In this document: one piece after another, positions 1 to 64,000 of the stretch
How the letters are laid out: every line of letters begins with the position of its first letter
Numbering within the stretch: position 1 is the first letter of the stretch
Source: Novosphingobium subterraneum
GTDB taxonomy: Bacteria > Pseudomonadota > Alphaproteobacteria > Sphingomonadales > Sphingomonadaceae
Assembly (NCBI RefSeq): GCF_000807925.1
Contig: NZ_JRVC01000015.1
Location: forward strand, 62,001 to 126,000
Reading direction: 5' to 3'
Length of the DNA stretch: 64,000 nucleotides
The notes under the pieces: model-generated
Databases searched by the model: none
What the model was told of the DNA's origin: nothing
What the model saw: the letters and a program-made list of their open reading frames with translations, nothing else
Position numbers and translations under genes: made by a program

Positions 1-22
1 ATGTCCCCCGGCTGTGAACAGT

Positions 23-1156
23 TCAGGCCCGGGGTCTGGCGGCGCTGAAAGCCTGGGCCAAGGCAGCATGTACCGGTTTTGGCTTGAACGCGGAATCAAA
101 CAGGCACCCGCGCGCCTCGGCCTTGTCCGCACGCGGCTCGAAGCCCTGCAGCCATGAGTAGGCATCGACCAGGCCCCACGCGAGCACGTCCTTCAGCTGC
201 GGATAATCGAGCATCATCTCGAAATAGGCCTTGGTCGTGTCGGCCACTGTGCGGTCCCGGCTGGGGATGTCGACAGGCAGGTCGCGATCGCGCACGTCGA
301 ACTCGGTTATGACGAGCTTGTAGTCCATCGCCACCACGTCATCCACGAAACGCTGCCATTCCCGGCGGTGGGCGGCATCGGGCAAGGGTGCGATGAGATG
401 CGATTGCACGCCCAGCGCGTCGACCGGGGTACCGCGCCTGCGAAAGCCTTCCAGCAATCGTAGCACACCCTTGCGGTGGAGGGCGTTGCCAGGCTCCCAG
501 CTCATGTAATCATTATAGACCAGCTCGACGCCCGGAGCAGCCTTGCGCGCCGTGCGGAACGCAAGGTCGACCAGCGCCTCGGTCCCGCCCATGGCCTTCG
601 AAAGCGCTGTCTCGGCCAGCGATCCATCCTCGGGCAGCACGGTTTCATTGACCACGTCGTAGGATACGATCCGGCCCTGATAGCGGGCGCAGACAGTCTC
701 TACGTGATTGGCCATCATCGCCGCTGCGGCGGTTGCGGGCCGCGAACCGAAATCATGGCTTTCCAGCCAGCGCGGCATCCACTTCGGTCGATGCCAAAGC
801 AGCGTGTGGCCGCGCAACTTCATCTGGTTCTGCGCAGCGAAGGCCGCAATCCCGTCAAACGCCGCAAAATCGAATGAAGTGGGCGAGGGCCTGATGGCCT
901 GCCACTTCATCTCATTTTCGGCGACCACAATCGCGCATTCGCGCCTGAGCAAATCGGCAAGCGCGGGATTTCTCCAGGATCCGCCACCACCACCGGCGAC
1001 GGCCGAGCCAAACCGCATGCCCTTTGCGGCGGCCAGAGCGGACAGGGATAGCGGTGGCGTCGCCGCCAGGCCGACCACCGGCCGTGAGAGCATGGCAACG
1101 CCGCCAGCAATGATGCCAAGGCCTTGCCTTCGAGTCATGGTGCTCGATCTTTTCAC
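23..1156 (-). CDS. GH10 endo-1,4-beta-xylanase, Tat-exported
   Basis: Glycoside hydrolase family 10 enzyme that would cut internal beta-1,4 bonds of xylan outside the cytoplasm. The N-terminus carries a twin-arginine signal (TRRQGLG near residues 8-14) and a hydrophobic stretch ending near AATPP. The acid/base Glu is E171 in DVVNET, the nucleophile is E285 in ITEFDV, and the family QSH motif is at 251-253. At 377 aa it is a single catalytic domain with no obvious carbohydrate-binding module. The GTG start is chosen because AAAGGA lies about 6 nt upstream; an ATG six codons later lacks such a site. A xyl-box-like operator lies upstream, supporting regulation by a LacI-type xylan regulator encoded elsewhere. 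Family assignment is firm; exact substrate is inferred. Confidence 0.93.
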   Translation of the reverse strand: MKRSSTMTRRQGLGIIAGGVAMLSRPVVGLAATPPLSLSALAAAKGMRFGSAVAGGGGGSWRNPALADLLRRECAIVVAENEMKWQAIRPSPTSFDFAAFDGIAAFAAQNQMKLRGHTLLWHRPKWMPRWLESHDFGSRPATAAAAMMANHVETVCARYQGRIVSYDVVNETVLPEDGSLAETALSKAMGGTEALVDLAFRTARKAAPGVELVYNDYMSWEPGNALHRKGVLRLLEGFRRRGTPVDALGVQSHLIAPLPDAAHRREWQRFVDDVVAMDYKLVITEFDVRDRDLPVDIPSRDRTVADTTKAYFEMMLDYPQLKDVLAWGLVDAYSWLQGFEPRADKAEARGCLFDSAFKPKPVHAALAQAFSAARPRA

Positions 1157-1204
1157 GTATTTCCTTTCCCGGTTGCTCCAGACTCTTCCGCCTGATTACT
1201 CAGA

Positions 1205-1218
1205 CGATAGCGCTACCA
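1205..1218 (-). promoter_or_regulatory. xyl-box-like LacI-family operator upstream of xylanase
   Basis: On the minus strand the sequence reads TGGTAGCGCTATCG, centred on the palindrome TAGCGCTA. From memory, the xyl-box described for xylan/xylose regulons in Xanthomonas and Caulobacter is close to TGGTAGCGCTAACA. It lies about 50 bp before the xylanase start and on the correct side. Operator function is inferred from similarity and position. Confidence 0.6.
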
Positions 1219-1295
1219 CAAATGGTTGGAAAGGATTTGTGTATCAGCCGCCGGGGGCGGGGGAGACATGCCTCTGCCCCGCCCCCTCAAAACGA

Positions 1296-2048
1296 TCAGC
1301 CCATCGTCTCGCCATTGTCGATGACGATGTTGGTGCCGGTGATGTGCCGCCCATCGTCGCACGCCAGATACAGCACCATGTTGGCAATATCGATGGGCTG
1401 CCCCATGCCATGGTTGTTTGCCTGTTCCAGACCGGCGTTGTCGGCCGGGAGTTCGGCCAGTGCCTGTGCGGTCATCGGCGTGACGATGCCGCCCGGCGCG
1501 ATCGAGTTGCAGCGGATGCGATAGCCCTGCTCGCGGCAGTGGACCGCGATCGAGCGGGTCATGCCGATGATCCCGGCCTTTGCTCCGGCGTAGGCGGGGA
1601 TGGCGCTGATGCCCTTGATCCCGCCGATCGACGCCATGTTGATGATGGAACCGGCACCGTCCTTGCTCATGTGCGGGATCGCCGCCTGGCATCCCAGGAA
1701 TGTGCCTCCCAGCATGACCTCGGTCTGGAGACGGAAATCCGGGTAGGGCAGGTCCTCGATCGTACCGAACCGCACGAGCCCTGCATTGTTGACCAGCGTA
1801 TCGAGCCTGCCGAACAGGCGCAGGGTTTCAGCGATGACCTCGTGCCATCGGCCTTCGTCTCGCACGTCATGCTGCATGAAGACACAACCCGGGATTTCCG
1901 CGGCGGTTGCCCGGCCCAGGTCTTCCTGCATGTCGGTGATGACAACCCTTGCGCCTTCGCGGGCGAGCAGGCGGGCATCTTCCGCGCCGAGCCCCGATGC
2001 GCCGCCCGTGATGATCGCTACGCGGCCTTCCATCTTGCCATTGGCCAT
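1296..2048 (-). CDS. SDR family NAD(P)-dependent oxidoreductase
   Basis: Classical short-chain dehydrogenase of 250 aa acting on an alcohol/ketone pair in the cytoplasm. The nucleotide-binding motif TGGASGLG is at residues 14-21, NNAG at 87-90, and the catalytic triad is S140, Y153 and K157. The C-terminus ends in the usual INGTNIVIDNG-type loop (here TGTNIVIDNG). The overall look is that of the 3-alpha/20-beta-hydroxysteroid or cyclohexanol dehydrogenase group, but the substrate cannot be read from sequence. AAGGAC precedes the ATG. It lies downstream of the TonB receptor on the same strand, separated by a strong terminator, so it is only weakly co-transcribed or has its own promoter. Confidence 0.9.
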   Translation of the reverse strand: MANGKMEGRVAIITGGASGLGAEDARLLAREGARVVITDMQEDLGRATAAEIPGCVFMQHDVRDEGRWHEVIAETLRLFGRLDTLVNNAGLVRFGTIEDLPYPDFRLQTEVMLGGTFLGCQAAIPHMSKDGAGSIINMASIGGIKGISAIPAYAGAKAGIIGMTRSIAVHCREQGYRIRCNSIAPGGIVTPMTAQALAELPADNAGLEQANNHGMGQPIDIANMVLYLACDDGRHITGTNIVIDNGETMG

Positions 2049-2066
2049 TGTCTGTCCTTCGTGTCT

Positions 2067-2110
2067 GCAAACAAAAAGTGCCCCGGTCGTCTGAGTGGAA
2101 CGACCGGGGC
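2067..2110 (-). terminator. Rho-independent terminator of the TonB receptor gene
   Basis: Positions 2080-2090 (GCCCCGGTCGT) and 2100-2110 (ACGACCGGGGC) form a perfect 11-bp stem with a 9-nt loop. Read on the minus strand the stem is followed by ACTTTTTGTTTG, giving a U-tract. It begins about 20 bp after the receptor stop codon. Confidence 0.88.
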
Positions 2111-2129
2111 CAGGGAGGATTCCGTCAGG

Positions 2130-4490
2130 TCAGAAGTTGTAGCCGACCGTCACGCCGAATTGGCGGGGCGGGGCATAGCCAACGAGACCCATGTATCCGG
2201 GGCTGTCGTAGACCGTGGAGATATAGCGCTTGTCGAAAAGGTTCTTGCCCCACAGGCCGATCGAGTAGCGCTTGTCCGGGCCGTAATAGGTCAGCAGGGC
2301 GTCTACGTAATAGGTCGGCTGGATCGAGGAGCGGGGGGTGTTGACCACGGCGGTATAGAACTTCTGCCCGGTATACATCCAGCTGACGTCGGCCATGACG
2401 CTCGACCCGCCGGCAAACTCGTGGGTGAAATTGGCGCCCAGGGTCGAGGCCCACTTCGGCGCATTCTGCAGCGCAAAGCCCTTGAGGTCGATGAACTTCG
2501 CCGCCACCGGATCATAGTACAGGAAGCTCTTGTACTTGGTGTCAAGGTAGGCGAGCGAGCCGCGCAGGGTCAGGCCCTCGACCGGGATGGCCTGGACTTC
2601 GAGTTCGAAGCCCTTGATCTCGGACTTGGCCGCATTGAGGATGCGGTTGCCCTGCACGTTGGTCGCCGGATCGAAGTAGATCTGCGCCACCTGCATGTCG
2701 CGATAGTTGGTATAGAACGCCGCGAAGTTGGTGCGGAGGCGACGGTCGAGGAAGTCGGCCTTGAGGCCCACTTCAAAGGTGTCCACCTTCTCCGGGTTGT
2801 ACGGCGTGTCACCGTCAGCGGCCACGCCGATGCGGCCGGTGAACCCGCCCGATTTGAAGCCGCGCGCCCAGCTCGCGTAGATCAGCTGGTTCTGGCCGAC
2901 TTCATAATCCAGACCGATCTTCCAGCCGACGTTGCTCCAACCCTTCTTGCCGCCAACGTCGATGTCGTGCGGATCGTTGCGCAGGTCGCGGCCCTGCTGC
3001 ACGGTCTGCCCGCCGACAACGATGGTGGGAATCACGGCAAAGTTGTCCGAAGTCAGCGCCGGAGCGCCGACGCCGTAATCGAGGGTGGAGCGCGCATCGA
3101 CCTCGTCGTGGGTGTAGCGGATACCTGCCGAAAACTTCAGCTGATCGGTGATCTGGGTGTAAGTTTGCAGGAAGGCCGAGAAGGATTCGGTGCCCTGGAA
3201 CTGCTGGTTGAACTGGACGAGGCCGGGCAGGGCGAAGTCCAGATGATACATCTGGTAGTGGTTGTAATGAGTCTTCAGGTAGAACAGACCCGCCACAGCG
3301 TTGAAGCTGTCACCAGCCGAGAACGCGCTGCGCAGTTCCTGGCTGAACTGCCAGCCACGGGTGCGGCGGCGCGTGGCGTTGTTGGTCTTCGCCGTGCCGT
3401 CCTGGTCGGTGTACTCGAACAGGGTGAAGTTCTTGTAGCCGGTGATCGCCGTGATATCGCCCAGCGGCGTATTGTCGTACTGGATCGTGCCGATGAAGAA
3501 CTTCGTCGTCATGTCCGACTGATCGGGCACTTCGTTGTTGCCCGAGAAGTACTTGTCCGGCGCCTTGCAGGGCTGGTTGGGGACCGCGCAGGGGCTGCGG
3601 TACATGGGCAGCTTGGCGCCGTTCCAGAACGTGCCTTCGGGTACGTAGTTGCCTTCTCCCGGCAGACCGCCATTCACGACGATCGGCGCGCCGTTGCGGG
3701 CTTCCACATATTCGCCCTGAAGCGTGATCTTCAGGTCCGGGCTGGGCGTGATATAGAGCTGGCCGCGCACCGCATCGACATTCTTGCGGCCCATGTCCTC
3801 GCCGTTCCACACGTTGGTGGTCCAGCCATCGCGCTGGGTGTGGATGCCCGAAACCTTGACGCTGACGAGATCCTTGGCGAGCGGTGCCTCGACCGAAGCG
3901 TTGATGTCGAAGCGGTTCCAGTTGCCATAAGTGCCGCGAACATAGCCGCCGAATTCACCGGTAGGCTGGTTGGTCACCACGTTGACGACGCCGCCGGTGG
4001 TGTTGGCGCCGAACAGCGTGCCCTGCGGCCCACGCAGGATCTCGACGCGGTTGGTGTCGTAGGTATCGAGGAGCGCGCCCATGGAGAAGAACTGCGGCAC
4101 GCCGTCGACCACGATGGACACAGTGTTGCCGGCATAGGGGTCGGGCTCGATCACGCCGATGCCGCGGATGGTGAACACCGCATTGTTGGGGGTATTGGCG
4201 AAGTTGTCGATCTGGACGTTGGGGACCGAGCCCTGAAGTGCCTGCAGCGTCGTGACATTGTAGGCCGCGAGCGTCTCGCTGCCGACAGCAGCAATGGAAA
4301 TCGGCACGGACTGGATGCTCTCGGCCTTCTTCTGGGCAGTGACGACGATTTCGCCGAGGCCTCCTGCCGGGGCTTCATCGGCTTGCGCCTGAGGCGACTG
4401 TGCGTCCTGTGCCTGGACTGCGGCGGGCAGCGTGGCAATGGCGAGAGCCGCAAGGCTGCTCGTCATGAAAGGCCTGTTCCGTGTTGTCAT
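2130..4490 (-). CDS. TonB-dependent outer-membrane receptor
   Basis: Outer-membrane beta-barrel receptor of 786 aa that would import a substrate with TonB energy. It has a signal peptide ending near AVQAQ, a TonB-box/plug opening EIVVTAQKK around residue 45, a plug domain with VPISIAAV and LRGPQGTLFGANTTGG, and a barrel ending in the aromatic C-terminus VTVGYNF. The reading frame is open further upstream, but the start at 4490 (MTTRNRPF) has GGGAGGG just before it and is followed directly by the signal peptide. The substrate is unknown. Neighbouring SDR, Rieske and acyl-CoA ligase genes suggest a hydrophobic aromatic, terpenoid or steroid-like compound, by inference only. A TetR gene diverges from it. 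Confidence 0.92.
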   Translation of the reverse strand: MTTRNRPFMTSSLAALAIATLPAAVQAQDAQSPQAQADEAPAGGLGEIVVTAQKKAESIQSVPISIAAVGSETLAAYNVTTLQALQGSVPNVQIDNFANTPNNAVFTIRGIGVIEPDPYAGNTVSIVVDGVPQFFSMGALLDTYDTNRVEILRGPQGTLFGANTTGGVVNVVTNQPTGEFGGYVRGTYGNWNRFDINASVEAPLAKDLVSVKVSGIHTQRDGWTTNVWNGEDMGRKNVDAVRGQLYITPSPDLKITLQGEYVEARNGAPIVVNGGLPGEGNYVPEGTFWNGAKLPMYRSPCAVPNQPCKAPDKYFSGNNEVPDQSDMTTKFFIGTIQYDNTPLGDITAITGYKNFTLFEYTDQDGTAKTNNATRRRTRGWQFSQELRSAFSAGDSFNAVAGLFYLKTHYNHYQMYHLDFALPGLVQFNQQFQGTESFSAFLQTYTQITDQLKFSAGIRYTHDEVDARSTLDYGVGAPALTSDNFAVIPTIVVGGQTVQQGRDLRNDPHDIDVGGKKGWSNVGWKIGLDYEVGQNQLIYASWARGFKSGGFTGRIGVAADGDTPYNPEKVDTFEVGLKADFLDRRLRTNFAAFYTNYRDMQVAQIYFDPATNVQGNRILNAAKSEIKGFELEVQAIPVEGLTLRGSLAYLDTKYKSFLYYDPVAAKFIDLKGFALQNAPKWASTLGANFTHEFAGGSSVMADVSWMYTGQKFYTAVVNTPRSSIQPTYYVDALLTYYGPDKRYSIGLWGKNLFDKRYISTVYDSPGYMGLVGYAPPRQFGVTVGYNF

Positions 4491-4556
4491 GATCTCGATC
4501 CCTCCCAAAGGCGCCGGCATGGCCGTGTCGCCGCTCCTGTCAGCGCGATTCGGTAT

Positions 4557-4576
4557 AACCGGCGCGTCTGCCGGTT
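4557..4576. promoter_or_regulatory. Inverted repeat between TonB receptor and TetR genes
   Basis: AACCGGC (4557-4563) and GCCGGTT (4570-4576) form perfect 7-bp arms 6 nt apart, in the 173-bp gap between two divergent genes. Size and placement fit a TetR-family operator, presumably for the adjacent regulator. No experimental basis. Confidence 0.5.
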
Positions 4577-4663
4577 TTATGCTCTCCGTCGCCCGTCGGA
4601 TTAAACTGGCCGTTTTGTCAGGCGGTCTTGCGCGGCAAACCCGGGCATGACAGGACAATGACG

Positions 4664-5338
4664 ATGGCTGGCTCCACGATGCAGAAGCGCATGCTTGCCG
4701 CGATGCGGCCGACCTCGCTGGGCGAGGGCGAGCCGGTGCGCTGGCAGCAACGCAAGTCGGCGCAGACGCGACTGAAGATGCTCGAGGCGGCCGTCGATTG
4801 CCTGGTCGAAGGTGGCTATCAGGGCCTGACCACCGCCCAGGTGGCGGAGCGCGCGCAGGTTTCGCGCGGGGCGATGCATCATCACTTCGCCACGCGCATG
4901 GATCTCGTCGCGGCGGTGGTCGAACACATCTTCTACCAGCGCATGCGCCTGTTCTTGGATGATTATATTGCCGCCATGGCCCAAAGCCGCGATGCGCTTC
5001 TGATCGATCTTGCCACCGAAGCACACTGGCGCAGCGTGCAGACGCGCGAATATGCAGCCTATCTCGAACTGGCCGTTGCCGCCCGCACGGATGCCGAGCT
5101 CAATGCCGCGTTCGCTCCTGCGGCGCAGCGTTACGATGAAGTATGGATCGCCGAGATGATCGAATCGTTCCCGCAGTGGCAGGACCAGTGGGAAGCGATG
5201 AAGCTGGGCAGCGATTTCGCCATCGCCGTCCATTCCGGCCTGCTGTTGCAGCGACCGGTCATGGGGCCTGAGCGGATCGAGAAGGTGCTGAAGCTGACCA
5301 TCGCCAGCATCCGCAGCCTGTATGACCCGCTGAACTGA
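4664..5338 (+). CDS. TetR/AcrR family transcriptional regulator
   Basis: DNA-binding one-component repressor of 224 aa. The N-terminal helix-turn-helix covers TTAQVAERAQVSRGAMHHHF, and a larger ligand-binding helical domain follows. Several starts are possible (4658, 4664, 4679). The ATG at 4664 is preferred because AGGA sits 8 nt upstream, whereas for 4658 the spacing is only 2 nt. It is divergent from the TonB receptor and upstream of the SDR/SnoaL/flavoprotein genes, so it probably controls one or both directions through the inverted repeat in the gap. The effector is unknown. Confidence 0.88.
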   Translation: MAGSTMQKRMLAAMRPTSLGEGEPVRWQQRKSAQTRLKMLEAAVDCLVEGGYQGLTTAQVAERAQVSRGAMHHHFATRMDLVAAVVEHIFYQRMRLFLDDYIAAMAQSRDALLIDLATEAHWRSVQTREYAAYLELAVAARTDAELNAAFAPAAQRYDEVWIAEMIESFPQWQDQWEAMKLGSDFAIAVHSGLLLQRPVMGPERIEKVLKLTIASIRSLYDPLN

Positions 5339-5399
5339 TTCGAAATCCGGCAAGACTGCCGGATTCGGCCGCAACAAGACTGTAGTGGGAGACGAAAGC

Positions 5400-6086
5400 A
5401 TGACGACCGTGGCAATAACAGGTGCCGGGCGCGGAATCGGCCTGGAACTGACTCGCCAGCATGTTGCGGCGGGCGACCGGGTGATCGCGCTTGTGCGCAA
5501 CCCTGAAAGCGCAGGCGCGCTCGCCGATCTCGTCGCAGGATCGGACGGACGCCTGACCGTCCACCGTTTCGACGTGGCCGACGATGCCTCGGTCAAGGCA
5601 GGCGCTGCCGAAACGGCAGGCGAGGCGATCGACGTGCTCTACAACGTTGCCGGCGTCAGCGGTTCGGGGCCTGCGGAACTGGAAAGCTCCGACTGGGCCG
5701 AATGGGACGAGGTCTTCCGTATCATGGTGCAGGGCCCGTTGCGCGTGTTGCAGGCGTTTCTCCCCCGTATGGGCGAGGGCGCGAAAGTCATCAACTTCTC
5801 CAGCCAGCTGGCCGCATCGACCTGGCCCTATGGCGGCTACTATTCCTATGTCGCAGCCAAGGCAGGGCTCAACCGCCTGATGCGATCAGTCGCCATCGAC
5901 CTCAAGGATCGTGGCGTGATCGTCGGCATCATTCATCCGGGCTGGGTGCAGACGGACATGGGCGGGGAAGGCGCAGACATCACCCCGGTCGAGAGTGCCG
6001 AGGGCATCCGCAAGATCACCCGCGAATGGACGCTCGAGCGTTCGGGCGACTTCCTCAAGTGGAACGGTGAGACCCACCCCTGGTAA
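5400..6086 (+). CDS. SDR family oxidoreductase
   Basis: Short-chain dehydrogenase/reductase of 228 aa. The cofactor motif GAGRGIG is at residues 8-14, the usual NNAG is NVAG at 82-85, and catalytic residues are S134 or S135, Y150 and K154. It resembles the C-factor/CsgA-like SDR branch (sequence HPGWVQTDMGG after the active site). The ATG start has GGGAGA about 8 nt upstream; the frame extends to a GTG 15 nt earlier. A SnoaL-like gene follows after 8 nt, so the two are likely co-transcribed. The substrate is not identifiable. Confidence 0.88.
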   Translation: MTTVAITGAGRGIGLELTRQHVAAGDRVIALVRNPESAGALADLVAGSDGRLTVHRFDVADDASVKAGAAETAGEAIDVLYNVAGVSGSGPAELESSDWAEWDEVFRIMVQGPLRVLQAFLPRMGEGAKVINFSSQLAASTWPYGGYYSYVAAKAGLNRLMRSVAIDLKDRGVIVGIIHPGWVQTDMGGEGADITPVESAEGIRKITREWTLERSGDFLKWNGETHPW

Positions 6087-6094
6087 GGAGCAGG

Positions 6095-6532
6095 ATGATG
6101 CCTTTTTCAGGACCGCTTGAGGATCGCATGGCGATCCGTGAATTGATGGACACCCATGCCCACGGGGTAATGACGCTCGACCCCGAATTGTGGGGCTCCA
6201 TCTGGGCGGAGGATGCCTATTGGGAACTGCCCGAATATCCCGACCTCGGCGGTTTTTCGGGCAAGGCCGCCATCGTCGCCGGATGGACGGAATCGATGAA
6301 GCACTATGGTCTCGACAACTGCTCGAAGCCGATGGTCTACTTCATGCAGCCCGGTTCCATCGAGGTTGATGGCGATGCGGCGCGGGCAGTGGCCTACACC
6401 ATCGAGATTTTCGACGACCCGGCCTCTGGCAAGCGCGTCCGCGCAACCGGGCGCTACGATGACGAGTTGAAGCGGATCGACGGGCTCTGGAAGTTTACGC
6501 GCCGATCTTATCGCACGGTCTTTGCCGATTGA
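6095..6532 (+). CDS. SnoaL-like / nuclear transport factor 2-fold protein
   Basis: 145-aa protein of the SnoaL_4/NTF2-like fold, a small alpha+beta cone used by polyketide cyclases, steroid isomerases, dehydratases and ring-hydroxylating dioxygenase beta subunits. Visible family features are the N-terminal helix with RMAIRELMDTHAHGV, the DPELWGSIWAEDAYWELP strand, and the C-terminal KRIDGLWKFTRRSYRT strand. It follows the SDR by 8 nt with AAGGAGCAGG before the ATG, so it is translationally close to it. A role as an isomerase, dehydratase or hydratase in the same pathway is inference. Confidence 0.8.
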   Translation: MMPFSGPLEDRMAIRELMDTHAHGVMTLDPELWGSIWAEDAYWELPEYPDLGGFSGKAAIVAGWTESMKHYGLDNCSKPMVYFMQPGSIEVDGDAARAVAYTIEIFDDPASGKRVRATGRYDDELKRIDGLWKFTRRSYRTVFAD

Positions 6533-6577
6533 CTGCGCTTTTTCGGAACCGCCCGGCCCTGACGGGTTTGGGCGGGG

Positions 6578-7495
6578 ATGGACACTCCAGCACTTGATTG
6601 CCTGATTGTCGGTGCAGGGCCTGCGGGCCTTACTGCCGCGATCTACCTCGCCCGGTTCCACTTGCGCGTGGCGTTGGTCGATGCCGGCCACAGCCGTGCC
6701 GCGCTGATCCCTCGCACGCACAACCACGCTGGATACCCCGGCGGGATTGAAGGCAAGGCGTTGCTCCGGCTGATGCGGGATCAGGCGGCCGAATTCGGCG
6801 TCGCGGTCGAAACCGCGCTGGTCGAAAGGCTGGCGCGCGCCGATGCGCTGTTCGTGGCGACGGCGGGCAACCGGGATCTGAAGGCGCGCACGGTCCTGCT
6901 GGCGACAGGCGTCGTGAACAATCAGCCGCCAATGGCACCGGAGGTTCATGCCGAGGCACTGCAGCGCGGGCTTTTGCGCTACTGCCCCATATGCGACGGA
7001 TACGAGGCGAGCGACAAGCGCATCGGCGTGATCGGCACGGGCGAACATGGCCACAACGAAGCGCTGTTCCTGCGGGGCTTTTCGCGGAACGTAACGCTGA
7101 TCGCGCCCGAAGGTGAGCATGGCATCGAAGAGAGCCACCGTAGAGCGCTTGAAGGCGCCGGGGTGAAGCTGGTCAATGGACCATGCCACCCCTTGCGCAT
7201 CACCGGCGAAACGATCGTCGTGCCAACGCCCGATGGAGAACTGGCGTTTGACACCGTCTATCCGGCGCTGGGTTCGCTGATCCGCTCAGACCTCGCCCTT
7301 GATCTTGGGGCAAAGGCAAACGCGGAAGGATGCATCGAAATCGATGCGCACCAGCGCACCAGCGTTGAGGGCCTCTATGCGGCCGGGGACGTGACGCGTG
7401 GCTTGGACCAGATCAGCCATGCGATGGGGCAGGCGGGCGTTGCCGCCACCACCATCCGCAACGACCTTGCCCGGTTGAAACCGATCCTGCGTTGA
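6578..7495 (+). CDS. NAD(P)/FAD-dependent oxidoreductase, thioredoxin reductase-like
   Basis: Flavoprotein of 305 aa with the two-dinucleotide-domain architecture of thioredoxin reductase. FAD motif GAGPAG is at residues 12-17, redox-active CPIC at 136-139, NAD(P) motif GTGEHG near 153-158, and the second FAD motif AAGDVTRG near the C-terminus. CPIC instead of the usual CATC, plus the adjacent catabolic genes, mark it as a TrxR-like branch rather than housekeeping TrxB. It may serve as a disulfide reductase or as an electron donor for the nearby Rieske oxygenase; the latter is speculative. It converges directly on the next gene, with stop codons adjacent. Confidence 0.85.
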
Positions 7496-7843
7496 TTAGA
7501 GCGAGGACGCGCGAGCCTCGACGCGATAGGTCCGCATGCGGCTGCGGTCGAACAGACGTTCCTCGTCCGCGACGATTTCGCCGATGATCGCGGGATCGGC
7601 CATTGCGGCGAAGCAGGCGTCGCAAGTCTGCTGGTCCGGGAAGTCGATTTCCAGCACGACGTCGAAATCATGGGGTTGGTCCGAGCCGTCGAGCGGGTGA
7701 AGATGGTTGCGCTGGTAGCGCGTGGCCCACCCCTGCAGCACCTTTTCGCCGATCAGGCGGTGGCGGCTTTCGTAATAGGCGATGAAGTCGGCCTTGCTCA
7801 TGCCTTCGCGGCGCTTGAGCAGGGTGAGCACAGTGACCGTCAC
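7496..7843 (-). CDS. EthD domain-containing protein
   Basis: 115-aa protein of the EthD/dimeric alpha-beta barrel family, seen beside P450s and degradation enzymes. The typical beginning VTVLTLLKRREGMSKADF and the Y-x-S/R-H pattern (YYESRHR) are present. The GTG start at 7843 overlaps the preceding stop as GTGA, implying translational coupling. The frame continues upstream but is buried in the neighbouring gene. The biochemical role of EthD proteins is poorly defined; some act as small lyases, isomerases or decarboxylases. Confidence 0.82.
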   Translation of the reverse strand: MTVTVLTLLKRREGMSKADFIAYYESRHRLIGEKVLQGWATRYQRNHLHPLDGSDQPHDFDVVLEIDFPDQQTCDACFAAMADPAIIGEIVADEERLFDRSRMRTYRVEARASSL

Positions 7844-8631
7844 GCGTGGGCCTCCAGCCAGCTCCGGGTAGCTTCGGCCACGGCTGCCGCACGCAGGACA
7901 GGGTGCGGGAAGGCATCTCGCAAGGCTTCGGAGCGCAGTTCGACGGCAAGCGGAATGCCAGGTGGCAGCGCGTGATAGAGCGCAGCAAGTGGCAAGGCGC
8001 CTTCGCCGCACTGTTCGCGCAGGTCGATCGCATCGCGGATGACGGCGCCGAAGTCCGAGGGATCGGGGCGCTCGGCAGGCGCATCGCAGAACTGCGCATA
8101 GGGCAGCAGGACGGGATCAACCTTGGCGATTTCAGGGATCGAGGAGCCCGAGCGATCGACGTGGATCGGGTCGATCAGAAGTGCCTTGAGGGGATGGTCG
8201 ATCCGGTCGAGAATTCCGAGCGCGTCCTGCAAATTCTTGACTTCGGTAAAAATCCCGAACTCCAATGCAACGCGAATGCCGGAGCCCTCGGCATGGCGGC
8301 ACAGATCGAACAGGCGCGCGGCGGTACGGCCATGGTCCGGGTCGGACGAGACGCACAGGACGTTGCGCGCGCCAAGTTCCGCGCCGACGTCGATCACCTT
8401 GCGGTGATCGTCCATCGCTGAATCTGGCTTGAGCCAGATCACTTCCACATCGAGCAGCGGAAGGCCGGAAGCCGCGAGCGCGGCGCGTGCATCGCGGGTG
8501 TGTGCCGGTGTCCACTCTCCTGGGTCCACCCAGAGCCCGACCATGTCGAAACCGCCGGCCCGGGCCGCTTCGATGGTGTCCACAGGGCCGAATTCGGGCA
8601 CGACACCGGACGCCAGGGAGATCGGGTTCAT
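7840..8631 (-). CDS. Sugar phosphate isomerase/epimerase-like TIM barrel
   Basis: 263-aa xylose-isomerase-like TIM-barrel (AP endonuclease family 2 fold). It carries acidic and His residues spaced as in the family: EVIWLKP, LEFGIFTEV, IDPIHVDRSG, FCDAP and a C-terminal LAVELRSEAL strand. The start at 8631 (MNPISLASG) has GAGGGG upstream and lies 14 nt after the Rieske gene stop, so the order is Rieske, TIM barrel, EthD in one operon. In aromatic degradation clusters this fold includes 3-dehydroshikimate dehydratase-like and isomerase enzymes; the reaction here is unknown. Confidence 0.8.
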   Translation of the reverse strand: MNPISLASGVVPEFGPVDTIEAARAGGFDMVGLWVDPGEWTPAHTRDARAALAASGLPLLDVEVIWLKPDSAMDDHRKVIDVGAELGARNVLCVSSDPDHGRTAARLFDLCRHAEGSGIRVALEFGIFTEVKNLQDALGILDRIDHPLKALLIDPIHVDRSGSSIPEIAKVDPVLLPYAQFCDAPAERPDPSDFGAVIRDAIDLREQCGEGALPLAALYHALPPGIPLAVELRSEALRDAFPHPVLRAAAVAEATRSWLEAHA

Positions 8632-8645
8632 GGGCCCGCACCCCC

Positions 8646-9824
8646 TCACATCTGCGGTTCGGGGAGGTCCGGATCGTCCTGCAGATACCAGTCCAGCCAT
8701 TCGTGGAAGTACTGGTTGCCGCGCTCGTTGCGACCGAACACCAGCTCGTCATGCGCGCCGGTTTCGAGGCCCTTCTGGATTTCGAGGCCGATGAGGTAGT
8801 CTTCCGTATAGGTGACGTCGCGGAAGAAGTTCATCGCCGCTTCGACGTTTGCGCGGTCCTCCTCGTCGCGGATCGGTTCGCGGCGCAGGTAGTTGAGCAC
8901 GGTGCGGTTCTCGCCCGGCGTCGGTCCGGGGAAGAGCTGGGCGACCTGGGTGATCTCTGGCGCGATGAAGGCCGAGACGTTGGGGAACATGATACGGACG
9001 AAATCGAAACCGTTGTTCTCCTGCGTGCCCCACTCCTCGCGCGGGATGTCCTTCAGGGCATCAGCGATCTTGTGGTGCGGGAAGCCGATGCGCTGGTGCG
9101 GGCCGAAGCCTTCGTAGTGCATGCAGTTCGATGGCGTGCGCGGGAAGATCGTTTCGGGGTGGAGCGAGGCAAAGTGATACCCTTCAAGATAGCCGTCATA
9201 GGCGATCTTCCAGTTGGCGCCCTCGATCACGCGGCTGCCCATGTAGGTCCACTTGTCGAACTCGAGCGCTTCGAAATCCTCGAGGAAACCACGATAGAAC
9301 GCATCAACATCGATCGGTGCGTTGGGGGTGAGCACGACAAAGATCATGCCCGCCTTTTCCTGACACGGCAGCTCGCGCAGGCCCAGTTCCGACTTGCGGA
9401 CCTCGCCGAACTTCGATGCTTCGGAAATGCCGATCAGCTTGCCGTCCTGGCCGAAGGTCCAGCCGTGGTACTTGCAAGTGAAGCGCGGGCAATTGCCGTG
9501 GCCTTCGTTCGCCACCGGAGCGCCGCGATGCGAGCAGACATTCAGGAAGGCGCGGACCTTGCCGGTCTTGTCGCGATTGATCAGCACCGGCATGCCGACG
9601 GCATCCATCGCCTTGTAATCGCCGGGGTTGGGCATTTCGGCGGTGAAGGCAAGCATCAGCGGCACGCGCTTGAACACCAGCTCCATTTCCGCCTTCCACT
9701 GGTCCGGGTCAGTGTAGCTGCGCACCGGCACGCGCTTGGTGCTGTCGGTCAGGAAGGTCTTCTTGTTCTCGACATAGTCGCGCATGATTTCAGCGACTTG
9801 TCCGATGCGCTCGATACGGTCCAT
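8646..9824 (-). CDS. Rieske [2Fe-2S] ring-hydroxylating oxygenase alpha subunit
   Basis: 392-aa catalytic subunit that would hydroxylate or demethylate an aromatic or alicyclic substrate with O2. The Rieske ligands are C97, H99, C117 and H120. The mononuclear-iron domain has bridging D210 and facial-triad histidines H217 and H222 in DGYLEGYHFASLH. The third acidic ligand is probably in the TYTEDYLIGLE helix. ATG 9824 with GGAGAGG upstream is preferred over an extended frame. No beta subunit, ferredoxin or reductase lies next to it, so electron partners are elsewhere or are the nearby flavoprotein. It is divergent from an acyl-CoA ligase across 146 bp. Confidence 0.92.
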   Translation of the reverse strand: MDRIERIGQVAEIMRDYVENKKTFLTDSTKRVPVRSYTDPDQWKAEMELVFKRVPLMLAFTAEMPNPGDYKAMDAVGMPVLINRDKTGKVRAFLNVCSHRGAPVANEGHGNCPRFTCKYHGWTFGQDGKLIGISEASKFGEVRKSELGLRELPCQEKAGMIFVVLTPNAPIDVDAFYRGFLEDFEALEFDKWTYMGSRVIEGANWKIAYDGYLEGYHFASLHPETIFPRTPSNCMHYEGFGPHQRIGFPHHKIADALKDIPREEWGTQENNGFDFVRIMFPNVSAFIAPEITQVAQLFPGPTPGENRTVLNYLRREPIRDEEDRANVEAAMNFFRDVTYTEDYLIGLEIQKGLETGAHDELVFGRNERGNQYFHEWLDWYLQDDPDLPEPQM

Positions 9825-9878
9825 CTGGGTATTGCCTCTCCGTGGCCTTGTAGCCAATGTTGCTTGCGACCATGCCGT

Positions 9879-9888
9879 GCACCGGTGC
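9879..9888. promoter_or_regulatory. Palindrome between Rieske and acyl-CoA ligase genes
   Basis: GCACCGGTGC is a perfect 10-bp palindrome midway in the 146-bp divergent intergenic region. It is a candidate operator for shared control of both operons. It is short enough to arise by chance in GC-rich DNA. Confidence 0.3.
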
Positions 9889-9970
9889 GGTGCGAAAGCT
9901 GTGACAGGGGCTAGGTTACTCACCTTTTCGCCAATTGCTGAAGCGCTCGGGCGCTTGGAACAAGCAGGGC

Positions 9971-11596
9971 ATGAACGAGAACACTGCAAAACCCTGGGAC
10001 TGGCTGCCGATTCCTGCACCGCATCAGCGCGAATTTGCGCAAGGGTCGGCATGGCAGCGCAAGACGCTGGCAGACCTTGCCCGTGAGCGGGCCGCGGCGA
10101 CGCCGGACTTCGTGTGCTTCATCGATGGGGAAGGGCAGTACACCTTCGCACAGGTGCTGGCCGAGGCCGAGGCACTGTCTGCCTCGATGCAGGATCGCGG
10201 GCTGCGCAGCGGAGACGTGGTTGCGTTTCAGGTGCCCAACTGGCGCGAAGCAGCCGTGATCAATCTGGCGGCGGCGCTTTCGGGCCTTGTCGTCAATCCG
10301 ATCGTGCCGATCTACCGTGACGCCGAAGTGACGATGATGCTCGGCGATTGCCGTGCCCGCGCGATCTTCGTGCCGGAGGTGTGGCGCAAGGTGGACTATG
10401 CGGCGATGGCGCGACGCTGCCAGCAGTCGCTCCCCGATCTCGCACATGTCTTCACGGTACGCGGTGACGGGCCTGACGATTTTGCGGCGCTGGTGGCCGC
10501 CGGGCGCGGCGTGCCCTTCGATGCCCCTGAGGTTGACCCGCTGGGCGTGAAGATGGTGCTCTATACATCGGGCACCACCGGACGCCCCAAGGGCGTGTTG
10601 CATAGCCACTGCACGCTGGCCCATATCGTCGCTGCCAGCGGGCGGCATTGGGGCCTGGCGGAAGGTGAGGCGACGCTGATGCCCTCGCCGGTCACGCATG
10701 TATCCGGTTACGCCAACGGCCTCGAAGCGCCATTCATCTGCGGAATTCGCTCCGTCCTGATGGAAGCCTGGAACGCCGACGAGGCGCTCGCCCTGATAGA
10801 GCAGCACGATCTTGTCGGCACAGTGGCGGCAACACCGTTTCTGGTGGAACTGGCGGCGGCTGCGCGGGCTGCCGGCACGGGCCTGCCGAGCTTTCGCTTT
10901 TTCGCATGCGGTGGCGCGGCCGTGCCGGCAGACCTCATCCCGGCGGCCAACGCTGCCTTCGAGAACTGCAGGGCATTCCGCGTGTTCGGTGCATCCGAAG
11001 TGCCGCTGGTGACATTCGGTTGGCCCCGCGACGAAAGTCTTGCCGCCACTACCGACGGTGAAGTGGTGGACTACGAAGTCCGCATTGTCGACCACGAGGA
11101 CCACGCCTTGCCGCGCGGAGTAGAAGGCGAGATCCTTGCACGTGGCCCTGGCATGATGATGGGATACGCCGACGCAGCACAGACCGCCGAGGCGATCACG
11201 CCGGACGGCTTCTTCCGCACCGGCGACCTTGGCGTGCTGGACGATTCTGGCGCAGTCACGATCACGGGTCGCAAGAAGGACCTCATCATTCGCGGTGGCG
11301 AGAACATCTCGGCCAAGGAAATCGAGGACGTGCTGCACACGCACCCTGCGGTGAAGGAAGCGGCGATCGTTGCCATGCCGCACGAGCGCCTTGGCGAAGG
11401 CGTTTGCGCCTATGTCATCCTTGCAGGCGAGGCCGGCAGCGGGGACCTGGTGGCACACGTTTCCGCATCGGGCCTTGCCCGTCAGAAGATCCCCGAGCGG
11501 TTCGAATTCGTCAGCGATTTCCCGCGTACGGCCAGCGGCAAGGTACGCAAGGACATGCTGCGGGCGATGGTGCGAGCAGCCTTATTGGAGGGCTGA
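9971..11596 (+). CDS. AMP-dependent acyl-CoA synthetase/ligase
   Basis: 541-aa ANL-superfamily ligase converting a carboxylic acid, ATP and CoA to an acyl-CoA. P-loop LYTSGTTGRPKG is near residue 196, the A5-like motif FGASEVP follows, then RTGDLG, and the C-terminal catalytic lysine motif TASGKVRKD. The length and PWDWLPIP start resemble cyclohexanecarboxylate-CoA ligase or medium-chain ligases. The frame extends 36 nt upstream to a TTG; ATG 9971 is chosen although its ribosome-binding site is weak. It is divergent from the Rieske operon, suggesting CoA activation of the substrate or product. Confidence 0.88.
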   Translation: MNENTAKPWDWLPIPAPHQREFAQGSAWQRKTLADLARERAAATPDFVCFIDGEGQYTFAQVLAEAEALSASMQDRGLRSGDVVAFQVPNWREAAVINLAAALSGLVVNPIVPIYRDAEVTMMLGDCRARAIFVPEVWRKVDYAAMARRCQQSLPDLAHVFTVRGDGPDDFAALVAAGRGVPFDAPEVDPLGVKMVLYTSGTTGRPKGVLHSHCTLAHIVAASGRHWGLAEGEATLMPSPVTHVSGYANGLEAPFICGIRSVLMEAWNADEALALIEQHDLVGTVAATPFLVELAAAARAAGTGLPSFRFFACGGAAVPADLIPAANAAFENCRAFRVFGASEVPLVTFGWPRDESLAATTDGEVVDYEVRIVDHEDHALPRGVEGEILARGPGMMMGYADAAQTAEAITPDGFFRTGDLGVLDDSGAVTITGRKKDLIIRGGENISAKEIEDVLHTHPAVKEAAIVAMPHERLGEGVCAYVILAGEAGSGDLVAHVSASGLARQKIPERFEFVSDFPRTASGKVRKDMLRAMVRAALLEG

Positions 11597-11636
11597 TCGA
11601 CCAGCTTCTCACCCACATCGAAGAACCACTTCAGCG

Positions 11637-11654
11637 TGTTTCCCCGGGGAAACA
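11637..11654. repeat. 18-bp perfect palindrome between convergent genes
   Basis: TGTTTCCCCGGGGAAACA is a perfect palindrome located 40 bp after the acyl-CoA ligase stop and 40 bp before the 3' end of the convergent Lrp gene. As RNA it would form a 7-bp stem with a CCGG loop on either strand. No U-tract follows, so a classical terminator is doubtful; a protein site or an attenuating hairpin is also possible. Confidence 0.5.
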
Positions 11655-11694
11655 ATCGCCAAATCGGTTCTTGATGTCGTGAGCGCTGCGGCTC

Positions 11695-12183
11695 TCAATC
11701 GTCGTCGGGGACCACTTCCGGCTTGGTGATCTTGGCCATGCGGGCGTTGTACTTGACCGTCTTGACCGCAATCGAGGTTTCCACGTGGTGGACGCCGTCG
11801 ATGGACAAGATCTTGTCGGAGGCCAGTTCGACCAGTTCGTCCAATTCGTCGATCAGGCTCATCGCAGTGATGTTGAACTGGCCCATGGTGATCAGCACGG
11901 CGTTGACGCCCGGCACCTCGGCGATGATCTGTGCCACTTCGCGGACACGGTCGACATCGGCCTGGACGTTGATGAAAGCGAGACGGGCGAGCTTGCCCAT
12001 TTCGAACCCGGTGATCGCGGTAAAGGCGATCAGGCCGTCCTGCTGCAGCCGCTTGATGCGCCCGCGCACGGTGCCTTCGGTAACGCCGAGTTCTGCCGCG
12101 ATCTTGCGGTTGGAGATGCGTGCGTCGAGCGCCAGCATGTCGACCAGCTGGCGGTCAAGTGCGTCAAGCTGAACCGCGGCCAT
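11695..12183 (-). CDS. Lrp/AsnC family regulator, pair 1 type A
   Basis: 162-aa feast/famine regulator. The N-terminal HTH contains ISNRKIAAELGVTEGTVRGR; a RAM (ligand-sensing, oligomerising) domain follows, with GQFNITAMSLI. It ends in KTVKYNARMAKI. The ATG overlaps the stop of the upstream regulator by 1 nt (ATGA), so both are made from one mRNA. Its HTH is strikingly like that of the gene at 60718-61245 and unlike that of its own neighbour. It probably controls the adjacent acyl-CoA ligase/Rieske genes, perhaps as a hetero-oligomer; this is inference. Confidence 0.9.
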   Translation of the reverse strand: MAAVQLDALDRQLVDMLALDARISNRKIAAELGVTEGTVRGRIKRLQQDGLIAFTAITGFEMGKLARLAFINVQADVDRVREVAQIIAEVPGVNAVLITMGQFNITAMSLIDELDELVELASDKILSIDGVHHVETSIAVKTVKYNARMAKITKPEVVPDDD

Positions 12184-12686
12184 CAGGCGTTCCCTCCATT
12201 GCCGCGGCTCTCGCCGGGGCGGCCCTCGATCGGAGCGACGTCGAACTGGTACTTGATGATGTCGACCACGATGTGTGGCGTCAGCGTGCGGATGCCGCGC
12301 ACGGTGGAAAGCTTGTCGAGCAGGAATTCCGAAAGGTCGTCGAAATCGTGCAGGGCGACGAGCATGTCGATGTCGTAGCGACCAGTCACCATGTGCGCAG
12401 CGACCACTTCGGGCAGGGCGCCCAGTTCCTGCGCGACCTCTGACGCCGGGCGGCCGTCAACCTCGACCGAGATGCGCAGCAGGACGTTGAAACCGTGGGC
12501 GGTGAAGTCCGACACAGCGACAACGCGCAATTGGTTGGCATCTTCCATGCGGCGGATGCGGGTTGACACCGTCGTCGCCGTAAGCCCCAGGACTTCGGCG
12601 ATCTGCTGGTTGTTGGCCCGCCCGTTCGCCCGCAATTCGCGGATGATCGCCTGGTCGGTCGCGTCGAAACTGAAAATCTGGCTCAT
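12183..12686 (-). CDS. Lrp/AsnC family regulator, pair 1 type B
   Basis: 167-aa Lrp/AsnC protein: HTH NNQQIAEVLGLTATTVSTRI, then a RAM domain with the GRYDIDMLVALHD segment. ATG 12686 (MSQIFSFD) is chosen for GGGGAC upstream; an ATG 15 nt earlier lacks a site. It is the first gene of a two-regulator transcript. Shared blocks such as RVVAVSDFTAHGF and EVAQEL make it the counterpart of the gene at 61242-61733. The C-terminal extension after IIKYQFDVAPIEG is Gly/Arg rich and probably disordered. Confidence 0.9.
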   Translation of the reverse strand: MSQIFSFDATDQAIIRELRANGRANNQQIAEVLGLTATTVSTRIRRMEDANQLRVVAVSDFTAHGFNVLLRISVEVDGRPASEVAQELGALPEVVAAHMVTGRYDIDMLVALHDFDDLSEFLLDKLSTVRGIRTLTPHIVVDIIKYQFDVAPIEGRPGESRGNGGNA

Positions 12687-12871
12687 CGGTCCCCGCGCCA
12701 TGGTGCCGTGACGGCAGACCTTGCGGTTTGCGCAGCAACACCGCGACCGTCAACCTCAAACTGCTGGTCAAGCGCGCAGTTAACGCACTTTTCCGTAAGT
12801 TGTCAGCCTGCCGTCCCGCTTTCGACACACGCAAGTCAAAACGGTGAAACGAAAATCCGACAACTACTGGA

Positions 12872-14134
12872 TCATTCCTGTGCGCCCTGTTCGTGGCTGC
12901 AATCGAGCCAGAGATGATGGGCATCGATCCTCAATTTCGTCTCGGCCCGCAGCGCTGCGGCCCGTGCCTGGGTTTCGGCCAGAGCTGCATCCTTTGCCTG
13001 ACGCTCGGCGAGAAGCAGATCGGCGAGATCGACGTGACCGAGGCGATTGCCGGCCTCCAGCCGGTCGGCCGCACGCCTGCTGCTGGCTGCGGCCGCCGCT
13101 GTCGCCTTCCATGCCTGCACTGTCCCGAGCGCTGCCGAGTAGTCTGTCGTGGCCATCTCGATCACGTCGAAACGGGCGCTGGCGGCTTCGGCAACAGCAA
13201 CTTGCGCCTCGGCTGCGGCCTGATCGGAGAGCGCTGCGCGGTAGCGGCCGCCGATCGGCATCGAAAACACGATTCCGGCGCCACGTTCCAGTCCGCCCCG
13301 TTCGCTGAAGAACTGCGCGCCGATAGTCGGATCGGCGATGCGGTTGCGACGGCTGCGCTCAGCCAGGGCGGCGAGCCGCTCGGATTCGGCCAATGCCGCG
13401 GGGAGTTCATGATTGCAGGTCATGACGGCTTCGCGCAGGCGGGCAAGTTCCTCAGGTGGCAGCCCCGGCTTGGACAACGGTGGCGCTTCGGCAGGCAAGG
13501 CCAGTTGCGGGAACTGGGCGACCAGCCTTTCGCGCGCAATTCCTGCCCCGGAAAGCGCCGCATCCAGCCCGGCGCGGTTCATGGCGGCCTCGGCCATGGC
13601 ACGGTCGGCATCCACTTGCGCAGCATCCTGCACGCGCACCTGGCTGTCCACTGCCCGATAGGCGCGCTCCAGCGTCTGTTGCGTCTGGGCCAGCGTGCTG
13701 GCCTCGGCAGCTGCCGCGACCCAATCCCACCACAGCTCGTTCAGTTGCAGCGCCAGCTGGTGGCGGGCGTCTTCGGCGCGCAGTTCGGCAACGCGGACAC
13801 CGAGAGCGCCGGCCTTGCGGTCAAGCGCGGACTTGCCCGGCAGGCGGATGGGACGCTCGAGCGAGACGGTGTATTCAGCGTAGCGCCCTTCGTCCTGGAT
13901 GGTGCGCCGGCTGACATCGCCGGACACCGTGAACTCGTTCTGGGTGGCACCTAGCGCGTTCGCCTCCTGCCGTGCGGCTTCAACCCTGGCATCGGCCGCG
14001 CGAGAGCGGGGGTGGGCCTCGATCGCCTCCACGACGGCGGCATCGGAGAGGCCGGGGAGCGACTGGTCGCTGGTCTGGGCAAGGAGCGGGGCCGCCATCA
14101 GCAGCGGCCATGCAAGAACAAGATTGTACTTCAT
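12872..14134 (-). CDS. TolC/CzcC-family outer-membrane efflux protein
   Basis: 420-aa outer-membrane channel of an RND tripartite pump. A signal peptide ends near PLLAQ, followed by two tandem OEP repeats rich in Ala/Glu coiled-coil helices (ARVEAARQEANALGA and similar). It is a CzcC-like protein, with the His-containing C-terminus (IDAHHLWLDCSHEQ). The ATG overlaps the stop of the pump gene by 4 nt. It is the last gene of the metal efflux operon; the next region downstream is a 170-bp gap before the Lrp pair promoter. Confidence 0.9.
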   Translation of the reverse strand: MKYNLVLAWPLLMAAPLLAQTSDQSLPGLSDAAVVEAIEAHPRSRAADARVEAARQEANALGATQNEFTVSGDVSRRTIQDEGRYAEYTVSLERPIRLPGKSALDRKAGALGVRVAELRAEDARHQLALQLNELWWDWVAAAAEASTLAQTQQTLERAYRAVDSQVRVQDAAQVDADRAMAEAAMNRAGLDAALSGAGIARERLVAQFPQLALPAEAPPLSKPGLPPEELARLREAVMTCNHELPAALAESERLAALAERSRRNRIADPTIGAQFFSERGGLERGAGIVFSMPIGGRYRAALSDQAAAEAQVAVAEAASARFDVIEMATTDYSAALGTVQAWKATAAAAASSRRAADRLEAGNRLGHVDLADLLLAERQAKDAALAETQARAAALRAETKLRIDAHHLWLDCSHEQGAQE

Positions 14135-17100
14135 GCTGAAGCGCCTTCCATCCCGCCATCGAGCGCAGCGCGCTCGGCGGAATTTTCGCCGAACCGCTCA
14201 TAGAGCATCGGCAGGAGGAACAGGGTGAGCAGCGTCGAGGTGAAGAGACCGCCAATCACGACGATCGCCAACGGCCGCTGGATCTCCGAGCCCGGACCAC
14301 TGGCAAACAGCAGCGGCACGAGGCCGAAGGCGGTGATCGCGGCGGTCATCAGCACCGGGCGGAGACGACGCTCTGCACCCTGGCGGACGGCTCGCTCCAG
14401 GGTCAGTCCCTGATCGCGCAACTGGCGGAAATACGTGACCATGACGAGCCCGTTGAGCACGGCGATGCCGAGCAGGGCGATGAACCCGACCGAGGCGGGC
14501 ACCGAGAGATACTCGCCCGACACCGCCAGCGTCACGATCCCGCCCACGACTGCGAAGGGAATCATCGCGATGATCAGCAGTGAGGCCCTGATCGAGCGCA
14601 AGGTCCAGAACAGCACGCCGAAGATCAGCAGCAAGGCAATCGGCAGGACTACACCGAGCCGGGCCGAGGCGCGCTGCTGGTTCTCGAACTGACCGCCCCA
14701 TTCCAGGCGATATCCGGGCGGCAGCTGGATATTGGCGGCAATGTCGGCCTTGGCCTCGTCGACGAAACCGACGAGATCCCGCCCCGAAACGAAAGCCTGC
14801 ACCACCGCAAAGCGCGATCCGTTCTCGTGGTCGAGCTTGACCGGGCCTTCGACCTGATGGACGCGGGCCACATCACCTACGCGCAGCAGCGTGCCGTCGG
14901 GACTGCGGATCAACTGGTTCGCGAAGACATCGAGGCTCCCGGCATTGGCCGGATCGCCCTTTATCACGATCGGCACGCGCCGATGGCTTTGCGCAACCAC
15001 GCCCGCGTCGGTCCCTTCGAGCTGGGCGCGCAGCACGTCCTGCAGTTCGGCAACCGGCATTCCGGCACGGCCCGCAGCCAAGCGGTCAATATCGATCTGC
15101 AGGTAATCGACCTTGTCGTCCGCCAGGGTCTTGACCTCGGTAACGCCACCGATCCTGCGCAGCCGATCCTGTGCCTTGGCGGCAATCTGACCGAGGGTTT
15201 CAAGGTCGGGCCCGAAGATCTTGAGCGCCAGATCGCCCCGCACGCCGGTAAGCATTTCCGAAACGCGCATCTCGATGGGCTGGGTGAACGATGCTTCGAC
15301 GCCGGGCATTTCCTCCATGGCGAGGCGAATCTGCTCGATCAGCCATTCCTTGTCCTGCTCGCGCCATTCCTCGCGCGGCTTCAGGCGCATGAAGGTATCG
15401 GTATCGTTGAGCGACATCGGGTCCAGGCCGAGTTCATCAGCACCAACACGGGCGATGATGTCCTGCACCTCGGGCACCTTCGACATGATCAGCTTCTGGG
15501 CCTTGAGGTCTCCCGCGATGGTGTGGTCCAGCCCGATGCTCGGCTGCTTTTCGAGCTGCATCAGCACAGCGCCTTCGTCCATCGTCGGCATGAAGGTCTT
15601 GCCGATGAAGCCATAGGCAACCGCCGCTGCCAGCAGCGACCCGCCGGCCATGCCGTAGACGCGCGTCCGGTTTTCGAACGCCCATTGCAGGGCCGAATGA
15701 TAGCGGGGATTCAACTGGCGCATCAGCCATGGGTCGTCGTGGCCTCCATCCTGCTTCAGGCCGAAGTAGGACAGGACCGGGATCAGCGTGAGCGACAGGA
15801 CCAGGGCGCCGGCCAGTGCCAGCACGATCGTCATCGCCACCGGGCCGAACAGCTTGCCCTCCAATCCTTGCAGCGTGAGCAGCGGCAGGAACACCAGCGC
15901 AATGATCGCCATGCCCGAGGCAACCGGGGTTGCCACTTCGCTGGTGGCGACAAGAACCTGATGGAGCTTGCTGGTCGAGCCGTGGTGCGGATGGGCAAAG
16001 CGATCGACCACGTTTTCGACCACGACCACCGCGCCATCGACCAACATGCCGATGGCAATGGCAAGGCCGCCAAGGCTCATCAGGTTGGCCGACATGCCCA
16101 GCCAGCGCATCAGGATGAAGGTGATCAGCGTTGCCATGGGCAGGGCTGCCGCCACGATCAGGGAGGCGCGGACGTTGCCGAGAAACAGGAACAGCAGCAG
16201 GACGACAAGCACGCTCGCCTCGATCAGGGCCTTCTCCACGGTCGAGACAGCGTGGCCGACCAGTTCGGACCGATCGTAGAACACGTCGATCGTCATGCCC
16301 TGGGGCAGACCGCTTTCGATTTCGGTCATGCGCGTCTTGACGTTTTCGACGACCTTGCTGGCATCGGCGCCGCGCAGGGCGATGACGAGCCCTTGGACCG
16401 CCTCGCCCGTGCCGTTCTTGGTCACGGCGCCATAGCGGGTCAGGCTTCCGGTGGTTACCGTCGCCACGTCGCCAAGGCGCAGGACAGTGCCGGCCTGGCT
16501 GCGGATGACGATGGCGCGAAGGTCATCGGCGGTCTGGATGGCGCCCACCGAGCGCACGATCAGCGTGCTTTCGCCATTGGCCAGCCTGCCGGCGCCATCG
16601 TTGCGATTGCCGCTTTCGATGGCGGTCTGGAGATCGTGATAGGTCAGGCCTGCCGCCGCGAGGGCGCCGGGATCGGGCCGAACCTCGAACGTCTCGGCAT
16701 GGCCACCGAGCGAGTTCACGTCAGCCACGCCGGGCACCGTGCGCAGGGCAGGGCGGATGACCCAATCGAGCACGCGGCGCTTTTCCGCCAGCGATTGCGG
16801 ACCTTCGATGGTGAACATGTAGACGTCGGAGAGCGGCGTCGAGATCGGCGCGAGGCCGCCTTCCACCGACGAGGGCAGATCGGCCATGACGTTGTTGAGA
16901 CGTTCGGCGACCTGGGTGCGCGCCCAGTAGATGTCGGTACTGTCGGAGAAGTCGATGGTGATGTCGGCAATGCCGTACTTGGCGGCCGAGCGCAGGATCT
17001 CCTGGTTGGGGATGCCCAGCATCTCCATTTCGATAGGGGTGATGACGCGGCTTTCGACCTCCTCCGGCGTCATCCCCGGAGCCTTCATGATGATCTTGAC

Positions 17101-17241
17101 CTGCGTGGTCGAGATATCGGGGAATGCGTCAATCGGCAGGTTCTGGAACGACCAGCCTCCGAAAATCGCCAGCGCCAGCGCGAGGCCAAGCACGGCAAGC
17201 CGTGCCCCCAGCGACCATTCAACTAGGCGTCTCAGCATCAC
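14131..17241 (-). CDS. CzcA/CusA-family HME-RND heavy-metal efflux pump
   Basis: 1036-aa inner-membrane proton/metal antiporter with 12 predicted membrane spans and two large periplasmic loops. The fourth-helix signature reads LAIAIGMLVDGAVVVVEN near residues 388-405. It therefore keeps the second Asp and the Glu of the CzcA proton relay, but has AIAIG where classical CzcA has DFG, which resembles CusA-type sequences. The exported ion (divalent Zn/Co/Cd/Ni or monovalent Cu/Ag) cannot be fixed from this. It overlaps both neighbours by 4 nt (ATGA), so pump, adaptor and channel are translationally coupled. Confidence 0.93.
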   Translation of the reverse strand: MMLRRLVEWSLGARLAVLGLALALAIFGGWSFQNLPIDAFPDISTTQVKIIMKAPGMTPEEVESRVITPIEMEMLGIPNQEILRSAAKYGIADITIDFSDSTDIYWARTQVAERLNNVMADLPSSVEGGLAPISTPLSDVYMFTIEGPQSLAEKRRVLDWVIRPALRTVPGVADVNSLGGHAETFEVRPDPGALAAAGLTYHDLQTAIESGNRNDGAGRLANGESTLIVRSVGAIQTADDLRAIVIRSQAGTVLRLGDVATVTTGSLTRYGAVTKNGTGEAVQGLVIALRGADASKVVENVKTRMTEIESGLPQGMTIDVFYDRSELVGHAVSTVEKALIEASVLVVLLLFLFLGNVRASLIVAAALPMATLITFILMRWLGMSANLMSLGGLAIAIGMLVDGAVVVVENVVDRFAHPHHGSTSKLHQVLVATSEVATPVASGMAIIALVFLPLLTLQGLEGKLFGPVAMTIVLALAGALVLSLTLIPVLSYFGLKQDGGHDDPWLMRQLNPRYHSALQWAFENRTRVYGMAGGSLLAAAVAYGFIGKTFMPTMDEGAVLMQLEKQPSIGLDHTIAGDLKAQKLIMSKVPEVQDIIARVGADELGLDPMSLNDTDTFMRLKPREEWREQDKEWLIEQIRLAMEEMPGVEASFTQPIEMRVSEMLTGVRGDLALKIFGPDLETLGQIAAKAQDRLRRIGGVTEVKTLADDKVDYLQIDIDRLAAGRAGMPVAELQDVLRAQLEGTDAGVVAQSHRRVPIVIKGDPANAGSLDVFANQLIRSPDGTLLRVGDVARVHQVEGPVKLDHENGSRFAVVQAFVSGRDLVGFVDEAKADIAANIQLPPGYRLEWGGQFENQQRASARLGVVLPIALLLIFGVLFWTLRSIRASLLIIAMIPFAVVGGIVTLAVSGEYLSVPASVGFIALLGIAVLNGLVMVTYFRQLRDQGLTLERAVRQGAERRLRPVLMTAAITAFGLVPLLFASGPGSEIQRPLAIVVIGGLFTSTLLTLFLLPMLYERFGENSAERAALDGGMEGASA

Positions 17242-18347
17242 TCACCCCCGCCGCCCAGCAGCATCTTGAGTTCGGGGATTGCGCTGGTTGCCACCACCTC
17301 GCCGGGCTTCAGGCCCGCCAGGATCGCAGTCTCGCCATTGCCGCTGCCGCCAAGGCGAACCTCGCGCAGCGCGAAGCGATTGCCGGAGCGGACGAAGACC
17401 ACGTCCTTTTCGGCAATGCGGGTCAATGCAGCGGAAGGGACGCTCACCACTTCGCCGCTGCTGCCCGCACCGATGGTGACCATTACCGACTTGCCGGCGA
17501 TCAGCCCTTGCGCGCCGCCAATGGTTGCCTTGGCAACCACGCTTCGCGTTGCGGGATCGATGCTGGAGCCGACCGACAGAATGCGGCCTGTGGCGATGCC
17601 GGGCAGGGCTACGGTCATGCCGGGGCGGACATTCGCGGCCAGCCTCTCTGGCAACTGCAGATCGAGCCGGTAGGCATTTGCCGCGTCGACCACGAAAGGC
17701 GCGGTCATGCCGTCGACCGGCCCACCGGTCTGCACGCCGACCTTGGACACGCGGCCTGAAATCGGCGCGCGCAAGGTTACCATGCCGCTGCCGCTGGCGC
17801 CGGAGGCTGCCAGGATACGCGAGGCCTCACCCGCTTCCGACTGCGCCTGAGCAAGTTCGGCCCGCGCTTCCTGCACGCGCGCGCCGGCAATCACGCCTTC
17901 CTTGAAGAGGGCTTCGGTGCGGGCGAGGTTCGCCCTTGCCAGCGACACGCGCGACGATGCGCGGCTGCGCGACCCGCCCAGTTCCATCGCGTCGCGGCTG
18001 ACCATTGTTGCCAGCGGCTGTCCGCGGCGCACTTCCTGTCCCTCGATCACGAAGACCTGCCGGATCGCGCCGGGCAGGGCGGCTGTCACGGCCACCCGGC
18101 TTTCGGGGGGAAGCGTGATGACGCCAGGAACTGCACCCAGGGGCACTTCTCCGCTCAGGCGCGCAACAGCCGTCTTGATGCCGAGCCGGGCGAACTGGGC
18201 GTCGGTCAGTTCCATCGGCGCTACGGGCGCGGAAGCCTGCTCGGCTTGAGGCGCCGGTGCGGTGCCGTTTTTGACCAGCGCGTAACCGCCTGCAGCAGCC
18301 ACGAGGACGGCCAAGGTGCCGCCCACAACCAAATTGCGGGTATTCAT
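17238..18347 (-). CDS. RND efflux periplasmic adaptor (CzcB-like membrane fusion protein)
   Basis: 369-aa adaptor linking the RND pump to the outer-membrane channel. It has one N-terminal membrane anchor (LVVGGTLAVLVAAAGGYALV), lipoyl-like halves around ALPGAIRQVFVIEGQEVRRG and VTLRAPISGRVSKV, a helical hairpin between them, and beta-barrel and membrane-proximal domains. It has no His-rich N-terminal metal-binding extension. ATG 18347 with AGGAAAGG upstream is chosen over a longer frame. It lies 63 bp downstream of the small His-rich gene. Confidence 0.92.
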   Translation of the reverse strand: MNTRNLVVGGTLAVLVAAAGGYALVKNGTAPAPQAEQASAPVAPMELTDAQFARLGIKTAVARLSGEVPLGAVPGVITLPPESRVAVTAALPGAIRQVFVIEGQEVRRGQPLATMVSRDAMELGGSRSRASSRVSLARANLARTEALFKEGVIAGARVQEARAELAQAQSEAGEASRILAASGASGSGMVTLRAPISGRVSKVGVQTGGPVDGMTAPFVVDAANAYRLDLQLPERLAANVRPGMTVALPGIATGRILSVGSSIDPATRSVVAKATIGGAQGLIAGKSVMVTIGAGSSGEVVSVPSAALTRIAEKDVVFVRSGNRFALREVRLGGSGNGETAILAGLKPGEVVATSAIPELKMLLGGGGE

Positions 18348-18410
18348 TGCAATGCCTTTCCTGAACGCAAGTTCGTGGCGGCTCGCGAACGAACCGCCCT
18401 GCACAAGGGA

Positions 18411-18797
18411 TCAGGTCAATGGCGGCTCAAGCGGAGGGACTGTCTTGCGCGAAGTCAGCGCTGTTGCCCTGGCCGGGAAGTGCAATGATGGCGTTGGAGC
18501 AAGGTCGTTTGCCCCGGCTTTCAGGTCCATGCCGATGACCATCGGGCTGTGATGATGGTGGGCCGCTTCCCCTGCCTGATCATCGGGCTGGGCGGAATGC
18601 TTGACAGCAGTGTCGCCTTCACCATGCTCAATGCAGGTATATGCCTCGACTTCGCCATCGATAGCATTCTGCGCGGCATGGGCAGGGAAGTGCATTCCGG
18701 CCAGAAGGACCGAGAAAACGATCGCAAGTCTGATCAGCAGTTCCCGCATTGCGCAGCCCATAGCAACGACCGAATGATTGGGCAATTCGCGGGTCAC
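18411..18797 (-). CDS. Small exported His-rich protein leading the metal efflux operon
   Basis: 128-aa protein, not assigned to a named family. An N-terminal membrane/signal segment (LLIRLAIVFSVLLAGMHFPAHA) is followed by a short secreted part. That part contains one Cys (EAYTCIEHGEG) and a HHHH cluster preceding SPMVIGMD. A GTG start is chosen because GGGAGGAG lies about 8 nt upstream. Position as first gene of the RND operon and the His/Cys content suggest a periplasmic metal-binding or sensing factor, which is inference. Small proteins of this look recur in front of sphingomonad czc-type operons. Confidence 0.7.
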   Translation of the reverse strand: MTRELPNHSVVAMGCAMRELLIRLAIVFSVLLAGMHFPAHAAQNAIDGEVEAYTCIEHGEGDTAVKHSAQPDDQAGEAAHHHHSPMVIGMDLKAGANDLAPTPSLHFPARATALTSRKTVPPLEPPLT

Positions 18798-19101
18798 TAG
18801 CGGCTCCTCCCGTATGCACTGGAGACCTTATATTGGCCGTTGGCGAACGGATTGAGCGGAAAGCAAAGCGCTTTCAGCAGAAATCACCGATTGGGGGCGC
18901 CGGCGCAGCGGAGAATGCCCCGCACGACGAAAGGGCGCGCTGCGCGGGCCTTGCGTCCACTGGAAACGGGCACGACGGCACAAAGACTCCGGTGTCATCC
19001 CTTTTTCACAATAATCGTTCGTCGCCGCGCACCCTTTCGACGGAAGATTCGTCTGCGGACCCATAAGCTCGAGGAATAAGAACAAAGACGCAGGACGGTT
19101 C

Positions 19102-19114
19102 AAACCGACGGTTT
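19102..19114. promoter_or_regulatory. Inverted repeat AAACCG-A-CGGTTT
   Basis: Perfect 6-bp arms with a 1-nt centre, flanked by TTCAA at 19099-19103 and TTGAA at 19118-19122. It is a possible regulator-binding site upstream of the siderophore-type receptor. No family consensus was recognised. Confidence 0.35.
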
Positions 19115-19126
19115 CGCTTGAAGGCG

Positions 19127-19143
19127 ATGTAACAATGTTACAT
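19127..19143. promoter_or_regulatory. Inverted repeat ATGTAAC-AAT-GTTACAT
   Basis: Perfect 7-bp arms with a 3-nt centre, 50 bp before the receptor start codon. The size and symmetry fit a dimeric repressor site (TetR or similar). A position this close to the start suggests repression of the long downstream gene array. The cognate regulator is unknown. Confidence 0.55.
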
Positions 19144-19193
19144 GGTCGGGGCGGGATCGGAGACACGCATCACAGACGAGGGGTGAAGTTGCG

Positions 19194-21371
19194 ATGAAGA
19201 AAATGTCCGCAGTAAAGGGCGCGCTGATTGCCGGCGTTGCCATGGGAGCGATGCCGATCACTGCCTGGGCGCAAAGCGCAGCCCCCGCAGAGGAAGAGGC
19301 GGCACCTGCCGAGGAAATGGTCGTCATCGGCCAGCGGCAGCAGTACCGCGGCGACGTACCGCTCGCCTCCATTCCGCAGAGCGTGCAGGTGATCGACGCC
19401 AAGACGCTGCAGAACCTCAACATCACCCGCTTCGATGCCGCGCTCGACCTGTCGAGCGGCGTTTCGCGCCAGAACAACTTCGGCGGTCTGTTCGACGGCT
19501 TTGCCATTCGCGGCTTTGCGGGTGACGAGAACTTCGCAGGCGGCGTGCTCGTCAACGGCTTCAATGGCGGCCGCGGTTATGGCGGCCCGCGCGATGCATC
19601 GAACATCGAGAAGATCGAAATCCTGAAGGGTCCCAACGGTGCCGTCTTCGGCCGCGGCGAACCCGGTGGCACGATCAGCATCACCACCAAGAAGGCCAAG
19701 GTCGGCGACACGTTCGGCACCTTTGCCGTTCAGGGTGGCAGCTGGAACACCTACCGTGTCGAGGCGGACTACAATCTTTCGCTCAGCGATACCGTGGCGA
19801 TCCGCCTGAATGGCGCGGCGCAGGACGGCGACAGCTTCCGCGATACCATTCACCAGACGCTCTACACAGCCAATCCTTCGATCCTGTTCGCGCCGAGCAA
19901 GGACACCAGTATCTCTTACGAACTGGAATTCATGCACAACCGGGTGCCGTTCGATCGCGGCACGATCGCGGTGAACAACAAGCTTGGCGTGGTTGACCGC
20001 TCGACCTTCTTCGGTGAGCCGGGCGATGGTGACATGCGGGTCGATGTGCTGGGGCATCAGGTGCAGTTCCAGCAGAAGCTGGGGGGCGACTGGTACTTCC
20101 TCGCCGGTTTCGGTTACCGCGAGACGGAGTTCAAGGGCTTCTCGAGCGAGGCAGAACTCGATCCGCTCGGCACCAACCGCCGCCAGACGCTGGGCAAGCC
20201 CGGCAATTTCCTCGCCCGCCAGCGCCGTTCGCGCGATTACAGCACCGACAATCTTGTCGTGCGCGGCGAAATCTCGGGCAAGTTCTACACCGGCGGGATC
20301 ACACACCACGTATTGCTGGGCGCGGACTGGGATCGCTTCCGGATCGACCTGCTTCAGCTGCGCGGTCGCCCTGCAAACTATACCGCGGGTACACCGGTTA
20401 CCGCCGCAAACTACGCGGTTGATATCTTCAACCCGGTCTATGGCCAGACGCTGGCTCTCGGCGCGACGCCGCTGACCAATACCTATGAGACGCAGAAGGC
20501 CTGGGGCGTCTATTTCCAGGACCAGATCGACCTTGGTGAAAGGCTGAAGGTGCGCGTTGGCGGTCGTTACGACAATTATCGCCAGACCGTGCTGAACCGG
20601 AACAACAACCGGACAACCAACGTCCACATCAAGCAGTTCAGCCCGACGGCCGGTGCGCTTTACGAGATCAACGACGATCTCTCGATCTTCGCGGGCTATG
20701 GCGAAGGCTTCCGTCCGAACAGCGGGGTCGACGCAGCCAGCCGACCGTTCCCGGCGGAAATGAGCAAGTCCTATGAAGTGGGCTTGCGACTGGGTGAACC
20801 CGGCGGTGCGCTGAGCGGCTCGATCGCCGCGTTCACGATGAAGAAGAACAACATCCTGACCGCCGATACGAACCCTGCAAATGCCGGCTTCTCCATTGCG
20901 GGTGGTGCAGCGCGCTCACGCGGTGTCGAGGTGGACTTCAATGCCAATCTTCCGGGCGATATCTCGATCATCGCCACATATGCCTTTCTCGATGCCGAAT
21001 GGACCACGTCGGCGGGGGACAAGGACTTCGGGCTGGCCATCAATCCGGGCGACCGGTTGATCAATATCCCCAAGCATGCGGCGAACCTGATCGTGAACAA
21101 GGGTTTCACACTGGGTGAGCAGCGCTTCACGCTGGGGGCGGGTGTGAACTATGTCGGCAAGCGGCTGGGCGAGACCGGCACGACGTTTGAACTGCCCGGC
21201 TACATCATCGCACGCGCAATGGCGAGCTATGAACCGGCTGACAACATCAAGCTCACGGCAGATGTGACCAACCTTTTCGACAAGGAGTTCTATACCGCGT
21301 CCTACTCGCGGTTCTGGATTGCGCCGGGCGCCCCGCGGGCGTTCAACGTGCGCGCCACCTTCACGTTCTGA
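19194..21371 (+). CDS. TonB-dependent siderophore-type receptor
   Basis: 725-aa outer-membrane receptor of the FhuA/FpvA-like siderophore class. It has a signal peptide ending in AWAQ, a plug with SIPQSVQVIDAKTL and ILKGPNGAVFGRGEPGG, and a barrel ending with FNVRATFTF. The GPNG-x-x-x-GRGEPGG plug segment is typical of the siderophore subfamily. GAGGGGTGAAG precedes the ATG. Its TGA overlaps the next start by 1 nt in an ATGA arrangement, coupling it to the PepSY gene. It heads a 22-kb same-strand gene array, so the ligand may be a siderophore or another polar compound used as nutrient. Confidence 0.93.
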   Translation: MKKMSAVKGALIAGVAMGAMPITAWAQSAAPAEEEAAPAEEMVVIGQRQQYRGDVPLASIPQSVQVIDAKTLQNLNITRFDAALDLSSGVSRQNNFGGLFDGFAIRGFAGDENFAGGVLVNGFNGGRGYGGPRDASNIEKIEILKGPNGAVFGRGEPGGTISITTKKAKVGDTFGTFAVQGGSWNTYRVEADYNLSLSDTVAIRLNGAAQDGDSFRDTIHQTLYTANPSILFAPSKDTSISYELEFMHNRVPFDRGTIAVNNKLGVVDRSTFFGEPGDGDMRVDVLGHQVQFQQKLGGDWYFLAGFGYRETEFKGFSSEAELDPLGTNRRQTLGKPGNFLARQRRSRDYSTDNLVVRGEISGKFYTGGITHHVLLGADWDRFRIDLLQLRGRPANYTAGTPVTAANYAVDIFNPVYGQTLALGATPLTNTYETQKAWGVYFQDQIDLGERLKVRVGGRYDNYRQTVLNRNNNRTTNVHIKQFSPTAGALYEINDDLSIFAGYGEGFRPNSGVDAASRPFPAEMSKSYEVGLRLGEPGGALSGSIAAFTMKKNNILTADTNPANAGFSIAGGAARSRGVEVDFNANLPGDISIIATYAFLDAEWTTSAGDKDFGLAINPGDRLINIPKHAANLIVNKGFTLGEQRFTLGAGVNYVGKRLGETGTTFELPGYIIARAMASYEPADNIKLTADVTNLFDKEFYTASYSRFWIAPGAPRAFNVRATFTF

Positions 21372-22435
21372 TGAACCGGGTTGCCGGAGCCCCCGCTCCG
21401 GCAACCCGACTTTTCGGCAAAGCTCCCATGGCGCGTAGCGGCTTTCTGACCTGGCATCGCCGTATGGCCCTGCTGTTCGCGCCGCTGATTTTCCTGCAGG
21501 CGCTGACGGGCACAATCCTGCTGCTGCGGGAGCCGCTTGCCTACGTTCTGGAACCGCAAGGCTCCGATGGTCCGGTGCTCGGGGTTCCGGCGCTTGCAGC
21601 GGCAGCGGCCCGTACCGGCATGCATCTTACGCGGCTCTACCTGCCTGCATATCCTGGCGGGCCGGCAATGGCGCAATTGGCCAGAGCCGACGGTAGCACG
21701 CACTATGCGGCAATCGAGCCAGCATCGGGCGTTATCCTGCGCGAAGGTGGAATCTGGGCTTTTCCGCTGGAGGCTGCCCTGCAGTGGCATTACCGGCTGA
21801 TGTCGGGCACGGCCGGCCTTGCCGTCGTTGCGCTCAATGGCATCGTACTGCTGCTGCTCTCCGGGACCGGGCTAGGGTTCTGGTGGCCTGCGGCCGGGCG
21901 CTGGAAGACATCGCTGAAGATCAATCCGAAGATGCCCGCGCGCGTGCGGTTGCGGCAATGGCATCGCAGCGGGGGCGTGTTGGCATCGCTGCTGGTGCTG
22001 TTCAGCGCGGTGACTGGCGTGCTGCTTGCCGCTCCCGATTTGGCACCCGCCGCGCCGATGGCAACCACGGCCTTTGTGGCAAGTCCGATGCAACTCGATG
22101 GGGCGATGGGATCGGCAACGCGAGCCTATCCTGCCGCGGCAATACGGGACGTGCGCTTTCCGGCCGCTGACCGGATCGACGTGAACTTCCGCGCGCCGGA
22201 AGAAGGGCCATTGGCAGTTCATGCCGTCTCGATCAGGCTTTCGGACGCAAGGCTGCTGCACGTCGTTCCGGCCGCGCAAAGTCCGGCCCTGTGGATGAAG
22301 GTCCTGCCTTTGCATACTGGCGACAGCGGGGGAATTTTCGGAATGCTCATGCTTCTTCTGGAAGCACTGGCAATCATGGCTCTTTCGATCACCGGCCCCA
22401 TGATGTGGTGGCGGCAAAGGAAAATGCGCAAGTGA
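21371..22435 (+). CDS. PepSY-associated TM helix protein (PiuB-like)
   Basis: 354-aa inner-membrane protein of the PepSY_TM family, often encoded beside siderophore receptors and thought to reduce or release iron from siderophores in the periplasm. Membrane spans are near residues 33-55 (FLTWHRRMALLFAPLIFLQAL), 150-175, 195-220 and at the C-terminus (LLEALAIMALSITGPMMWW). The start overlaps the receptor stop (ATGA), and the stop overlaps the next start (GTGA). The family role is known from correlation more than from biochemistry. Confidence 0.88.
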   Translation: MNRVAGAPAPATRLFGKAPMARSGFLTWHRRMALLFAPLIFLQALTGTILLLREPLAYVLEPQGSDGPVLGVPALAAAAARTGMHLTRLYLPAYPGGPAMAQLARADGSTHYAAIEPASGVILREGGIWAFPLEAALQWHYRLMSGTAGLAVVALNGIVLLLLSGTGLGFWWPAAGRWKTSLKINPKMPARVRLRQWHRSGGVLASLLVLFSAVTGVLLAAPDLAPAAPMATTAFVASPMQLDGAMGSATRAYPAAAIRDVRFPAADRIDVNFRAPEEGPLAVHAVSIRLSDARLLHVVPAAQSPALWMKVLPLHTGDSGGIFGMLMLLLEALAIMALSITGPMMWWRQRKMRK

Positions 22436-23361
22436 CACTGCTCTATCACGGTCTGGAACAACGCGGTCGGGTGTGGCGCGAGATCGTGGCCTCGCGCGTT
22501 CCGCAAATGCCCTTTCTGCACTGGGGCAAGGACAGCGTCGATCCGCAAGCCGTCCGGTATATTGCCACTTGGAATGCACCCCCGGACTTCATTGCGCAGT
22601 TTCCCAACCTCGAGATCCTGTTCAGCGTGGGTGCTGGCATCGACCAGTTGCCTATCGACGCGCTGCCACCACAGGTGCGGGTGGTGCGAATGGTGGAGCA
22701 GGGCATCATTACCGGCATGGCAGAATACGTGGCGATGGCTTGCCTTGCCCTGCATCGCGACCTGCCGTTCTTCATTTCGGAACAGCGGGCCGGGCGCTGG
22801 ACCTATCGGCACACGCGGCTGGCGTCGGAAAGCCGGATCGGCGTGATGGGCCTGGGTGAACTCGGGCGAGCGGCGTTGGACGTGCTCAAGCCGCTGGGCT
22901 TTCCGTTGTCGGGCTGGAGCAGGACCCGGCGGGAGATCGCGGGCGTGGAGTGCTTTGCCGGTACGGAGCAACTGGATGCATTTCTGATGCAGGCGGACAT
23001 TCTCGTTTGCCTGCTACCACTGACGGACGAGACTCGCGGAATTCTGTGCCGTGAGACCTTTGCCAAGATGCCGGTCGGTAGTGCCGTCATCAATGCCGGG
23101 CGGGGCGGTCATCTGGTTGCCGAAGACCTGATCGAAGCCCTGGACCAAGGGCAGTTGCGCGCAGCCATGCTTGACGTGACCTGCCCGGAGCCACTGCCCG
23201 AAGGCCATGCATTCTATAGCCATCCCGCCATTTTCCTGACGCCGCACGTCGCAGCGGAGACGCGCCACGAGACGGCGGGTAACGTCCTGGCCGACAATCT
23301 TGAGCGGTTGCTGGCGGGTGATGCGCTGCTGGGCGAAGTCGACCGCAAGCGGGGCTATTGA
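22432..23361 (+). CDS. D-2-hydroxyacid dehydrogenase, GhrA-like (glyoxylate/hydroxypyruvate reductase)
   Basis: 309-aa NAD(P)-binding D-isomer hydroxyacid dehydrogenase. The Rossmann motif is GVMGLGELG, an Arg of the active site lies in INAGRGGHLV, the Glu in CPEPLPEGH, and the catalytic His in FLTPHVAAET. Length and the C-terminal VDRKRGY match the GhrA branch, which reduces glyoxylate and hydroxypyruvate. The GTG start at 22432 overlaps the PepSY stop (GTGA) with AAAGGA upstream; the longer frame lies inside that gene. Co-transcription with receptor and PepSY genes is unusual for GhrA and points to processing of an imported molecule's breakdown product. Confidence 0.88.
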   Translation: MTLLYHGLEQRGRVWREIVASRVPQMPFLHWGKDSVDPQAVRYIATWNAPPDFIAQFPNLEILFSVGAGIDQLPIDALPPQVRVVRMVEQGIITGMAEYVAMACLALHRDLPFFISEQRAGRWTYRHTRLASESRIGVMGLGELGRAALDVLKPLGFPLSGWSRTRREIAGVECFAGTEQLDAFLMQADILVCLLPLTDETRGILCRETFAKMPVGSAVINAGRGGHLVAEDLIEALDQGQLRAAMLDVTCPEPLPEGHAFYSHPAIFLTPHVAAETRHETAGNVLADNLERLLAGDALLGEVDRKRGY

Positions 23362-23529
23362 AGTGCGGCATGACGTGCTGCGGAATCCCATCAGAACAGT
23401 GCAGTGCGCCTTGCCCGGCTTGAACGAACGGGTGCAAGTTCTGCCTGATCGGTGGTCATCTTTCCCGGTCACAAGGCCCTCGAGAATTCAAGAGTCAACG
23501 GGGCCAGAAACAGGAAACGAGTTTCGATC

Positions 23530-24204
23530 ATGACCACAGCTGTTTTCACGCCCAAGTTCATCAGCTTCGATTGCTACGGCACGCTGACCCGCTTCCGCAT
23601 GACGGAGATGGCGACAGCACTCTATGCTGACCGCATTGCCGCCGAGGCTCTGCCGGAATTCTGCAATGACTGGGCAGCCTATCGGCTCGATGAGGTGCTG
23701 GGTCCTTGGAAGCCCTATAGCGAAGTCCTAGCCAATTCGCTGGAGCGCTGTTCGAAGAAGTGGGGTGTGGAGTTCCGCCTGGCCGAGGCGACCGCGATTT
23801 ATGAAGCGGTGCCGACCTGGGGGCCGCACGATGACGTGCCTGGTGGCCTTTCGAAGATCTGCGACAAGATCCCGCTGGTGATCCTTTCCAACGCGATGAA
23901 CAGCCAGATCATGTCGAACGTCGAAAAGCTCGGCGCGACATTCTACAAGGTCTACACCGCCGAGAGCGCGCAGGCCTACAAGCCGCGCATGCAGGCATTC
24001 GAGTACATGTTCGACCAGCTCGGCATGGGACCGGAAGTGGGCATGCATGTCTCGTCGAGCTTCCGCTATGACCAGAATACCGCGACCGACCTCGGCTTTG
24101 GCTGCCGGGTGTTTATCGGCCGCGGACATGAGCCTTCGAACGCCAACTATCGCGATGTGGAAATTCCGCACATCGGCGCGCTTCCCGCGGTCGTCGGCCT
24201 CTGA
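23530..24204 (+). CDS. HAD superfamily hydrolase, haloacid dehalogenase type II
   Basis: 224-aa HAD hydrolase close to L-2-haloacid dehalogenases. Nucleophile Asp is in ISFDCYGTLT (about residue 14), motif II is VILSNAMN, Lys of motif III is in YKPRMQAFEYM, and the acidic motif IV region is SSSFRYDQNTA. Dehalogenase members hydrolyse 2-haloacids; many relatives are phosphatases, so activity is uncertain. The ATG at 23530 follows AGGAAACGAG. Its stop overlaps the transporter gene start by 1 nt (TGATG). It begins a second operon of six tightly overlapping genes after a 168-bp gap. Confidence 0.85.
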   Translation: MTTAVFTPKFISFDCYGTLTRFRMTEMATALYADRIAAEALPEFCNDWAAYRLDEVLGPWKPYSEVLANSLERCSKKWGVEFRLAEATAIYEAVPTWGPHDDVPGGLSKICDKIPLVILSNAMNSQIMSNVEKLGATFYKVYTAESAQAYKPRMQAFEYMFDQLGMGPEVGMHVSSSFRYDQNTATDLGFGCRVFIGRGHEPSNANYRDVEIPHIGALPAVVGL

Positions 24205-25721
24205 TGCTTTCGCGCCGTCTCTTGCTGGGAAGCCTTGCTGCGGGGGTCGCGCTGGCCCCTGCCGACAGGCTGATCGGGAAACCCCGCAGGGGCGGCCGGA
24301 TTCGCGTCGCCGGAATCGTCGCATCGACTTCCGATACCCTGGACCCGGCGCGTGCGGGCAATTCCAGCGACTACATGCGCATGTTCCTGCTCTATAGCGG
24401 ACTGACGCAATACGATCGCGGGCTGGCGGTGAAGCCGGGTCTGGCGGAATCGATCGAATCCACCGACAATGTGACGTGGACCATCCGCCTGCGCCGCGGC
24501 GTGCAGTTCCACAACGGCAAGTCGCTCGATGCTGGCGATGTTGTCCATTCGCTGCTGCGTCACCGTGATCCGGCGGTGGGATCGAAGGTCAAGGCAGTGG
24601 CGGAGCAGTTCGCCAGTGCGCGCCGGGTGAATGCGCACGAAGTGGAATTGCGCCTGATCGGCCCAAATCCCGACCTTCCCATCATTCTGGCGCAGCCTCA
24701 GTTCGTGATCGTGGAGAACGGACGGCGGGAATTCAGCAAGGCAAATGGTACCGGGCCGTTCGCGCTCAAGGCTTTCGCGCCGGGCATCCGCACGATCGTG
24801 CAGCGCAATCCCAACTACTGGAAACCGGGGCAGCCCTATCTCGACGAGATCGAGCTGATCGCGATTCCGGACGAGCTTTCACGGGTAAACGCTCTGCTTT
24901 CGGGCGACGTGCAGATGTGCATCTCTGTCAGTCCGGGATCGGTGAAGCGGGTGCGGGCATCGTCATCGCATCTGGTGATGGAGACCAAGTCAGGGCTCTA
25001 TACCGATCTGGTCATGCGGCAGGACAATCCAGTGACCGGCCATCCCGATTTCGTGCTGGCGATGAAGCACCTGATGGACCGGGACCTGATCAAGCGGGCG
25101 CTGTTCCGGGGTTTTGCGACGATTGCCAACGACCAGCCAATCTCGCCGCTGGATCCCTATTTCAACGCCGACATTCCGCAGCGCGCGTTCGACCCGCACA
25201 AGGCGAAGTTCCTGCTCAAGCGGTCTGGCCTCTTGGGCACTCGTCTGCCGGTCTATGTCTCGCCGGCGGCAACGCAATCCGTGGACATGGGGTCGATCCT
25301 TCAGGAGCACGCCGCGCAGATCGGGCTCAATCTGGCGATCAATCGCGTGCCAAGTGACGGGTATTGGTCAACCCACTGGATGAAACACCCTTTGACCTTC
25401 GGGAACATCAACCAGCGGCCAACGACCGACCTCCAGTTCAGCCTGTTCTTCCAGTCCAAGGCGACGGAGAACGAGGCGGGGTGGAAGAATGCGAAGTTCG
25501 ACAAGCTGTTGATCGAGGCGCGGCAATCGCGCGACCCGGCACTGCGCAAGGCGATCTATGGCGAGATGCAATGGATGATCCATCGCACCGGGGGGCTGGG
25601 CATTCCGGTGTTCATAAGCCTGCTCGACGGCTATGACCGACGCATTCGCGGGCTTCAACCAATCCCGCTGGGTGGCCTGATGGGCTATTCTTTCGGCGAA
25701 CACGTGTGGCTTGAAGCATGA
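24204..25721 (+). CDS. ABC transporter substrate-binding protein, peptide/opine (DppA/SBP_bac_5) family
   Basis: 505-aa periplasmic binding protein (cluster C, DppA/OppA fold). The N-terminus has twin arginines in SRRLLLGS followed by a hydrophobic stretch and no lipobox Cys, suggesting Tat export. Family features include DTLDPARAGN near residue 50, the IRLRRGVQFHNG block near 100, and NPNYWKPGQPYLDEI. The gene starts within the HAD stop codon and overlaps the next permease start by 4 nt. Ligands of this family include di/oligopeptides, nickel chelates and opines; siderophore-derived compounds are a possibility given the TonB receptor upstream. Confidence 0.92.
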   Translation: MLSRRLLLGSLAAGVALAPADRLIGKPRRGGRIRVAGIVASTSDTLDPARAGNSSDYMRMFLLYSGLTQYDRGLAVKPGLAESIESTDNVTWTIRLRRGVQFHNGKSLDAGDVVHSLLRHRDPAVGSKVKAVAEQFASARRVNAHEVELRLIGPNPDLPIILAQPQFVIVENGRREFSKANGTGPFALKAFAPGIRTIVQRNPNYWKPGQPYLDEIELIAIPDELSRVNALLSGDVQMCISVSPGSVKRVRASSSHLVMETKSGLYTDLVMRQDNPVTGHPDFVLAMKHLMDRDLIKRALFRGFATIANDQPISPLDPYFNADIPQRAFDPHKAKFLLKRSGLLGTRLPVYVSPAATQSVDMGSILQEHAAQIGLNLAINRVPSDGYWSTHWMKHPLTFGNINQRPTTDLQFSLFFQSKATENEAGWKNAKFDKLLIEARQSRDPALRKAIYGEMQWMIHRTGGLGIPVFISLLDGYDRRIRGLQPIPLGGLMGYSFGEHVWLEA

Positions 25722-26698
25722 GCGGCGCAGCTTCTGGTTCTCCCTGGCGTGGTCCGGCCCGCTTGGTGGCCAAGCGCATCGGCCTTGCATTCATCACCCT
25801 GCTGCTGGTTTCGGCGGTGGTCTTCACGATCAGCGGCCTGCTGCCGGGCGATGCGGCGCAGGAATTGCTGGGGCAAGGCGCAACGCCCGAACAGATTGCG
25901 GCTTTGCGGCATGAGATGGGCCTCGATCGGCCGGCCGTGGTCCGCTACTTCGAATGGCTGCGGGCCATCGCCGTGGGCGATCCGGGCAATAGCATCGTTG
26001 CCAACAAGCCAGTTGCCGAGATCATCTCCGAAAGGCTGCCCAACACGTTGACTTTGGCGGGCTTGACGACCGTGTTTTCGGTGCCGTTCGCCTTTCTGAT
26101 CGGCATCTGGTCCGCCGTTACGCGGGGAAGGTCTACGGATCGCGCGCTCAACATCATGACGCTGGCAATGGTGGCCCTGCCGGAGTTCCTGGTGGCGACG
26201 ATTGCCGTGCTGGTGTTTTCGGTAAAGCTGCTGTGGCTCCCGTCGATCACCATTGTGCCGCAGGACCCGACACTGGGCGAGTTCCTGCGTGCCTATGCCA
26301 TGCCGGTGATGGTTCTGGGCGTGGGTGTGATTGCTCAGCTGGGGCGAATGATCCGGGCGGCAATCATTGCCGAACTGGACCGACCCTATGTGGAAATGGC
26401 GCGCTTGAAGGGCGTTTCGCAAGCGCGCCTGATCGTGCGCCATGTCCTGCCCAATGCAGTGGGGCCGATTGCCAATGCGATGGCGCTGAGCCTTTCCTAC
26501 CTTTTCGGCGGGGCGATCATCGTGGAGACGATCTTCAGCTATCCGGGGCTGGCCAGCCTGATGGTCAATGCGGTGACATCGCGCGACATGCCGCTGCTGC
26601 AGGCCTGCGCCATGATCTTCTGCGCAGCATACCTGCTGCTGGTGCTGATCGCCGACACGGTTGCCATCCTCGCCAATCCACGTTTGCGACAGGGATGA
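25718..26698 (+). CDS. ABC transporter permease, DppB-like
   Basis: 326-aa inner-membrane permease of the DppB/OppB family, with six predicted spans. It starts with KRIGLAFITLLLVSAVVFTI, has a large first periplasmic loop (PGDAAQELLGQGATPEQIAAL), and the EAA-type cytoplasmic loop MARLKGVSQARLIVRHVLPN. It is coupled by ATGA overlaps to the binding protein before it and the second permease after it. Confidence 0.93.
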   Translation: MSGAASGSPWRGPARLVAKRIGLAFITLLLVSAVVFTISGLLPGDAAQELLGQGATPEQIAALRHEMGLDRPAVVRYFEWLRAIAVGDPGNSIVANKPVAEIISERLPNTLTLAGLTTVFSVPFAFLIGIWSAVTRGRSTDRALNIMTLAMVALPEFLVATIAVLVFSVKLLWLPSITIVPQDPTLGEFLRAYAMPVMVLGVGVIAQLGRMIRAAIIAELDRPYVEMARLKGVSQARLIVRHVLPNAVGPIANAMALSLSYLFGGAIIVETIFSYPGLASLMVNAVTSRDMPLLQACAMIFCAAYLLLVLIADTVAILANPRLRQG

Positions 26699-27522
26699 CC
26701 ATGGCCAATCTCATTCGCCGTGCAGGGCGCCTGCCGCTATCGGGCAAGATCGGACTTGCATTGGTGCTGTTCTGGATCGTGGTTGCTGTGATCGGGCCAT
26801 GGATTGCGCCCTATCCGCCGGGCTCCTTCGTAAATCAGGAAGTCTTTGCCGGGTCGAGCAGTGCCTACTGGCTGGGCAGCGATTTCCTGGGGCGCGACGT
26901 CCTGAGCCGCCTGCTTTCCGGCGCGCGCTTTACTGTCGGGCTTTCTGCGATCGCGGTTGCGATTGCTGCCAGTATCGGCACCGGCTTGGCCTTGACCGCA
27001 GCGGTGGGGCCACGCTGGCTGGACGAACTGCTTTCGCGCGCCATGGACACGCTGATCTCGATCCCCAGCAAGATCTTTGCGCTGGTGCTGGTGGCGGCGT
27101 TCGGATCCTCGCTGGTGCTGCTGACGACAATCATCGCCATAACCTACGTGCCTGGCAACTTCCGTATCGCGCGTTCGCTGGCGGTGGGGCTGGCGAAACT
27201 CGATTACGTGGAAGTGGCGCGGGCGCGGGGCGAAGGGCGGCTGCACCTGGCGCTGGTGGAAGTCTTGCCGAACATGATCAAGCCGCTGTTTGCCGATATC
27301 GGCCTGCGCTTCGTGTTCATCGTGCTGCTGCTGTCTGGCCTCAGCTTCCTGGGCCTCGGGCTGCAGCCGCCTGATGCAGATCTGGGGTCTTTGGTGCGCG
27401 AGAACACTTCTGGCCTTGCCGAAGGAGCGCTGGCGATCATTGCGCCGGCCGTAGCGATTGCCAGTCTGACGGTTGGGGTAAACCTGCTGATCGATGCCGC
27501 CACGCAGGGGAAGGCCGAATGA
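26695..27522 (+). CDS. ABC transporter permease, DppC-like
   Basis: 275-aa permease of the DppC/OppC family. It has an N-terminal span, the hallmark LGSDFLGRDVLSRLLSGAR segment near residue 60, and the EAA loop ARARGEGRLHLALVEVLPN. The true start at 26695 lies in the ATGA overlap with the first permease; the frame stays open upstream inside that gene. It overlaps the ATPase gene start by 4 nt. Together with the partner permease it forms the membrane channel. Confidence 0.92.
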   Translation: MTMANLIRRAGRLPLSGKIGLALVLFWIVVAVIGPWIAPYPPGSFVNQEVFAGSSSAYWLGSDFLGRDVLSRLLSGARFTVGLSAIAVAIAASIGTGLALTAAVGPRWLDELLSRAMDTLISIPSKIFALVLVAAFGSSLVLLTTIIAITYVPGNFRIARSLAVGLAKLDYVEVARARGEGRLHLALVEVLPNMIKPLFADIGLRFVFIVLLLSGLSFLGLGLQPPDADLGSLVRENTSGLAEGALAIIAPAVAIASLTVGVNLLIDAATQGKAE

Positions 27523-29345
27523 CGATGCAGCCCCATGTGAATGTGGAAAGTCTGTGCGTGACTGTCCGTACGGCAGACGGCTCACCTTTGTGCATCGTCG
27601 ATGACGTCTCGTTTGCCATCCAACGCGGCGAGGTGCTGGCGCTGATCGGGGAATCGGGTTCGGGCAAGACAACGATTGCGCTTTCGCTGATGGGCTATGC
27701 CCGCGGCGGGGCGAGGATATCCGGCCAGATCAGGGTTGGCGATGCCGCGCTTGATGGTGCAGGGGCCAGCAGTCTGGCCGCGCAGCGCGGGCATCGCATT
27801 ACCTATGTTGCGCAAAGCGCGGCGGCTGCGTTCAATCCTTCGCGTCGGGTGATCGAGCAGGTGATCGAGCCTGCGCTGATCCATGGCACTGCATCGGACG
27901 CCGATGCGCGCAGGCACGCGGTCGAGTTGTTCGAGGCGCTGGCGCTGCCCAATCCGCAGACCATCGGCAGCCGCTATCCCCACGAACTTTCAGGCGGGCA
28001 GCTGCAGCGCCTGATGGCGGCGATGGCGCTGATCACGCGGCCCGATCTGGTGATCTTTGACGAGCCGACGACGGCGCTGGACGTTACCACGCAGGTGGAA
28101 GTGCTGCAGGCCTTCCGCAAGGTGGTGCGCGAACAGGGCGCGACCGGGGTGTATGTTTCGCATGACCTGGCGGTGGTGGCGCAGATGGCGGACCGCGTGC
28201 TGGTGCTCAATCGCGGGACGGTGCGTGAGCAGAACACCGTGGAAGCAGTGCTTGAGACGCCTGCCGACGATTATACTCGCACACTGCTGGCAGCGGCCAA
28301 ACCCGTGGTCAAAGCCTCCGTAACCAGTGCGGTCGGGGCTGCCCCATTGCTATCGATCAACGGCATTCATGCAGGATACGGCCCGGTCGACCGACAGGGA
28401 CGCCCCGCGCATCCTGTGCTCAGCGATGTCAGCCTGACCGTACCGCGCGGCGGCGCCGTGGGAGTGATTGGGGAATCAGGCTCGGGCAAATCGACGGTTG
28501 CGCGCGTAGTGGCGGGGCTTCTGGCTCCTACGGCGGGCGAGGTCGTGCTGGATGGTCAGCCGCTGGCGGCCTCGCTCGGCGCGCGAAGCCGCGAGGAATT
28601 GCGCCGCATCCAGATCGTGTTTCAGAATGCGGACGTTGCGCTGAACCCGGCGCATTCAGTTGGCGACATCCTCGGACGCGTGCTGCGTTTCTATCATGGC
28701 ATGAGCGGCCTTGCTGCCAAGGCACGCGTGGCCGAACTGCTCGATCTGATCAAGCTTCCGGCCGGGGTGGCGGAGCGGCGTTGTGACGAGCTTTCGGGCG
28801 GTCAGAAGCAGCGTGTGAACCTGGCGCGCGCGCTGGCGGCCAATCCGGACGTGGTTCTATGCGACGAGGTGACCTCGGCACTGGATACCGTGGTGCGCGA
28901 GGCGATCCTTGAACTTCTGGCAGAATTGCGCCGCGATCTTGGCGTGGCCTATCTGTTCATCAGCCACGATATTGCGACGGTGAAGGCACTGTGTGACGAG
29001 ATCGTCGTGCTCTACAAGGGCACACGCGTGGAAAGCGGCCAGAGCGCAACCTACGATGCGCCGCCCTATCATCCCTATACCGACCTGCTGATTTCCTCGG
29101 TGCCCGAACTGCGGACGGATTGGCTTTCGGGCGTAGGGCAAAAGGGCAAGGCACAGTTGAGCCTGGCGGAAGGCGATGCCGGGCTTTGCCGGTTCCTGCC
29201 GCGCTGCCCGGTAGCGATTGCGGGGCGGTGCGATACCAGTCCGCCGCCGCTGCGGGTGATGGATGCAGGCAATGTGGTGCTGTGTCACCGGACAGAGCCC
29301 GATCTGGCAGGCCGCGAGCTGCAAATGGACGGGAACCAGTCTTGA
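27519..29345 (+). CDS. ABC transporter ATP-binding protein, fused DppD-DppF-like
   Basis: 608-aa protein with two complete ABC ATPase domains in one chain, so both nucleotide sites of the importer come from a single gene. Domain 1 has Walker A GESGSGKT near residues 44-51 and signature LSGGQLQR near 156. Domain 2 has GESGSGKST near 317 and LSGGQKQR near 424. Oligopeptide-type C-terminal Cys-containing motifs ([18 protein letters not shown]) follow. ATG overlaps the permease stop; the stop overlaps the next TTG start. Fused ATPases are common for glutathione/opine-type importers. Confidence 0.93.
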
Positions 29346-30268
29346 AGTTCATCACAGAAGAAGAGTCTGCTGCGCTCGTAACGCACGAGATGGCCTATGC
29401 CGCGGCGAGAGAAGCGCTGTGTGCGGTCGTCGAAGACGCGGTTCTCTTTCCAGCGGTGCTTGCCCATGGCACTGCCCCAACCAACCGCTTTTCGATCAAG
29501 TCGGCCTCGACCGGGAGCTTTGCGGGGCTGAAGGTCGGCTCGTTCTGGCCTGGTAACCCCGAGATCGGATTGCCCCGGCATAACTCCGTGATCCTGCTGT
29601 TCGACCAGAGTATCGGGCGGGTCGAGTGGGTCATCGAGGCGGGCAAGGTCAATGCCTATCGCACGGCAGCGGCCGATGCAGTTGCCGCCGATGTGCTGGC
29701 ACGGCCGGATGCTTCGCTGCTGGCCGTATTTGGCGCTGGCAATCAGGCGCTGTTCGAATGCCTGGCCATTTCCCGCATCCGTCTGATCACGCAAGTTCTG
29801 GTCGTGGCGAGAGTTGAGGCCAAGGGGCGCGAATTCGTGGCGGCGCTCGAGGCTGAGGGCCTCAAGGCAACGCTTGCCGATGCCCAGGGCGCCTGCGAGC
29901 GGGCCGATATCATCGTGACGGCAACGCCCGCCCGTGCGCCACTGTTCGAGGCGGAATGGGTCCGACCCGGTACGCACATTGCCAGCATGGGATCGGATGC
30001 GGCGGGCAAGCAGGAGCTGCCACCCGCGCTCTTCGAACGCGCTGCGCTGTTCTGCGATTATCCAGCGCAGGCGGTGGTGATGGGCGACCTGCAGCACTTC
30101 ACCGGCGATCGCAACCGGATCACCGCGCTGGGCGATGTACTGCTGGGGCGCGCCGAGGGGCGAACGTCGCCTGATCAGATCACGGTGTTCGACAGTTCGG
30201 GCATTGCCCTGCAGGACCTGACCATTGCCCGCAGCCTGATTACCGCATGGGAAAGAGAAAACGCATGA
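29342..30268 (+). CDS. Ornithine cyclodeaminase / mu-crystallin family protein
   Basis: 308-aa NAD(P)-dependent enzyme of the ornithine cyclodeaminase superfamily, whose members include ornithine and lysine cyclodeaminases, alanine dehydrogenase and imine (ketimine) reductases. Family landmarks are the substrate-binding LKVGSFWPGNPE, the AYRTAAADAVAADVLAR helix, Rossmann motif FGAGNQA, and VFDSSGIALQD near the C-terminus. I choose the TTG at 29342 because it forms a TTGA overlap with the ATPase stop and gives the usual family N-terminus KFITEEE. The exact reaction is not determinable; cyclisation or reduction of an imported amino acid is plausible. Confidence 0.85.
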   Translation: MKFITEEESAALVTHEMAYAAAREALCAVVEDAVLFPAVLAHGTAPTNRFSIKSASTGSFAGLKVGSFWPGNPEIGLPRHNSVILLFDQSIGRVEWVIEAGKVNAYRTAAADAVAADVLARPDASLLAVFGAGNQALFECLAISRIRLITQVLVVARVEAKGREFVAALEAEGLKATLADAQGACERADIIVTATPARAPLFEAEWVRPGTHIASMGSDAAGKQELPPALFERAALFCDYPAQAVVMGDLQHFTGDRNRITALGDVLLGRAEGRTSPDQITVFDSSGIALQDLTIARSLITAWERENA

Positions 30269-30981
30269 CGACAATGGAAGCCGGACAGACCGCAGTAGGT
30301 GCGGTTATGGATATTCGCGCCTATGCGCCCGTGGCTAAACCGTCGGCTGACTGGCTTGAAGGCCGTGCCGCTCCGGCTTTTGCCGATGACAAGGCGGTGG
30401 TTTCTGCCTTCGCACTGCGGGGCAAGGGGCAGGTTTCAACGCTACCGGCCGATGAGTTCGTGCTGGTGCTGCAAGGCTCGCTTGAGGTTGCCGCTGAGGA
30501 CGCGACGCTGTCACTAGGAGCAGACGACTGCTGCGCGCTGCCGTTCGGCTGCGGCTTTGGCTGGACCGCGTCGGACGATATGCTTGCGGTGGTCTATTCG
30601 GCGCCGACGGACCGTGCGGGCAACCGCACCACGCCGGTGATGATCGACAAGAACGCGCCGCTCAACCCCTCCAATCCGCCTGCAATCGAAAACCTGCTGG
30701 GCGAGGTGCCGACCTGCCGGGGCTTTTCGGACTACGTTTCGGCCAATGCCGAATTCTGCGCCGGAACCTGGGATTCCACGCCCTATCACCGCCGTCAGAT
30801 CCCCTATCGTCAGGTGGAGCTGATGCTGCTGTTGGAAGGGGCGGTGACATTCACTGACGGGAATGGCAGCGTATCGTTCGGCAAGGACGACGTGTGCCTC
30901 TTCGTGCGCGGTGATGGCTGTGCATGGTTGAGCGAGGAATACGTGAAGAAAGTCTTTGCGACGCAACGCCCGCTTGGCTGA
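30265..30981 (+). CDS. Two-domain cupin protein
   Basis: 238-aa protein with two consecutive cupin beta-barrels. Barrel 1 covers about residues 50-110 (LPADEFVLVLQGSLEVAAED) and barrel 2 about 165-235 (RQVELMLLLEGAVTFTDG and DDVCLFVRGDG). The canonical metal-binding His residues of cupin motif 1 are largely missing in barrel 1, so one half may be structural. It resembles (S)-ureidoglycine/ethanolamine-type bicupins only in architecture. ATG at 30265 overlaps the preceding stop (ATGA). It is the last gene of the transporter operon; a 175-bp gap follows. Confidence 0.72.
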   Translation: MTTMEAGQTAVGAVMDIRAYAPVAKPSADWLEGRAAPAFADDKAVVSAFALRGKGQVSTLPADEFVLVLQGSLEVAAEDATLSLGADDCCALPFGCGFGWTASDDMLAVVYSAPTDRAGNRTTPVMIDKNAPLNPSNPPAIENLLGEVPTCRGFSDYVSANAEFCAGTWDSTPYHRRQIPYRQVELMLLLEGAVTFTDGNGSVSFGKDDVCLFVRGDGCAWLSEEYVKKVFATQRPLG

Positions 30982-31156
30982 CTTTGGAGCCGTCAGGGGC
31001 GGCATATTATACCGCGCCTGACGGCATCTTGCGCATGACCGCCGTGAAGATTTCCGGCTTTCGGAACATTTTGCCAGCGCGAATCCGCTTTAACCTTGGC
31101 CAGCGCGCCGTAGGTTGAATTTCTGCCGGCGGTTGGTGTGGAGGAGTATCTTGCAG

Positions 31157-32014
31157 ATGTCGGGGGCCAGGGTCGGGAGCGACAGCAACGGCGTGACTGC
31201 GCTGCGATCGGACCATCTCGTACAGGCGCAGGGCCTCTCGCAGGCGCTCAAGTGGCCGTACCGGCTAGAAGACTGGCAATTTGCCTTCGAGCTGGGGCGT
31301 GGCTATGCGGTCGAAGCTGAGGGCAAGTTGCTGGGAACCGCGCTGTGGTGGCCCTATGGCGATGATTTCGCCACGATCGGCATGATCATCGTCTCACCCG
31401 ATGCGCAGCGGCAGGGGATTGGCGGGAGGCTGATGGCGGCACTGCTGGCCGATGCGGCGGGACGGCGGATTACGCTGATCACCACCAAGGATGGCGAACC
31501 GCTCTACACCAAGCTGGGCTTTGCCCGTTGCGGCTTCATTACCCAGCACCAGGCTGTGCTGGACAAGGTTCCTGCGATCGACACCGCGGTACCGGTGCGG
31601 GCAGCAACGCCAAGTGACCGCGAGGCGCTTGGTGCGGTCGATGCAGCGGCATCGGGCATGGACCGACGCGTCCTGCTCGACGCCCTGCTTGAGGTGGCAG
31701 ACGCGGTGGTCGTCGAGCGCGCGGGCGTGATCTCGGGCTATGGCTGCGTCAGGCGCTGGGGACGCGGGGTGGTGATTGGTCCGGTGGTTGCTGCCAGTGC
31801 CGAGGATGCCAAGGCCATGGTTGCCGTACTCGCTTCGGCTTATGAAGGCGTTTTCGTGCGGATCGACGTGACCGATGTGAGCGGCCTTGCACCGTGGCTG
31901 GTTAAGATCGGCCTGCCACAGGTGGACCGGGCGCCGATCATGGCGCTGGGCGCACCGCCGGTTTCTGCACCGGGGACAATGCTGGTGGCGCTTTCGAACC
32001 AGTCGCTTGGCTGA
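31157..32014 (+). CDS. GNAT family N-acetyltransferase (copy 1)
   Basis: 285-aa protein: a GNAT acetyl-CoA-binding domain (motif A region IIVSPDAQRQGIGGRLM near residues 75-95, then PLYTKLGFARCG) plus a C-terminal domain of the YitH/Acetyltransf_18 type (SGMDRRVLLDALL, RRWGRGVVIGPV). It is a clear paralogue of the gene at 37492-38349, sharing both domains. ATG 31157 is chosen for GGAGGAG about 11 nt upstream; the frame extends to 31115. The substrate is unknown; context suggests acetylation of an amine or amino acid intermediate. Confidence 0.85.
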   Translation: MSGARVGSDSNGVTALRSDHLVQAQGLSQALKWPYRLEDWQFAFELGRGYAVEAEGKLLGTALWWPYGDDFATIGMIIVSPDAQRQGIGGRLMAALLADAAGRRITLITTKDGEPLYTKLGFARCGFITQHQAVLDKVPAIDTAVPVRAATPSDREALGAVDAAASGMDRRVLLDALLEVADAVVVERAGVISGYGCVRRWGRGVVIGPVVAASAEDAKAMVAVLASAYEGVFVRIDVTDVSGLAPWLVKIGLPQVDRAPIMALGAPPVSAPGTMLVALSNQSLG

Positions 32015-32039
32015 AGCCATTCTTACAGGCAGGATGTTG

Positions 32040-33215
32040 ATGACCGAAGCTGCAGCCCTCGACGCCGAATTGGCAACTCCGGTTTCGCTGGAAACAGTGG
32101 CGACGCCGGCGTTGATCCTCGACGTAACCAAGGTTGATCGCAATATCGCGCGTCTGCGCGCGCATCTTGCAAAGCTTGGAACCGGGTTTCGACCGCACGT
32201 GAAAACGAGCAAGTCGATCGAGGTCGCGCGCAGGCTATTTCCGGAAGGAACAGGGCCGATCACCGTTTCGACGTTGGCCGAGGCGGAGTATTTTGCAGAA
32301 GGTGGGTTTGAGGACATCACTTATGCCGTCGGCCTGAGCCTTGACCGAGTTGCGCGGGCTCGCAAGCTGGTCACGAAAGGCGTGCGGCTTTCGGTGCTGG
32401 TCGATACGCTGGAGCAGGCTCAAGCCCTGGTTGCTGCGGCGGGAGATGGCGGGCCGATGCCGGCCGTGCTGATCGAGATCGATTGCGACGGACATCGCGG
32501 GGGAGTTCTGCCGGACGACCCTGATCTTGTCGCTATTGCCGACGTACTGCGGAACGGCCGGGTGGAACTGGCAGGCGTGCTGACACACGCGGGAGAATCC
32601 TACAATGCGCGCGGCGGCGCCGGTTTGCCGGAAGCTGCCGAGGGCGAGCGGGCGGCAGCAGTGGCCGCGGCGGAAGCGCTGCGGGCTGCCGGGCATGCCT
32701 CGCCCGTGGTCAGCGTCGGCTCCACGCCGACGGCGCATTTTGCGCAGGATCTTACGGGCGTGACCGAGGTGCGCGCGGGCGTGTTCAGCTTCTTCGATCT
32801 GGTAATGCACGGGATCGGCGTCTGTTCGCTGGACGACATTGCGGCATCGGTGCTGCTGACGGTGATCGGCCATCGCCAGGAAAAGGGTTGGATCCTGACT
32901 GACGGGGGCTGGATGGCCCTTTCGCGCGACAGGGGGACGCAGCGCCATCCGGTGGACCAGGGTTATGGCCTGGTCTGCGATATCGACGGCAATCCGTTTT
33001 CTGACGTGATCGTGGAGGACGCCAGCCAGGAGCACGGCATCATCAAGGTGCGACCGGGCAGCTGTGGCGTTCTGCCGAAACTGGCGATCGGTTCGCGCGT
33101 GCGGGTGCTGCCCAACCACGCCTGCGCCACTTGCGCGCAGCACGAGGCCTACAACGTGGTCGATGGCACGGGTCGCGCAATCATCGGCAATTGGCCACGC
33201 ATGCGGGGTTGGTGA
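32040..33215 (+). CDS. DSD1-family PLP enzyme (D-serine dehydratase / D-threonine aldolase-like)
   Basis: 391-aa fold-type III PLP enzyme (alanine racemase N-terminal barrel plus D-serine dehydratase-like C-terminal domain). PLP lysine is K55 in RPHVKTSKS. The zinc-binding His/Cys pair of this family is in LPNHACATC near the C-terminus. Members split D-threonine or dehydrate D-serine and D-threo-3-hydroxyaspartate. Start 32040 is preferred over 32034 for AGG spacing. Next to a tartrate dehydrogenase and amino-acid oxidases it fits breakdown of a D-beta-hydroxy amino acid; the precise substrate is inference. Confidence 0.88.
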   Translation: MTEAAALDAELATPVSLETVATPALILDVTKVDRNIARLRAHLAKLGTGFRPHVKTSKSIEVARRLFPEGTGPITVSTLAEAEYFAEGGFEDITYAVGLSLDRVARARKLVTKGVRLSVLVDTLEQAQALVAAAGDGGPMPAVLIEIDCDGHRGGVLPDDPDLVAIADVLRNGRVELAGVLTHAGESYNARGGAGLPEAAEGERAAAVAAAEALRAAGHASPVVSVGSTPTAHFAQDLTGVTEVRAGVFSFFDLVMHGIGVCSLDDIAASVLLTVIGHRQEKGWILTDGGWMALSRDRGTQRHPVDQGYGLVCDIDGNPFSDVIVEDASQEHGIIKVRPGSCGVLPKLAIGSRVRVLPNHACATCAQHEAYNVVDGTGRAIIGNWPRMRGW

Positions 33216-33257
33216 CGCCGCCTTCCATTCCGGAGCCCGCGAGGGTGGAGAAACGAC

Positions 33258-34538
33258 ATGAAGATGACCTCCTACTGGCTCGATAGTGCAAGGCCCTTTG
33301 TCTCTGGCGCGCCGGGTGGGCCGAGTGGCACTGCCGATGTCGCCGTGATTGGCGCAGGTTTCACGGGCCTTTCCGCCGCACTGGCGCTGGCCAGGAAGGG
33401 GGCGAAAGTCGTCGTCCTCGAGGCGGATCGCGTTGCAAGCGCGGCTTCGGGCCGCAACGGCGGTATGTGCAACAACGGCTTTGCCCAGGACTATGGCGGC
33501 ATGGTCGAGAAGTTCGGGCTGGATCGCGCGAACATGCTTTACCGTGCCTTCGATGCCGGGGTGGATCTGGTGGAGCAGATCGTGGCCGAGGAAGGCATCG
33601 AGTGCCATTTCGGACGCGTCGGCAAGCTGAAGCTGGCGGCAAAGCCCGAGCATTTCGAGAAGATCAAGCGGTCGCAGGATCTGTTGGCGCGTAATGTCGA
33701 TCCCGAGACGAGCCTGGTCATGCCGCAGGACCTGCCAACGGAAATCGGTTCGGACATCTTTTACGGAGGCATGCTCTACGGCAAGAGCGCCAACATGCAC
33801 ATGGGCGAGTACGGGCAGGGCCTGGCCGAAGCAGTCGTGCGGCGGGGCGGTACGATCTTCGAGCATAACCCCTTGCTCAAGATGCGCCGCGTTTCAGGCA
33901 CAAGCCATGAACTCACCACGCCGCATGGCAGCCTGATTGCCAATCAGGTGTTGTTGGCTACTGGCACGTCACGTGTTGGGCCGCTGGGTTGGTTTCGCCG
34001 TCGCCTGGTGCCGGTCGGAGCCTATCTGATCGCGACAGAGCCTTTGCCGGTGGATCTGCTTGACCGACTGACGCCGCGTCGGCGCAACACGGTCGATACG
34101 CGCAACTTCGTCAGCTATTTCCGCACGACCCCGGACAACCGCATCCTCTTTGGCGGACGGGCGCGCTTTTCGAGCCGCAGCGATCCGGAGGCAGATGCCA
34201 AGAGCGGAACGATCCTGCGGCGGTCCATGGCGAACTTCTTCCCCGAGCTGGCCGATGCGCGCATCGATTACTGCTGGGGCGGGATGGTGGACATGACCAG
34301 CGACCGCCTGCCGCGTGCCGGGGAGCGGGACGGTCTGTTCTATTCAATGGGGTACAGCGGCCACGGCACGCACATGGCGACGTACATGGGCAAGATCATG
34401 GCCGAGGTGCTGGACGGCAAGGCCGATGCGAACCCGTGGCGCGATTTCGATTGGCCAGCGATCCCGGGATACTTCGGGACGCCATGGTTCCTGCCGTTCG
34501 TCGGCGCCTACTACCGCTACAAGGACATGGTAGGATGA
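33258..34538 (+). CDS. FAD-dependent amine/amino-acid oxidoreductase (DadA/PuuB-like)
   Basis: 426-aa DAO-fold flavoenzyme. FAD motif GAGFTGLSAALALARKG lies near residues 31-47, and the ASGRNGGMCNNGFAQDYGG segment is like gamma-glutamylputrescine oxidases (PuuB), which share this length. The C-terminal FAD loop is SMGYSGHGTHMATYMG. It would oxidise a secondary or primary amine to an imine/aldehyde. The stop overlaps the aldehyde dehydrogenase start (ATGA), so oxidase and dehydrogenase form an amine-to-acid pair. Confidence 0.9.
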   Translation: MKMTSYWLDSARPFVSGAPGGPSGTADVAVIGAGFTGLSAALALARKGAKVVVLEADRVASAASGRNGGMCNNGFAQDYGGMVEKFGLDRANMLYRAFDAGVDLVEQIVAEEGIECHFGRVGKLKLAAKPEHFEKIKRSQDLLARNVDPETSLVMPQDLPTEIGSDIFYGGMLYGKSANMHMGEYGQGLAEAVVRRGGTIFEHNPLLKMRRVSGTSHELTTPHGSLIANQVLLATGTSRVGPLGWFRRRLVPVGAYLIATEPLPVDLLDRLTPRRRNTVDTRNFVSYFRTTPDNRILFGGRARFSSRSDPEADAKSGTILRRSMANFFPELADARIDYCWGGMVDMTSDRLPRAGERDGLFYSMGYSGHGTHMATYMGKIMAEVLDGKADANPWRDFDWPAIPGYFGTPWFLPFVGAYYRYKDMVG

Positions 34539-35995
34539 GCGATCCAGCGCAGGACGCACTGCAGGCGGTGCTTCCGCTCACGGGCAAGGCCTATATCGAC
34601 GGCGAGTGGATCGACCTGCCCGGCGCAGAACGGCTGCCGGTGATCAATCCCGCCAATGGCAACTGTATCGCGCAAGTCGCGGCGGGCACGGCGGCCGATC
34701 TCGATCGGGCGGTGGCGGCGGCGCGGGGGGCCTTTGCCGCATTCTCGCAAAGCCCCGTGGCAGCACGAATCGCGCTACTGGAACGCGTCCACGCGCTGAT
34801 GGCCGAACGGGCCGAAGCGCTGGCACAGGTGCTGGTGACGGAGATGGGCGCGGCGATCAGCTTTGCCCGCGCATCGCATGTACCGTTCGCGCTGGGCCAT
34901 GTGCAGGCCGCGATCGAGGTGCTGAGGGACTACGAGTTCCTGACGATGCGCGGCACGACGGCCATCGTGCGCGAACCCATCGGCGTTGCCGCGCTGATCA
35001 CGCCGTGGAACTGGCCGCTCTACCAGATCACCGCCAAGGTTGCCCCAGCGCTGGCTGCAGGATGCACGGTGGTGCTGAAACCCAGCGAGCTTTCGCCGTT
35101 GAGCGCGATCATGTTTGCGCAGATCGTGCATGATGCCGGCGCGCCTGCAGGTGTGTTCAACCTGCTTAACGGAACCGGCAGCGAAGCGGGCGCGGGCATG
35201 GCAGCGCACCCGGATGTCGACATGATCTCGATTACCGGATCGAACCGCGCTGGCGTATTGGTGGCACAAGGTGCGGCCCCCACGGTCAAGCGAGTGACGC
35301 AGGAGCTGGGCGGCAAATCTCCCAACGTGCTGATGCCCGATGCCGATTTCGAGCGCGTCGTGCCGTTGGGTGTGATGGCCGCATTCCGCAACGTCGGCCA
35401 ATCGTGCAGCGCGCCAACGCGGATGATCGTGCCGCGCTCAGCCCTGGCACAAGTCGAAGCAATTGCGCGCAGAACGGTCGAAGGCATCATCGTGGGCGAT
35501 CCGACCGAGGATGCAACGACGCTTGGTCCTATCGCTAATGCAGCGCAGCATCGTCGCGTTCAGACGATGATCGCGGTGGGCATCGAGGAGGGCGCGAGGC
35601 TGGTATGCGGAGGTCTTGGCAGTCCGGAAGGGCTCGATCACGGCCTCTTCGTCCAGCCGACAATCTTCTCCGACGTTTCCAGTGGGATGCGCATCGCGCA
35701 GGAGGAAATCTTCGGGCCGGTGCTGGTCATCATCCCTTACGACAACATCGACGAGGCGGTCGCGATCGCCAATGACACCGACTACGGCCTTGGCGGCCAT
35801 GTCCACGGTGCCGACCTTGATCAGGCCCGCAGCGTGGCTCTGCGCATCCGCACGGGGCAAGTCCACATCAACTCGCCGGCGTGGGATCCTCACGCTCCAT
35901 TCGGCGGCTACAAGCGGTCCGGCAACGGCCGCGAATACGGGCTCTTCGGCTTCGAGGAATATCTCGAGGTAAAGGCCATTCTTGGTTTCGCATGA
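34535..35995 (+). CDS. Aldehyde dehydrogenase family protein (copy 1)
   Basis: 486-aa NAD(P)-dependent aldehyde dehydrogenase. It has the PWNWPLYQ cofactor motif near residue 150, the catalytic Glu in TQELGGKSP near 255, and catalytic Cys in GQSCSAPTR near 290 (VGQSCSAPT). It would oxidise the aldehyde produced by the flavin oxidase it overlaps. Which aldehyde (for example a betaine-, aminobutyr- or acetamido-aldehyde) cannot be told. The frame is open upstream but the ATGA junction marks the start. Confidence 0.93.
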   Translation: MSDPAQDALQAVLPLTGKAYIDGEWIDLPGAERLPVINPANGNCIAQVAAGTAADLDRAVAAARGAFAAFSQSPVAARIALLERVHALMAERAEALAQVLVTEMGAAISFARASHVPFALGHVQAAIEVLRDYEFLTMRGTTAIVREPIGVAALITPWNWPLYQITAKVAPALAAGCTVVLKPSELSPLSAIMFAQIVHDAGAPAGVFNLLNGTGSEAGAGMAAHPDVDMISITGSNRAGVLVAQGAAPTVKRVTQELGGKSPNVLMPDADFERVVPLGVMAAFRNVGQSCSAPTRMIVPRSALAQVEAIARRTVEGIIVGDPTEDATTLGPIANAAQHRRVQTMIAVGIEEGARLVCGGLGSPEGLDHGLFVQPTIFSDVSSGMRIAQEEIFGPVLVIIPYDNIDEAVAIANDTDYGLGGHVHGADLDQARSVALRIRTGQVHINSPAWDPHAPFGGYKRSGNGREYGLFGFEEYLEVKAILGFA

Positions 35996-36022
35996 AGTCC
36001 GCGATCATCGGAGAAGCATGAC

Positions 36023-37348
36023 ATGCCCGCGCCCTTGAGGTTCATCGAATCCACTTCGGAACTGCCCAGTCAGGCCGACGTCGTTGTCATTGGAGCTGGC
36101 GTGATCGGTAGCTTTACCGCCTATTACCTGGCCAAGCGTGGCCTCAAGGTCGCGCTGATCGAAAAGGGGGTCGTCGGCGGGGAACAATCGAGCCGCAACT
36201 GGGGCTGGTGTCGCCAACAGAACCGCGACGAGAGAGAGTTACCGCTGGCGACCAAGGCGCTTGACCTGTGGGAGCAGTTCGGGATCGAGAGCGGCGAGGA
36301 AACGGGTTTTCGGCGCTGCGGCCTGTTCTATGTCAGCAATGACGAGTCTGAAATTGCGACGTGGGCGAAGTGGGGCGATTATGCCCGGTCCATCGGCGTG
36401 AAGACGCGCATGTTGAACAGCCAGGAGGCGACCGAGAAGGGGAGCTTCACCAAGCAGGTCTGGAAGGGCGGCGTGCATTCGCAGATGGACGGCATTGCGG
36501 ACCCCGGTCTTGCGGTCCCTGCTGTGGCGCGGGCGATCATGGCGCTTGGCGGCACGGTGCATCAGGCCTGCGCGGCGCGCGGGATCGAGACGACCGCCGG
36601 GGCCGTGAGCGGCGTGGTGACCGAGCGTGGCACGATCGCCACGAAGCTGGTCATCCATGCCGGCGGTGCGTGGGCATCATCGTTCATGCGCCAATTGGGC
36701 GTGCGCTTCCCGCAGGCGACGGTGCGCCAGTCGATCCTTGCCGTTGGCACAGGCCACATGAGCCTGCCGGATGCATTCTACGGGGACTCGATGTCGATCA
36801 CACGGCGCGGTGATGGCGCTCATGCGCTGGCCTACAGCGGACGGGCAAAGGTCGATCCGACGATGCAATTCCTGCAGTTCCAGAAGCAGTTCATTCCGAT
36901 GTTCAAGCAGCGCTGGAAAAAGGTTTCCCCGGGGGGGCTGCAAGGCCTGCGCGCCGGACACGAGACACTTTCACGGTGGGCGCTGGATCGGCCGACGCCG
37001 ATGGAAGCGCGCCGTATCCTCGACCCCTCTCCGGATGCAAAGACGATCCGCCTGACAGTGGAGCGCGTGTCGCGCCTCATCCCGGAAGTCGCACGGGCGC
37101 CCATCGTTGGAACATGGGCGGGCTTTGTCGACAGCACCCCTGATGGCGTGCCGGTCATCGGTGAGATACCGGCGGTGCCAGGCTTCATCCTCGCCGCCGG
37201 CTTCAGTGGACATGGCTTTGGGATCGGGCCGGGGGCGGGGCATCTGGTGGCAGACATCGCGACGGGGCAAGAGCCTATCGTCGACCCGCGGCCTTATCGG
37301 CTTGCACGCTTCGATCCCGGTGCAGAGATTGACGTTTCGGAATTCTAG
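36023..37348 (+). CDS. FAD-dependent oxidoreductase, DadA-like (copy 2)
   Basis: 441-aa DAO-fold flavoenzyme with N-terminal GAGVIGSFTAYYLAKRG and the SSRNWGWCRQQNRDERELPL block characteristic of a distinct branch from the 33258 gene. The C-terminal FAD loop is AAGFSGHGFGIGPGAGHL. It likely oxidises an amino acid, N-alkylated amino acid or opine-like compound. It is 27 bp downstream of the aldehyde dehydrogenase. The family is firm, the substrate open. Confidence 0.9.
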   Translation: MPAPLRFIESTSELPSQADVVVIGAGVIGSFTAYYLAKRGLKVALIEKGVVGGEQSSRNWGWCRQQNRDERELPLATKALDLWEQFGIESGEETGFRRCGLFYVSNDESEIATWAKWGDYARSIGVKTRMLNSQEATEKGSFTKQVWKGGVHSQMDGIADPGLAVPAVARAIMALGGTVHQACAARGIETTAGAVSGVVTERGTIATKLVIHAGGAWASSFMRQLGVRFPQATVRQSILAVGTGHMSLPDAFYGDSMSITRRGDGAHALAYSGRAKVDPTMQFLQFQKQFIPMFKQRWKKVSPGGLQGLRAGHETLSRWALDRPTPMEARRILDPSPDAKTIRLTVERVSRLIPEVARAPIVGTWAGFVDSTPDGVPVIGEIPAVPGFILAAGFSGHGFGIGPGAGHLVADIATGQEPIVDPRPYRLARFDPGAEIDVSEF

Positions 37349-37491
37349 CCGCACCAAGCTTTTCCGGATTTCGCAATAAAATTCCAAATACCCGTCAAAT
37401 GCGGCAGCTAGTTTTGATAACTGCCAGATAGAACGGGCGATGATCGGCGGCCCAGGTCGAACTGATGTGGTGATTTTCGCGGGAGTATCGG

Positions 37492-38349
37492 ATGAAAGTT
37501 CAGGACGCGACGCAGATCGTGCTGCGAGACATGACCACAGACGATATTCACGATGTCGCCGATTTGTGCTTCGAGCAACAATGGCCGCACCGCGAAGAAG
37601 ACCTCGAGAAACTGCTGGCTATTGGCAGCGGACTGGTTGCCGAGGTGGATGGGAAGCCGTGTGGCACGATCATGGCGTGGCGATTTGGGGAAAGCTTTGC
37701 GATGATCGGCGTGATCATCGTGGCGAGGGCGCAGCAGGGACGTGGGCTTGGCCGCGAACTGGCAAGTGCCATGCTGAAGCGGCTGGACGGCGTTACGGTG
37801 ATCCTGAATGCCACTGACGAAGGCTTGCCGCTTTACTCGAAGCTCGGTTTCGTCGCGATGGGCAAGGTCCATCAGCATCAGGGCATCGCGCCGGTACAGC
37901 CTCTCGTCCAGCTCCGCCCCGGCGAACGGGTGAGACCGATGGGAGTTGCCGATGCACAGGTGCTTGACGCGCTCTACTCCTCGGCCACGGGCATGGACCG
38001 CAAGGCCGTGCTCGACGCCCTTCTTGCCGACGGCAGCGCGGTGGTGCTGTGCCGTGAACACGAGCAGACCGGTTTTGCCGTGATGCGAAGGTTTGGCCGC
38101 GGCTGGCTCATCGGTCCGGTGATTGCGCCGGATGCCACCGGCGCAAAGGCCCTGATCGCCCACTGGCTCGGGACACAGACGGGCAGTTTCTGTCGAATCG
38201 ACGTGCCGGAGGTGACTGGGCTTGGTCCCTGGCTTGAAGAAGTCGGTCTGCCAGAGGTGGGCCATGTTACGCGAATGGCACTCGGTCCCGCACCGGTTCC
38301 CGGCGACAATGTCGCTATCTTTGGTCTTGCTGCACAGGCGCTTGGTTGA
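37492..38349 (+). CDS. GNAT family N-acetyltransferase (copy 2)
   Basis: 285-aa paralogue of the GNAT at 31157-32014. The GNAT core contains IIVARAQQGRGLGRELA and PLYSKLGFVAMG. The C-terminal half has TGMDRKAVLDALL and MRRFGRGWLIGPV, matching the same positions in copy 1. Near-equal length and co-linear similarity show duplication. GGGAG precedes the ATG. The stop is immediately adjacent to the next gene start. A 143-bp gap upstream with an imperfect palindrome (37403-37425) may hold a promoter. Confidence 0.87.
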   Translation: MKVQDATQIVLRDMTTDDIHDVADLCFEQQWPHREEDLEKLLAIGSGLVAEVDGKPCGTIMAWRFGESFAMIGVIIVARAQQGRGLGRELASAMLKRLDGVTVILNATDEGLPLYSKLGFVAMGKVHQHQGIAPVQPLVQLRPGERVRPMGVADAQVLDALYSSATGMDRKAVLDALLADGSAVVLCREHEQTGFAVMRRFGRGWLIGPVIAPDATGAKALIAHWLGTQTGSFCRIDVPEVTGLGPWLEEVGLPEVGHVTRMALGPAPVPGDNVAIFGLAAQALG

Positions 38350-38351
38350 AC

Positions 38352-39806
38352 ATGCTGAACTTGAAGGATCCCACCCTGCTGCGGCAGGCTGCTCTCGTCG
38401 ATGGTGCCTGGATCTCCGCTGGTCTTCCCGCGCTTGAGGTGACCAATCCGGCCACTGGCGAAGTAATTGGCACCGTGCCCGATTGTGGTGCTGCCGAGGC
38501 GAATGCGGCAATCGATGCGGCGCAGGCCTCCTGGGCCGACTGGCGGCGGCGCACGGCGGGCGAACGTGCCGCGCTGCTGGAGGCGTGGCACGGCCTGGTC
38601 CTTGCAAATCTGGATGACCTTGCCCGGATCATGACGGCCGAGCAGGGCAAGCCCTTGGCCGAGGCGCAGGGCGAAATCCGCTATGCCGCTACCTTCATAA
38701 AGTGGTTCGCCGAAGAAGGCCGTCGCGTGGGCGGGCGCAACATTGCCTCGCCCGAGCGGGACCGCCGGATCATCGTGCTGACCGAGCCGGTGGGCGTTTC
38801 AGCTGCCATCACGCCGTGGAACTTCCCGGCCGCGATGATCACCCGCAAGTGCGCACCGGCGCTCGCTGCAGGCTGTCCGGTGGTGATCAAGCCATCGGAA
38901 ATGACGCCGTTCACCGCGCTTGCCCTGATCGAACTGGCAATCCGCGCAGGCTTCCCCAAGGGGACGATCAACCTGTTGACCGGAATGCCGCAGGCGATTG
39001 GCGAAGCAATCACGGCAAGCCCGGTGGTGCGCAAGCTGTCCTTTACCGGATCGACCCGCGTCGGTTCGCTGTTGATGCGGCAGAGTGCGGACACGATCAA
39101 ACGGCTGAGCCTTGAGCTGGGTGGCAATGCCCCGCTGATCGTGTTCGATGATGCCGACCTTGATCTGGCGGTCAAGGCCACGATGGCAAGCAAGTTCCGC
39201 AACGCCGGTCAGACCTGTGTCTGTGCCAACCGCATTCTCGTTCACGGACCGATCTACGACGAATTTGCCGCGCGCTTGGGCGCTGCCGTCGAGGCGCTCA
39301 ATGTCGGCAACGGCATGGATGCCGATGCGACAACCGGCCCCCTGATCAATCGTGCGGCGACCGATAAGGTGTCGACGCATGTCGAAGATGCGCTGGGCAA
39401 GGGCGGGAAGATCCTGTTCTCGGGCAAGGGCGCACAAGGCGGCAACTTTGCCCGCCCGGTGATCATCGGCGAGGCAAATACCGGAATGCGACTGGCACGC
39501 GAAGAGACCTTCGGCCCGGTGGCTCCATTGTTCCGCTTCGAAACCGAGGACGAGGCAATTCTGTTGGCCAACGACACCGAATACGGGCTTGCCAGCTATT
39601 TCTACACATCCGGGCTAGATCGCGCATTCCGTGTAGCTGAAGCGCTGGAGGCGGGCATGATCGCGCTGAACACCGGATCCATAGCAATGGAAATGGCTCC
39701 CTTTGGCGGCGTCAAGCAATCGGGTCTTGGGCGCGAGGGCGGAACACTGGGCATCGAGGAATACCTGGAAACCAAGGCCTTCCACATTGGTGGCCTGAAG
39801 ATCTGA
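38352..39806 (+). CDS. NAD-dependent succinate-semialdehyde dehydrogenase-like (ALDH copy 2)
   Basis: 484-aa aldehyde dehydrogenase of the GabD type. The VTNPATGEVIGTVPDCG opening, TPWNFPAAMITRK cofactor motif, LELGGNAPLIVFDDAD Glu motif, and NAGQTCVCANR with the catalytic Cys are all GabD-like. It would convert succinate or glutarate semialdehyde to the diacid, a final step in amine breakdown. A TTG six nt upstream would overlap the previous stop (TTGA) and is an alternative start. Confidence 0.9.
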   Translation: MLNLKDPTLLRQAALVDGAWISAGLPALEVTNPATGEVIGTVPDCGAAEANAAIDAAQASWADWRRRTAGERAALLEAWHGLVLANLDDLARIMTAEQGKPLAEAQGEIRYAATFIKWFAEEGRRVGGRNIASPERDRRIIVLTEPVGVSAAITPWNFPAAMITRKCAPALAAGCPVVIKPSEMTPFTALALIELAIRAGFPKGTINLLTGMPQAIGEAITASPVVRKLSFTGSTRVGSLLMRQSADTIKRLSLELGGNAPLIVFDDADLDLAVKATMASKFRNAGQTCVCANRILVHGPIYDEFAARLGAAVEALNVGNGMDADATTGPLINRAATDKVSTHVEDALGKGGKILFSGKGAQGGNFARPVIIGEANTGMRLAREETFGPVAPLFRFETEDEAILLANDTEYGLASYFYTSGLDRAFRVAEALEAGMIALNTGSIAMEMAPFGGVKQSGLGREGGTLGIEEYLETKAFHIGGLKI

Positions 39807-39832
39807 ATCTGCGCGGCCTCAAGGGGGACTAC

Positions 39833-40912
39833 ATGAGCAGCAATACACGCAAGCACACCATCGCGGTGATCCCCGGTGACGGTATCGGCAACGAGGTAAT
39901 GCCCGAAGGCATGCGCGTGCTGGAAAAGGCTGCGTCGCTATACGGCTTCGAGCTGAAGCAGAAGTGGCACGACTTTTCCTCGTGCGACTATTACGCGCGC
40001 CATGGCCGGATGATGCCGGAAAACTGGAAGGAACAAATCGGCCGGCCCGACGCGATCTTCTTCGGCGCAGTCGGCTGGCCCGAAACCGTGCCCGATCACA
40101 TTTCGCTCTGGGGCTCGATCATCCAGTTTCGCCGCGAATACGACCAGTACATCAACCTTCGGCCGGTGCGGCTGATGCCGGGCGTGCCCTGCCCGCTGGC
40201 CGGGCGCGAACCGGGCGACATCGACTTCTGGGTGGTGCGCGAGAACACCGAGGGCGAGTATTCTTCTGTCGGCGGGATCATGTTCCCCGGCACCGAGCGC
40301 GAGTTGGTGATTCAGGACACCGTCATGACGCGCGTCGGCGTGGATCGCGTGCTTCGCTATGCCTTCGATCTGGCCCAAACGCGTGAGCGCAAGCACCTGA
40401 CCAGCGCGACCAAGTCCAACGGCATTGCCATTACCATGCCCTATTGGGATCAGCGCGTGGAAGCGATCGCAACCGAGTATCCCGACGTTTCTCACGACAA
40501 ATACCATATCGACATCCTGACCGCGCAGTTCGTGATGAACCCGGACCGCTTCGACGTGGTGGTCGGCTCCAACCTGTTTGGCGACATCCTTTCCGATCTC
40601 GGCCCGGCCTGCACCGGCACGATCGGGGTGGCGCCTTCCGCCAACATCAATCCCGAGGGCAAGCACCCTTCGCTGTTCGAACCGGTACACGGCTCTGCGC
40701 CGGACATTGCCGGGCAGGGCATAGCCAACCCGGTTGGCCAGATCTGGTCCGCCGCGATGATGCTGGAGCATCTGGGTGAGACCGATGCCGCCACCGCGAT
40801 AATGCGGGCGATCGAACAGGTTCTGGCAACGCCTGCGGCACGCACGCGAGACCTCAAGGGAGCGGCAGGTACGGAAGAATGCGGCAAGGCAATCGCCGAG
40901 GCGCTTCAGTAA
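39833..40912 (+). CDS. ttuC: Tartrate dehydrogenase / decarboxylating beta-hydroxyacid dehydrogenase
   Basis: 359-aa member of the isocitrate/isopropylmalate dehydrogenase family, with IPGDGIGNEV at residues 14-23, ENTEGEYSSVGG near 138, and SNLFGDILSDL metal-site Asp residues near 245. Sequence style and length match TtuC tartrate dehydrogenase, which acts on tartrate, D-malate and meso-tartrate. GGGGGAC lies before the ATG. As last gene of the array it could feed a beta-hydroxy diacid to central metabolism; substrate range in the family is broad. Confidence 0.87.
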   Translation: MSSNTRKHTIAVIPGDGIGNEVMPEGMRVLEKAASLYGFELKQKWHDFSSCDYYARHGRMMPENWKEQIGRPDAIFFGAVGWPETVPDHISLWGSIIQFRREYDQYINLRPVRLMPGVPCPLAGREPGDIDFWVVRENTEGEYSSVGGIMFPGTERELVIQDTVMTRVGVDRVLRYAFDLAQTRERKHLTSATKSNGIAITMPYWDQRVEAIATEYPDVSHDKYHIDILTAQFVMNPDRFDVVVGSNLFGDILSDLGPACTGTIGVAPSANINPEGKHPSLFEPVHGSAPDIAGQGIANPVGQIWSAAMMLEHLGETDAATAIMRAIEQVLATPAARTRDLKGAAGTEECGKAIAEALQ

Positions 40913-40931
40913 GGGACAGGGTGTGGATGGT

Positions 40932-40961
40932 TTTGCGGCAGGCGACAAGTTCTGCCGCAAA
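40932..40961 (+). terminator. Hairpin after the tartrate dehydrogenase gene
   Basis: TTTGCGGCAG (40932-40941) and CTGCCGCAAA (40952-40961) form a perfect 10-bp stem with a 10-nt loop, 20 bp after the stop codon. No U-tract follows, so it may be a weak terminator, an mRNA-stabilising 3' hairpin or an operator for the next gene. Confidence 0.45.
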
Positions 40962-41080
40962 GCTGCAAGATCACGGGCCATCATGTCGACAGCCATGGCC
41001 TTTCGGGCAAAAATGCCGACAGCGAGTCATAAGCTTGTCTTGCCGGAAACGCCCGGCCAGTCAGTCCGGAGGCCACCATC

Positions 41081-41833
41081 GTGCGCAGGATTTCTCCTTA
41101 CATTTCAGCCGCCATCGCAGTAGCGACAGTGGGTGCGGCTTTCGCCTCGAGCACCGCAAGCGCCCACGCGATCTGGTTCGCTCAGCGGGCCAAGCAGCTC
41201 GCCATGGTCTACGGCGTCGGATCGGACGATCTTGATGCGGTAAAGCGCATGCCCCTGGTCACGTCGGTCACCGGCTATGATGCCGACGGCCTGCCGGTAA
41301 CGGCATCGCTGCGCGCGGCGGGGGCGATCCCGGTGGTCGACAGTGATGAGCCGATGGCGGTGGTCGCAGCCGTGATGGACTACGGCGTGTGGTCCAAGGA
41401 TGCCGCCGGCACCTGGCACAACAAGGGCCTCGACGAGGTCAAGGATGCCACGGTGAGCGAGCATAATTTCAAGTATGCCGTCCACATCAACCAGTTGCCA
41501 TCGAAGCCCATGCCGCTCATCCCCGGCCACAAGCTGCAACTGATTCCGGCGGACAATGCCATTCCGCAAGCGATGGGCCAGCCGATCCGCCTCCGGGCGA
41601 TGTTCGAAGGCAAGCCTGCGGCAAACGTGGCGATCCTGCACGATTACGTGAATGACCCCGACCAGAAGCCGTCGATGACCGACGCGCAGGGCTATGTCAC
41701 GTTGCCGGTGCGAAATCAGGGGTTGAACGTGGTCGTCGGTATCCTCGTCGCACCTTCGGACAATCCGGCCAAGTACAAGCAAATGGAGCACCGCGCCTCG
41801 CTCACGTTCGTGTTGCCACACCTGCCGGAATGA
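41081..41833 (+). CDS. DUF4198 domain-containing periplasmic protein
   Basis: 250-aa exported protein with a signal peptide ending at STASAH and the mature part starting with the family hallmark AHAIWF. DUF4198 (COG5266) proteins are annotated as periplasmic parts of Ni/Co uptake systems or carbohydrate-binding-like modules; direct functional data are limited. GTG is the likely start. Its stop overlaps an out-of-use ATG of the next frame, and a HupE-type permease lies two genes on, supporting a metal-related operon. Confidence 0.8.
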   Translation: MRRISPYISAAIAVATVGAAFASSTASAHAIWFAQRAKQLAMVYGVGSDDLDAVKRMPLVTSVTGYDADGLPVTASLRAAGAIPVVDSDEPMAVVAAVMDYGVWSKDAAGTWHNKGLDEVKDATVSEHNFKYAVHINQLPSKPMPLIPGHKLQLIPADNAIPQAMGQPIRLRAMFEGKPAANVAILHDYVNDPDQKPSMTDAQGYVTLPVRNQGLNVVVGILVAPSDNPAKYKQMEHRASLTFVLPHLPE

Positions 41834-41856
41834 CCGCTGCCTCGGGGAGAATTGCA

Positions 41857-42240
41857 ATGAACATGAAAAGAATCACCGCCGCCCTTGCCGGGCTTTCGCT
41901 GATCGCTTTCGCGGTATCCGCCAAGGCCCACGGTTCCATGAAGCCGCTGCATGGCGGGGTTGTGACAATGGTCGGTGAGACCGTTGTCGAACTGGTCCGC
42001 GCACCCAAGGGCGTCGATATCTACATCACCGAAGAGGACGAGCCGCTGGCGGCCACGGGCTTTTCGGGCAAGTTGATTGTAACGGCAGCGGGGGCCAAGG
42101 CGGAAACGCCGCTTGCGGCGCAAGCCGGCAACCGCATGTCGGCACCGGGGCTCAAGATCCTGGCTGGTGCCAAGGTTGTGGTCGCACTCACGGCCAAGGG
42201 CAGCGGAGCCAAGACGCTCGCTTCCTTCACGGTAAAGTGA
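41857..42240 (+). CDS. Small exported protein with N-terminal His motif
   Basis: 127-aa exported protein, not assigned to a characterised family. The signal peptide ends near VSAKAH; the mature protein starts HGSMKPLHGG, placing three histidines (with the cleavage-site His) close together. The rest is a small beta-rich domain. ATG 41857 is chosen for GGGGAGA 7 nt upstream; an ATG at 41830 overlaps the previous stop but would precede the signal with a polar tail. It is probably a periplasmic metal-binding partner of the surrounding genes, by inference. Confidence 0.7.
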   Translation: MNMKRITAALAGLSLIAFAVSAKAHGSMKPLHGGVVTMVGETVVELVRAPKGVDIYITEEDEPLAATGFSGKLIVTAAGAKAETPLAAQAGNRMSAPGLKILAGAKVVVALTAKGSGAKTLASFTVK

Positions 42241-42247
42241 AGCAGTG

Positions 42248-42988
42248 ATGGTCCGCCCCACTGCCCTTTCGCTTCCGCAAGGACTGCTGCGATGGGCCGG
42301 GTGGGCCATCGCCCTCATCATCATTCTTGCCCTGAAGTCGGCAGCGCACGCCCATGGCGTGGGCGAGGACGACCGTGCCTTCATAGAAGGCGCATCGGGG
42401 ATGGCCATCGGCCCCTACATGTACCTCGGCGCCAAGCATATGGTGACGGGATACGATCACTTGCTGTTCCTGGTCGGCGTTATCTTCTTCCTCTACCGGC
42501 TGAAGGACGTGGGCACTTATGTGACGCTGTTTGCCATCGGCCACAGCAGCACGCTGCTGCTGGGCGTCCTGTTCGACATCCGCGCCAACCCCTACATCGT
42601 CGATGCGATCATCGGGCTTTCGGTGGTCTACAAGGCGCTGGACAACCTCGACGGGTTCCGGACACTGTTCGGGCGGGCGCCCAATCCCAAGGCGGCAGTG
42701 CTGATCTTCGGGTTTTTCCACGGCTTCGGCCTCGCCACGAAGCTGCAGGACCTGACCCTCTCCGCCGATGGGCTGGTGCCGAACCTGATCAGCTTCAACG
42801 TCGGCGTGGAACTGGGCCAGTTCACCGCACTGGGAGCAATCCTGATCGCGATGAACCTGTGGCGGTCCACCGGCAGCTTTCGCCGCAGTGCCATTGCCGC
42901 CAATGCCGCGCTGATGTGCGCGGGCTTCGTGCTGGTGGGCTTCCAGCTCACCGGCTTTTTCACGCAAGGCTCGACTGGAGCGATGTGA
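42248..42988 (+). CDS. HupE/UreJ family membrane protein
   Basis: 246-aa protein with an N-terminal signal-like span, the mature start AHAHGVGEDD, and about six further spans. The family motif KHMVTGYDHLLFLVGVIFF is near residues 61-79, with a second FGFFHGFGLATKL His motif near 160. HupE/UreJ proteins are secondary nickel or cobalt permeases; this two-motif branch (HupE/UreJ_2) is less characterised. It begins 8 nt after the small exported gene, and its stop overlaps the next start (TGATG). Confidence 0.85.
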   Translation: MVRPTALSLPQGLLRWAGWAIALIIILALKSAAHAHGVGEDDRAFIEGASGMAIGPYMYLGAKHMVTGYDHLLFLVGVIFFLYRLKDVGTYVTLFAIGHSSTLLLGVLFDIRANPYIVDAIIGLSVVYKALDNLDGFRTLFGRAPNPKAAVLIFGFFHGFGLATKLQDLTLSADGLVPNLISFNVGVELGQFTALGAILIAMNLWRSTGSFRRSAIAANAALMCAGFVLVGFQLTGFFTQGSTGAM

Positions 42989-43602
42989 TGCAGACCGATA
43001 TCGCAAATCCGGTGAATTCGATCCAGGTTCCGCCATCGACGCTTGCCAAGGCAACCGGCGGGGCATTGCTGGCTGCAGCTGCCATATTGGTTCTGTTCGT
43101 GATGCCGGCGGAATACGGCATCGACCCGACCGGCGTTGGTCGGCTGACCGGAATCGTCGGCATGGGGGCGGGCGGCGAGGAGGCGACACCCGCCCCGGCT
43201 GAGGCTCCGGTCGAGTCTCGTGTTTCTGGGCCGGCGACCCCAACCAAGGCCGCGATCGTCCGCGAGGGCGACATGCGCAGCGACGAAATGACGCTGACGC
43301 TTGCGCCGCACAGTGGACAGGAAGTGAAAGCCCACATGCAGGCTGGGCAAAGCTATGTCTTCGAATGGTCGGCCAAGGGCGGACCGGTGAAGGCCGATAT
43401 GCATGGCGAAAAGGTCAACGCCGCCGAGGGCGAGTTCACCAGCTATTGGGAAGAGAAGCAGATGACCGGCGGCAAGGGCAGCTTTACCGCGCCGTTCGAC
43501 GGCACGCATGGCTGGTACTTCCGCAACAAGGGCGAAACGCCGGTCACGGTCACGGTAAGGACCACCGGCTTCTACAAGGATCTGTTCCTGCCAGAGGGCT
43601 GA
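42988..43602 (+). CDS. Single-span membrane-anchored periplasmic protein
   Basis: 204-aa protein annotated in related genomes as a transmembrane anchor protein. A single hydrophobic helix (GGALLAAAAILVLFVMPAEY, residues 24-43) is followed by an Ala/Pro/Glu linker and a beta-rich domain with SYVFEWSAKGGPVKADMHG and THGWYFRNKG. Two periplasmic His residues in DMHGEK and GTHGWYF could bind a ligand. It starts within the HupE stop codon, implying joint function with the permease. The biochemical role is unknown. Confidence 0.75.
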   Translation: MQTDIANPVNSIQVPPSTLAKATGGALLAAAAILVLFVMPAEYGIDPTGVGRLTGIVGMGAGGEEATPAPAEAPVESRVSGPATPTKAAIVREGDMRSDEMTLTLAPHSGQEVKAHMQAGQSYVFEWSAKGGPVKADMHGEKVNAAEGEFTSYWEEKQMTGGKGSFTAPFDGTHGWYFRNKGETPVTVTVRTTGFYKDLFLPEG

Positions 43603-43652
43603 TGCAAGATGCGGCAGGGCAAGGTATTCAAGAAGGAAAGAGGGCAGGGATC

Positions 43653-44855
43653 ATGGCCACCAGTATGACATTGCCTCCCGGGGGCATAAATCTTGCAGCA
43701 GGAGGGACAAAGGCCACGGCCCATGCCCGTCTGGCCAACATCGACGCGCTGCGCGGTTTCGTGATGGTGCTGATGCTGCTCGATCACCTGCGTGAGACGT
43801 GGTTCGTCAACTATCCGGTGACCGACCCGATCAATGCCCTGACCATCATCCCTGCCATTGGTTTTGCCCGGTTCGCGGTGAGCTTCTGTGCGCCGATCTT
43901 CGTCGCGCTGACCGGGCTTGGCGTCTATTTGTTCAGCGTCAATCACACGGTTGAGGAGACCACTGAATACCTTCTCAAGCGTGGCCTTCTGCTGATCGTG
44001 ATCGAGCTGGTCTATCTCTCGCCGCTCTATTGGGGGATCGTGCCGCAGCCGACGTTCTGGCTTCAGGTGATCTGGGCAATCGGCATATGCATGATCCTGC
44101 TGGCGGCCTTCATGCGCCTGCCACGGCCGGCGATCATTGCGCTGGGCCTTGGCATCGTATGCTTCCACAACCTGCTTGATTCGATCGTGCTGACCAAGGA
44201 CGATGCCCTGTTCCCGGTCTGGGCCCTGCTGCACCAGCGTGACGCGTTCGACTTGCCGCTCGGCTTCGTGGCCAAGACAACCTATCCGATCCTCGCATGG
44301 CTCGGCGTGATCCTGCTCGGCTTCGGCATCGGGCCCTGGTTCACCGGAGAGGTCGCGCCCGCAGTCCGGCAAAAGCGCCTGCTGGTGCTGGGCTTCGGCA
44401 TGATCGCCGCGTTTGTGCTGTTGCGCCTGCTCAACGTCTATGGCGACAAGCCGTGGTTCGTGGTCGAAGGCGATCCGGTTCGCACGGTCATCAGCTTCAT
44501 CTCGATGACGAAATATCCGCCGTCGCTGCTGTTCCTGCTGCCGACGCTGGGGGGCGGGGCACTGCTGCTCGTGCTGTTCGAGAAGATCAATGACTCGCGC
44601 CTGGTCGCGGCATTGGCGATCTTCGGCGGCGCACCGATGTTCTTCTATCTGCTGCACCTCACGGTTCTTCGCATCCTCTACCACAGTGCTCTTGCCATCT
44701 GGGGTCCGAACAACGGCACGGCCTACATGTTCGACAACTACAACTGGGTGCTGCTGTGGTTCGTGGCGATGATCGTGCCGCTCTATCTGCCGACGGTCTG
44801 GTATGCGCGCCTGAAGCGCCGCCGTCGCGACATCACCTGGCTCAAGTACTTCTGA
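43653..44855 (+). CDS. HGSNAT/DUF1624-like multi-pass membrane protein
   Basis: 400-aa integral membrane protein with about ten hydrophobic segments. The opening RLANIDALRGFVMVLMLLDH matches the heparan-alpha-glucosaminide N-acetyltransferase catalytic (DUF1624) family, which shares the R-x-D-x-x-RG pattern of acyltransferase-3-like proteins. A predicted acyl transfer across the membrane is a family-level guess. The ATG at 43653 follows AGGGCAGGGA. It is 50 bp after the anchor protein gene on the same strand and followed by a strong hairpin, so it closes the operon. Confidence 0.8.
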   Translation: MATSMTLPPGGINLAAGGTKATAHARLANIDALRGFVMVLMLLDHLRETWFVNYPVTDPINALTIIPAIGFARFAVSFCAPIFVALTGLGVYLFSVNHTVEETTEYLLKRGLLLIVIELVYLSPLYWGIVPQPTFWLQVIWAIGICMILLAAFMRLPRPAIIALGLGIVCFHNLLDSIVLTKDDALFPVWALLHQRDAFDLPLGFVAKTTYPILAWLGVILLGFGIGPWFTGEVAPAVRQKRLLVLGFGMIAAFVLLRLLNVYGDKPWFVVEGDPVRTVISFISMTKYPPSLLFLLPTLGGGALLLVLFEKINDSRLVAALAIFGGAPMFFYLLHLTVLRILYHSALAIWGPNNGTAYMFDNYNWVLLWFVAMIVPLYLPTVWYARLKRRRRDITWLKYF

Positions 44856-44895
44856 GCTTTGCGTCATGCCGGGCCCGCAAGGCCGGGGCAAAGGA

Positions 44896-44922
44896 GGCGT
44901 GCGGCAGAATATGCCGCGCGCC
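44896..44922 (+). terminator. Stem-loop after the DUF1624-like gene
   Basis: GGCGTGCGGCA (44896-44906) pairs with TGCCGCGCGCC (44912-44922) with one G-U pair and a 5-nt loop. It lies 40 bp past the stop codon. The 3' flank has only a weak T-rich run (TTCATGTC), so it is probably a moderate terminator. Confidence 0.55.
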
Positions 44923-45027
44923 TTCATGTCAAAAGGACGCCGATAATCATTTGCTTGCTCATTCGGCGAAACCCGCTTGGGGCGCTGACATAGCCTTCAG
45001 CGAATGCTACGGAATGGACGAAACGCG

Positions 45028-46428
45028 ATGACCAACCCAACAAACCGTTCCCTCATCGATATCGACCGCGATCATCTGATCCACTCGGTCACGTCGTTCA
45101 GGGGGCACGAGCAGCATGGCGCCATCGTGCTGGAAACCGGCAAGGGCATGTGGTTGACCGATGCGGACGGCAACCAGTTGCTCGATGCCTTTGCCGGGTT
45201 GTGGTGCGTCAATGTCGGCTATGGTCAGGATTCGATCGTCGAGGTTGCGGCAGAGCAGATGCGCCGCCTGCCTTATGCCACGGGCTATTTCCATTTTGCC
45301 AGTGAACCGGCCATCCGCCTTGCGGGGGAATTGACTGCCGCCGCGCCCGATGGCTTGGACCATGTGTTCTTCACCCAGGGCGGCTCTGACGCGGTGGACA
45401 GCGCGATCCGCTACATCGTCCATTACTGGAATGCCGCCGGGAAGCCCGACAAGAAACATTTCATCGCGCTGGAATGGGGATATCATGGATCTAGTAGCCT
45501 TGGCGCCGGGCTAACCGCGCTGGGCAACTTCCACCGCAATTTCGATCTGCCACGGCCATGGCAGCACCATATCGCCTCGCCATATCAGTATCGTCATCCT
45601 CAAGGGGACGATGACGCGGCCGTGATCGCTTCCACAGTCGCAGCGCTTGAGGCCAAGGTGGCAGAACTCGGGGCGGACAACGTGGCGGCATTTTGCTGCG
45701 AACCGATCCAGGGTTCGGGCGGGGTGATCGTGCCCCCGAAGGGCTGGCTCAAGGCTCTTCGCGAAGCATGTACCCGACTTGGCATCCTGATGCTGGTGGA
45801 CGAGGTCATCACCGGCTTTGGCCGCACCGGGCCGTTGTTTGCCTGTCTGGATGAAGATGTCTCTCCAGATTTCATGACCACGGCCAAGGGCTTGACGTCT
45901 GGATACATACCGATGGGCGCCATGTTCATGGCCGACCACGTCTACCAGACCATCGCCGACGCAGCGCCTGCCGCGCTGCCGATTGGCCATGGCCAGACGT
46001 ATTCTGGCCACCCCGTGGCCGCTGCGGTGGGCCTGGAAGTGCTGCGCCTTTATCGTGAGGGCGGCCTGCTGGAAAATGGCCGCGTGACGGGTGAGCGGTT
46101 CGCGCAACACATGGAACGGATCAGGTCACATCCACTGGTTGGCGACGTACGCTATCGCGGGATGTTGGGTGCGATCGAACTGACCCCGAACAAGGCGACG
46201 AAGGCAATTTTCGATCCATCGCTCGACATTGGCGGAAGTCTGTCGAAGCTGACCTATGGCAATGGGGTGATCGTGCGCTGTTTTGCCAATGCAGTCATTG
46301 GTTTTGCACCGGCGCTATGCTGCTCGCTCGACGAAATGGATATGATCTTCGAACGGGTAGAACGGTCGCTTGACCAACTGCTTGAGCAGCCCGACATTCG
46401 CGCGGTCGTCGCGCTGCAAGACGCCTGA
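45028..46428 (+). CDS. Class III PLP-dependent aminotransferase (omega-amino acid type)
   Basis: 466-aa fold-type I aminotransferase. The PLP lysine is about K287 in TTAKGLTSGYIP, preceded by the LMLVDEVITGFGRTG block with the cofactor Asp. Length and HGQTYSGHPVAAAVGLE fit the omega-amino acid:pyruvate or putrescine/GABA aminotransferase group. It likely transfers an amino group from a beta/omega-amino acid or diamine. ATG 45028 (MTNPTNRS) is the start; the frame runs a little further up. A Lrp regulator follows after 14 bp. Confidence 0.92.
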   Translation: MTNPTNRSLIDIDRDHLIHSVTSFRGHEQHGAIVLETGKGMWLTDADGNQLLDAFAGLWCVNVGYGQDSIVEVAAEQMRRLPYATGYFHFASEPAIRLAGELTAAAPDGLDHVFFTQGGSDAVDSAIRYIVHYWNAAGKPDKKHFIALEWGYHGSSSLGAGLTALGNFHRNFDLPRPWQHHIASPYQYRHPQGDDDAAVIASTVAALEAKVAELGADNVAAFCCEPIQGSGGVIVPPKGWLKALREACTRLGILMLVDEVITGFGRTGPLFACLDEDVSPDFMTTAKGLTSGYIPMGAMFMADHVYQTIADAAPAALPIGHGQTYSGHPVAAAVGLEVLRLYREGGLLENGRVTGERFAQHMERIRSHPLVGDVRYRGMLGAIELTPNKATKAIFDPSLDIGGSLSKLTYGNGVIVRCFANAVIGFAPALCCSLDEMDMIFERVERSLDQLLEQPDIRAVVALQDA

Positions 46429-46442
46429 CGGGGGAACAAACC

Positions 46443-46940
46443 ATGCTGCCCGGACCCAAGCTCGACAGGATAGACCTCAAGATCCTTGCCAAGCTCCAGC
46501 AGGAGGGCCGGATCACCAACGTGGAACTGGCCGATGCGGTCGGCCTTTCGCCGAGCCCCTGCCTGACGCGGGTCAAGCGCCTGGAAAAGGCCGGATATAT
46601 CACGGGCTATGGCGCACACGTGAATTTCAGCAAGCTGGGTGAATACCTCACGGTATTTACCGAAGTCACGCTCAGCGAACATCGCCAGGGCGATTTCAGC
46701 CGTTTCGAAAGCCGCATTGCCAAGCTCGACGAGATCGTCGAATGCCACCTCGTTTCAGGCGGCTATGATTATCTGCTCAAGTTCGTGGCGCGCGGTGTTT
46801 CACACTATCAATCGATCATGGAAGGCATGCTCGAAAGTGATTACGGCATCGAGAAGTACTTCAGCTACATCGTGATCAAATCACCCTTCATCAAGCACAG
46901 ACTCCCGATCCAGAACCTGTTTGGACAGACGCATGGCTGA
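46443..46940 (+). CDS. Lrp/AsnC family regulator, single copy between catabolic genes
   Basis: 165-aa Lrp/AsnC regulator: HTH ITNVELADAVGLSPSPCLTRV and RAM domain with VSGGYDYLLKFVARG. It is of the classical Lrp type (LSPSPCLTRVKRLEKAGYI) and unlike the two overlapping pairs. Its 3' end overlaps the M20 hydrolase start by 8 nt. Being inside an aminotransferase/amidohydrolase operon suggests amino-acid-responsive self- and operon control. Confidence 0.92.
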   Translation: MLPGPKLDRIDLKILAKLQQEGRITNVELADAVGLSPSPCLTRVKRLEKAGYITGYGAHVNFSKLGEYLTVFTEVTLSEHRQGDFSRFESRIAKLDEIVECHLVSGGYDYLLKFVARGVSHYQSIMEGMLESDYGIEKYFSYIVIKSPFIKHRLPIQNLFGQTHG

Positions 46941-48093
46941 CCAGGTTCAGTTGCAAGCGGATCTTTTGAATGATCTCGTCGCACTGCGTCGGGATATCCA
47001 TGCCAATCCGGAACTCGGGTTTTGCGAGCAGCGGACAGCAGGCCGCATTGCTGATGAGCTGCGCGCACTTGGCATCGAAGTGCATGAAGGCATCGGCACG
47101 ACCGGAGTTGTCGGGGTCCTGAAGGGCAGGCGCGAAGGATCGCGCACACTTGGCCTGCGGGCAGACATGGACGCCCTGCCGATTCAGGAAATGACCAACT
47201 TGCCCTGGGCCAGCAAGACGCCCGGCTCCTTCCACGGCTGCGGGCATGACGGCCATGTCGCCATGCTGTTGGGCGCTGCCCGGGTTCTGGCTGCCGATCC
47301 CGATTTTGCCGGTACGCTCCACCTCATCTTCCAACCTGCCGAGGAAGGGCTTGGCGGCGCGCGCGTGATGATCGAGGAAGGGCTGTTTGACCGCTTTCCT
47401 TGCGATCGGGTCTATGCCTTGCACAACTGGCCCGGTCTTCCTGCCGGGACGATCAGCACGCGCCCCGGCGCAATCATGGGCGCGGCAGACAAGTTCCGGA
47501 TCACGCTGACCGGCAAGGGCGGACACGCAGCGATACCGCAGGACAGTCCTGATGCGATCCTTGCTGCGGCCAGCCTTGTCCAGCAACTCAACACCATCGT
47601 CAGTCGCGCCGTGCCGCCTTATGCGTCAGCCGTGCTTTCAATCACGCAGATTCATGGCGGCCACGCGCACAATGTGATCCCAGCAGAAGTCATGGTGGCC
47701 GGTACTGTCCGCACGTTCGACCCGGCCGTGCAGGATCGGATCGAAGACCGAATGCGGGCGATGCTGGAGGGCATCGCAACGTCGTTCGAGGTTGAATGCG
47801 CGCTCGATTACGACCGTTACTACCCGGCAACGATCAACGATGCCCAGGCTGCCGCCGACGTCCTTGAAGTGGCCGCGACCGTTGGAACGGCGGAACTTGC
47901 CCCGGAGCCCGCACCTACTTCGGAAGACTTCTCCTTCATGCTGCAGCAGCGCCCAGGAGCCTATATCTGGCTTGGGCAGAGTACCCATGAGCACACGGCT
48001 CCGCTTCATAATCCGCAGTACGATTTCAACGATGCTGTGCTTGAAAACGGCGTGCGGTTGCATGTTGCGCTGGCGCGGCACTGGCTCAAGTAG
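46933..48093 (+). CDS. M20 family amidohydrolase (hippurate hydrolase-like)
   Basis: 386-aa M20D metallopeptidase/amidohydrolase that would remove an acyl group from an N-acyl amino acid or amide. Metal ligands are C103 and H105 in GCGHDGH, E137/E138 in QPAEEGLG, H164 in LHNWPG, and a C-terminal His in HNPQYDFND. Start at 46933 (MADQVQLQ) overlaps the Lrp stop. Combined with the aminotransferase it could release and then transaminate an amino acid. A terminator for the opposite strand follows. Confidence 0.92.
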   Translation: MADQVQLQADLLNDLVALRRDIHANPELGFCEQRTAGRIADELRALGIEVHEGIGTTGVVGVLKGRREGSRTLGLRADMDALPIQEMTNLPWASKTPGSFHGCGHDGHVAMLLGAARVLAADPDFAGTLHLIFQPAEEGLGGARVMIEEGLFDRFPCDRVYALHNWPGLPAGTISTRPGAIMGAADKFRITLTGKGGHAAIPQDSPDAILAAASLVQQLNTIVSRAVPPYASAVLSITQIHGGHAHNVIPAEVMVAGTVRTFDPAVQDRIEDRMRAMLEGIATSFEVECALDYDRYYPATINDAQAAADVLEVAATVGTAELAPEPAPTSEDFSFMLQQRPGAYIWLGQSTHEHTAPLHNPQYDFNDAVLENGVRLHVALARHWLK

Positions 48094-48183
48094 CATTCGG
48101 ACACTTGCAGGAAGCCCGAAGCACACACGCGTTTCTGATCGGGGAGCTTTACCCACGGGATCTGTCAGAATGGCGATTGGGTC

Positions 48184-48212
48184 AAAAAAAGGCCGGCCCG
48201 AAGGCCAGCCTT
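48184..48212 (-). terminator. Rho-independent terminator for the TetR gene
   Basis: AAGGCCGGCC (48189-48198) and GGCCAGCCTT (48203-48212) form a 10-bp stem with one C-A mismatch and a CGAA loop. On the minus strand it is followed by seven U residues (48190-48184), which fits termination of the TetR gene ending at 48339. It may also slow plus-strand transcription from the M20 gene. Confidence 0.75.
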
Positions 48213-48338
48213 GAAAAGTTTGGGAGAGGATGCCTGAAAGGCACCTCGCATATGCGGTAGCTTTCATTCTTTGGCAAATGCGAACGGCTACTTCATAGTT
48301 GCAGTTTCTGCATCCGCCTCTTGGTCACGGGTATCGGT

Positions 48339-48944
48339 TCAAGGAGTGATCCCGACCGCGTCCTTTACACGTTGCAGGGCCGCATCGACCGGCGATGGCT
48401 CGGCAAGTATCGTGAAGGTTCCGTTCATGGCAAAGACGCAATGTCCATGGACAGTCGCCAGCAGCGAGCGCGTGAGGTGTTCCGCCAGATCCTTCCTGTC
48501 GGGAGTCAATGCGGCGCGCACTTCCTGAACGACGACGTCGAAAATAGCGCGCACTTCGTCTTGGTATTCTGGAGGAGGCGTGCAGTCTTCCGGCAGCCGG
48601 AAATCATAGATCGCCGCCCAAGCGTGTCGGTGGCCTTTTGCAAATTCGAAATAGGCCGTAATAGCTGCCGCGAGCCTTTCGTGAGGCGGGCTCGGTTCTC
48701 CCACGGCTGCCAGACGCCGCCGAAGGTGGTCGCGCCACAGCGCCAAGGTTCGCCCGTTGATGGCAAGGATCAGCGCGTCGTAGCTGCCAAAGACGTTGTA
48801 GATCGTGCCGATCGAATAGCCGATGCGTTTGGCTACTTCGCGCGCCGAGAAGTGTGCAAATCCCACTTCCTCCATGTGCCTATGCCCAGCGGCAACGATG
48901 ATTTCGCGCAACTCGTCGCGACTATGATCCGATCTGCGTCCCAT
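48339..48944 (-). CDS. TetR/AcrR family transcriptional regulator
   Basis: 201-aa repressor. The HTH is SAREVAKRIGYSIGTIYNVF near residues 34-53, and the ligand domain (TetR_C/WHG type, with FAKGHRHAWAAIYDFRLPE) follows. It is divergent from the LplT-PlsC-Aas fusion, with two near-identical 12-bp sites in the gap, so it probably represses that gene and itself. The ligand might be a lipid or fatty acid; this is inferred from context only. Confidence 0.88.
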   Translation of the reverse strand: MGRRSDHSRDELREIIVAAGHRHMEEVGFAHFSAREVAKRIGYSIGTIYNVFGSYDALILAINGRTLALWRDHLRRRLAAVGEPSPPHERLAAAITAYFEFAKGHRHAWAAIYDFRLPEDCTPPPEYQDEVRAIFDVVVQEVRAALTPDRKDLAEHLTRSLLATVHGHCVFAMNGTFTILAEPSPVDAALQRVKDAVGITP

Positions 48945-48964
48945 GGCGTATGGCTAAGGCATAA

Positions 48965-48999
48965 ATTGAACACTGTCCATTATTTTAATTGAACAATGT
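48965..48999. promoter_or_regulatory. Tandem 12-bp sites, probable TetR operator
   Basis: ATTGAACACTGT (48965-48976) and ATTGAACAATGT (48988-48999) are direct repeats differing at one base, 23 bp apart start to start. Each has a half-palindromic ACA-N-TGT core. They lie in the AT-rich gap between the TetR gene and the divergent fusion gene and overlap a -10 element. Confidence 0.6.
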
Positions 49000-49004
49000 A
49001 TAAT
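48999..49004 (+). promoter_or_regulatory. Candidate -10 element TATAAT for the Aas fusion gene
   Basis: A consensus TATAAT occurs in otherwise GC-rich DNA, immediately at the end of the second 12-bp repeat. A leader of about 115 nt to the start codon would follow. No good -35 was found at 17 bp, so activity is uncertain. Confidence 0.45.
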
Positions 49005-49123
49005 TGTCGGCTAGCCTGCGAGTCGCGAAGGGGAGAGGGTCTGGATTGGCCTGGCTTTCTGCCCTTAACCCGTCCGGAACACTTGTTCCGGTATTGGCAG
49101 CTTTGAATTGCAAAGGGTTCCAG

Positions 49124-52100
49124 ATGTCCGCACCCGATTTCAGCCTGCTTGCCAAGCGCCGTTTCGGCCCGACCTTCTCGGTCCAGTTCCTCGGTGCCTT
49201 CAACGACAACCTCCTGAAGTTCGCGCTGCTGTTCCTCGCCAATTTCGGCATCCTTTCTACCGATCCCGAAAAGGCAAAGTTGCTGGCAGCAGTGGCTACG
49301 GGCCTGTTCATCCTGCCCTACTTCCTGTTCTCCTCGCTCGCCGGACAGCTTGCCGATGCGATGGACAAGGCGCGCCTCATCCGTTGGATCAAGGCTGCCG
49401 AAGTGGCAATCATGGCCATAGCCCTGGCGGGCTTCTGGTACCTGTCCCTTCCACTGCTCCTTGTCAGCCTGTTCCTCATGGGAGTGCACTCGACGCTGTT
49501 CGGGCCGGTCAAGTATTCGATCCTGCCCCAGCACCTTCATGCTGGCGAAGTGATGGGCGGCACCGGATTGATCGAAGGCGGCACTTTCCTTGCAATTCTT
49601 GGCGGACAGTTGCTGGCGGGCGTCATCCCTGCTTGGGAAGCGGGGCTTGCCGCCTTTGGATTTGCGCTGCTTGGCTTTGTGATGAGCCTTGCCGTGCCCG
49701 CTGCCCCGCCAAGCGGCAACGGCCACGCGATCGATCGCAACCTGTGGCGTGGAACCCGGGCCATTCTCGCCACAGCCCGTGAAGGTCGCGGTGTGTGGCT
49801 TTCGATTCTCGGGATCAGTTGGTTCTTCGCTGCGGGCGCGGTCCTGGTGAGCGAGTTCGCGCCGCTCGTCTCGGGTACGCTGGCGGCACGGCAGGAAGTG
49901 GCGACGCTGTTTCTGGTGGTTTTCTCGGTTGCCATTGCGGTCGGCTCCCTGATCGTGAATCGTTTGCTGAAGGGTGAGGTCTCGGCCCGCTACGTGCCGA
50001 TCTCGGCCCTTGTCCTTGCCGCGGGTCTGATCGATCTGTGGATCGCCACAAGCGGGTTCGAGGTGCGGACCGCCGGAGCATCGGTGCCGCAATTCCTCGG
50101 CACGCCGGGCGCCTGGCATATTCTTTTTGATCTTGCAGTGATCGCAGTCTCCGGCGGAATGTTCATCGTTCCGCTCTATGCCATCCTTCAGGTAGCCAGC
50201 CCCGAGGACAAGCGCTCGCAGATCATAGCTGCCAACAATGTCGTGAATGCCGGACTCACGGTACTCGCGGTGCTTGCCATCACTGGCTTGCTGGCCGCCG
50301 GTGTGGACATACCTGGTCTGATCGGCGCACTCGGCTTTGCCACGTTGTTCGTCGCGCTTGCCTCTGTCTGGCTGCTGCCAGAGACGCTGTTCAAGGACGT
50401 AATCCGTCTCACCTTGCGCGTACTCTATCGCGTGGAGGTTTCTGGCATGGAACACATGCCCCGGGCGGGCGAACGTGCTGTAGTGGTCGTAAACCACGTG
50501 AGCTTCCTTGATGGGGTGTTGCTGGGGGCATTTCTGCCCGGAAAGCCCACTTTCGCGGTCAATACCCAGATAGCGCGATCGGTCTGGATCAAGCCTTTCC
50601 TGAAGCTGTTCCGGGCCTTTCCGGTCGATCCCACCAACCCGATGGCGGCCAAGGCGATGGTCAAGGCAGTGAAGGAGGGACGAACCCTGGTGATCTTTCC
50701 GGAGGGCCGGATCACCCGCACCGGCGCGCTGATGAAAGTTTTCGATGGCCCTGGCATGGTTGCCGACAAGGCCGAAGCGCCTATCATTCCGGTGCGCCTC
50801 GACGGACCACAATATACGCGGTTCTCGAGGATGCAGGGCAAGGTGCGCCTGCGTTGGTTTCCGAAGATCACGCTTACGGTCCTGCCGCCGCGCCACTTCG
50901 CCATCGAAGGAGAAATGACCGCGCGCCAGCGTCGCGCGATTGCCGGACGACGGCTTTACGACGAGATGAGCGCGATGATGTTCGCGACCTCGGACACCGA
51001 TCGCACCTTGTTCAGCGCTCTGGCCGAGGCCCGCGCCATCCATGGCGGCAAGGCACTTGTCGTGGAGGACGTGAAGCGCGAACCGATGAGCTACGACAAG
51101 CTGTTCGCCGCAACTACCCTTCTCGGCAAACGACTGGCCCGCGATACGGCGCTGGGCGAGGCGGTTGGCCTGCTGATGCCCAATGTGAATGGCGCGATAG
51201 CAGCCTTCTTCGCATTGCAAGCTACTGGTCGCGTTCCGGCCATGCTCAATTTCACCGTCGGCGCGGCCAACATGCGTTCGGCATGCGTCACCGCGGCCAT
51301 CCGTACTGTTGTCACCGCCCGTGCCTTTGTCGATCAGGCCAAATTGCATGACGTGGTTGCAGCGCTCGAGGCTGACGGGCTGCGCATCGTGTGGCTCGAA
51401 GACATCGGCGCAACCATCGGGACATTCGAAAAGCTGCGCGCCCTGCTGGGTGCGAGCAGTGCCGAACACCGGCATCTCAAGCTGGGAATCTCGCCCGATG
51501 CACCTGCGGTCATTCTCTTCACAAGCGGCTCGGAGGGCGTACCGAAAGGCGTCGTGCTGACGCACCGCAACCTCCTGTCGAACTGCGGACAGCTTGCTGC
51601 CCGCATCGATTTCAACGCCTCGGACATCGTGCTGAATGCGCTGCCGGTGTTCCACTCCTTCGGCCTGACCGGGGGAACGTTGCTGCCTCTGTTGAGCGGG
51701 ATCCGTGTGGTCCTCTATCCCAGCCCGCTGCACTATCGCATCGTGCCGGCGCTGGCTTATGACGCCAATGCCACCATCATGTTCGGCACCGATACCTTTC
51801 TGTCAGGCTATGCCCGCATGGCCCACAGCTACGATTTCTATTCACTGCGCTATATCTTTGCCGGGGCCGAGAAAGTGCGTGACGAGACGCGAAGGACCTA
51901 TGCCGACAAGTTCGGCCTGCGCATTTTCGAGGGCTATGGCGCGACTGAGGCGGCGCCTGTCATCGCGGTCAACACGCCGATGCATTTCATGGCGGGCAGT
52001 GTCGGCCGCGCCTTGCCCGCAATCGAAACCCGCCTGGAAACCGTGCCCGGGATCGAGGAAGGCGGACGCCTTTACATTCGCGGCCCCAACGTCATGGCAG

Positions 52101-52588
52101 GATACTATCTCGCCTCCGATCCGGGCAAGCTCCAGCCGCCACTGGAAGGCTGGCACGATACCGGCGATATCGTCACCATTGACGACGCAGGTTTCATAAC
52201 CATTCGTGGCCGGGCCAAGCGTTTCGCCAAGATCGGCGGCGAGATGGTCTCGCTCCCTGCCGTCGAGGGCTACGCAGCCAGATGCTGGCCCGGTTTCGAC
52301 CATGCCGTTGTGACCCGGCCAGATCCGAAGAAGGGTGAACAACTCGTGCTCTTCACCACTGCAACTGCGGCAGAGCACAAGGCGCTGCAAGGCTGGGCCA
52401 AGGCCAATGGCGTGACCGAACTGATGGTGCCGCGTGACATCCGTGTGGTGGAAGCACTGCCCGTGCTGGGAACCGGCAAGCTCGACTACGTTACCATGAG
52501 CGACATGGCCCTGCTTGTGCCTGGTAACCCTGTGGCGAACGAGCCAGACGATATGACAGAAGGATTCGCGACCGCGGACGACGCCTGA
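49124..52588 (+). CDS. aas: Trifunctional LplT-PlsC-Aas fusion (lysophospholipid transporter / acyltransferase / acyl-ACP synthetase)
   Basis: 1154-aa fusion. Residues about 1-400 are an MFS/LplT-like transporter (FLGAFNDNLLKFALLFLANF at the N-terminus, many spans). About 430-620 is a PlsC-type acyltransferase, with H457 and D462 in NHVSFLDG and FPEGRIT near 524. About 650-1150 is an AMP-forming acyl-acyl-carrier-protein synthetase, P-loop FTSGSEGVPKG near 798. It would flip lysophospholipids inward and re-acylate them. ATG 49124 has AAAGGG upstream; 40 codons of open frame before it are rejected. Fusion of LplT with Aas is known in several proteobacteria, whereas enterobacteria keep them separate. 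Confidence 0.9.
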   Translation: MSAPDFSLLAKRRFGPTFSVQFLGAFNDNLLKFALLFLANFGILSTDPEKAKLLAAVATGLFILPYFLFSSLAGQLADAMDKARLIRWIKAAEVAIMAIALAGFWYLSLPLLLVSLFLMGVHSTLFGPVKYSILPQHLHAGEVMGGTGLIEGGTFLAILGGQLLAGVIPAWEAGLAAFGFALLGFVMSLAVPAAPPSGNGHAIDRNLWRGTRAILATAREGRGVWLSILGISWFFAAGAVLVSEFAPLVSGTLAARQEVATLFLVVFSVAIAVGSLIVNRLLKGEVSARYVPISALVLAAGLIDLWIATSGFEVRTAGASVPQFLGTPGAWHILFDLAVIAVSGGMFIVPLYAILQVASPEDKRSQIIAANNVVNAGLTVLAVLAITGLLAAGVDIPGLIGALGFATLFVALASVWLLPETLFKDVIRLTLRVLYRVEVSGMEHMPRAGERAVVVVNHVSFLDGVLLGAFLPGKPTFAVNTQIARSVWIKPFLKLFRAFPVDPTNPMAAKAMVKAVKEGRTLVIFPEGRITRTGALMKVFDGPGMVADKAEAPIIPVRLDGPQYTRFSRMQGKVRLRWFPKITLTVLPPRHFAIEGEMTARQRRAIAGRRLYDEMSAMMFATSDTDRTLFSALAEARAIHGGKALVVEDVKREPMSYDKLFAATTLLGKRLARDTALGEAVGLLMPNVNGAIAAFFALQATGRVPAMLNFTVGAANMRSACVTAAIRTVVTARAFVDQAKLHDVVAALEADGLRIVWLEDIGATIGTFEKLRALLGASSAEHRHLKLGISPDAPAVILFTSGSEGVPKGVVLTHRNLLSNCGQLAARIDFNASDIVLNALPVFHSFGLTGGTLLPLLSGIRVVLYPSPLHYRIVPALAYDANATIMFGTDTFLSGYARMAHSYDFYSLRYIFAGAEKVRDETRRTYADKFGLRIFEGYGATEAAPVIAVNTPMHFMAGSVGRALPAIETRLETVPGIEEGGRLYIRGPNVMAGYYLASDPGKLQPPLEGWHDTGDIVTIDDAGFITIRGRAKRFAKIGGEMVSLPAVEGYAARCWPGFDHAVVTRPDPKKGEQLVLFTTATAAEHKALQGWAKANGVTELMVPRDIRVVEALPVLGTGKLDYVTMSDMALLVPGNPVANEPDDMTEGFATADDA

Positions 52589-52912
52589 TCGTAAGGCGTA
52601 TGTCGGCCGAATTTCATGTTCTTGAGGCCGGTGCAGGGAGTGCTGCGCTGTTGCGGGGCACTCCGGCCAGCTCAGCGCAACTGTATCAGTGCTGCGACTG
52701 CACATCCGCGGGTTGCATCGCCGCCCTTTATTCTGGTGCGATCCGGCGGACGCCTAGGGCAGGGCCTATCCAGCCGAGAAACTTGGAAGCGCAAAACTGC
52801 CTAACCCTATTGGGTTATGCGCGATGGTGTCAGGTGCGATAGTTTTCGATCCGGAACGTCAACACGCCCAGGAACAGGCCAAAGAGCCGCGGGCTGCCCG
52901 GAGAGATGCCCC
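52589..52912. other. 324-bp intergenic region before the luciferase-like gene
   Basis: No convincing gene; a short 80-codon open frame here has atypical Cys/Ala-rich composition and no ribosome-binding site. The stretch holds an inverted repeat at 52802-52817 and probably the promoter of the downstream catabolic block. Confidence 0.5.
52802..52817. promoter_or_regulatory. Inverted repeat TAACCC-TATT-GGGTTA
   Basis: Perfect 6-bp arms with a 4-nt centre, 96 bp before the luciferase-like oxidoreductase start. No U-tract follows, so an operator is more likely than a terminator. It may serve the LuxR or Lrp regulators of the block. Confidence 0.45.
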
Positions 52913-54076
52913 ATGAAATTCTCGATCATCTATGAAGCGCAGATGGTGGATGCCAGTCGCGAAAACGAGCGCGCGGTGTTCCTCCAGATCGTCGAGCAGG
53001 CCAAGTTCGCCGAGGAGATGGGCTTCGACTGCATCTGGTGCGTCGAGCATACCGCGCTGACGCAGTACGCACACATGTCTGCTCCCGAGACGGTGCTGGC
53101 GTTCATCGCCGGGGCGACGAGCCGCATCCACATCGGGCACGGCGTTGTCTGCCTACCGCCGGCGATGAACCATCCGGTCAAGGTGGCCGAGCGCATCGCC
53201 ACGCTCGACATTCTTTCGAAAGGGCGCCTGCACTTCGGCGTGGGCAAGGGCGGCACGCAGCAGGAGGCCGGGACCTTCGGTTATGACCTGAACGAACTGC
53301 AGCCGATGATCGATGAATCGATGTACCTGATCCCCAAGATCATGGTGCAGGACGAGATCGAGCACGACGGCACCTACATCAAGATCCCCAAGCGTCCGAT
53401 CCACCCGAGCCCGTGGCAGGACCCTCATCCGCCGATGTACATGGCCTGCACGCGCGAGAACACGCTGGTGGCGGCCGGCAGCCGCGGCATCGGCGCGCTG
53501 GTGCTGGGCTTTTCCGGGCCGGACGAGATTGCCAAGAAGAACGCGATCTATCGCGAGGCTTTCCGCACCCGCAAGGCCGAGGATCAGGTGGGCTTCCGCC
53601 CGACCGAACACCTTGCCGCGCTCTGCGCCGCGACCGTGCTGGATGACCGCGAGAAGGCGCGCAAGATCGGCCTGCGCGGCCAGCGCTTCTTCGCCGAGTC
53701 CATCGCCTACTGGTATCAAGGCGGAGCCAAGCCCTCCGTCGACGAGGACCTCGACGCCGAGGATCACGCCAAGGTGCTGGAGCAGGGCAAGCAGGCGACC
53801 ATCGCTTACCTGTCCGAAGAGGCGATCCCGGTGGGGGACGAGCACCTTTCCAACTACACCGTGGCGCAGGACGCCTATGGCACGCCCGACGATTGCATCC
53901 GCTATGTCCAGCGGCTGAAGGACGCCGGCGCCGACGAGATCCTCTTCATCTTCCAGATGGGCGGCATCCCGCACGAGGTGATCATGGAAACCATCCGCAA
54001 CATCGGCGAAAAGGTGATCCCGCACTTCAGGGCGCTCGAAGTGGCCGAAGCGGGAGAGATGGAAGCGGCGGAATAA
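52913..54076 (+). CDS. LLM class flavin-dependent oxidoreductase (luciferase-like monooxygenase)
   Basis: 387-aa TIM-barrel flavoprotein of the bacterial luciferase family, using FMNH2 or F420. It has the opening KFSIIYEAQM, the EMGFDCIWCVEH helix/strand, and the GRLHFGVGKGG phosphate-binding region near 105. GGAGAG precedes the ATG, which starts well inside a longer open frame. No flavin reductase is adjacent. It would oxygenate or desulfonate/ring-open an organic substrate; in this block it sits upstream of ligase, Rieske and amidase genes. Confidence 0.9.
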   Translation: MKFSIIYEAQMVDASRENERAVFLQIVEQAKFAEEMGFDCIWCVEHTALTQYAHMSAPETVLAFIAGATSRIHIGHGVVCLPPAMNHPVKVAERIATLDILSKGRLHFGVGKGGTQQEAGTFGYDLNELQPMIDESMYLIPKIMVQDEIEHDGTYIKIPKRPIHPSPWQDPHPPMYMACTRENTLVAAGSRGIGALVLGFSGPDEIAKKNAIYREAFRTRKAEDQVGFRPTEHLAALCAATVLDDREKARKIGLRGQRFFAESIAYWYQGGAKPSVDEDLDAEDHAKVLEQGKQATIAYLSEEAIPVGDEHLSNYTVAQDAYGTPDDCIRYVQRLKDAGADEILFIFQMGGIPHEVIMETIRNIGEKVIPHFRALEVAEAGEMEAAE

Positions 54077-54115
54077 GCCCTGTCAGTCCGCGCGCGCGCC
54101 GCCTATGCTGTGTGG

Positions 54116-55282
54116 ATGGGCGGCGCTGTCGATGAAGGGTTTTCGGATCTGCTGGCCCGGCTTTATGCCGGGGTCGGCCCGGTGGGGGACGGGGAGGCGG
54201 AGCCGTGGCGCGGGTTTCTGGAAGCGCTGGCGCGGTGGATGGAGGCGAGCTTTGCCACGCTGATCATCACCGCGCCCGGCAAGCGCCAGCCCGCGACGTT
54301 CCTGACACCGGGATCGGATGCGGCGTTCGATGCCGCCTATACCGAGACGCTGTTTGCCGAGGACCCGTTCCAGGGACTGAGCGACGGGGTGGTGACATCC
54401 TATGCGGAGTTCATGGCGCAGCTTCCGGACAGCGCATTTGCCACCTATCGCCAGGCGATGGCGAGCAGCGGGTTCGACCAGGTGCTGGGGATCGACCTGC
54501 ACTTTGGCGGCGGCCATTCGGCCGGAAGCAGGGGAGGGCGGCCGGACGAGGGGCGATATGAAGCGCGCTTCCGCGTCAGCCGGCACAATTCGCTGCCCGA
54601 TTTCACGCGGGAGGAGCGGGCGCGGCTGCAGGCGCTGGCGCAGCATTTGCGTATTGCCGTTTCGCTGTTCGAGAAGCTGCAGTTCGCCGGGGCCGAACAC
54701 GGCATGTTCCACGCCACCGCGCAAGGACTGGGCCTTGCGCTGCTGGTGCTGGATCGCAACCGGCGCATCGTCAGCAGCAACGCCCTGGCCGAGGCGCTGT
54801 TGGCCGAGGACGAAGGCTTGCGCCGGCGGGGCGACGAGCTGGTCCTTGCCGATGCGGCGCAGCACAAGCTGGTGGGCGAGCTGCTGGCGCAAGGGGGCGA
54901 GCGCGGACTTACCCGCTTCCGCATCGAGCGGCCAGGGCGGGGCGATCTGGTGGTAACGGCGCGGCCGGTAGAGCTTAACGCGATCCACGGCGGGGCCGGG
55001 GCGCTGGCGCTGTTCCTTGCCCGCCCGCACCGGCAGGCGGGGCCGGAAAAGGGCCTGGAGAACGGCAATGATCCTCAGGTGCTGCGCGACCTGCTTGGCC
55101 TGACCATGGCCGAGGCGCGTCTCGCCGCAGTGCTGGGCGAGGGGCTGAGCCTGGTCGAGGCGGCGGGGCGACTGGGAATCGCCCACAACACGGCGAAAGT
55201 GCAGCTGCGATCGGTCTTTGCCAAGACCGGGGTGCATCGCCAGGCGCAGCTAGTCGCGCTGCTGGCCTCCATCGGCGGATAG
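54116..55282 (+). CDS. LuxR-family helix-turn-helix regulator
   Basis: 388-aa regulator. The C-terminal 65 residues form a LuxR/GerE HTH (LTMAEARLAAVLGEGLSL, then HNTAKVQLRSVFAKTGVHRQ). The central part is PAS-like (GLALLVLDRNRRIVSSNALAEALL). There is no receiver or acyl-homoserine-lactone domain, so it is not a classical quorum sensor or two-component regulator. It is 39 bp after the luciferase-like gene and ahead of the ligase operon, making it a likely local activator. The start is uncertain (GTG 54110 or ATG 54116). Confidence 0.85.
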   Translation: MGGAVDEGFSDLLARLYAGVGPVGDGEAEPWRGFLEALARWMEASFATLIITAPGKRQPATFLTPGSDAAFDAAYTETLFAEDPFQGLSDGVVTSYAEFMAQLPDSAFATYRQAMASSGFDQVLGIDLHFGGGHSAGSRGGRPDEGRYEARFRVSRHNSLPDFTREERARLQALAQHLRIAVSLFEKLQFAGAEHGMFHATAQGLGLALLVLDRNRRIVSSNALAEALLAEDEGLRRRGDELVLADAAQHKLVGELLAQGGERGLTRFRIERPGRGDLVVTARPVELNAIHGGAGALALFLARPHRQAGPEKGLENGNDPQVLRDLLGLTMAEARLAAVLGEGLSLVEAAGRLGIAHNTAKVQLRSVFAKTGVHRQAQLVALLASIGG

Positions 55283-55345
55283 GCGACTCGCGCAATTCCG
55301 CCAGTTTGCGCGGGGCGGCTCTTATGTGTGGCCTTGAAAGGCATA

Positions 55346-55390
55346 TGCGCAAATAAAAGACGCTTGAAATACGCAAATTGTGCGATACAT
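55346..55390 (+). promoter_or_regulatory. Promoter/operator region before acyl-CoA ligase
   Basis: TGCGCAAAT (55346-55354) and ACGCAAATT (55371-55379) are similar sites 25 bp apart. The second overlaps an inverted repeat, CGCA-AATTG-TGCG (55372-55384). TTGAAA at 55364 and TACATA at 55386 could be -35 and -10 with 16-bp spacing. The TGCGCAAA octamer recurs at 63850 and, inverted, at 12727 upstream of the other Lrp-linked genes. Confidence 0.4.
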
Positions 55391-55427
55391 AGGAGGAAGA
55401 CAAGGCGATACGAGGTTTGGGAGAGCG

Positions 55428-57131
55428 ATGTCCGACATGTTGCGCGATAGCACTCGCCCGCAGGAGGTCGCCTCTGCCGATGCCGTGGTGGCGCGTGTGA
55501 CCGGGCCGGGATCGCCGTTCGAGATCGGCGAGCGTGACGGCTTGCGCCTGTTCATTGCCGCGCCGCCCGATCTCAACCTTCTGATCGAATCCGCGCGTCG
55601 GTTTGGAGACCGCACTTGCGTGGTCGATTTCGACAGTGCGGGCGCCGAACGGCGCATGTCCTACGATCAGGTATTTTCCTGGCGCGACCAGCTGGTGCCG
55701 ATCCTGCACATCGCCCGCGGGGACCGCGTGGCCATTGCCATGCGCAACCGCGCCGAATGGCTAGTGGCGTTCCTTGCCGTGATGAAGGCGGGCGGGGTGG
55801 CGGTACTGGTCAACAGCCGTGGCTCCGGTCCGGAAGTGCTGGCGATGCTCGAAGATGTCGACCCGGCAGTGGTGCTGGCCGACAGCGAGCGCACTGCCGC
55901 GATCCGCGAGGCCGGGTTCAAGGGCCGGGTGCTCGACCTGACCAAGCCATTCAACGCCGACGAGCTGGCGCGCCGCACTGCCGATACCAGTCCTGATGCC
56001 AGTGTGGCAAAGGCTACCGACCCCTGCGCGATCCTGTTCACCTCGGGCACCACGGGCCGGGTCAAGGGCGCGGTGCTTTCGCATCGTAATGTCATCACCG
56101 GGCTGATGTCGACGCAGATGTCGGGCATGATCGTGCTGGGAAACATGGCGGCGCAGATGGGCACCACGCCCGAGGCGCTGATGGCGCAGATGCCGCAGCA
56201 GGCCTCGCTGCTGGTCTATCCGCTGTTCCACGTTTCGGGGCTCGGCTCGGGCTTCCTTTCGCCCTTCCTGGGTGGGGGCAAGGTGGTGATCATGCGCCGC
56301 TGGGATGCCGACGAAGCGGCGCGGCTGATTGCTGCCGAACAGATCAGCATGTTCAGCGCCGTGCCGACGATGCTGTGGGATATCCTGCACCGCGCGCGGA
56401 TCGACGGGACCAGCCTTTCATCCTTGCGCAACATCGGCTGTGGCGGACAGGCGCTGCCGGTCAACCTCGTCGAGGAAGTCCACGCACTGTGCCCGCATGC
56501 GCAGATCGGCACCGGCTACGGCATGACCGAGTGCTCGGGCGCGATCGCGCAGGCTGTGGGGCCGGAGTTCATGGCGCGACCGGCGGCGGCCGGGCGCAAG
56601 CTCGCCATGGTGGAAGTGCGCATCGAAGGGCCGGACGGGCAGGTGCTGGGCGAAGGTGAGACCGGCGAGATCGTGGTGCGCGGCGCGCAGGTCATGCAGG
56701 GCTACTGGAACCGCCCGGAGGAGACCGCTGCCGTGCTGACCGAGGATGGCTGGCTGCGCACCGGCGATGTCGGGATGGTCGATAGCGATGGCTATGTCTT
56801 CATCGTCGACCGCAAGAAGGACATGGTCATCTCGGGCGGCGAGAACATCTACTGCGCCGAGGTCGAGCGCGTGCTGGGCACGATCCCCGGCCTGACCGAG
56901 TGCGCTGCCTTCGGCCTGCCTGACGAGCGGCTGGGCGAGCGGCTGGTCGCCGTGGTCATCGCGCCGAACATAGACGAGGCGGGGGTGATCGCATGGGTCG
57001 CCAGCCGCCTTGCCCGCTACAAGGCGCCCAGCCGGGTCGCCGTCACTACCACGCCACTGCCGCGCAATGCGCTGGGCAAGGTCGACAAGATCGCCTTGCG
57101 CAAGCTGTGGCCGGAACTCTCTGGAGAATAA
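55428..57131 (+). CDS. AMP-dependent acyl-CoA synthetase/ligase
   Basis: 567-aa ANL-superfamily ligase. P-loop LFTSGTTGRVKG is near residue 202, then GTGYGMTECSG, RTGDVGM and DRKKDMVISGGENIY, with the C-terminal Lys in NALGKVDK. It resembles long-chain/aryl-CoA ligases of sphingomonad degradation gene sets. ATG 55428 (MSDMLRDS) follows GGGAGAG closely; the next ATG at 55437 is an alternative. An amidohydrolase-like gene follows after 4 nt. It would activate a carboxylic acid for the acyl-CoA dehydrogenase steps encoded later in the block. Confidence 0.9.
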   Translation: MSDMLRDSTRPQEVASADAVVARVTGPGSPFEIGERDGLRLFIAAPPDLNLLIESARRFGDRTCVVDFDSAGAERRMSYDQVFSWRDQLVPILHIARGDRVAIAMRNRAEWLVAFLAVMKAGGVAVLVNSRGSGPEVLAMLEDVDPAVVLADSERTAAIREAGFKGRVLDLTKPFNADELARRTADTSPDASVAKATDPCAILFTSGTTGRVKGAVLSHRNVITGLMSTQMSGMIVLGNMAAQMGTTPEALMAQMPQQASLLVYPLFHVSGLGSGFLSPFLGGGKVVIMRRWDADEAARLIAAEQISMFSAVPTMLWDILHRARIDGTSLSSLRNIGCGGQALPVNLVEEVHALCPHAQIGTGYGMTECSGAIAQAVGPEFMARPAAAGRKLAMVEVRIEGPDGQVLGEGETGEIVVRGAQVMQGYWNRPEETAAVLTEDGWLRTGDVGMVDSDGYVFIVDRKKDMVISGGENIYCAEVERVLGTIPGLTECAAFGLPDERLGERLVAVVIAPNIDEAGVIAWVASRLARYKAPSRVAVTTTPLPRNALGKVDKIALRKLWPELSGE

Positions 57132-57135
57132 CGAA

Positions 57136-58002
57136 ATGGCCATGCCCACCAACATCGGCATCATCGACTGCATGCTCGGCATTCCCGATGCCGAGGACCG
57201 CGCCGAGTGGTTCGCGCCGTTCCGCCCGCTGATCAAGGACAAGCAGACGCTGGGCCAGTTCGCCATGCCCGCGCAGTACATGTTCAAGGACATTCCGCAG
57301 TCGGGCCAGCAGGACGATTACCTTGCCTGGACCGTGGCGCAGATGGACAAGCACAACGTCGAGAAGGCGCTCGTCGGCTGGAACGAGAACGAAACATCGT
57401 ACCGCGCCAAGGAGCTCTACCCCGACCGCTTCTTCTTCGACCTGCCGGTCAACCCGAACAACGGCACCGAGGAAGTCCGCCGGATCAAGCGCATCCACGC
57501 CGAAGTCGGCCTCTCCGCCGTCTCGGTGTTCCCCTCGGGCACGCTCCCGCAGGTGGCGATCAACCACAAGTATATGTGGCCGATCTATTCCGCGTGCGAG
57601 GAACTGGGCCTGCCGATCCTGTTGAACGTCGGCATTCCCGGCCCGCGCATCCCGATGGAGACGCAGAAGGTCGAGCACCTCGACGAGGTCTGCTGGTTCT
57701 TCCCCGAACTGAAGGTGGTCATGCGCCACGGGGCCGAGCCGTGGGAGGCGCTGGCGGTGAAGCTGATGCTGAAATGGCCGAACCTCTATTATTCGACCAG
57801 CGCCTTTGCGCCCAAGCACTACCCCAAGGCGATCATCGACTATGCCAACACGCGTGGCGCCGACAAGGTGATCTACGCCGGCTACTTCCCGATGGGCCTC
57901 AGCCTCGATCGCATCATGTCCGACATGCAGAACGTGCCATTCAAGGACGAGGTGTGGCCCAAGTTCCTGCGCGAAAACGCGATGAAGGTGTTCGGGCTCT
58001 AA
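57136..58002 (+). CDS. Amidohydrolase-2 fold protein lacking canonical metal ligands
   Basis: 288-aa protein of the amidohydrolase_2/ACMSD-like TIM-barrel family (decarboxylases and hydrolases). The N-terminal D-x-H-x-H metal motif is replaced by IIDCMLGIP (residues 9-17). The usual barrel-strand His is N164 in LLNVGIPGP, and the C-terminal catalytic Asp motif (GTDYP or GSDWP type) is AGYFP at 248-252. Only H198 in MRHGAEPW is kept. It is therefore likely metal-free: either a changed enzyme or a scaffold/binding protein. GGAGA precedes the ATG, and it sits between ligase and Rieske genes in one operon. Confidence 0.85.
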   Translation: MAMPTNIGIIDCMLGIPDAEDRAEWFAPFRPLIKDKQTLGQFAMPAQYMFKDIPQSGQQDDYLAWTVAQMDKHNVEKALVGWNENETSYRAKELYPDRFFFDLPVNPNNGTEEVRRIKRIHAEVGLSAVSVFPSGTLPQVAINHKYMWPIYSACEELGLPILLNVGIPGPRIPMETQKVEHLDEVCWFFPELKVVMRHGAEPWEALAVKLMLKWPNLYYSTSAFAPKHYPKAIIDYANTRGADKVIYAGYFPMGLSLDRIMSDMQNVPFKDEVWPKFLRENAMKVFGL

Positions 58003-58091
58003 GCAATCCCAGGGAGCCGGGAAGTCTGCTCCCCCCAGTGATCGCCGGCATGCGGAGACAACCCCCGCCCCGGCAATTCAGGAGTGAAACC

Positions 58092-59165
58092 ATGGCGGAT
58101 CCAGTGGCAACAGATGCCCGCACCGCTCCGGTGGCGGTGTGGCAGATCCTCGAGAAGCTGAAAGGCAAGGACCTGACCGACTGGCGCACCGCGCCGGTAC
58201 CGGGCCGTGCTTCGGTGGCAGAACGCAATCTCGACATCGGCTTCCCGCTCGGCTGGTATCCCATCGACCTTTCGGCAAACCTTGCCGTGGGCGAGGTGAA
58301 GCCGCTGCGCTATTTCTCGCAGGATCTTGCCATGTGGCGGGGCGAGGACGGCAAGGTCCGCGTGCTCGATGCCTACTGCAAGCATCTGGGCGCGCACATG
58401 GGCCATGGCGGCAAGGTTCATGGCAACCTGCTCGAGTGCCCGTTCCATGCATGGCGCTATGACGGGGAAGAGGGGACCGTGAAGGAAATCCCCTATTCGA
58501 AGTCGATCCCGCCGCAGGTGAAGCGCAAGTGTACGCGGACCTGGCATGTCACCGAGGCGAACCGCTGGATCTGGGTGTGGTATCATCCCGAGGAGGCCGC
58601 GCCGCTTTTCGACGTGGTCCACCTGCCCGAGGCAACCGATCCTGAGTGGACCGACTACGACATCTACGAATGGAACGTCTACGGTTCGATCCAGAACATG
58701 GCCGAGAACGGCGTGGACGTGGCCCACTTCAAGTACATCCACGGCACCGCCAACGTGCCGCTGGGCGATCTGCGCTGGGGCGAATGGGGCCGCGGGGCCG
58801 ACGTCAAGGCCAAGATGGGTACGCCGTGGGGCGAGGTCGACGGCCAGATCAGCTATGACACGATGGGTCCGGGGCAAAGCTGGACGCGCTTTACCGGCAT
58901 TTCCGAGACGCTGCTGGTGGCCTGCATCACCCCGGTCGAACTGGACCATGTCCACGTGCGCTTCTGCTTTACCCAGCCCCGGGCTCAAGCCGAGGGTGAG
59001 CGGGCCGGCGTTGCCCGCGCCATCATCCGCGACATCTGCAAGCAGTTCGATCAGGACAAGGTGATCTGGGATCGCCAGAAGTTTGAGCCCAATGCCCTGA
59101 TCTGCGAAGGCGACGGCCCGATCGCGCAATTCCGCAAGTACTATTCGCGGTACTACGTGAAGTGA
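58092..59165 (+). CDS. Rieske 2Fe-2S oxygenase, KshA-like terminal oxygenase
   Basis: 357-aa single-polypeptide Rieske oxygenase. Cluster ligands are C96, H98, C116 and H119 (YCKHLGAHMGHG, ECPFHAW). The mononuclear-iron site has N206, D209, H212 and H217 in ENGVDVAHFKYIHG. This spacing is typical of 3-ketosteroid 9-alpha-hydroxylase (KshA) and related enzymes on terpenoid or alicyclic substrates. GGAGTGAAAC precedes the ATG. No reductase gene is adjacent. Its TGA overlaps the amidase GTG start (GTGA). Family is firm; a steroid substrate is only suggested. Confidence 0.92.
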   Translation: MADPVATDARTAPVAVWQILEKLKGKDLTDWRTAPVPGRASVAERNLDIGFPLGWYPIDLSANLAVGEVKPLRYFSQDLAMWRGEDGKVRVLDAYCKHLGAHMGHGGKVHGNLLECPFHAWRYDGEEGTVKEIPYSKSIPPQVKRKCTRTWHVTEANRWIWVWYHPEEAAPLFDVVHLPEATDPEWTDYDIYEWNVYGSIQNMAENGVDVAHFKYIHGTANVPLGDLRWGEWGRGADVKAKMGTPWGEVDGQISYDTMGPGQSWTRFTGISETLLVACITPVELDHVHVRFCFTQPRAQAEGERAGVARAIIRDICKQFDQDKVIWDRQKFEPNALICEGDGPIAQFRKYYSRYYVK

Positions 59166-60667
59166 AGACGACCAGACGGGAAGCCCTTGCCGGCGGAATT
59201 GCGCTTGCCGCAACCGCCGGCCTGCCGGGGAATGCGCACGCGATGAACGACGTCCTCGATACCCACGATTCTCTCGGGCTTGCCGAGTTGGTGAGAATGC
59301 GCAAGGTTTCGGCCAGCGAGCTGTTGGAAGCGGCGATTGCGCGGGCCGAGGCCCTGAACCCGCAGCTGAACTTCATGGCGCAGAAGCACTACGACTACGC
59401 CCGCAAGGCGATCGCGGCAGGCCTGCCGCAAGGGCCGTTCAGCGGCGTGCCGTGGCTGCTGAAAGACCTCAACACTTATATTGCCGGCGAAGTCACCGAG
59501 AACGGCAGCCGCCTCTACAAGGGCCAGCGCGCCAGCGTGACCTCCGAACTGGTGCGCCGCATCGAACGCGCCGGATTCGTGATTTTCGGCAAGACGACCA
59601 CGCCCGAGTTCGGCCTGACCGGCACGACCGAAAGCGTGCTCATGGGGCCGACGCGCAATCCCTGGAATCGGGAGCGGATCGCGGGCGGATCGTCGGGCGG
59701 CGCGGCGGCAGCGGTGGCGGCGGGTGTGATTCCGGCGGCGCACGCCACCGACGGCGGCGGTTCTATCCGCATTCCGGCTTCGGCCTGCGGGCTGTTCGGC
59801 CTCAAGCCCTCGCGCGGCCGGGTGCCGATGGGGCCGCTCAGGACCGAAGGCTGGGGCGGCATGTCGGTTCACCACGCAGTCAGCCGCACGGTGCGCGATT
59901 CCGCCGCGATCCTTGATACGACGCACGGGGTGGAGCCGGGCTCGCGCTATAGCGCACCGACGCCGGAACGGCCGTTCCTTCAGGAGGTCGGGCGCGATCC
60001 GGGCAAGTTACGCATCGCGCTGATGCTCAGCCCGTATTCTGGCGCGCCGGTCGATCCGCAAGTGGTGAAGGCCACTAAGGCGGCAGCCAGGCTGCTCGAA
60101 AGCCTTGGCCACCATGTCGAGGAGGCAGCGCCGAAGATCGACATGGCGGCGATCGGGGCGAGCAGCTTTGCGCTGATGGCGTCGTCGGTCGCGGCCGATT
60201 GCGTGGACCGGGCCAAGGCGCTGGGCATTGAACTGGGCCCCGACGTGCTGGAGCGCACGACGCTCGATTTCGTGGCGATGGGCAAGAGCTACACCGGCAT
60301 GGACTTTGCGCGCGGGAACAACGCCTACCAGGCGGCTGCCGTGACGATCGCGCAGTTCATGGAACGCTGGGACGTGATTCTTTCGCCTACGCTATCGGCG
60401 CCGCCGCTGCCGCTGGGCCGGATCGGCCTGGATACCGGCCGTTCCATGATGGACTGGGGCCGCGAGGTCGGCACGTTCACCGCGTTTACCGGCATCTATA
60501 ACGGCACCGGGCAGCCGAGCATGTCACTGCCACTGGCAATGTCGCAAGATGGGCTGCCGATCGGCATCATGGTAACTGGCCGCTTTGGCGAAGAAGGGTT
60601 GCTCTTCCAGCTGGCTGGGCAGGTGGAACGCGCCGCGCCGTGGGCAGGGCGGCGAGCGAAGGTCTGA
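59162..60667 (+). CDS. Amidase, amidase-signature family, Tat-exported
   Basis: 501-aa Ser-cisSer-Lys amidase. The signature Gly/Ser-rich stretch GGSSGGAAAAVAAG is near residues 178-191, the catalytic Lys is in GVPWLLKDLN near 101, and the cis-Ser lies in the DGGGSIRIPAS region near 199-209. The N-terminus KTTRREALAGG is followed by a hydrophobic stretch ending near NAHA, a Tat-type signal, so it probably acts in the periplasm. GTG start overlaps the Rieske stop. It would release ammonia or an amine from an amide substrate. Confidence 0.9.
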   Translation: MKTTRREALAGGIALAATAGLPGNAHAMNDVLDTHDSLGLAELVRMRKVSASELLEAAIARAEALNPQLNFMAQKHYDYARKAIAAGLPQGPFSGVPWLLKDLNTYIAGEVTENGSRLYKGQRASVTSELVRRIERAGFVIFGKTTTPEFGLTGTTESVLMGPTRNPWNRERIAGGSSGGAAAAVAAGVIPAAHATDGGGSIRIPASACGLFGLKPSRGRVPMGPLRTEGWGGMSVHHAVSRTVRDSAAILDTTHGVEPGSRYSAPTPERPFLQEVGRDPGKLRIALMLSPYSGAPVDPQVVKATKAAARLLESLGHHVEEAAPKIDMAAIGASSFALMASSVAADCVDRAKALGIELGPDVLERTTLDFVAMGKSYTGMDFARGNNAYQAAAVTIAQFMERWDVILSPTLSAPPLPLGRIGLDTGRSMMDWGREVGTFTAFTGIYNGTGQPSMSLPLAMSQDGLPIGIMVTGRFGEEGLLFQLAGQVERAAPWAGRRAKV

Positions 60668-60689
60668 AGATGTAAGCCATCTTTTCGAG

Positions 60690-60708
60690 CCCCGGGTCAA
60701 GCCCGGGG
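60690..60708. terminator. Hairpin between convergent amidase and Lrp genes
   Basis: CCCCGGG (60690-60696) and CCCGGGG (60702-60708) form a 7-bp stem with a TCAAG loop between convergent 3' ends. No U-tract flanks it on either side, so it may act as a bidirectional hairpin or be a dispersed GC-rich element. Confidence 0.45.
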
Positions 60709-60717
60709 GTCGGAGAA

Positions 60718-61245
60718 TCAAGGCTGGTCTTCGATACTCGCATCCATCCAGCGCAAGTCCTCCACCGTGGCGATGGGGCCGATGGCGGCATTGTATTTTA
60801 CCGTCTGGAGAACCAGCTCGGTCTCGGCTTCGCGGATGCCTTCCAGCGCCAGCACCCGGTTGGTGACGGCAGCTGCGTCTTCAAGGCTGGGCAGAACGCA
60901 GATGGCGATCAGGCGCAGCGCGGCGTTGGCGTCATAGAGCGCGCGGACCTCGGGCAGGGCGAGCAGGCCTTCGCGCACGGCATCGAGCTTGCCGCTGGCG
61001 CATTTCACCGTCACGAACATCATATGTTGGCCGGCGTTGGTAGCGTCCAGTCCGCGCGCTATATCGACGATGGGGACGAGCTTGAGCAGCCCCGCGGTCT
61101 GCAGCCGCTTGACCCGCCCGCGCACCGTGCCTTCGGTGACGCCGAGGTCTGCGGCAATCTTGCGGAAAGAAAGACGCGCATCGTCGGCCAAGGCTTCGGC
61201 GATCTGTCGGTCTAGCTCGTCGGTCTGCGGGAACTGGTCGATCAT
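60718..61245 (-). CDS. Lrp/AsnC family regulator, pair 2 type A
   Basis: 175-aa Lrp/AsnC protein with HTH LSFRKIAADLGVTEGTVRGR, nearly the same recognition region as the gene at 11695-12183. Its RAM domain ends in QTVKYNAAIGPIATVEDL, followed by an acidic tail. The ATG overlaps the stop of the upstream regulator (ATGA). It forms a two-regulator operon like the one at 11.7-12.7 kb and probably controls the surrounding ligase, Rieske, amidase or dehydrogenase genes. Confidence 0.9.
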   Translation of the reverse strand: MIDQFPQTDELDRQIAEALADDARLSFRKIAADLGVTEGTVRGRVKRLQTAGLLKLVPIVDIARGLDATNAGQHMMFVTVKCASGKLDAVREGLLALPEVRALYDANAALRLIAICVLPSLEDAAAVTNRVLALEGIREAETELVLQTVKYNAAIGPIATVEDLRWMDASIEDQP

Positions 61246-61733
61246 GCGGCGATGGGGCCAACGGCGGTGTTGTAGCGGTAGACGGTGTTAAGCAGTTCGA
61301 CGTCGACGTCCTCAACGCCTGCGATCCCGGCCGAAACGTCGCGCGCGGCCTCGATCATCTCGCGCGCGGCGTGGAAGGCATAGAGGCAGCTGACCGGGTA
61401 ACGGCCCGAGGTAAGGTGTACTGACAGCACATGTTCGCGCTGTGCCAGTTCATGCGCAACCTCGAGCGGGGCGCGGCCGCTCACCTGAAGGCGGATGCGG
61501 GCAAGCAGACGATAGCCGTGGACGCGAAAGTCCGCCAGGGCAACGACGCGCATCAGCCCGGCGGCATCCATCGCCCGGATGCGGTTGGCTACCAGATTAC
61601 CGGTCAGCCCCAGTTCCTCGCCGATCACCGTGGATTGCGCGCGTCCATCTCGCTGCAGCACTTCGATGATGCGCAGGTCGATATCGTCAAGCGTTGCGCC
61701 TTTGGCGCGGCGTGTCGGCTTTTCTTCAGACAA
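61242..61733 (-). CDS. Lrp/AsnC family regulator, pair 2 type B
   Basis: 163-aa Lrp/AsnC protein with HTH QSTVIGEELGLTGNLVANRI and RAM domain with LTSGRYPVSCLYAFHA, ending in YNTAVGPIAA. I choose the TTG at 61733 (SEEKPTRR) because GGGGGGA lies about 6 nt upstream and the size then fits the family; the open frame extends to 61793. Its blocks MRVVALADFRVHGY and EVAHEL match pair 1 type B. An ACGCAAA motif (61747-61753, minus strand) lies just ahead of the ribosome-binding site and could be an autoregulatory site. Confidence 0.87.
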   Translation of the reverse strand: MSEEKPTRRAKGATLDDIDLRIIEVLQRDGRAQSTVIGEELGLTGNLVANRIRAMDAAGLMRVVALADFRVHGYRLLARIRLQVSGRAPLEVAHELAQREHVLSVHLTSGRYPVSCLYAFHAAREMIEAARDVSAGIAGVEDVDVELLNTVYRYNTAVGPIAA

Positions 61734-61811
61734 GGCGTTCCCCCCGTTTGCGTAAGGTAGCCTAGAGCGCGCTACGCAGCGGGGCAAGGGCAAGCGGGCG
61801 GGCTGTGGCGA

Positions 61812-62984
61812 TCAGCCGCGCGGTTCGCGAGGAAGACCAAGGCCGCGTTCGGCAATCAGGTTGCGCTGGATCTGGTTGGTGCCGCCGTAGATCGTGTCGG
61901 CGCGGCTGAACAGGAACAGGTTGGGCAGGACGTCCCATTCGTAAGATCCGCCGGCGGCCACTTCGCCCGCCTGGCCCAGTACGTCCATCGCCAGTTCGCC
62001 AAGGCGGCGGCGCCATGATGCCCACTGGATCTTATAGGTGAGGGCAGCGCCGTCGATGCTGGAATGATCGCTGTTCGAAAGCATCCGCAGCGCGCCGTAG
62101 CGCATCAGCCGCAGGCCGATTTCGGCGCTGGCGATGCGCTGGCGGATTACCGGATCGCGGTCCTTGCCGGTGGCCTTGGCCGCGGCGATGATTTCGTCCA
62201 GTTCGTTGCGGAAGCCCATCTGCTGGCCAAGCGTGGACACGCCACGCTCGAACGCAAGCAGGCCCATGGCGATCTTCCAGCCATCTCCTGGTGCGCCGAT
62301 CAGGCTGTCGGCAGGGCAGCGCGCTTCGGTGAAGAAGGTCTCGTTGAACTCGGCATCGCCATTGATCTGGCGTATTGGACGGACCTCGATGCCCGGCTGA
62401 TCCAGCGGCATCATCAGGAAGGTCAGGCCCTTTGGCCCTTGCGATCCTTCTTCGGTGCGGGTGACGACGAAGATCCAGTCGGAGATATGGGCGAGGCTGG
62501 TCCAGATCTTCTGGCCATCCACGATCCATTCGCCATCTGCCAAGCGCCCCTTGGTGCGCACGCTGCCAAGGTCCGACCCGGCATTTGGTTCGGAAAAGCC
62601 CTGGCAGAAGATGGTCTTGCCGGCGGCGATATCCGGAAGAAAGCGGCGCTTCTGCTCGTCGGTCCCGAATGTGAGGATGGTGGGGCCGGCCAGCTCCACT
62701 CCGATGTGGTTGATGCGTCCCGGAACTCCGGCCCGGGCATATTCCTCGGCGAAGATCACCTGCTGCGCCAGCGTAGCATCGCGCCCGCCCCATTGCGTCG
62801 GCCAGCCGATGCAGCCCCAGCGGTGTTCGCCGAGCTGCTGCTCCCATTCGCGCCGCCGTTCGGGCATGGCGGTAAGCTGGGTCACGCCCCTGATATCGCG
62901 GAATTCGCCCGCCATCTGGCCCTGCAGCCACTCGGCGCATTCGGCGCGGAAGTCTTCGTCGGCGGCGGAAAATCCAAGCTTCAT
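61812..62984 (-). CDS. Acyl-CoA dehydrogenase (FadE/steroid-catabolic type)
   Basis: 390-aa FAD-dependent acyl-CoA dehydrogenase introducing an alpha-beta double bond. Family motifs are CQGFSEPNAGSDLGSVRT near residues 127-144, KIWTSLAHISDWIFVVTRT near 162-180, and the C-terminal IYGGTNQIQRNLIAER. Length and FAD motifs resemble one subunit of heteromeric acyl-CoA dehydrogenases used on steroid or cyclic acyl-CoAs, but no partner gene is adjacent. The ATG at 62984 has GAGG upstream; a TTG at 62999 would overlap the SDR stop. Confidence 0.9.
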   Translation of the reverse strand: MKLGFSAADEDFRAECAEWLQGQMAGEFRDIRGVTQLTAMPERRREWEQQLGEHRWGCIGWPTQWGGRDATLAQQVIFAEEYARAGVPGRINHIGVELAGPTILTFGTDEQKRRFLPDIAAGKTIFCQGFSEPNAGSDLGSVRTKGRLADGEWIVDGQKIWTSLAHISDWIFVVTRTEEGSQGPKGLTFLMMPLDQPGIEVRPIRQINGDAEFNETFFTEARCPADSLIGAPGDGWKIAMGLLAFERGVSTLGQQMGFRNELDEIIAAAKATGKDRDPVIRQRIASAEIGLRLMRYGALRMLSNSDHSSIDGAALTYKIQWASWRRRLGELAMDVLGQAGEVAAGGSYEWDVLPNLFLFSRADTIYGGTNQIQRNLIAERGLGLPREPRG

Positions 62985-62995
62985 GTCGCTGCGCC

Positions 62996-63781
62996 TCAAC
63001 CCGGCATATAGAGCTGCGCGGCTTTGCCGCCATCGACGGGCAGGGCAGTGCCGGTGATGTAGCTGGCTGCGCTGGAGAGCATGAACACGATCGCCTCGGC
63101 CAGTTCGTCGGGTTCGCCGCCACGCTGCATCGGGATGGCGCGGGTGGTTGCGGCCGCAAAATCAGGCGCGCGGCTTTCATAGTCCTGCGTCGCGGCGGTC
63201 TGCACCTGCCCCGGCACGATGGCGTTGATCCGGATGCCGAGCGGGGCACCTTCCATCGCCGCAGCTGCGGTGAAGTGGACCAGTGCGGCCTTCGAGGCCG
63301 AATAGCTTGCCATGTTGGCCAACGCTTTGATCCCGCAGGTGGAGGCGATGTTGACGATAGAGCCGCGCTGGCGACCATCAATATCCTGCTTCGCCATCAC
63401 CGCCATTGCCGCCTTGGTGCCGACGAACACGGCATCGGCATTGACTGCAAAATCCTTGCGCCAGTGTTCCAGGGTCAGCTTCGAAATCGGTGCGTAGTGC
63501 ACCGACATGGCATTGTTGACGAGCATGTCGAGCCGTCCATGTCGTGCGGCAACATCCTCGATCAGAGCGGTGAAGGCGGCATCATCCGATACATCGAGTC
63601 TGACGGCTTCGACCTTCCCGAATTGCGCGATCTCGGTCCGGGCAGCTTCAAGCTTGTCCTCGCGGCGGGCGCAGATCACCACGGTCGCCCCGCGCGCCGC
63701 GAGAAGCTTCGCGGTGGCAAGCCCTATGCCATCGCTTCCGCCAGTGACCACGGCAATCTTGCCGGTCATGTCATGAGCCAT
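62996..63781 (-). CDS. SDR family NAD(P)-dependent oxidoreductase
   Basis: 261-aa classical short-chain dehydrogenase. TGGSDGIG is at about residues 13-20, NNAM at 90-93, and the catalytic Ser and Tyr/Lys are in NIASTCG and YSASKAAL. It resembles FabG-type 3-hydroxyacyl-CoA or alcohol dehydrogenases. GGGAGAAG precedes the ATG. It is the first gene of the leftward operon SDR, acyl-CoA dehydrogenase and probably Lrp pair 2, and its upstream gap contains the TGGTCAA inverted repeat. Confidence 0.9.
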   Translation of the reverse strand: MAHDMTGKIAVVTGGSDGIGLATAKLLAARGATVVICARREDKLEAARTEIAQFGKVEAVRLDVSDDAAFTALIEDVAARHGRLDMLVNNAMSVHYAPISKLTLEHWRKDFAVNADAVFVGTKAAMAVMAKQDIDGRQRGSIVNIASTCGIKALANMASYSASKAALVHFTAAAAMEGAPLGIRINAIVPGQVQTAATQDYESRAPDFAAATTRAIPMQRGGEPDELAEAIVFMLSSAASYITGTALPVDGGKAAQLYMPG

Positions 63782-63922
63782 TGCTTTGCTTCTCCCGATT
63801 CCTTGATCTCAACGCAAATGCACCTGTTGCCGCGCCAATGTCAACCTAATGCGCAAAATAACAGCTTTATAACTTCGTATATCGACCTTTCTAGCCGCAA
63901 CCCACCGCTCTTTGCGGCATTT

Positions 63923-63938
63923 TGGTCAATTTTGACCA
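63923..63938. promoter_or_regulatory. Inverted repeat TGGTCAA-TT-TTGACCA
   Basis: Perfect 7-bp arms with a 2-nt centre, about 140 bp before the SDR start and close to the right edge of the window. It is a strong candidate repressor site (TetR/GntR/MarR size range) for the leftward operon, a rightward gene beyond the window, or both. Confidence 0.55.
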
Positions 63939-64000
63939 TGCAGAGGAGGCGACACAAGCCGAGACGCATCCCGTCAGTTAAAATCTTCCTTGGAAACCAA

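Follow-up and report, generated by a model that had tools for sequence, protein, structure and literature searches.

The window, that is, the whole stretch of 64,000 nucleotides that was analysed (C15:62001-126000, where C15 is contig NZ_JRVC01000015.1 of the 4.88-Mb genome of Novosphingobium subterraneum), contains two pairs of adjacent genes for Lrp/AsnC regulators (Table 1). These two pairs, reported by an earlier sequence-only reading, are indeed real, and in both of them a type B gene is followed by a type A gene. The ATGA overlap that this reading ascribed to each pair is present in pair 2 (4 nt), whereas in pair 1 the stop codon of B1 and the start codon of A1 have just one base in common (1 nt; TGATG). 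Likewise, the motifs quoted for the two types were found in both proteins of each type, but TVKYNA is located near the C-terminus of the type A proteins and not at their end. Pfam comparisons detected the AsnC-type HTH (PF13404) in A1, B1, A2 and B2 with 43.7-53.9 bits against a cut-off of 27, and the Lrp ligand-binding RAM domain (PF01037) scored over its cut-off in A1, B1 and A2; there was no Pfam match to PF01037 in B2. The AlphaFold model of B2 (mean pLDDT 77.5) displays an HTH and RAM-type elements and, like the model of A1 (pLDDT 80.7), resembles Lrp chains in the PDB, the pTM of 0.50 for both models rendering the domain arrangement uncertain. All four proteins look like full-length Lrp/AsnC regulators, and the HTH in each of them sets them apart from the demi-FFRPs, which are stand-alone RAM proteins. 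With the best 150 candidates scored, at least nine AsnC-type HTH genes were counted in the genome. Six of these are located on the contig of the window, namely the two pairs, the type B gene B3, and an ordinary single Lrp gene (window 46443-46940, + strand) between an aminotransferase and an M20 peptidase.

Table 1. Features of the two Lrp/AsnC pairs and their surroundings (positions in the window unless a contig or locus is named)
Feature	Position	Strand	Remarks
B1, type B Lrp/AsnC regulator, first gene of pair 1	12183..12686	-	167 aa
A1, type A Lrp/AsnC regulator, second gene of pair 1	11695..12183	-	162 aa
B2, type B Lrp/AsnC regulator of pair 2	61242..61733	-	163 aa, TTG start
A2, type A Lrp/AsnC regulator of pair 2	60718..61245	-	175 aa
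B3, lone type B gene	C15:129353-129883 (L018:3353-3883), outside the window		88% identical to B1, without type A
GGTTGACG-N15-CGCAAACC element upstream of B1	12725..12755	-	conserved in the pair 1 subfamily
Rieske ring-hydroxylating oxygenase alpha subunit by pair 1	8646..10052	-	ORF as listed, with a true start that is probably more internal; candidate target
Acyl-CoA ligase, convergent with pair 1	9935..11596	+	candidate target
Acyl-CoA ligase, pair 2 cluster	55380..57131	+	62-68% identical to L192, L193 and L197 homologues, partial alignments
Amidohydrolase, pair 2 cluster	57010..58002	+	84% identical to Chol11 homologue
KshA-type Rieske oxygenase (PF19298), pair 2 cluster	58104..59165	+	84% identical to Chol11 homologue
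Amidase, convergent with pair 2	59162..60667	+	71% identical to Chol11 homologue
Acyl-CoA dehydrogenase gene just upstream of B2	61812..62999	-	85% identical to Chol11 homologue

Adjacency of Lrp genes is unusual. In 24 other Pseudomonadota genomes, for several of which the best 150 candidates were scored, none of 54 AsnC-type HTH matches (E <= 2.1e-7; five weaker matches over the cut-off are left out of the count) was located within 1.5 kb of another, as compared to two pairs here. One of the five omitted matches, G975:C3:138732 from another family, is part of an arrangement in which two weak AsnC-type HTH matches on one strand are 1.5 kb apart, just past the limit (G975:C3:138732-140369). 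Furthermore, for none of the 23 other distinct Lrp proteins encoded in related loci was another Lrp gene located within 500 bp on the same strand, and in a larger set the sole Lrp neighbour of such proteins was a fragment of a type A gene.

The proposed position of each pair beside a Rieske oxygenase and an acyl-CoA ligase was borne out by the annotated neighbours of both pairs. As judged by sequence, the neighbours of pair 2 resemble the bile-salt side-chain cluster of Sphingobium sp. Chol11. The Chol11 locus (L197, also named Novosphingobium sp. Chol11) comprises ligase, amidohydrolase, KshA, amidase, SDR, B, A and ACAD genes, and its enzymes except the SDR are 68-85% identical to the neighbours of pair 2 (68% over a partial alignment for the ligase). 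A table of PMC8399759 lists the Chol11 bile-salt amidase Bsa (Nov2c227), the CoA ligase SclA (Nov2c230) and the ACADs Scd4A/B (Nov2c221/222) nearby one another. This list fits the order of genes at pair 2 and L197, with a putative gene-by-gene match. KshA-like neighbours recur by many other pairs; in these related loci the neighbour labels denote best matches to proteins of the window and of L018 (E <= 1e-15), and the label FAD_KstD is our own name and not a Pfam result. Directly upstream of pair 1 the window holds an RND efflux operon (12872-18404; OEP, AcrB-type and HlyD-type genes). The region between the pairs (19194-48992) encodes a TonB receptor, a peptide-type ABC transporter, two DAO oxidases and aldehyde dehydrogenases, and the same block has a character of amino-acid catabolism, with a D-serine dehydratase-like gene, the M20 peptidase and the ordinary Lrp.

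When adjacent Lrp pairs were searched for in other genomes, as the sequence-only reading had proposed, B-A pairs proved to be conserved, with 170 distinct pairs collected. Types A and B were also predicted to be co-conserved, and this was indeed observed. Across 397 genomes of the family (thresholds 1e-25 for A and 1e-33 for B), the A profile gave 70 matches at E <= 9.2e-51, followed by a gap to 2.8e-34, where the B genes begin; a 71st A gene, in G604, had a weaker score (6.3e-33), yet it is part of a B-A pair. A separate B profile matched exactly the same 46 genomes as the A profile, neither profile passed its threshold in the other 351, and no genome among the 397 contained only one of the two types. 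A recount in these genomes, with at most nine candidates scored per genome so that gene counts are lower bounds, yielded at least 71 A genes, at least 70 B genes and at least 67 B-A neighbours, and zero neighbours in the reverse order A-B.

The 331 loci that were fetched, many of them picked for matching A or B so that proportions describe the collected set, included 177 distinct A and 169 distinct B proteins besides the 170 pairs. B was located directly upstream in 167 of the 177 A, and A directly downstream in 165 of the 169 B. The order was strict: 165 of the distinct A had B only upstream, two had B on both sides (the tandem arrays L121 and L198), and none had B only downstream. Among the ten A without B upstream, four were cut by contig ends (L154, L129, L133 and L316) and six were real. 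A natural fusion of B with A (see below) enters the counts of neither type. A 4-nt overlap was readable in 88 of 134 pairs, where, among several possible start codons, the one nearest to a 4-nt overlap was taken. Outside the family, the A profile finds few genomes. At the class level, it matched 5 of 385 genomes (E <= 1e-30), including the present one, and the matches in G296, G391 and G470 represent B-A pairs while that in G480 is a lone A-like gene. At the phylum level, it matched 3 of 398 (E <= 1e-25), namely this genome, another member of the family, and G1065 with a B-A pair. Type A was detected in 51 of 195 genomes of the genus (E <= 1e-40), and the best 80 of 211 named loci included Novosphingobium, Sphingobium, Sphingomonas, Croceicoccus, Sphingopyxis, Sphingorhabdus, Porphyrobacter and Erythrobacter.

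Within a pair, A and B share 18-32% identity (mean 26%; n=134), as compared to a mean of 46% for representatives of A and of 47% for those of B. Recent tandem duplication was rejected on these grounds, in line with what had been proposed from the window itself. Separate trees of the A and B proteins, envisaged as a sign of co-evolution as a unit, turned out to be congruent: for 59 representatives of the 134 pairs, 21 of 56 splits were common to both trees, versus at most 2 in 1000 partner shuffles, and the distances among A and among B correlated at 0.97, versus at most 0.30 in 2000 shuffles. In a quick tree of 149 rows, type A formed one side of a branch with a support of 85 (SH-aLRT support only), whereas type B, among the rows of which was L044, needed two changes; when the halves of a natural fusion protein (see below) were included as a group of their own, A needed 2 changes and B 4. 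Together, the low identity within pairs and the congruent trees indicate that the split between A and B predates the subfamilies of pairs and that both genes travelled together.

Additional evidence came from a natural fusion of the two proteins. In G874, a genome of the same genus, L314:1006-1989 is one open frame of 327 residues in which B and A are joined in frame by a short linker. The first half of this protein scored 159.6 bits as B and the second half 159.0 bits as A, and it contains two AsnC-type HTH stretches, with an AsnC-type HTH score of 86 bits. Since a start codon is missing between residues 153 and 236, the A half lacks a start of its own. The nearest rows by path to the two halves are the B and A of one pair, L058; the C half groups with A_L058 at a support of 97, and the N half without starred support. 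The A half just reached the cut-off of the NirDL-like HTH (27.8 versus 27 bits). No other type A was detected in G874 at E <= 1e-40, in an assembly of about 250 contigs. Although only this one of 611 frames whose Lrp module exceeds 60 bits is a clear fusion, it provides the strongest indirect sign of a joint complex of B and A. A second protein with two Lrp modules, L044:1336-2457 in G075, is diverged, its first module looking B-like and its second being untypable.

Upstream of B1, a conserved element was detected. In 21 aligned upstream regions of the pair 1 subfamily, GTTGAC and TGCGCAAAC occur at a fixed distance between unconserved flanks. The element was recognisable by eye in 16 of the 21 rows, including that of the window, and it is absent, cut or degenerate in L128, L125, L123, L136 and L261. 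A pattern search that allowed spacers of 8-20 located the element with spacer 14 before B in 17 distinct contexts and with the same spacer once elsewhere, and conservation amounted to 0.95 in both boxes versus 0.48-0.52 around them, a figure inflated for the letters fixed by the pattern. The genome carries one exact copy, before pair 1, and four matches with two mismatches, which is near the control count of two. The element may consist of a -35-like box and a possible operator over the -10 region; alternatively, it may be an inverted repeat with unequal half-sites, which would suit a heterodimer of B and A. An EM search over 41 upstream regions returned TTGCGCAA, which at all three widths used outscored 4 dinucleotide shuffles, in a comparison that favours TTGCGCAA because the shuffles were seeded fewer times (15 versus 40). 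Exact copies were present in 4 of the 41 regions, and one-mismatch copies in 15 of the 41 as compared to about 12% of random stretches from the same loci, coding DNA included. In the window, TTGCGCAA occurs 5 times, each time inside a listed gene frame, and it occurred as often in 2 of 100 shuffles. We keep TTGCGCAA as a weak candidate for an operator common to the subfamilies.

Lrp-family regulators are usually treated as homo-oligomers. For the present pairs, we consider it probable that each specifies a transcription factor of the Lrp type made of two subunits, namely a mixed B.A oligomer in control of steroid-type catabolism. B and A would be translated from one message, in a fixed order and from closely joined reading frames, and would assemble through their RAM domains into a mixed oligomer carrying two different recognition helices. 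This oligomer would control the nearby steroid-type catabolic genes and probably its own promoter, and would respond to an intermediate of the pathway. The conserved order and spacing, the co-distribution, the congruent trees, the fusion, the catabolic neighbours and the upstream element of pair 1 support this reading, and from the co-distribution, the trees, the pair counts and the fusion it is apparent that two distinct subunits are conserved as a unit.

Conceivably, though in our view rather unlikely, A and B are independent Lrp regulators of one pathway, each a homo-oligomer, that are kept together only by their common operon and by joint transfer, for instance with one as activator of the cluster and the second as controller of the first. 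Both types retain HTH and RAM modules, and each could function by itself. Congruent trees and co-distribution would also follow from linkage and from transfer along with catabolic clusters, and gene linkage alone can indeed explain the congruence and much of the co-distribution. For the two contiguous genes in Chol11, PMC12882949 suggests a 'cooperative or differential regulation', in that case of genes for amino acid metabolism. A-B covariation was dropped as evidence of a contact between the two proteins, since partner shuffles within clades gave about the same values. In 134 pairs, the inter-protein pseudo-symmetry reached r 0.054 versus a circular-shift maximum of 0.051. In 170 pairs (effective number 61), r was 0.052, while the within-clade shuffles at three clade cut-offs had means of 0.051, 0.040 and 0.051 and maxima of 0.067, 0.050 and 0.061. 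The observed value was thus within the shuffle range at two cut-offs and just above the maximum at the third (0.052 versus 0.050), and the mean of the top 20 exceeded all 60 shuffles at two of the three cut-offs and not at the third. However, the constant order, the frequent 4-nt overlap, the complete lack of single-type genomes among the 397 and the fusion exceed what two independent regulators would need.

The word "obligate", which the sequence-only reading used of the pairing, is too strong in a strict cis sense, as lone A and lone B genes exist. Lone B genes were found at L018 (B3), L057, L077 and L121, where the B2 of that locus adjoins a B1-A1 pair (4 of the 169 distinct B), and lone A genes at L132, L199, L201, L202 and L203, together with a distant A-like gene (L088/L228) that has no B beside it at its locus (6 of the 177 distinct A). 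A complete pair was also seen in the genome of every lone gene except L228. In the set of 397 family genomes, there were four lone A genes (G569, G133, G061 and G610) and three lone B genes (G000, G071 and G011), all seven in genomes with a complete pair, and the lone-A genomes were all four of the searched genomes of one genus. No degraded partner was detected by tblastn with the collected A and B in the partner-side flanks of ten lone-gene places, under conditions in which the positive control worked.

B3 is located 55 kb from pair 1 and 5.6 kb from pair 2, and abuts an OYE-type gene upstream and a flavin reductase downstream. In relatives of this locus, type A stands between B and the flavin reductase, and in L120, L124, L130, L131, L136, L137, L138 and L140 a complete pair is flanked on one side by a gene resembling the 711-aa OYE-type gene and on the other by a flavin reductase. 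At L018, the genes that follow in the direction of pair 2 keep their order. In N. jiangmenense, A is located directly behind the OYE gene (L132), with the upstream side alike and the downstream side rearranged, and this organism possesses three complete pairs (L284, L297 and L311). From the tree and the neighbours, we infer that the OYE locus lost A in L018 and B in L132. Such single-partner loci suggest that the missing partner can be supplied in trans. Since the OYE locus with its lone B is beside pair 2, pair 1 looks like a copy that stands elsewhere. The distance between the two type A genes is 49 kb both in this genome and in G849, as compared to 4-10 kb in 11 listed genomes.

The persistence of lone A or B copies in genomes that keep pairs, which would shift the ratio of the two proteins, would also fit a dominant modulator, where one protein dilutes or silences the homo-oligomers of the other without inducer and the ratio matters instead of a fixed hetero-oligomer; yet the overlap of the frames and the fusion speak for a constant 1:1 ratio, and we regard such a modulator as very unlikely. 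A heteromeric enzyme of Lrp ancestry and no regulator, like the sirohaem decarboxylase AhbA/B or NirDL, can hardly be expected: AhbA/B is, according to PMC4145669, a heterodimer of Lrp-like subunits encoded by two genes that are fused in most archaea having them, and 4czd and NirDL are among the fold matches of our models, but the NirDL-like HTH scored 20.0 (A1) and 17.3 (A2) versus 27 bits, with neither B1 nor B2 listed, the AhbA profile gave 21.1 versus 140 bits for A1 and was not listed for the other three, the AsnC-type HTH scores are far over their cut-off, including that of the fusion with its one borderline NirDL-like match, and the annotated neighbours are steroid-type catabolic genes.

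Returning to the two-subunit regulator, a more specific version can be put forward tentatively. Here, the two anciently diverged Lrp subunits would form an obligate heteromer that binds asymmetric operators, with unequal half-sites of the kind of GGTTGACG / CGCAAACC, by means of its two different recognition helices and senses a steroid-type intermediate at the A-B interface; the pair would have been duplicated and rearranged among catabolic clusters, and lone subunits would act in trans. If the heteromer is real, bacteria would offer a clean and testable example of regulation by Lrp hetero-oligomers, and the B-A pairs are candidate regulators of bile-salt and other steroid degradation in sphingomonads. 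The pairs represent Lrp regulators conserved as a two-type unit, and a literature search, conducted without most subscription papers and without any bioRxiv preprints, revealed no account of the B-A pair family.

A close precedent is the Sphingobium sp. Chol11 cluster with its two contiguous Lrp/AsnC genes, NCHOL11_RS15865 and RS15860 (PMC12882949), which, with the tags matched by gene content, are very probably the same pair as that in L197. As far as the accessible part of that paper goes, it concerns one pair in one strain and names neither two types nor family-wide conservation, a fusion or a complex. Compared with the known Lrp/AsnC (feast/famine) regulators, such as Lrp and AsnC of E. 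coli and PH0140 and PH1519 of P. horikoshii, the window proteins are alike in the HTH_AsnC (all four) and the RAM domain (three), and the models of B2 and A1 match their chains; in contrast to these regulators, the present proteins belong to two distinct types that are encoded as an ordered and conserved pair and that are naturally fused in one genome. AhbA/B and NirDL (PMC4145669) share the Lrp-like heterodimer that is fused in places, but they are enzymes, and their profiles remain below cut-off in the window proteins while the fusion just reaches that of the NirDL-like HTH. Hetero-assembly of two Lrp-family proteins has a precedent in vitro in the FL11-DM1 hetero-octamer of P. horikoshii (PMC2995911). 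In that case, DM1 is a stand-alone RAM protein, whereas in the pairs of the window both partners possess an HTH and are co-encoded.
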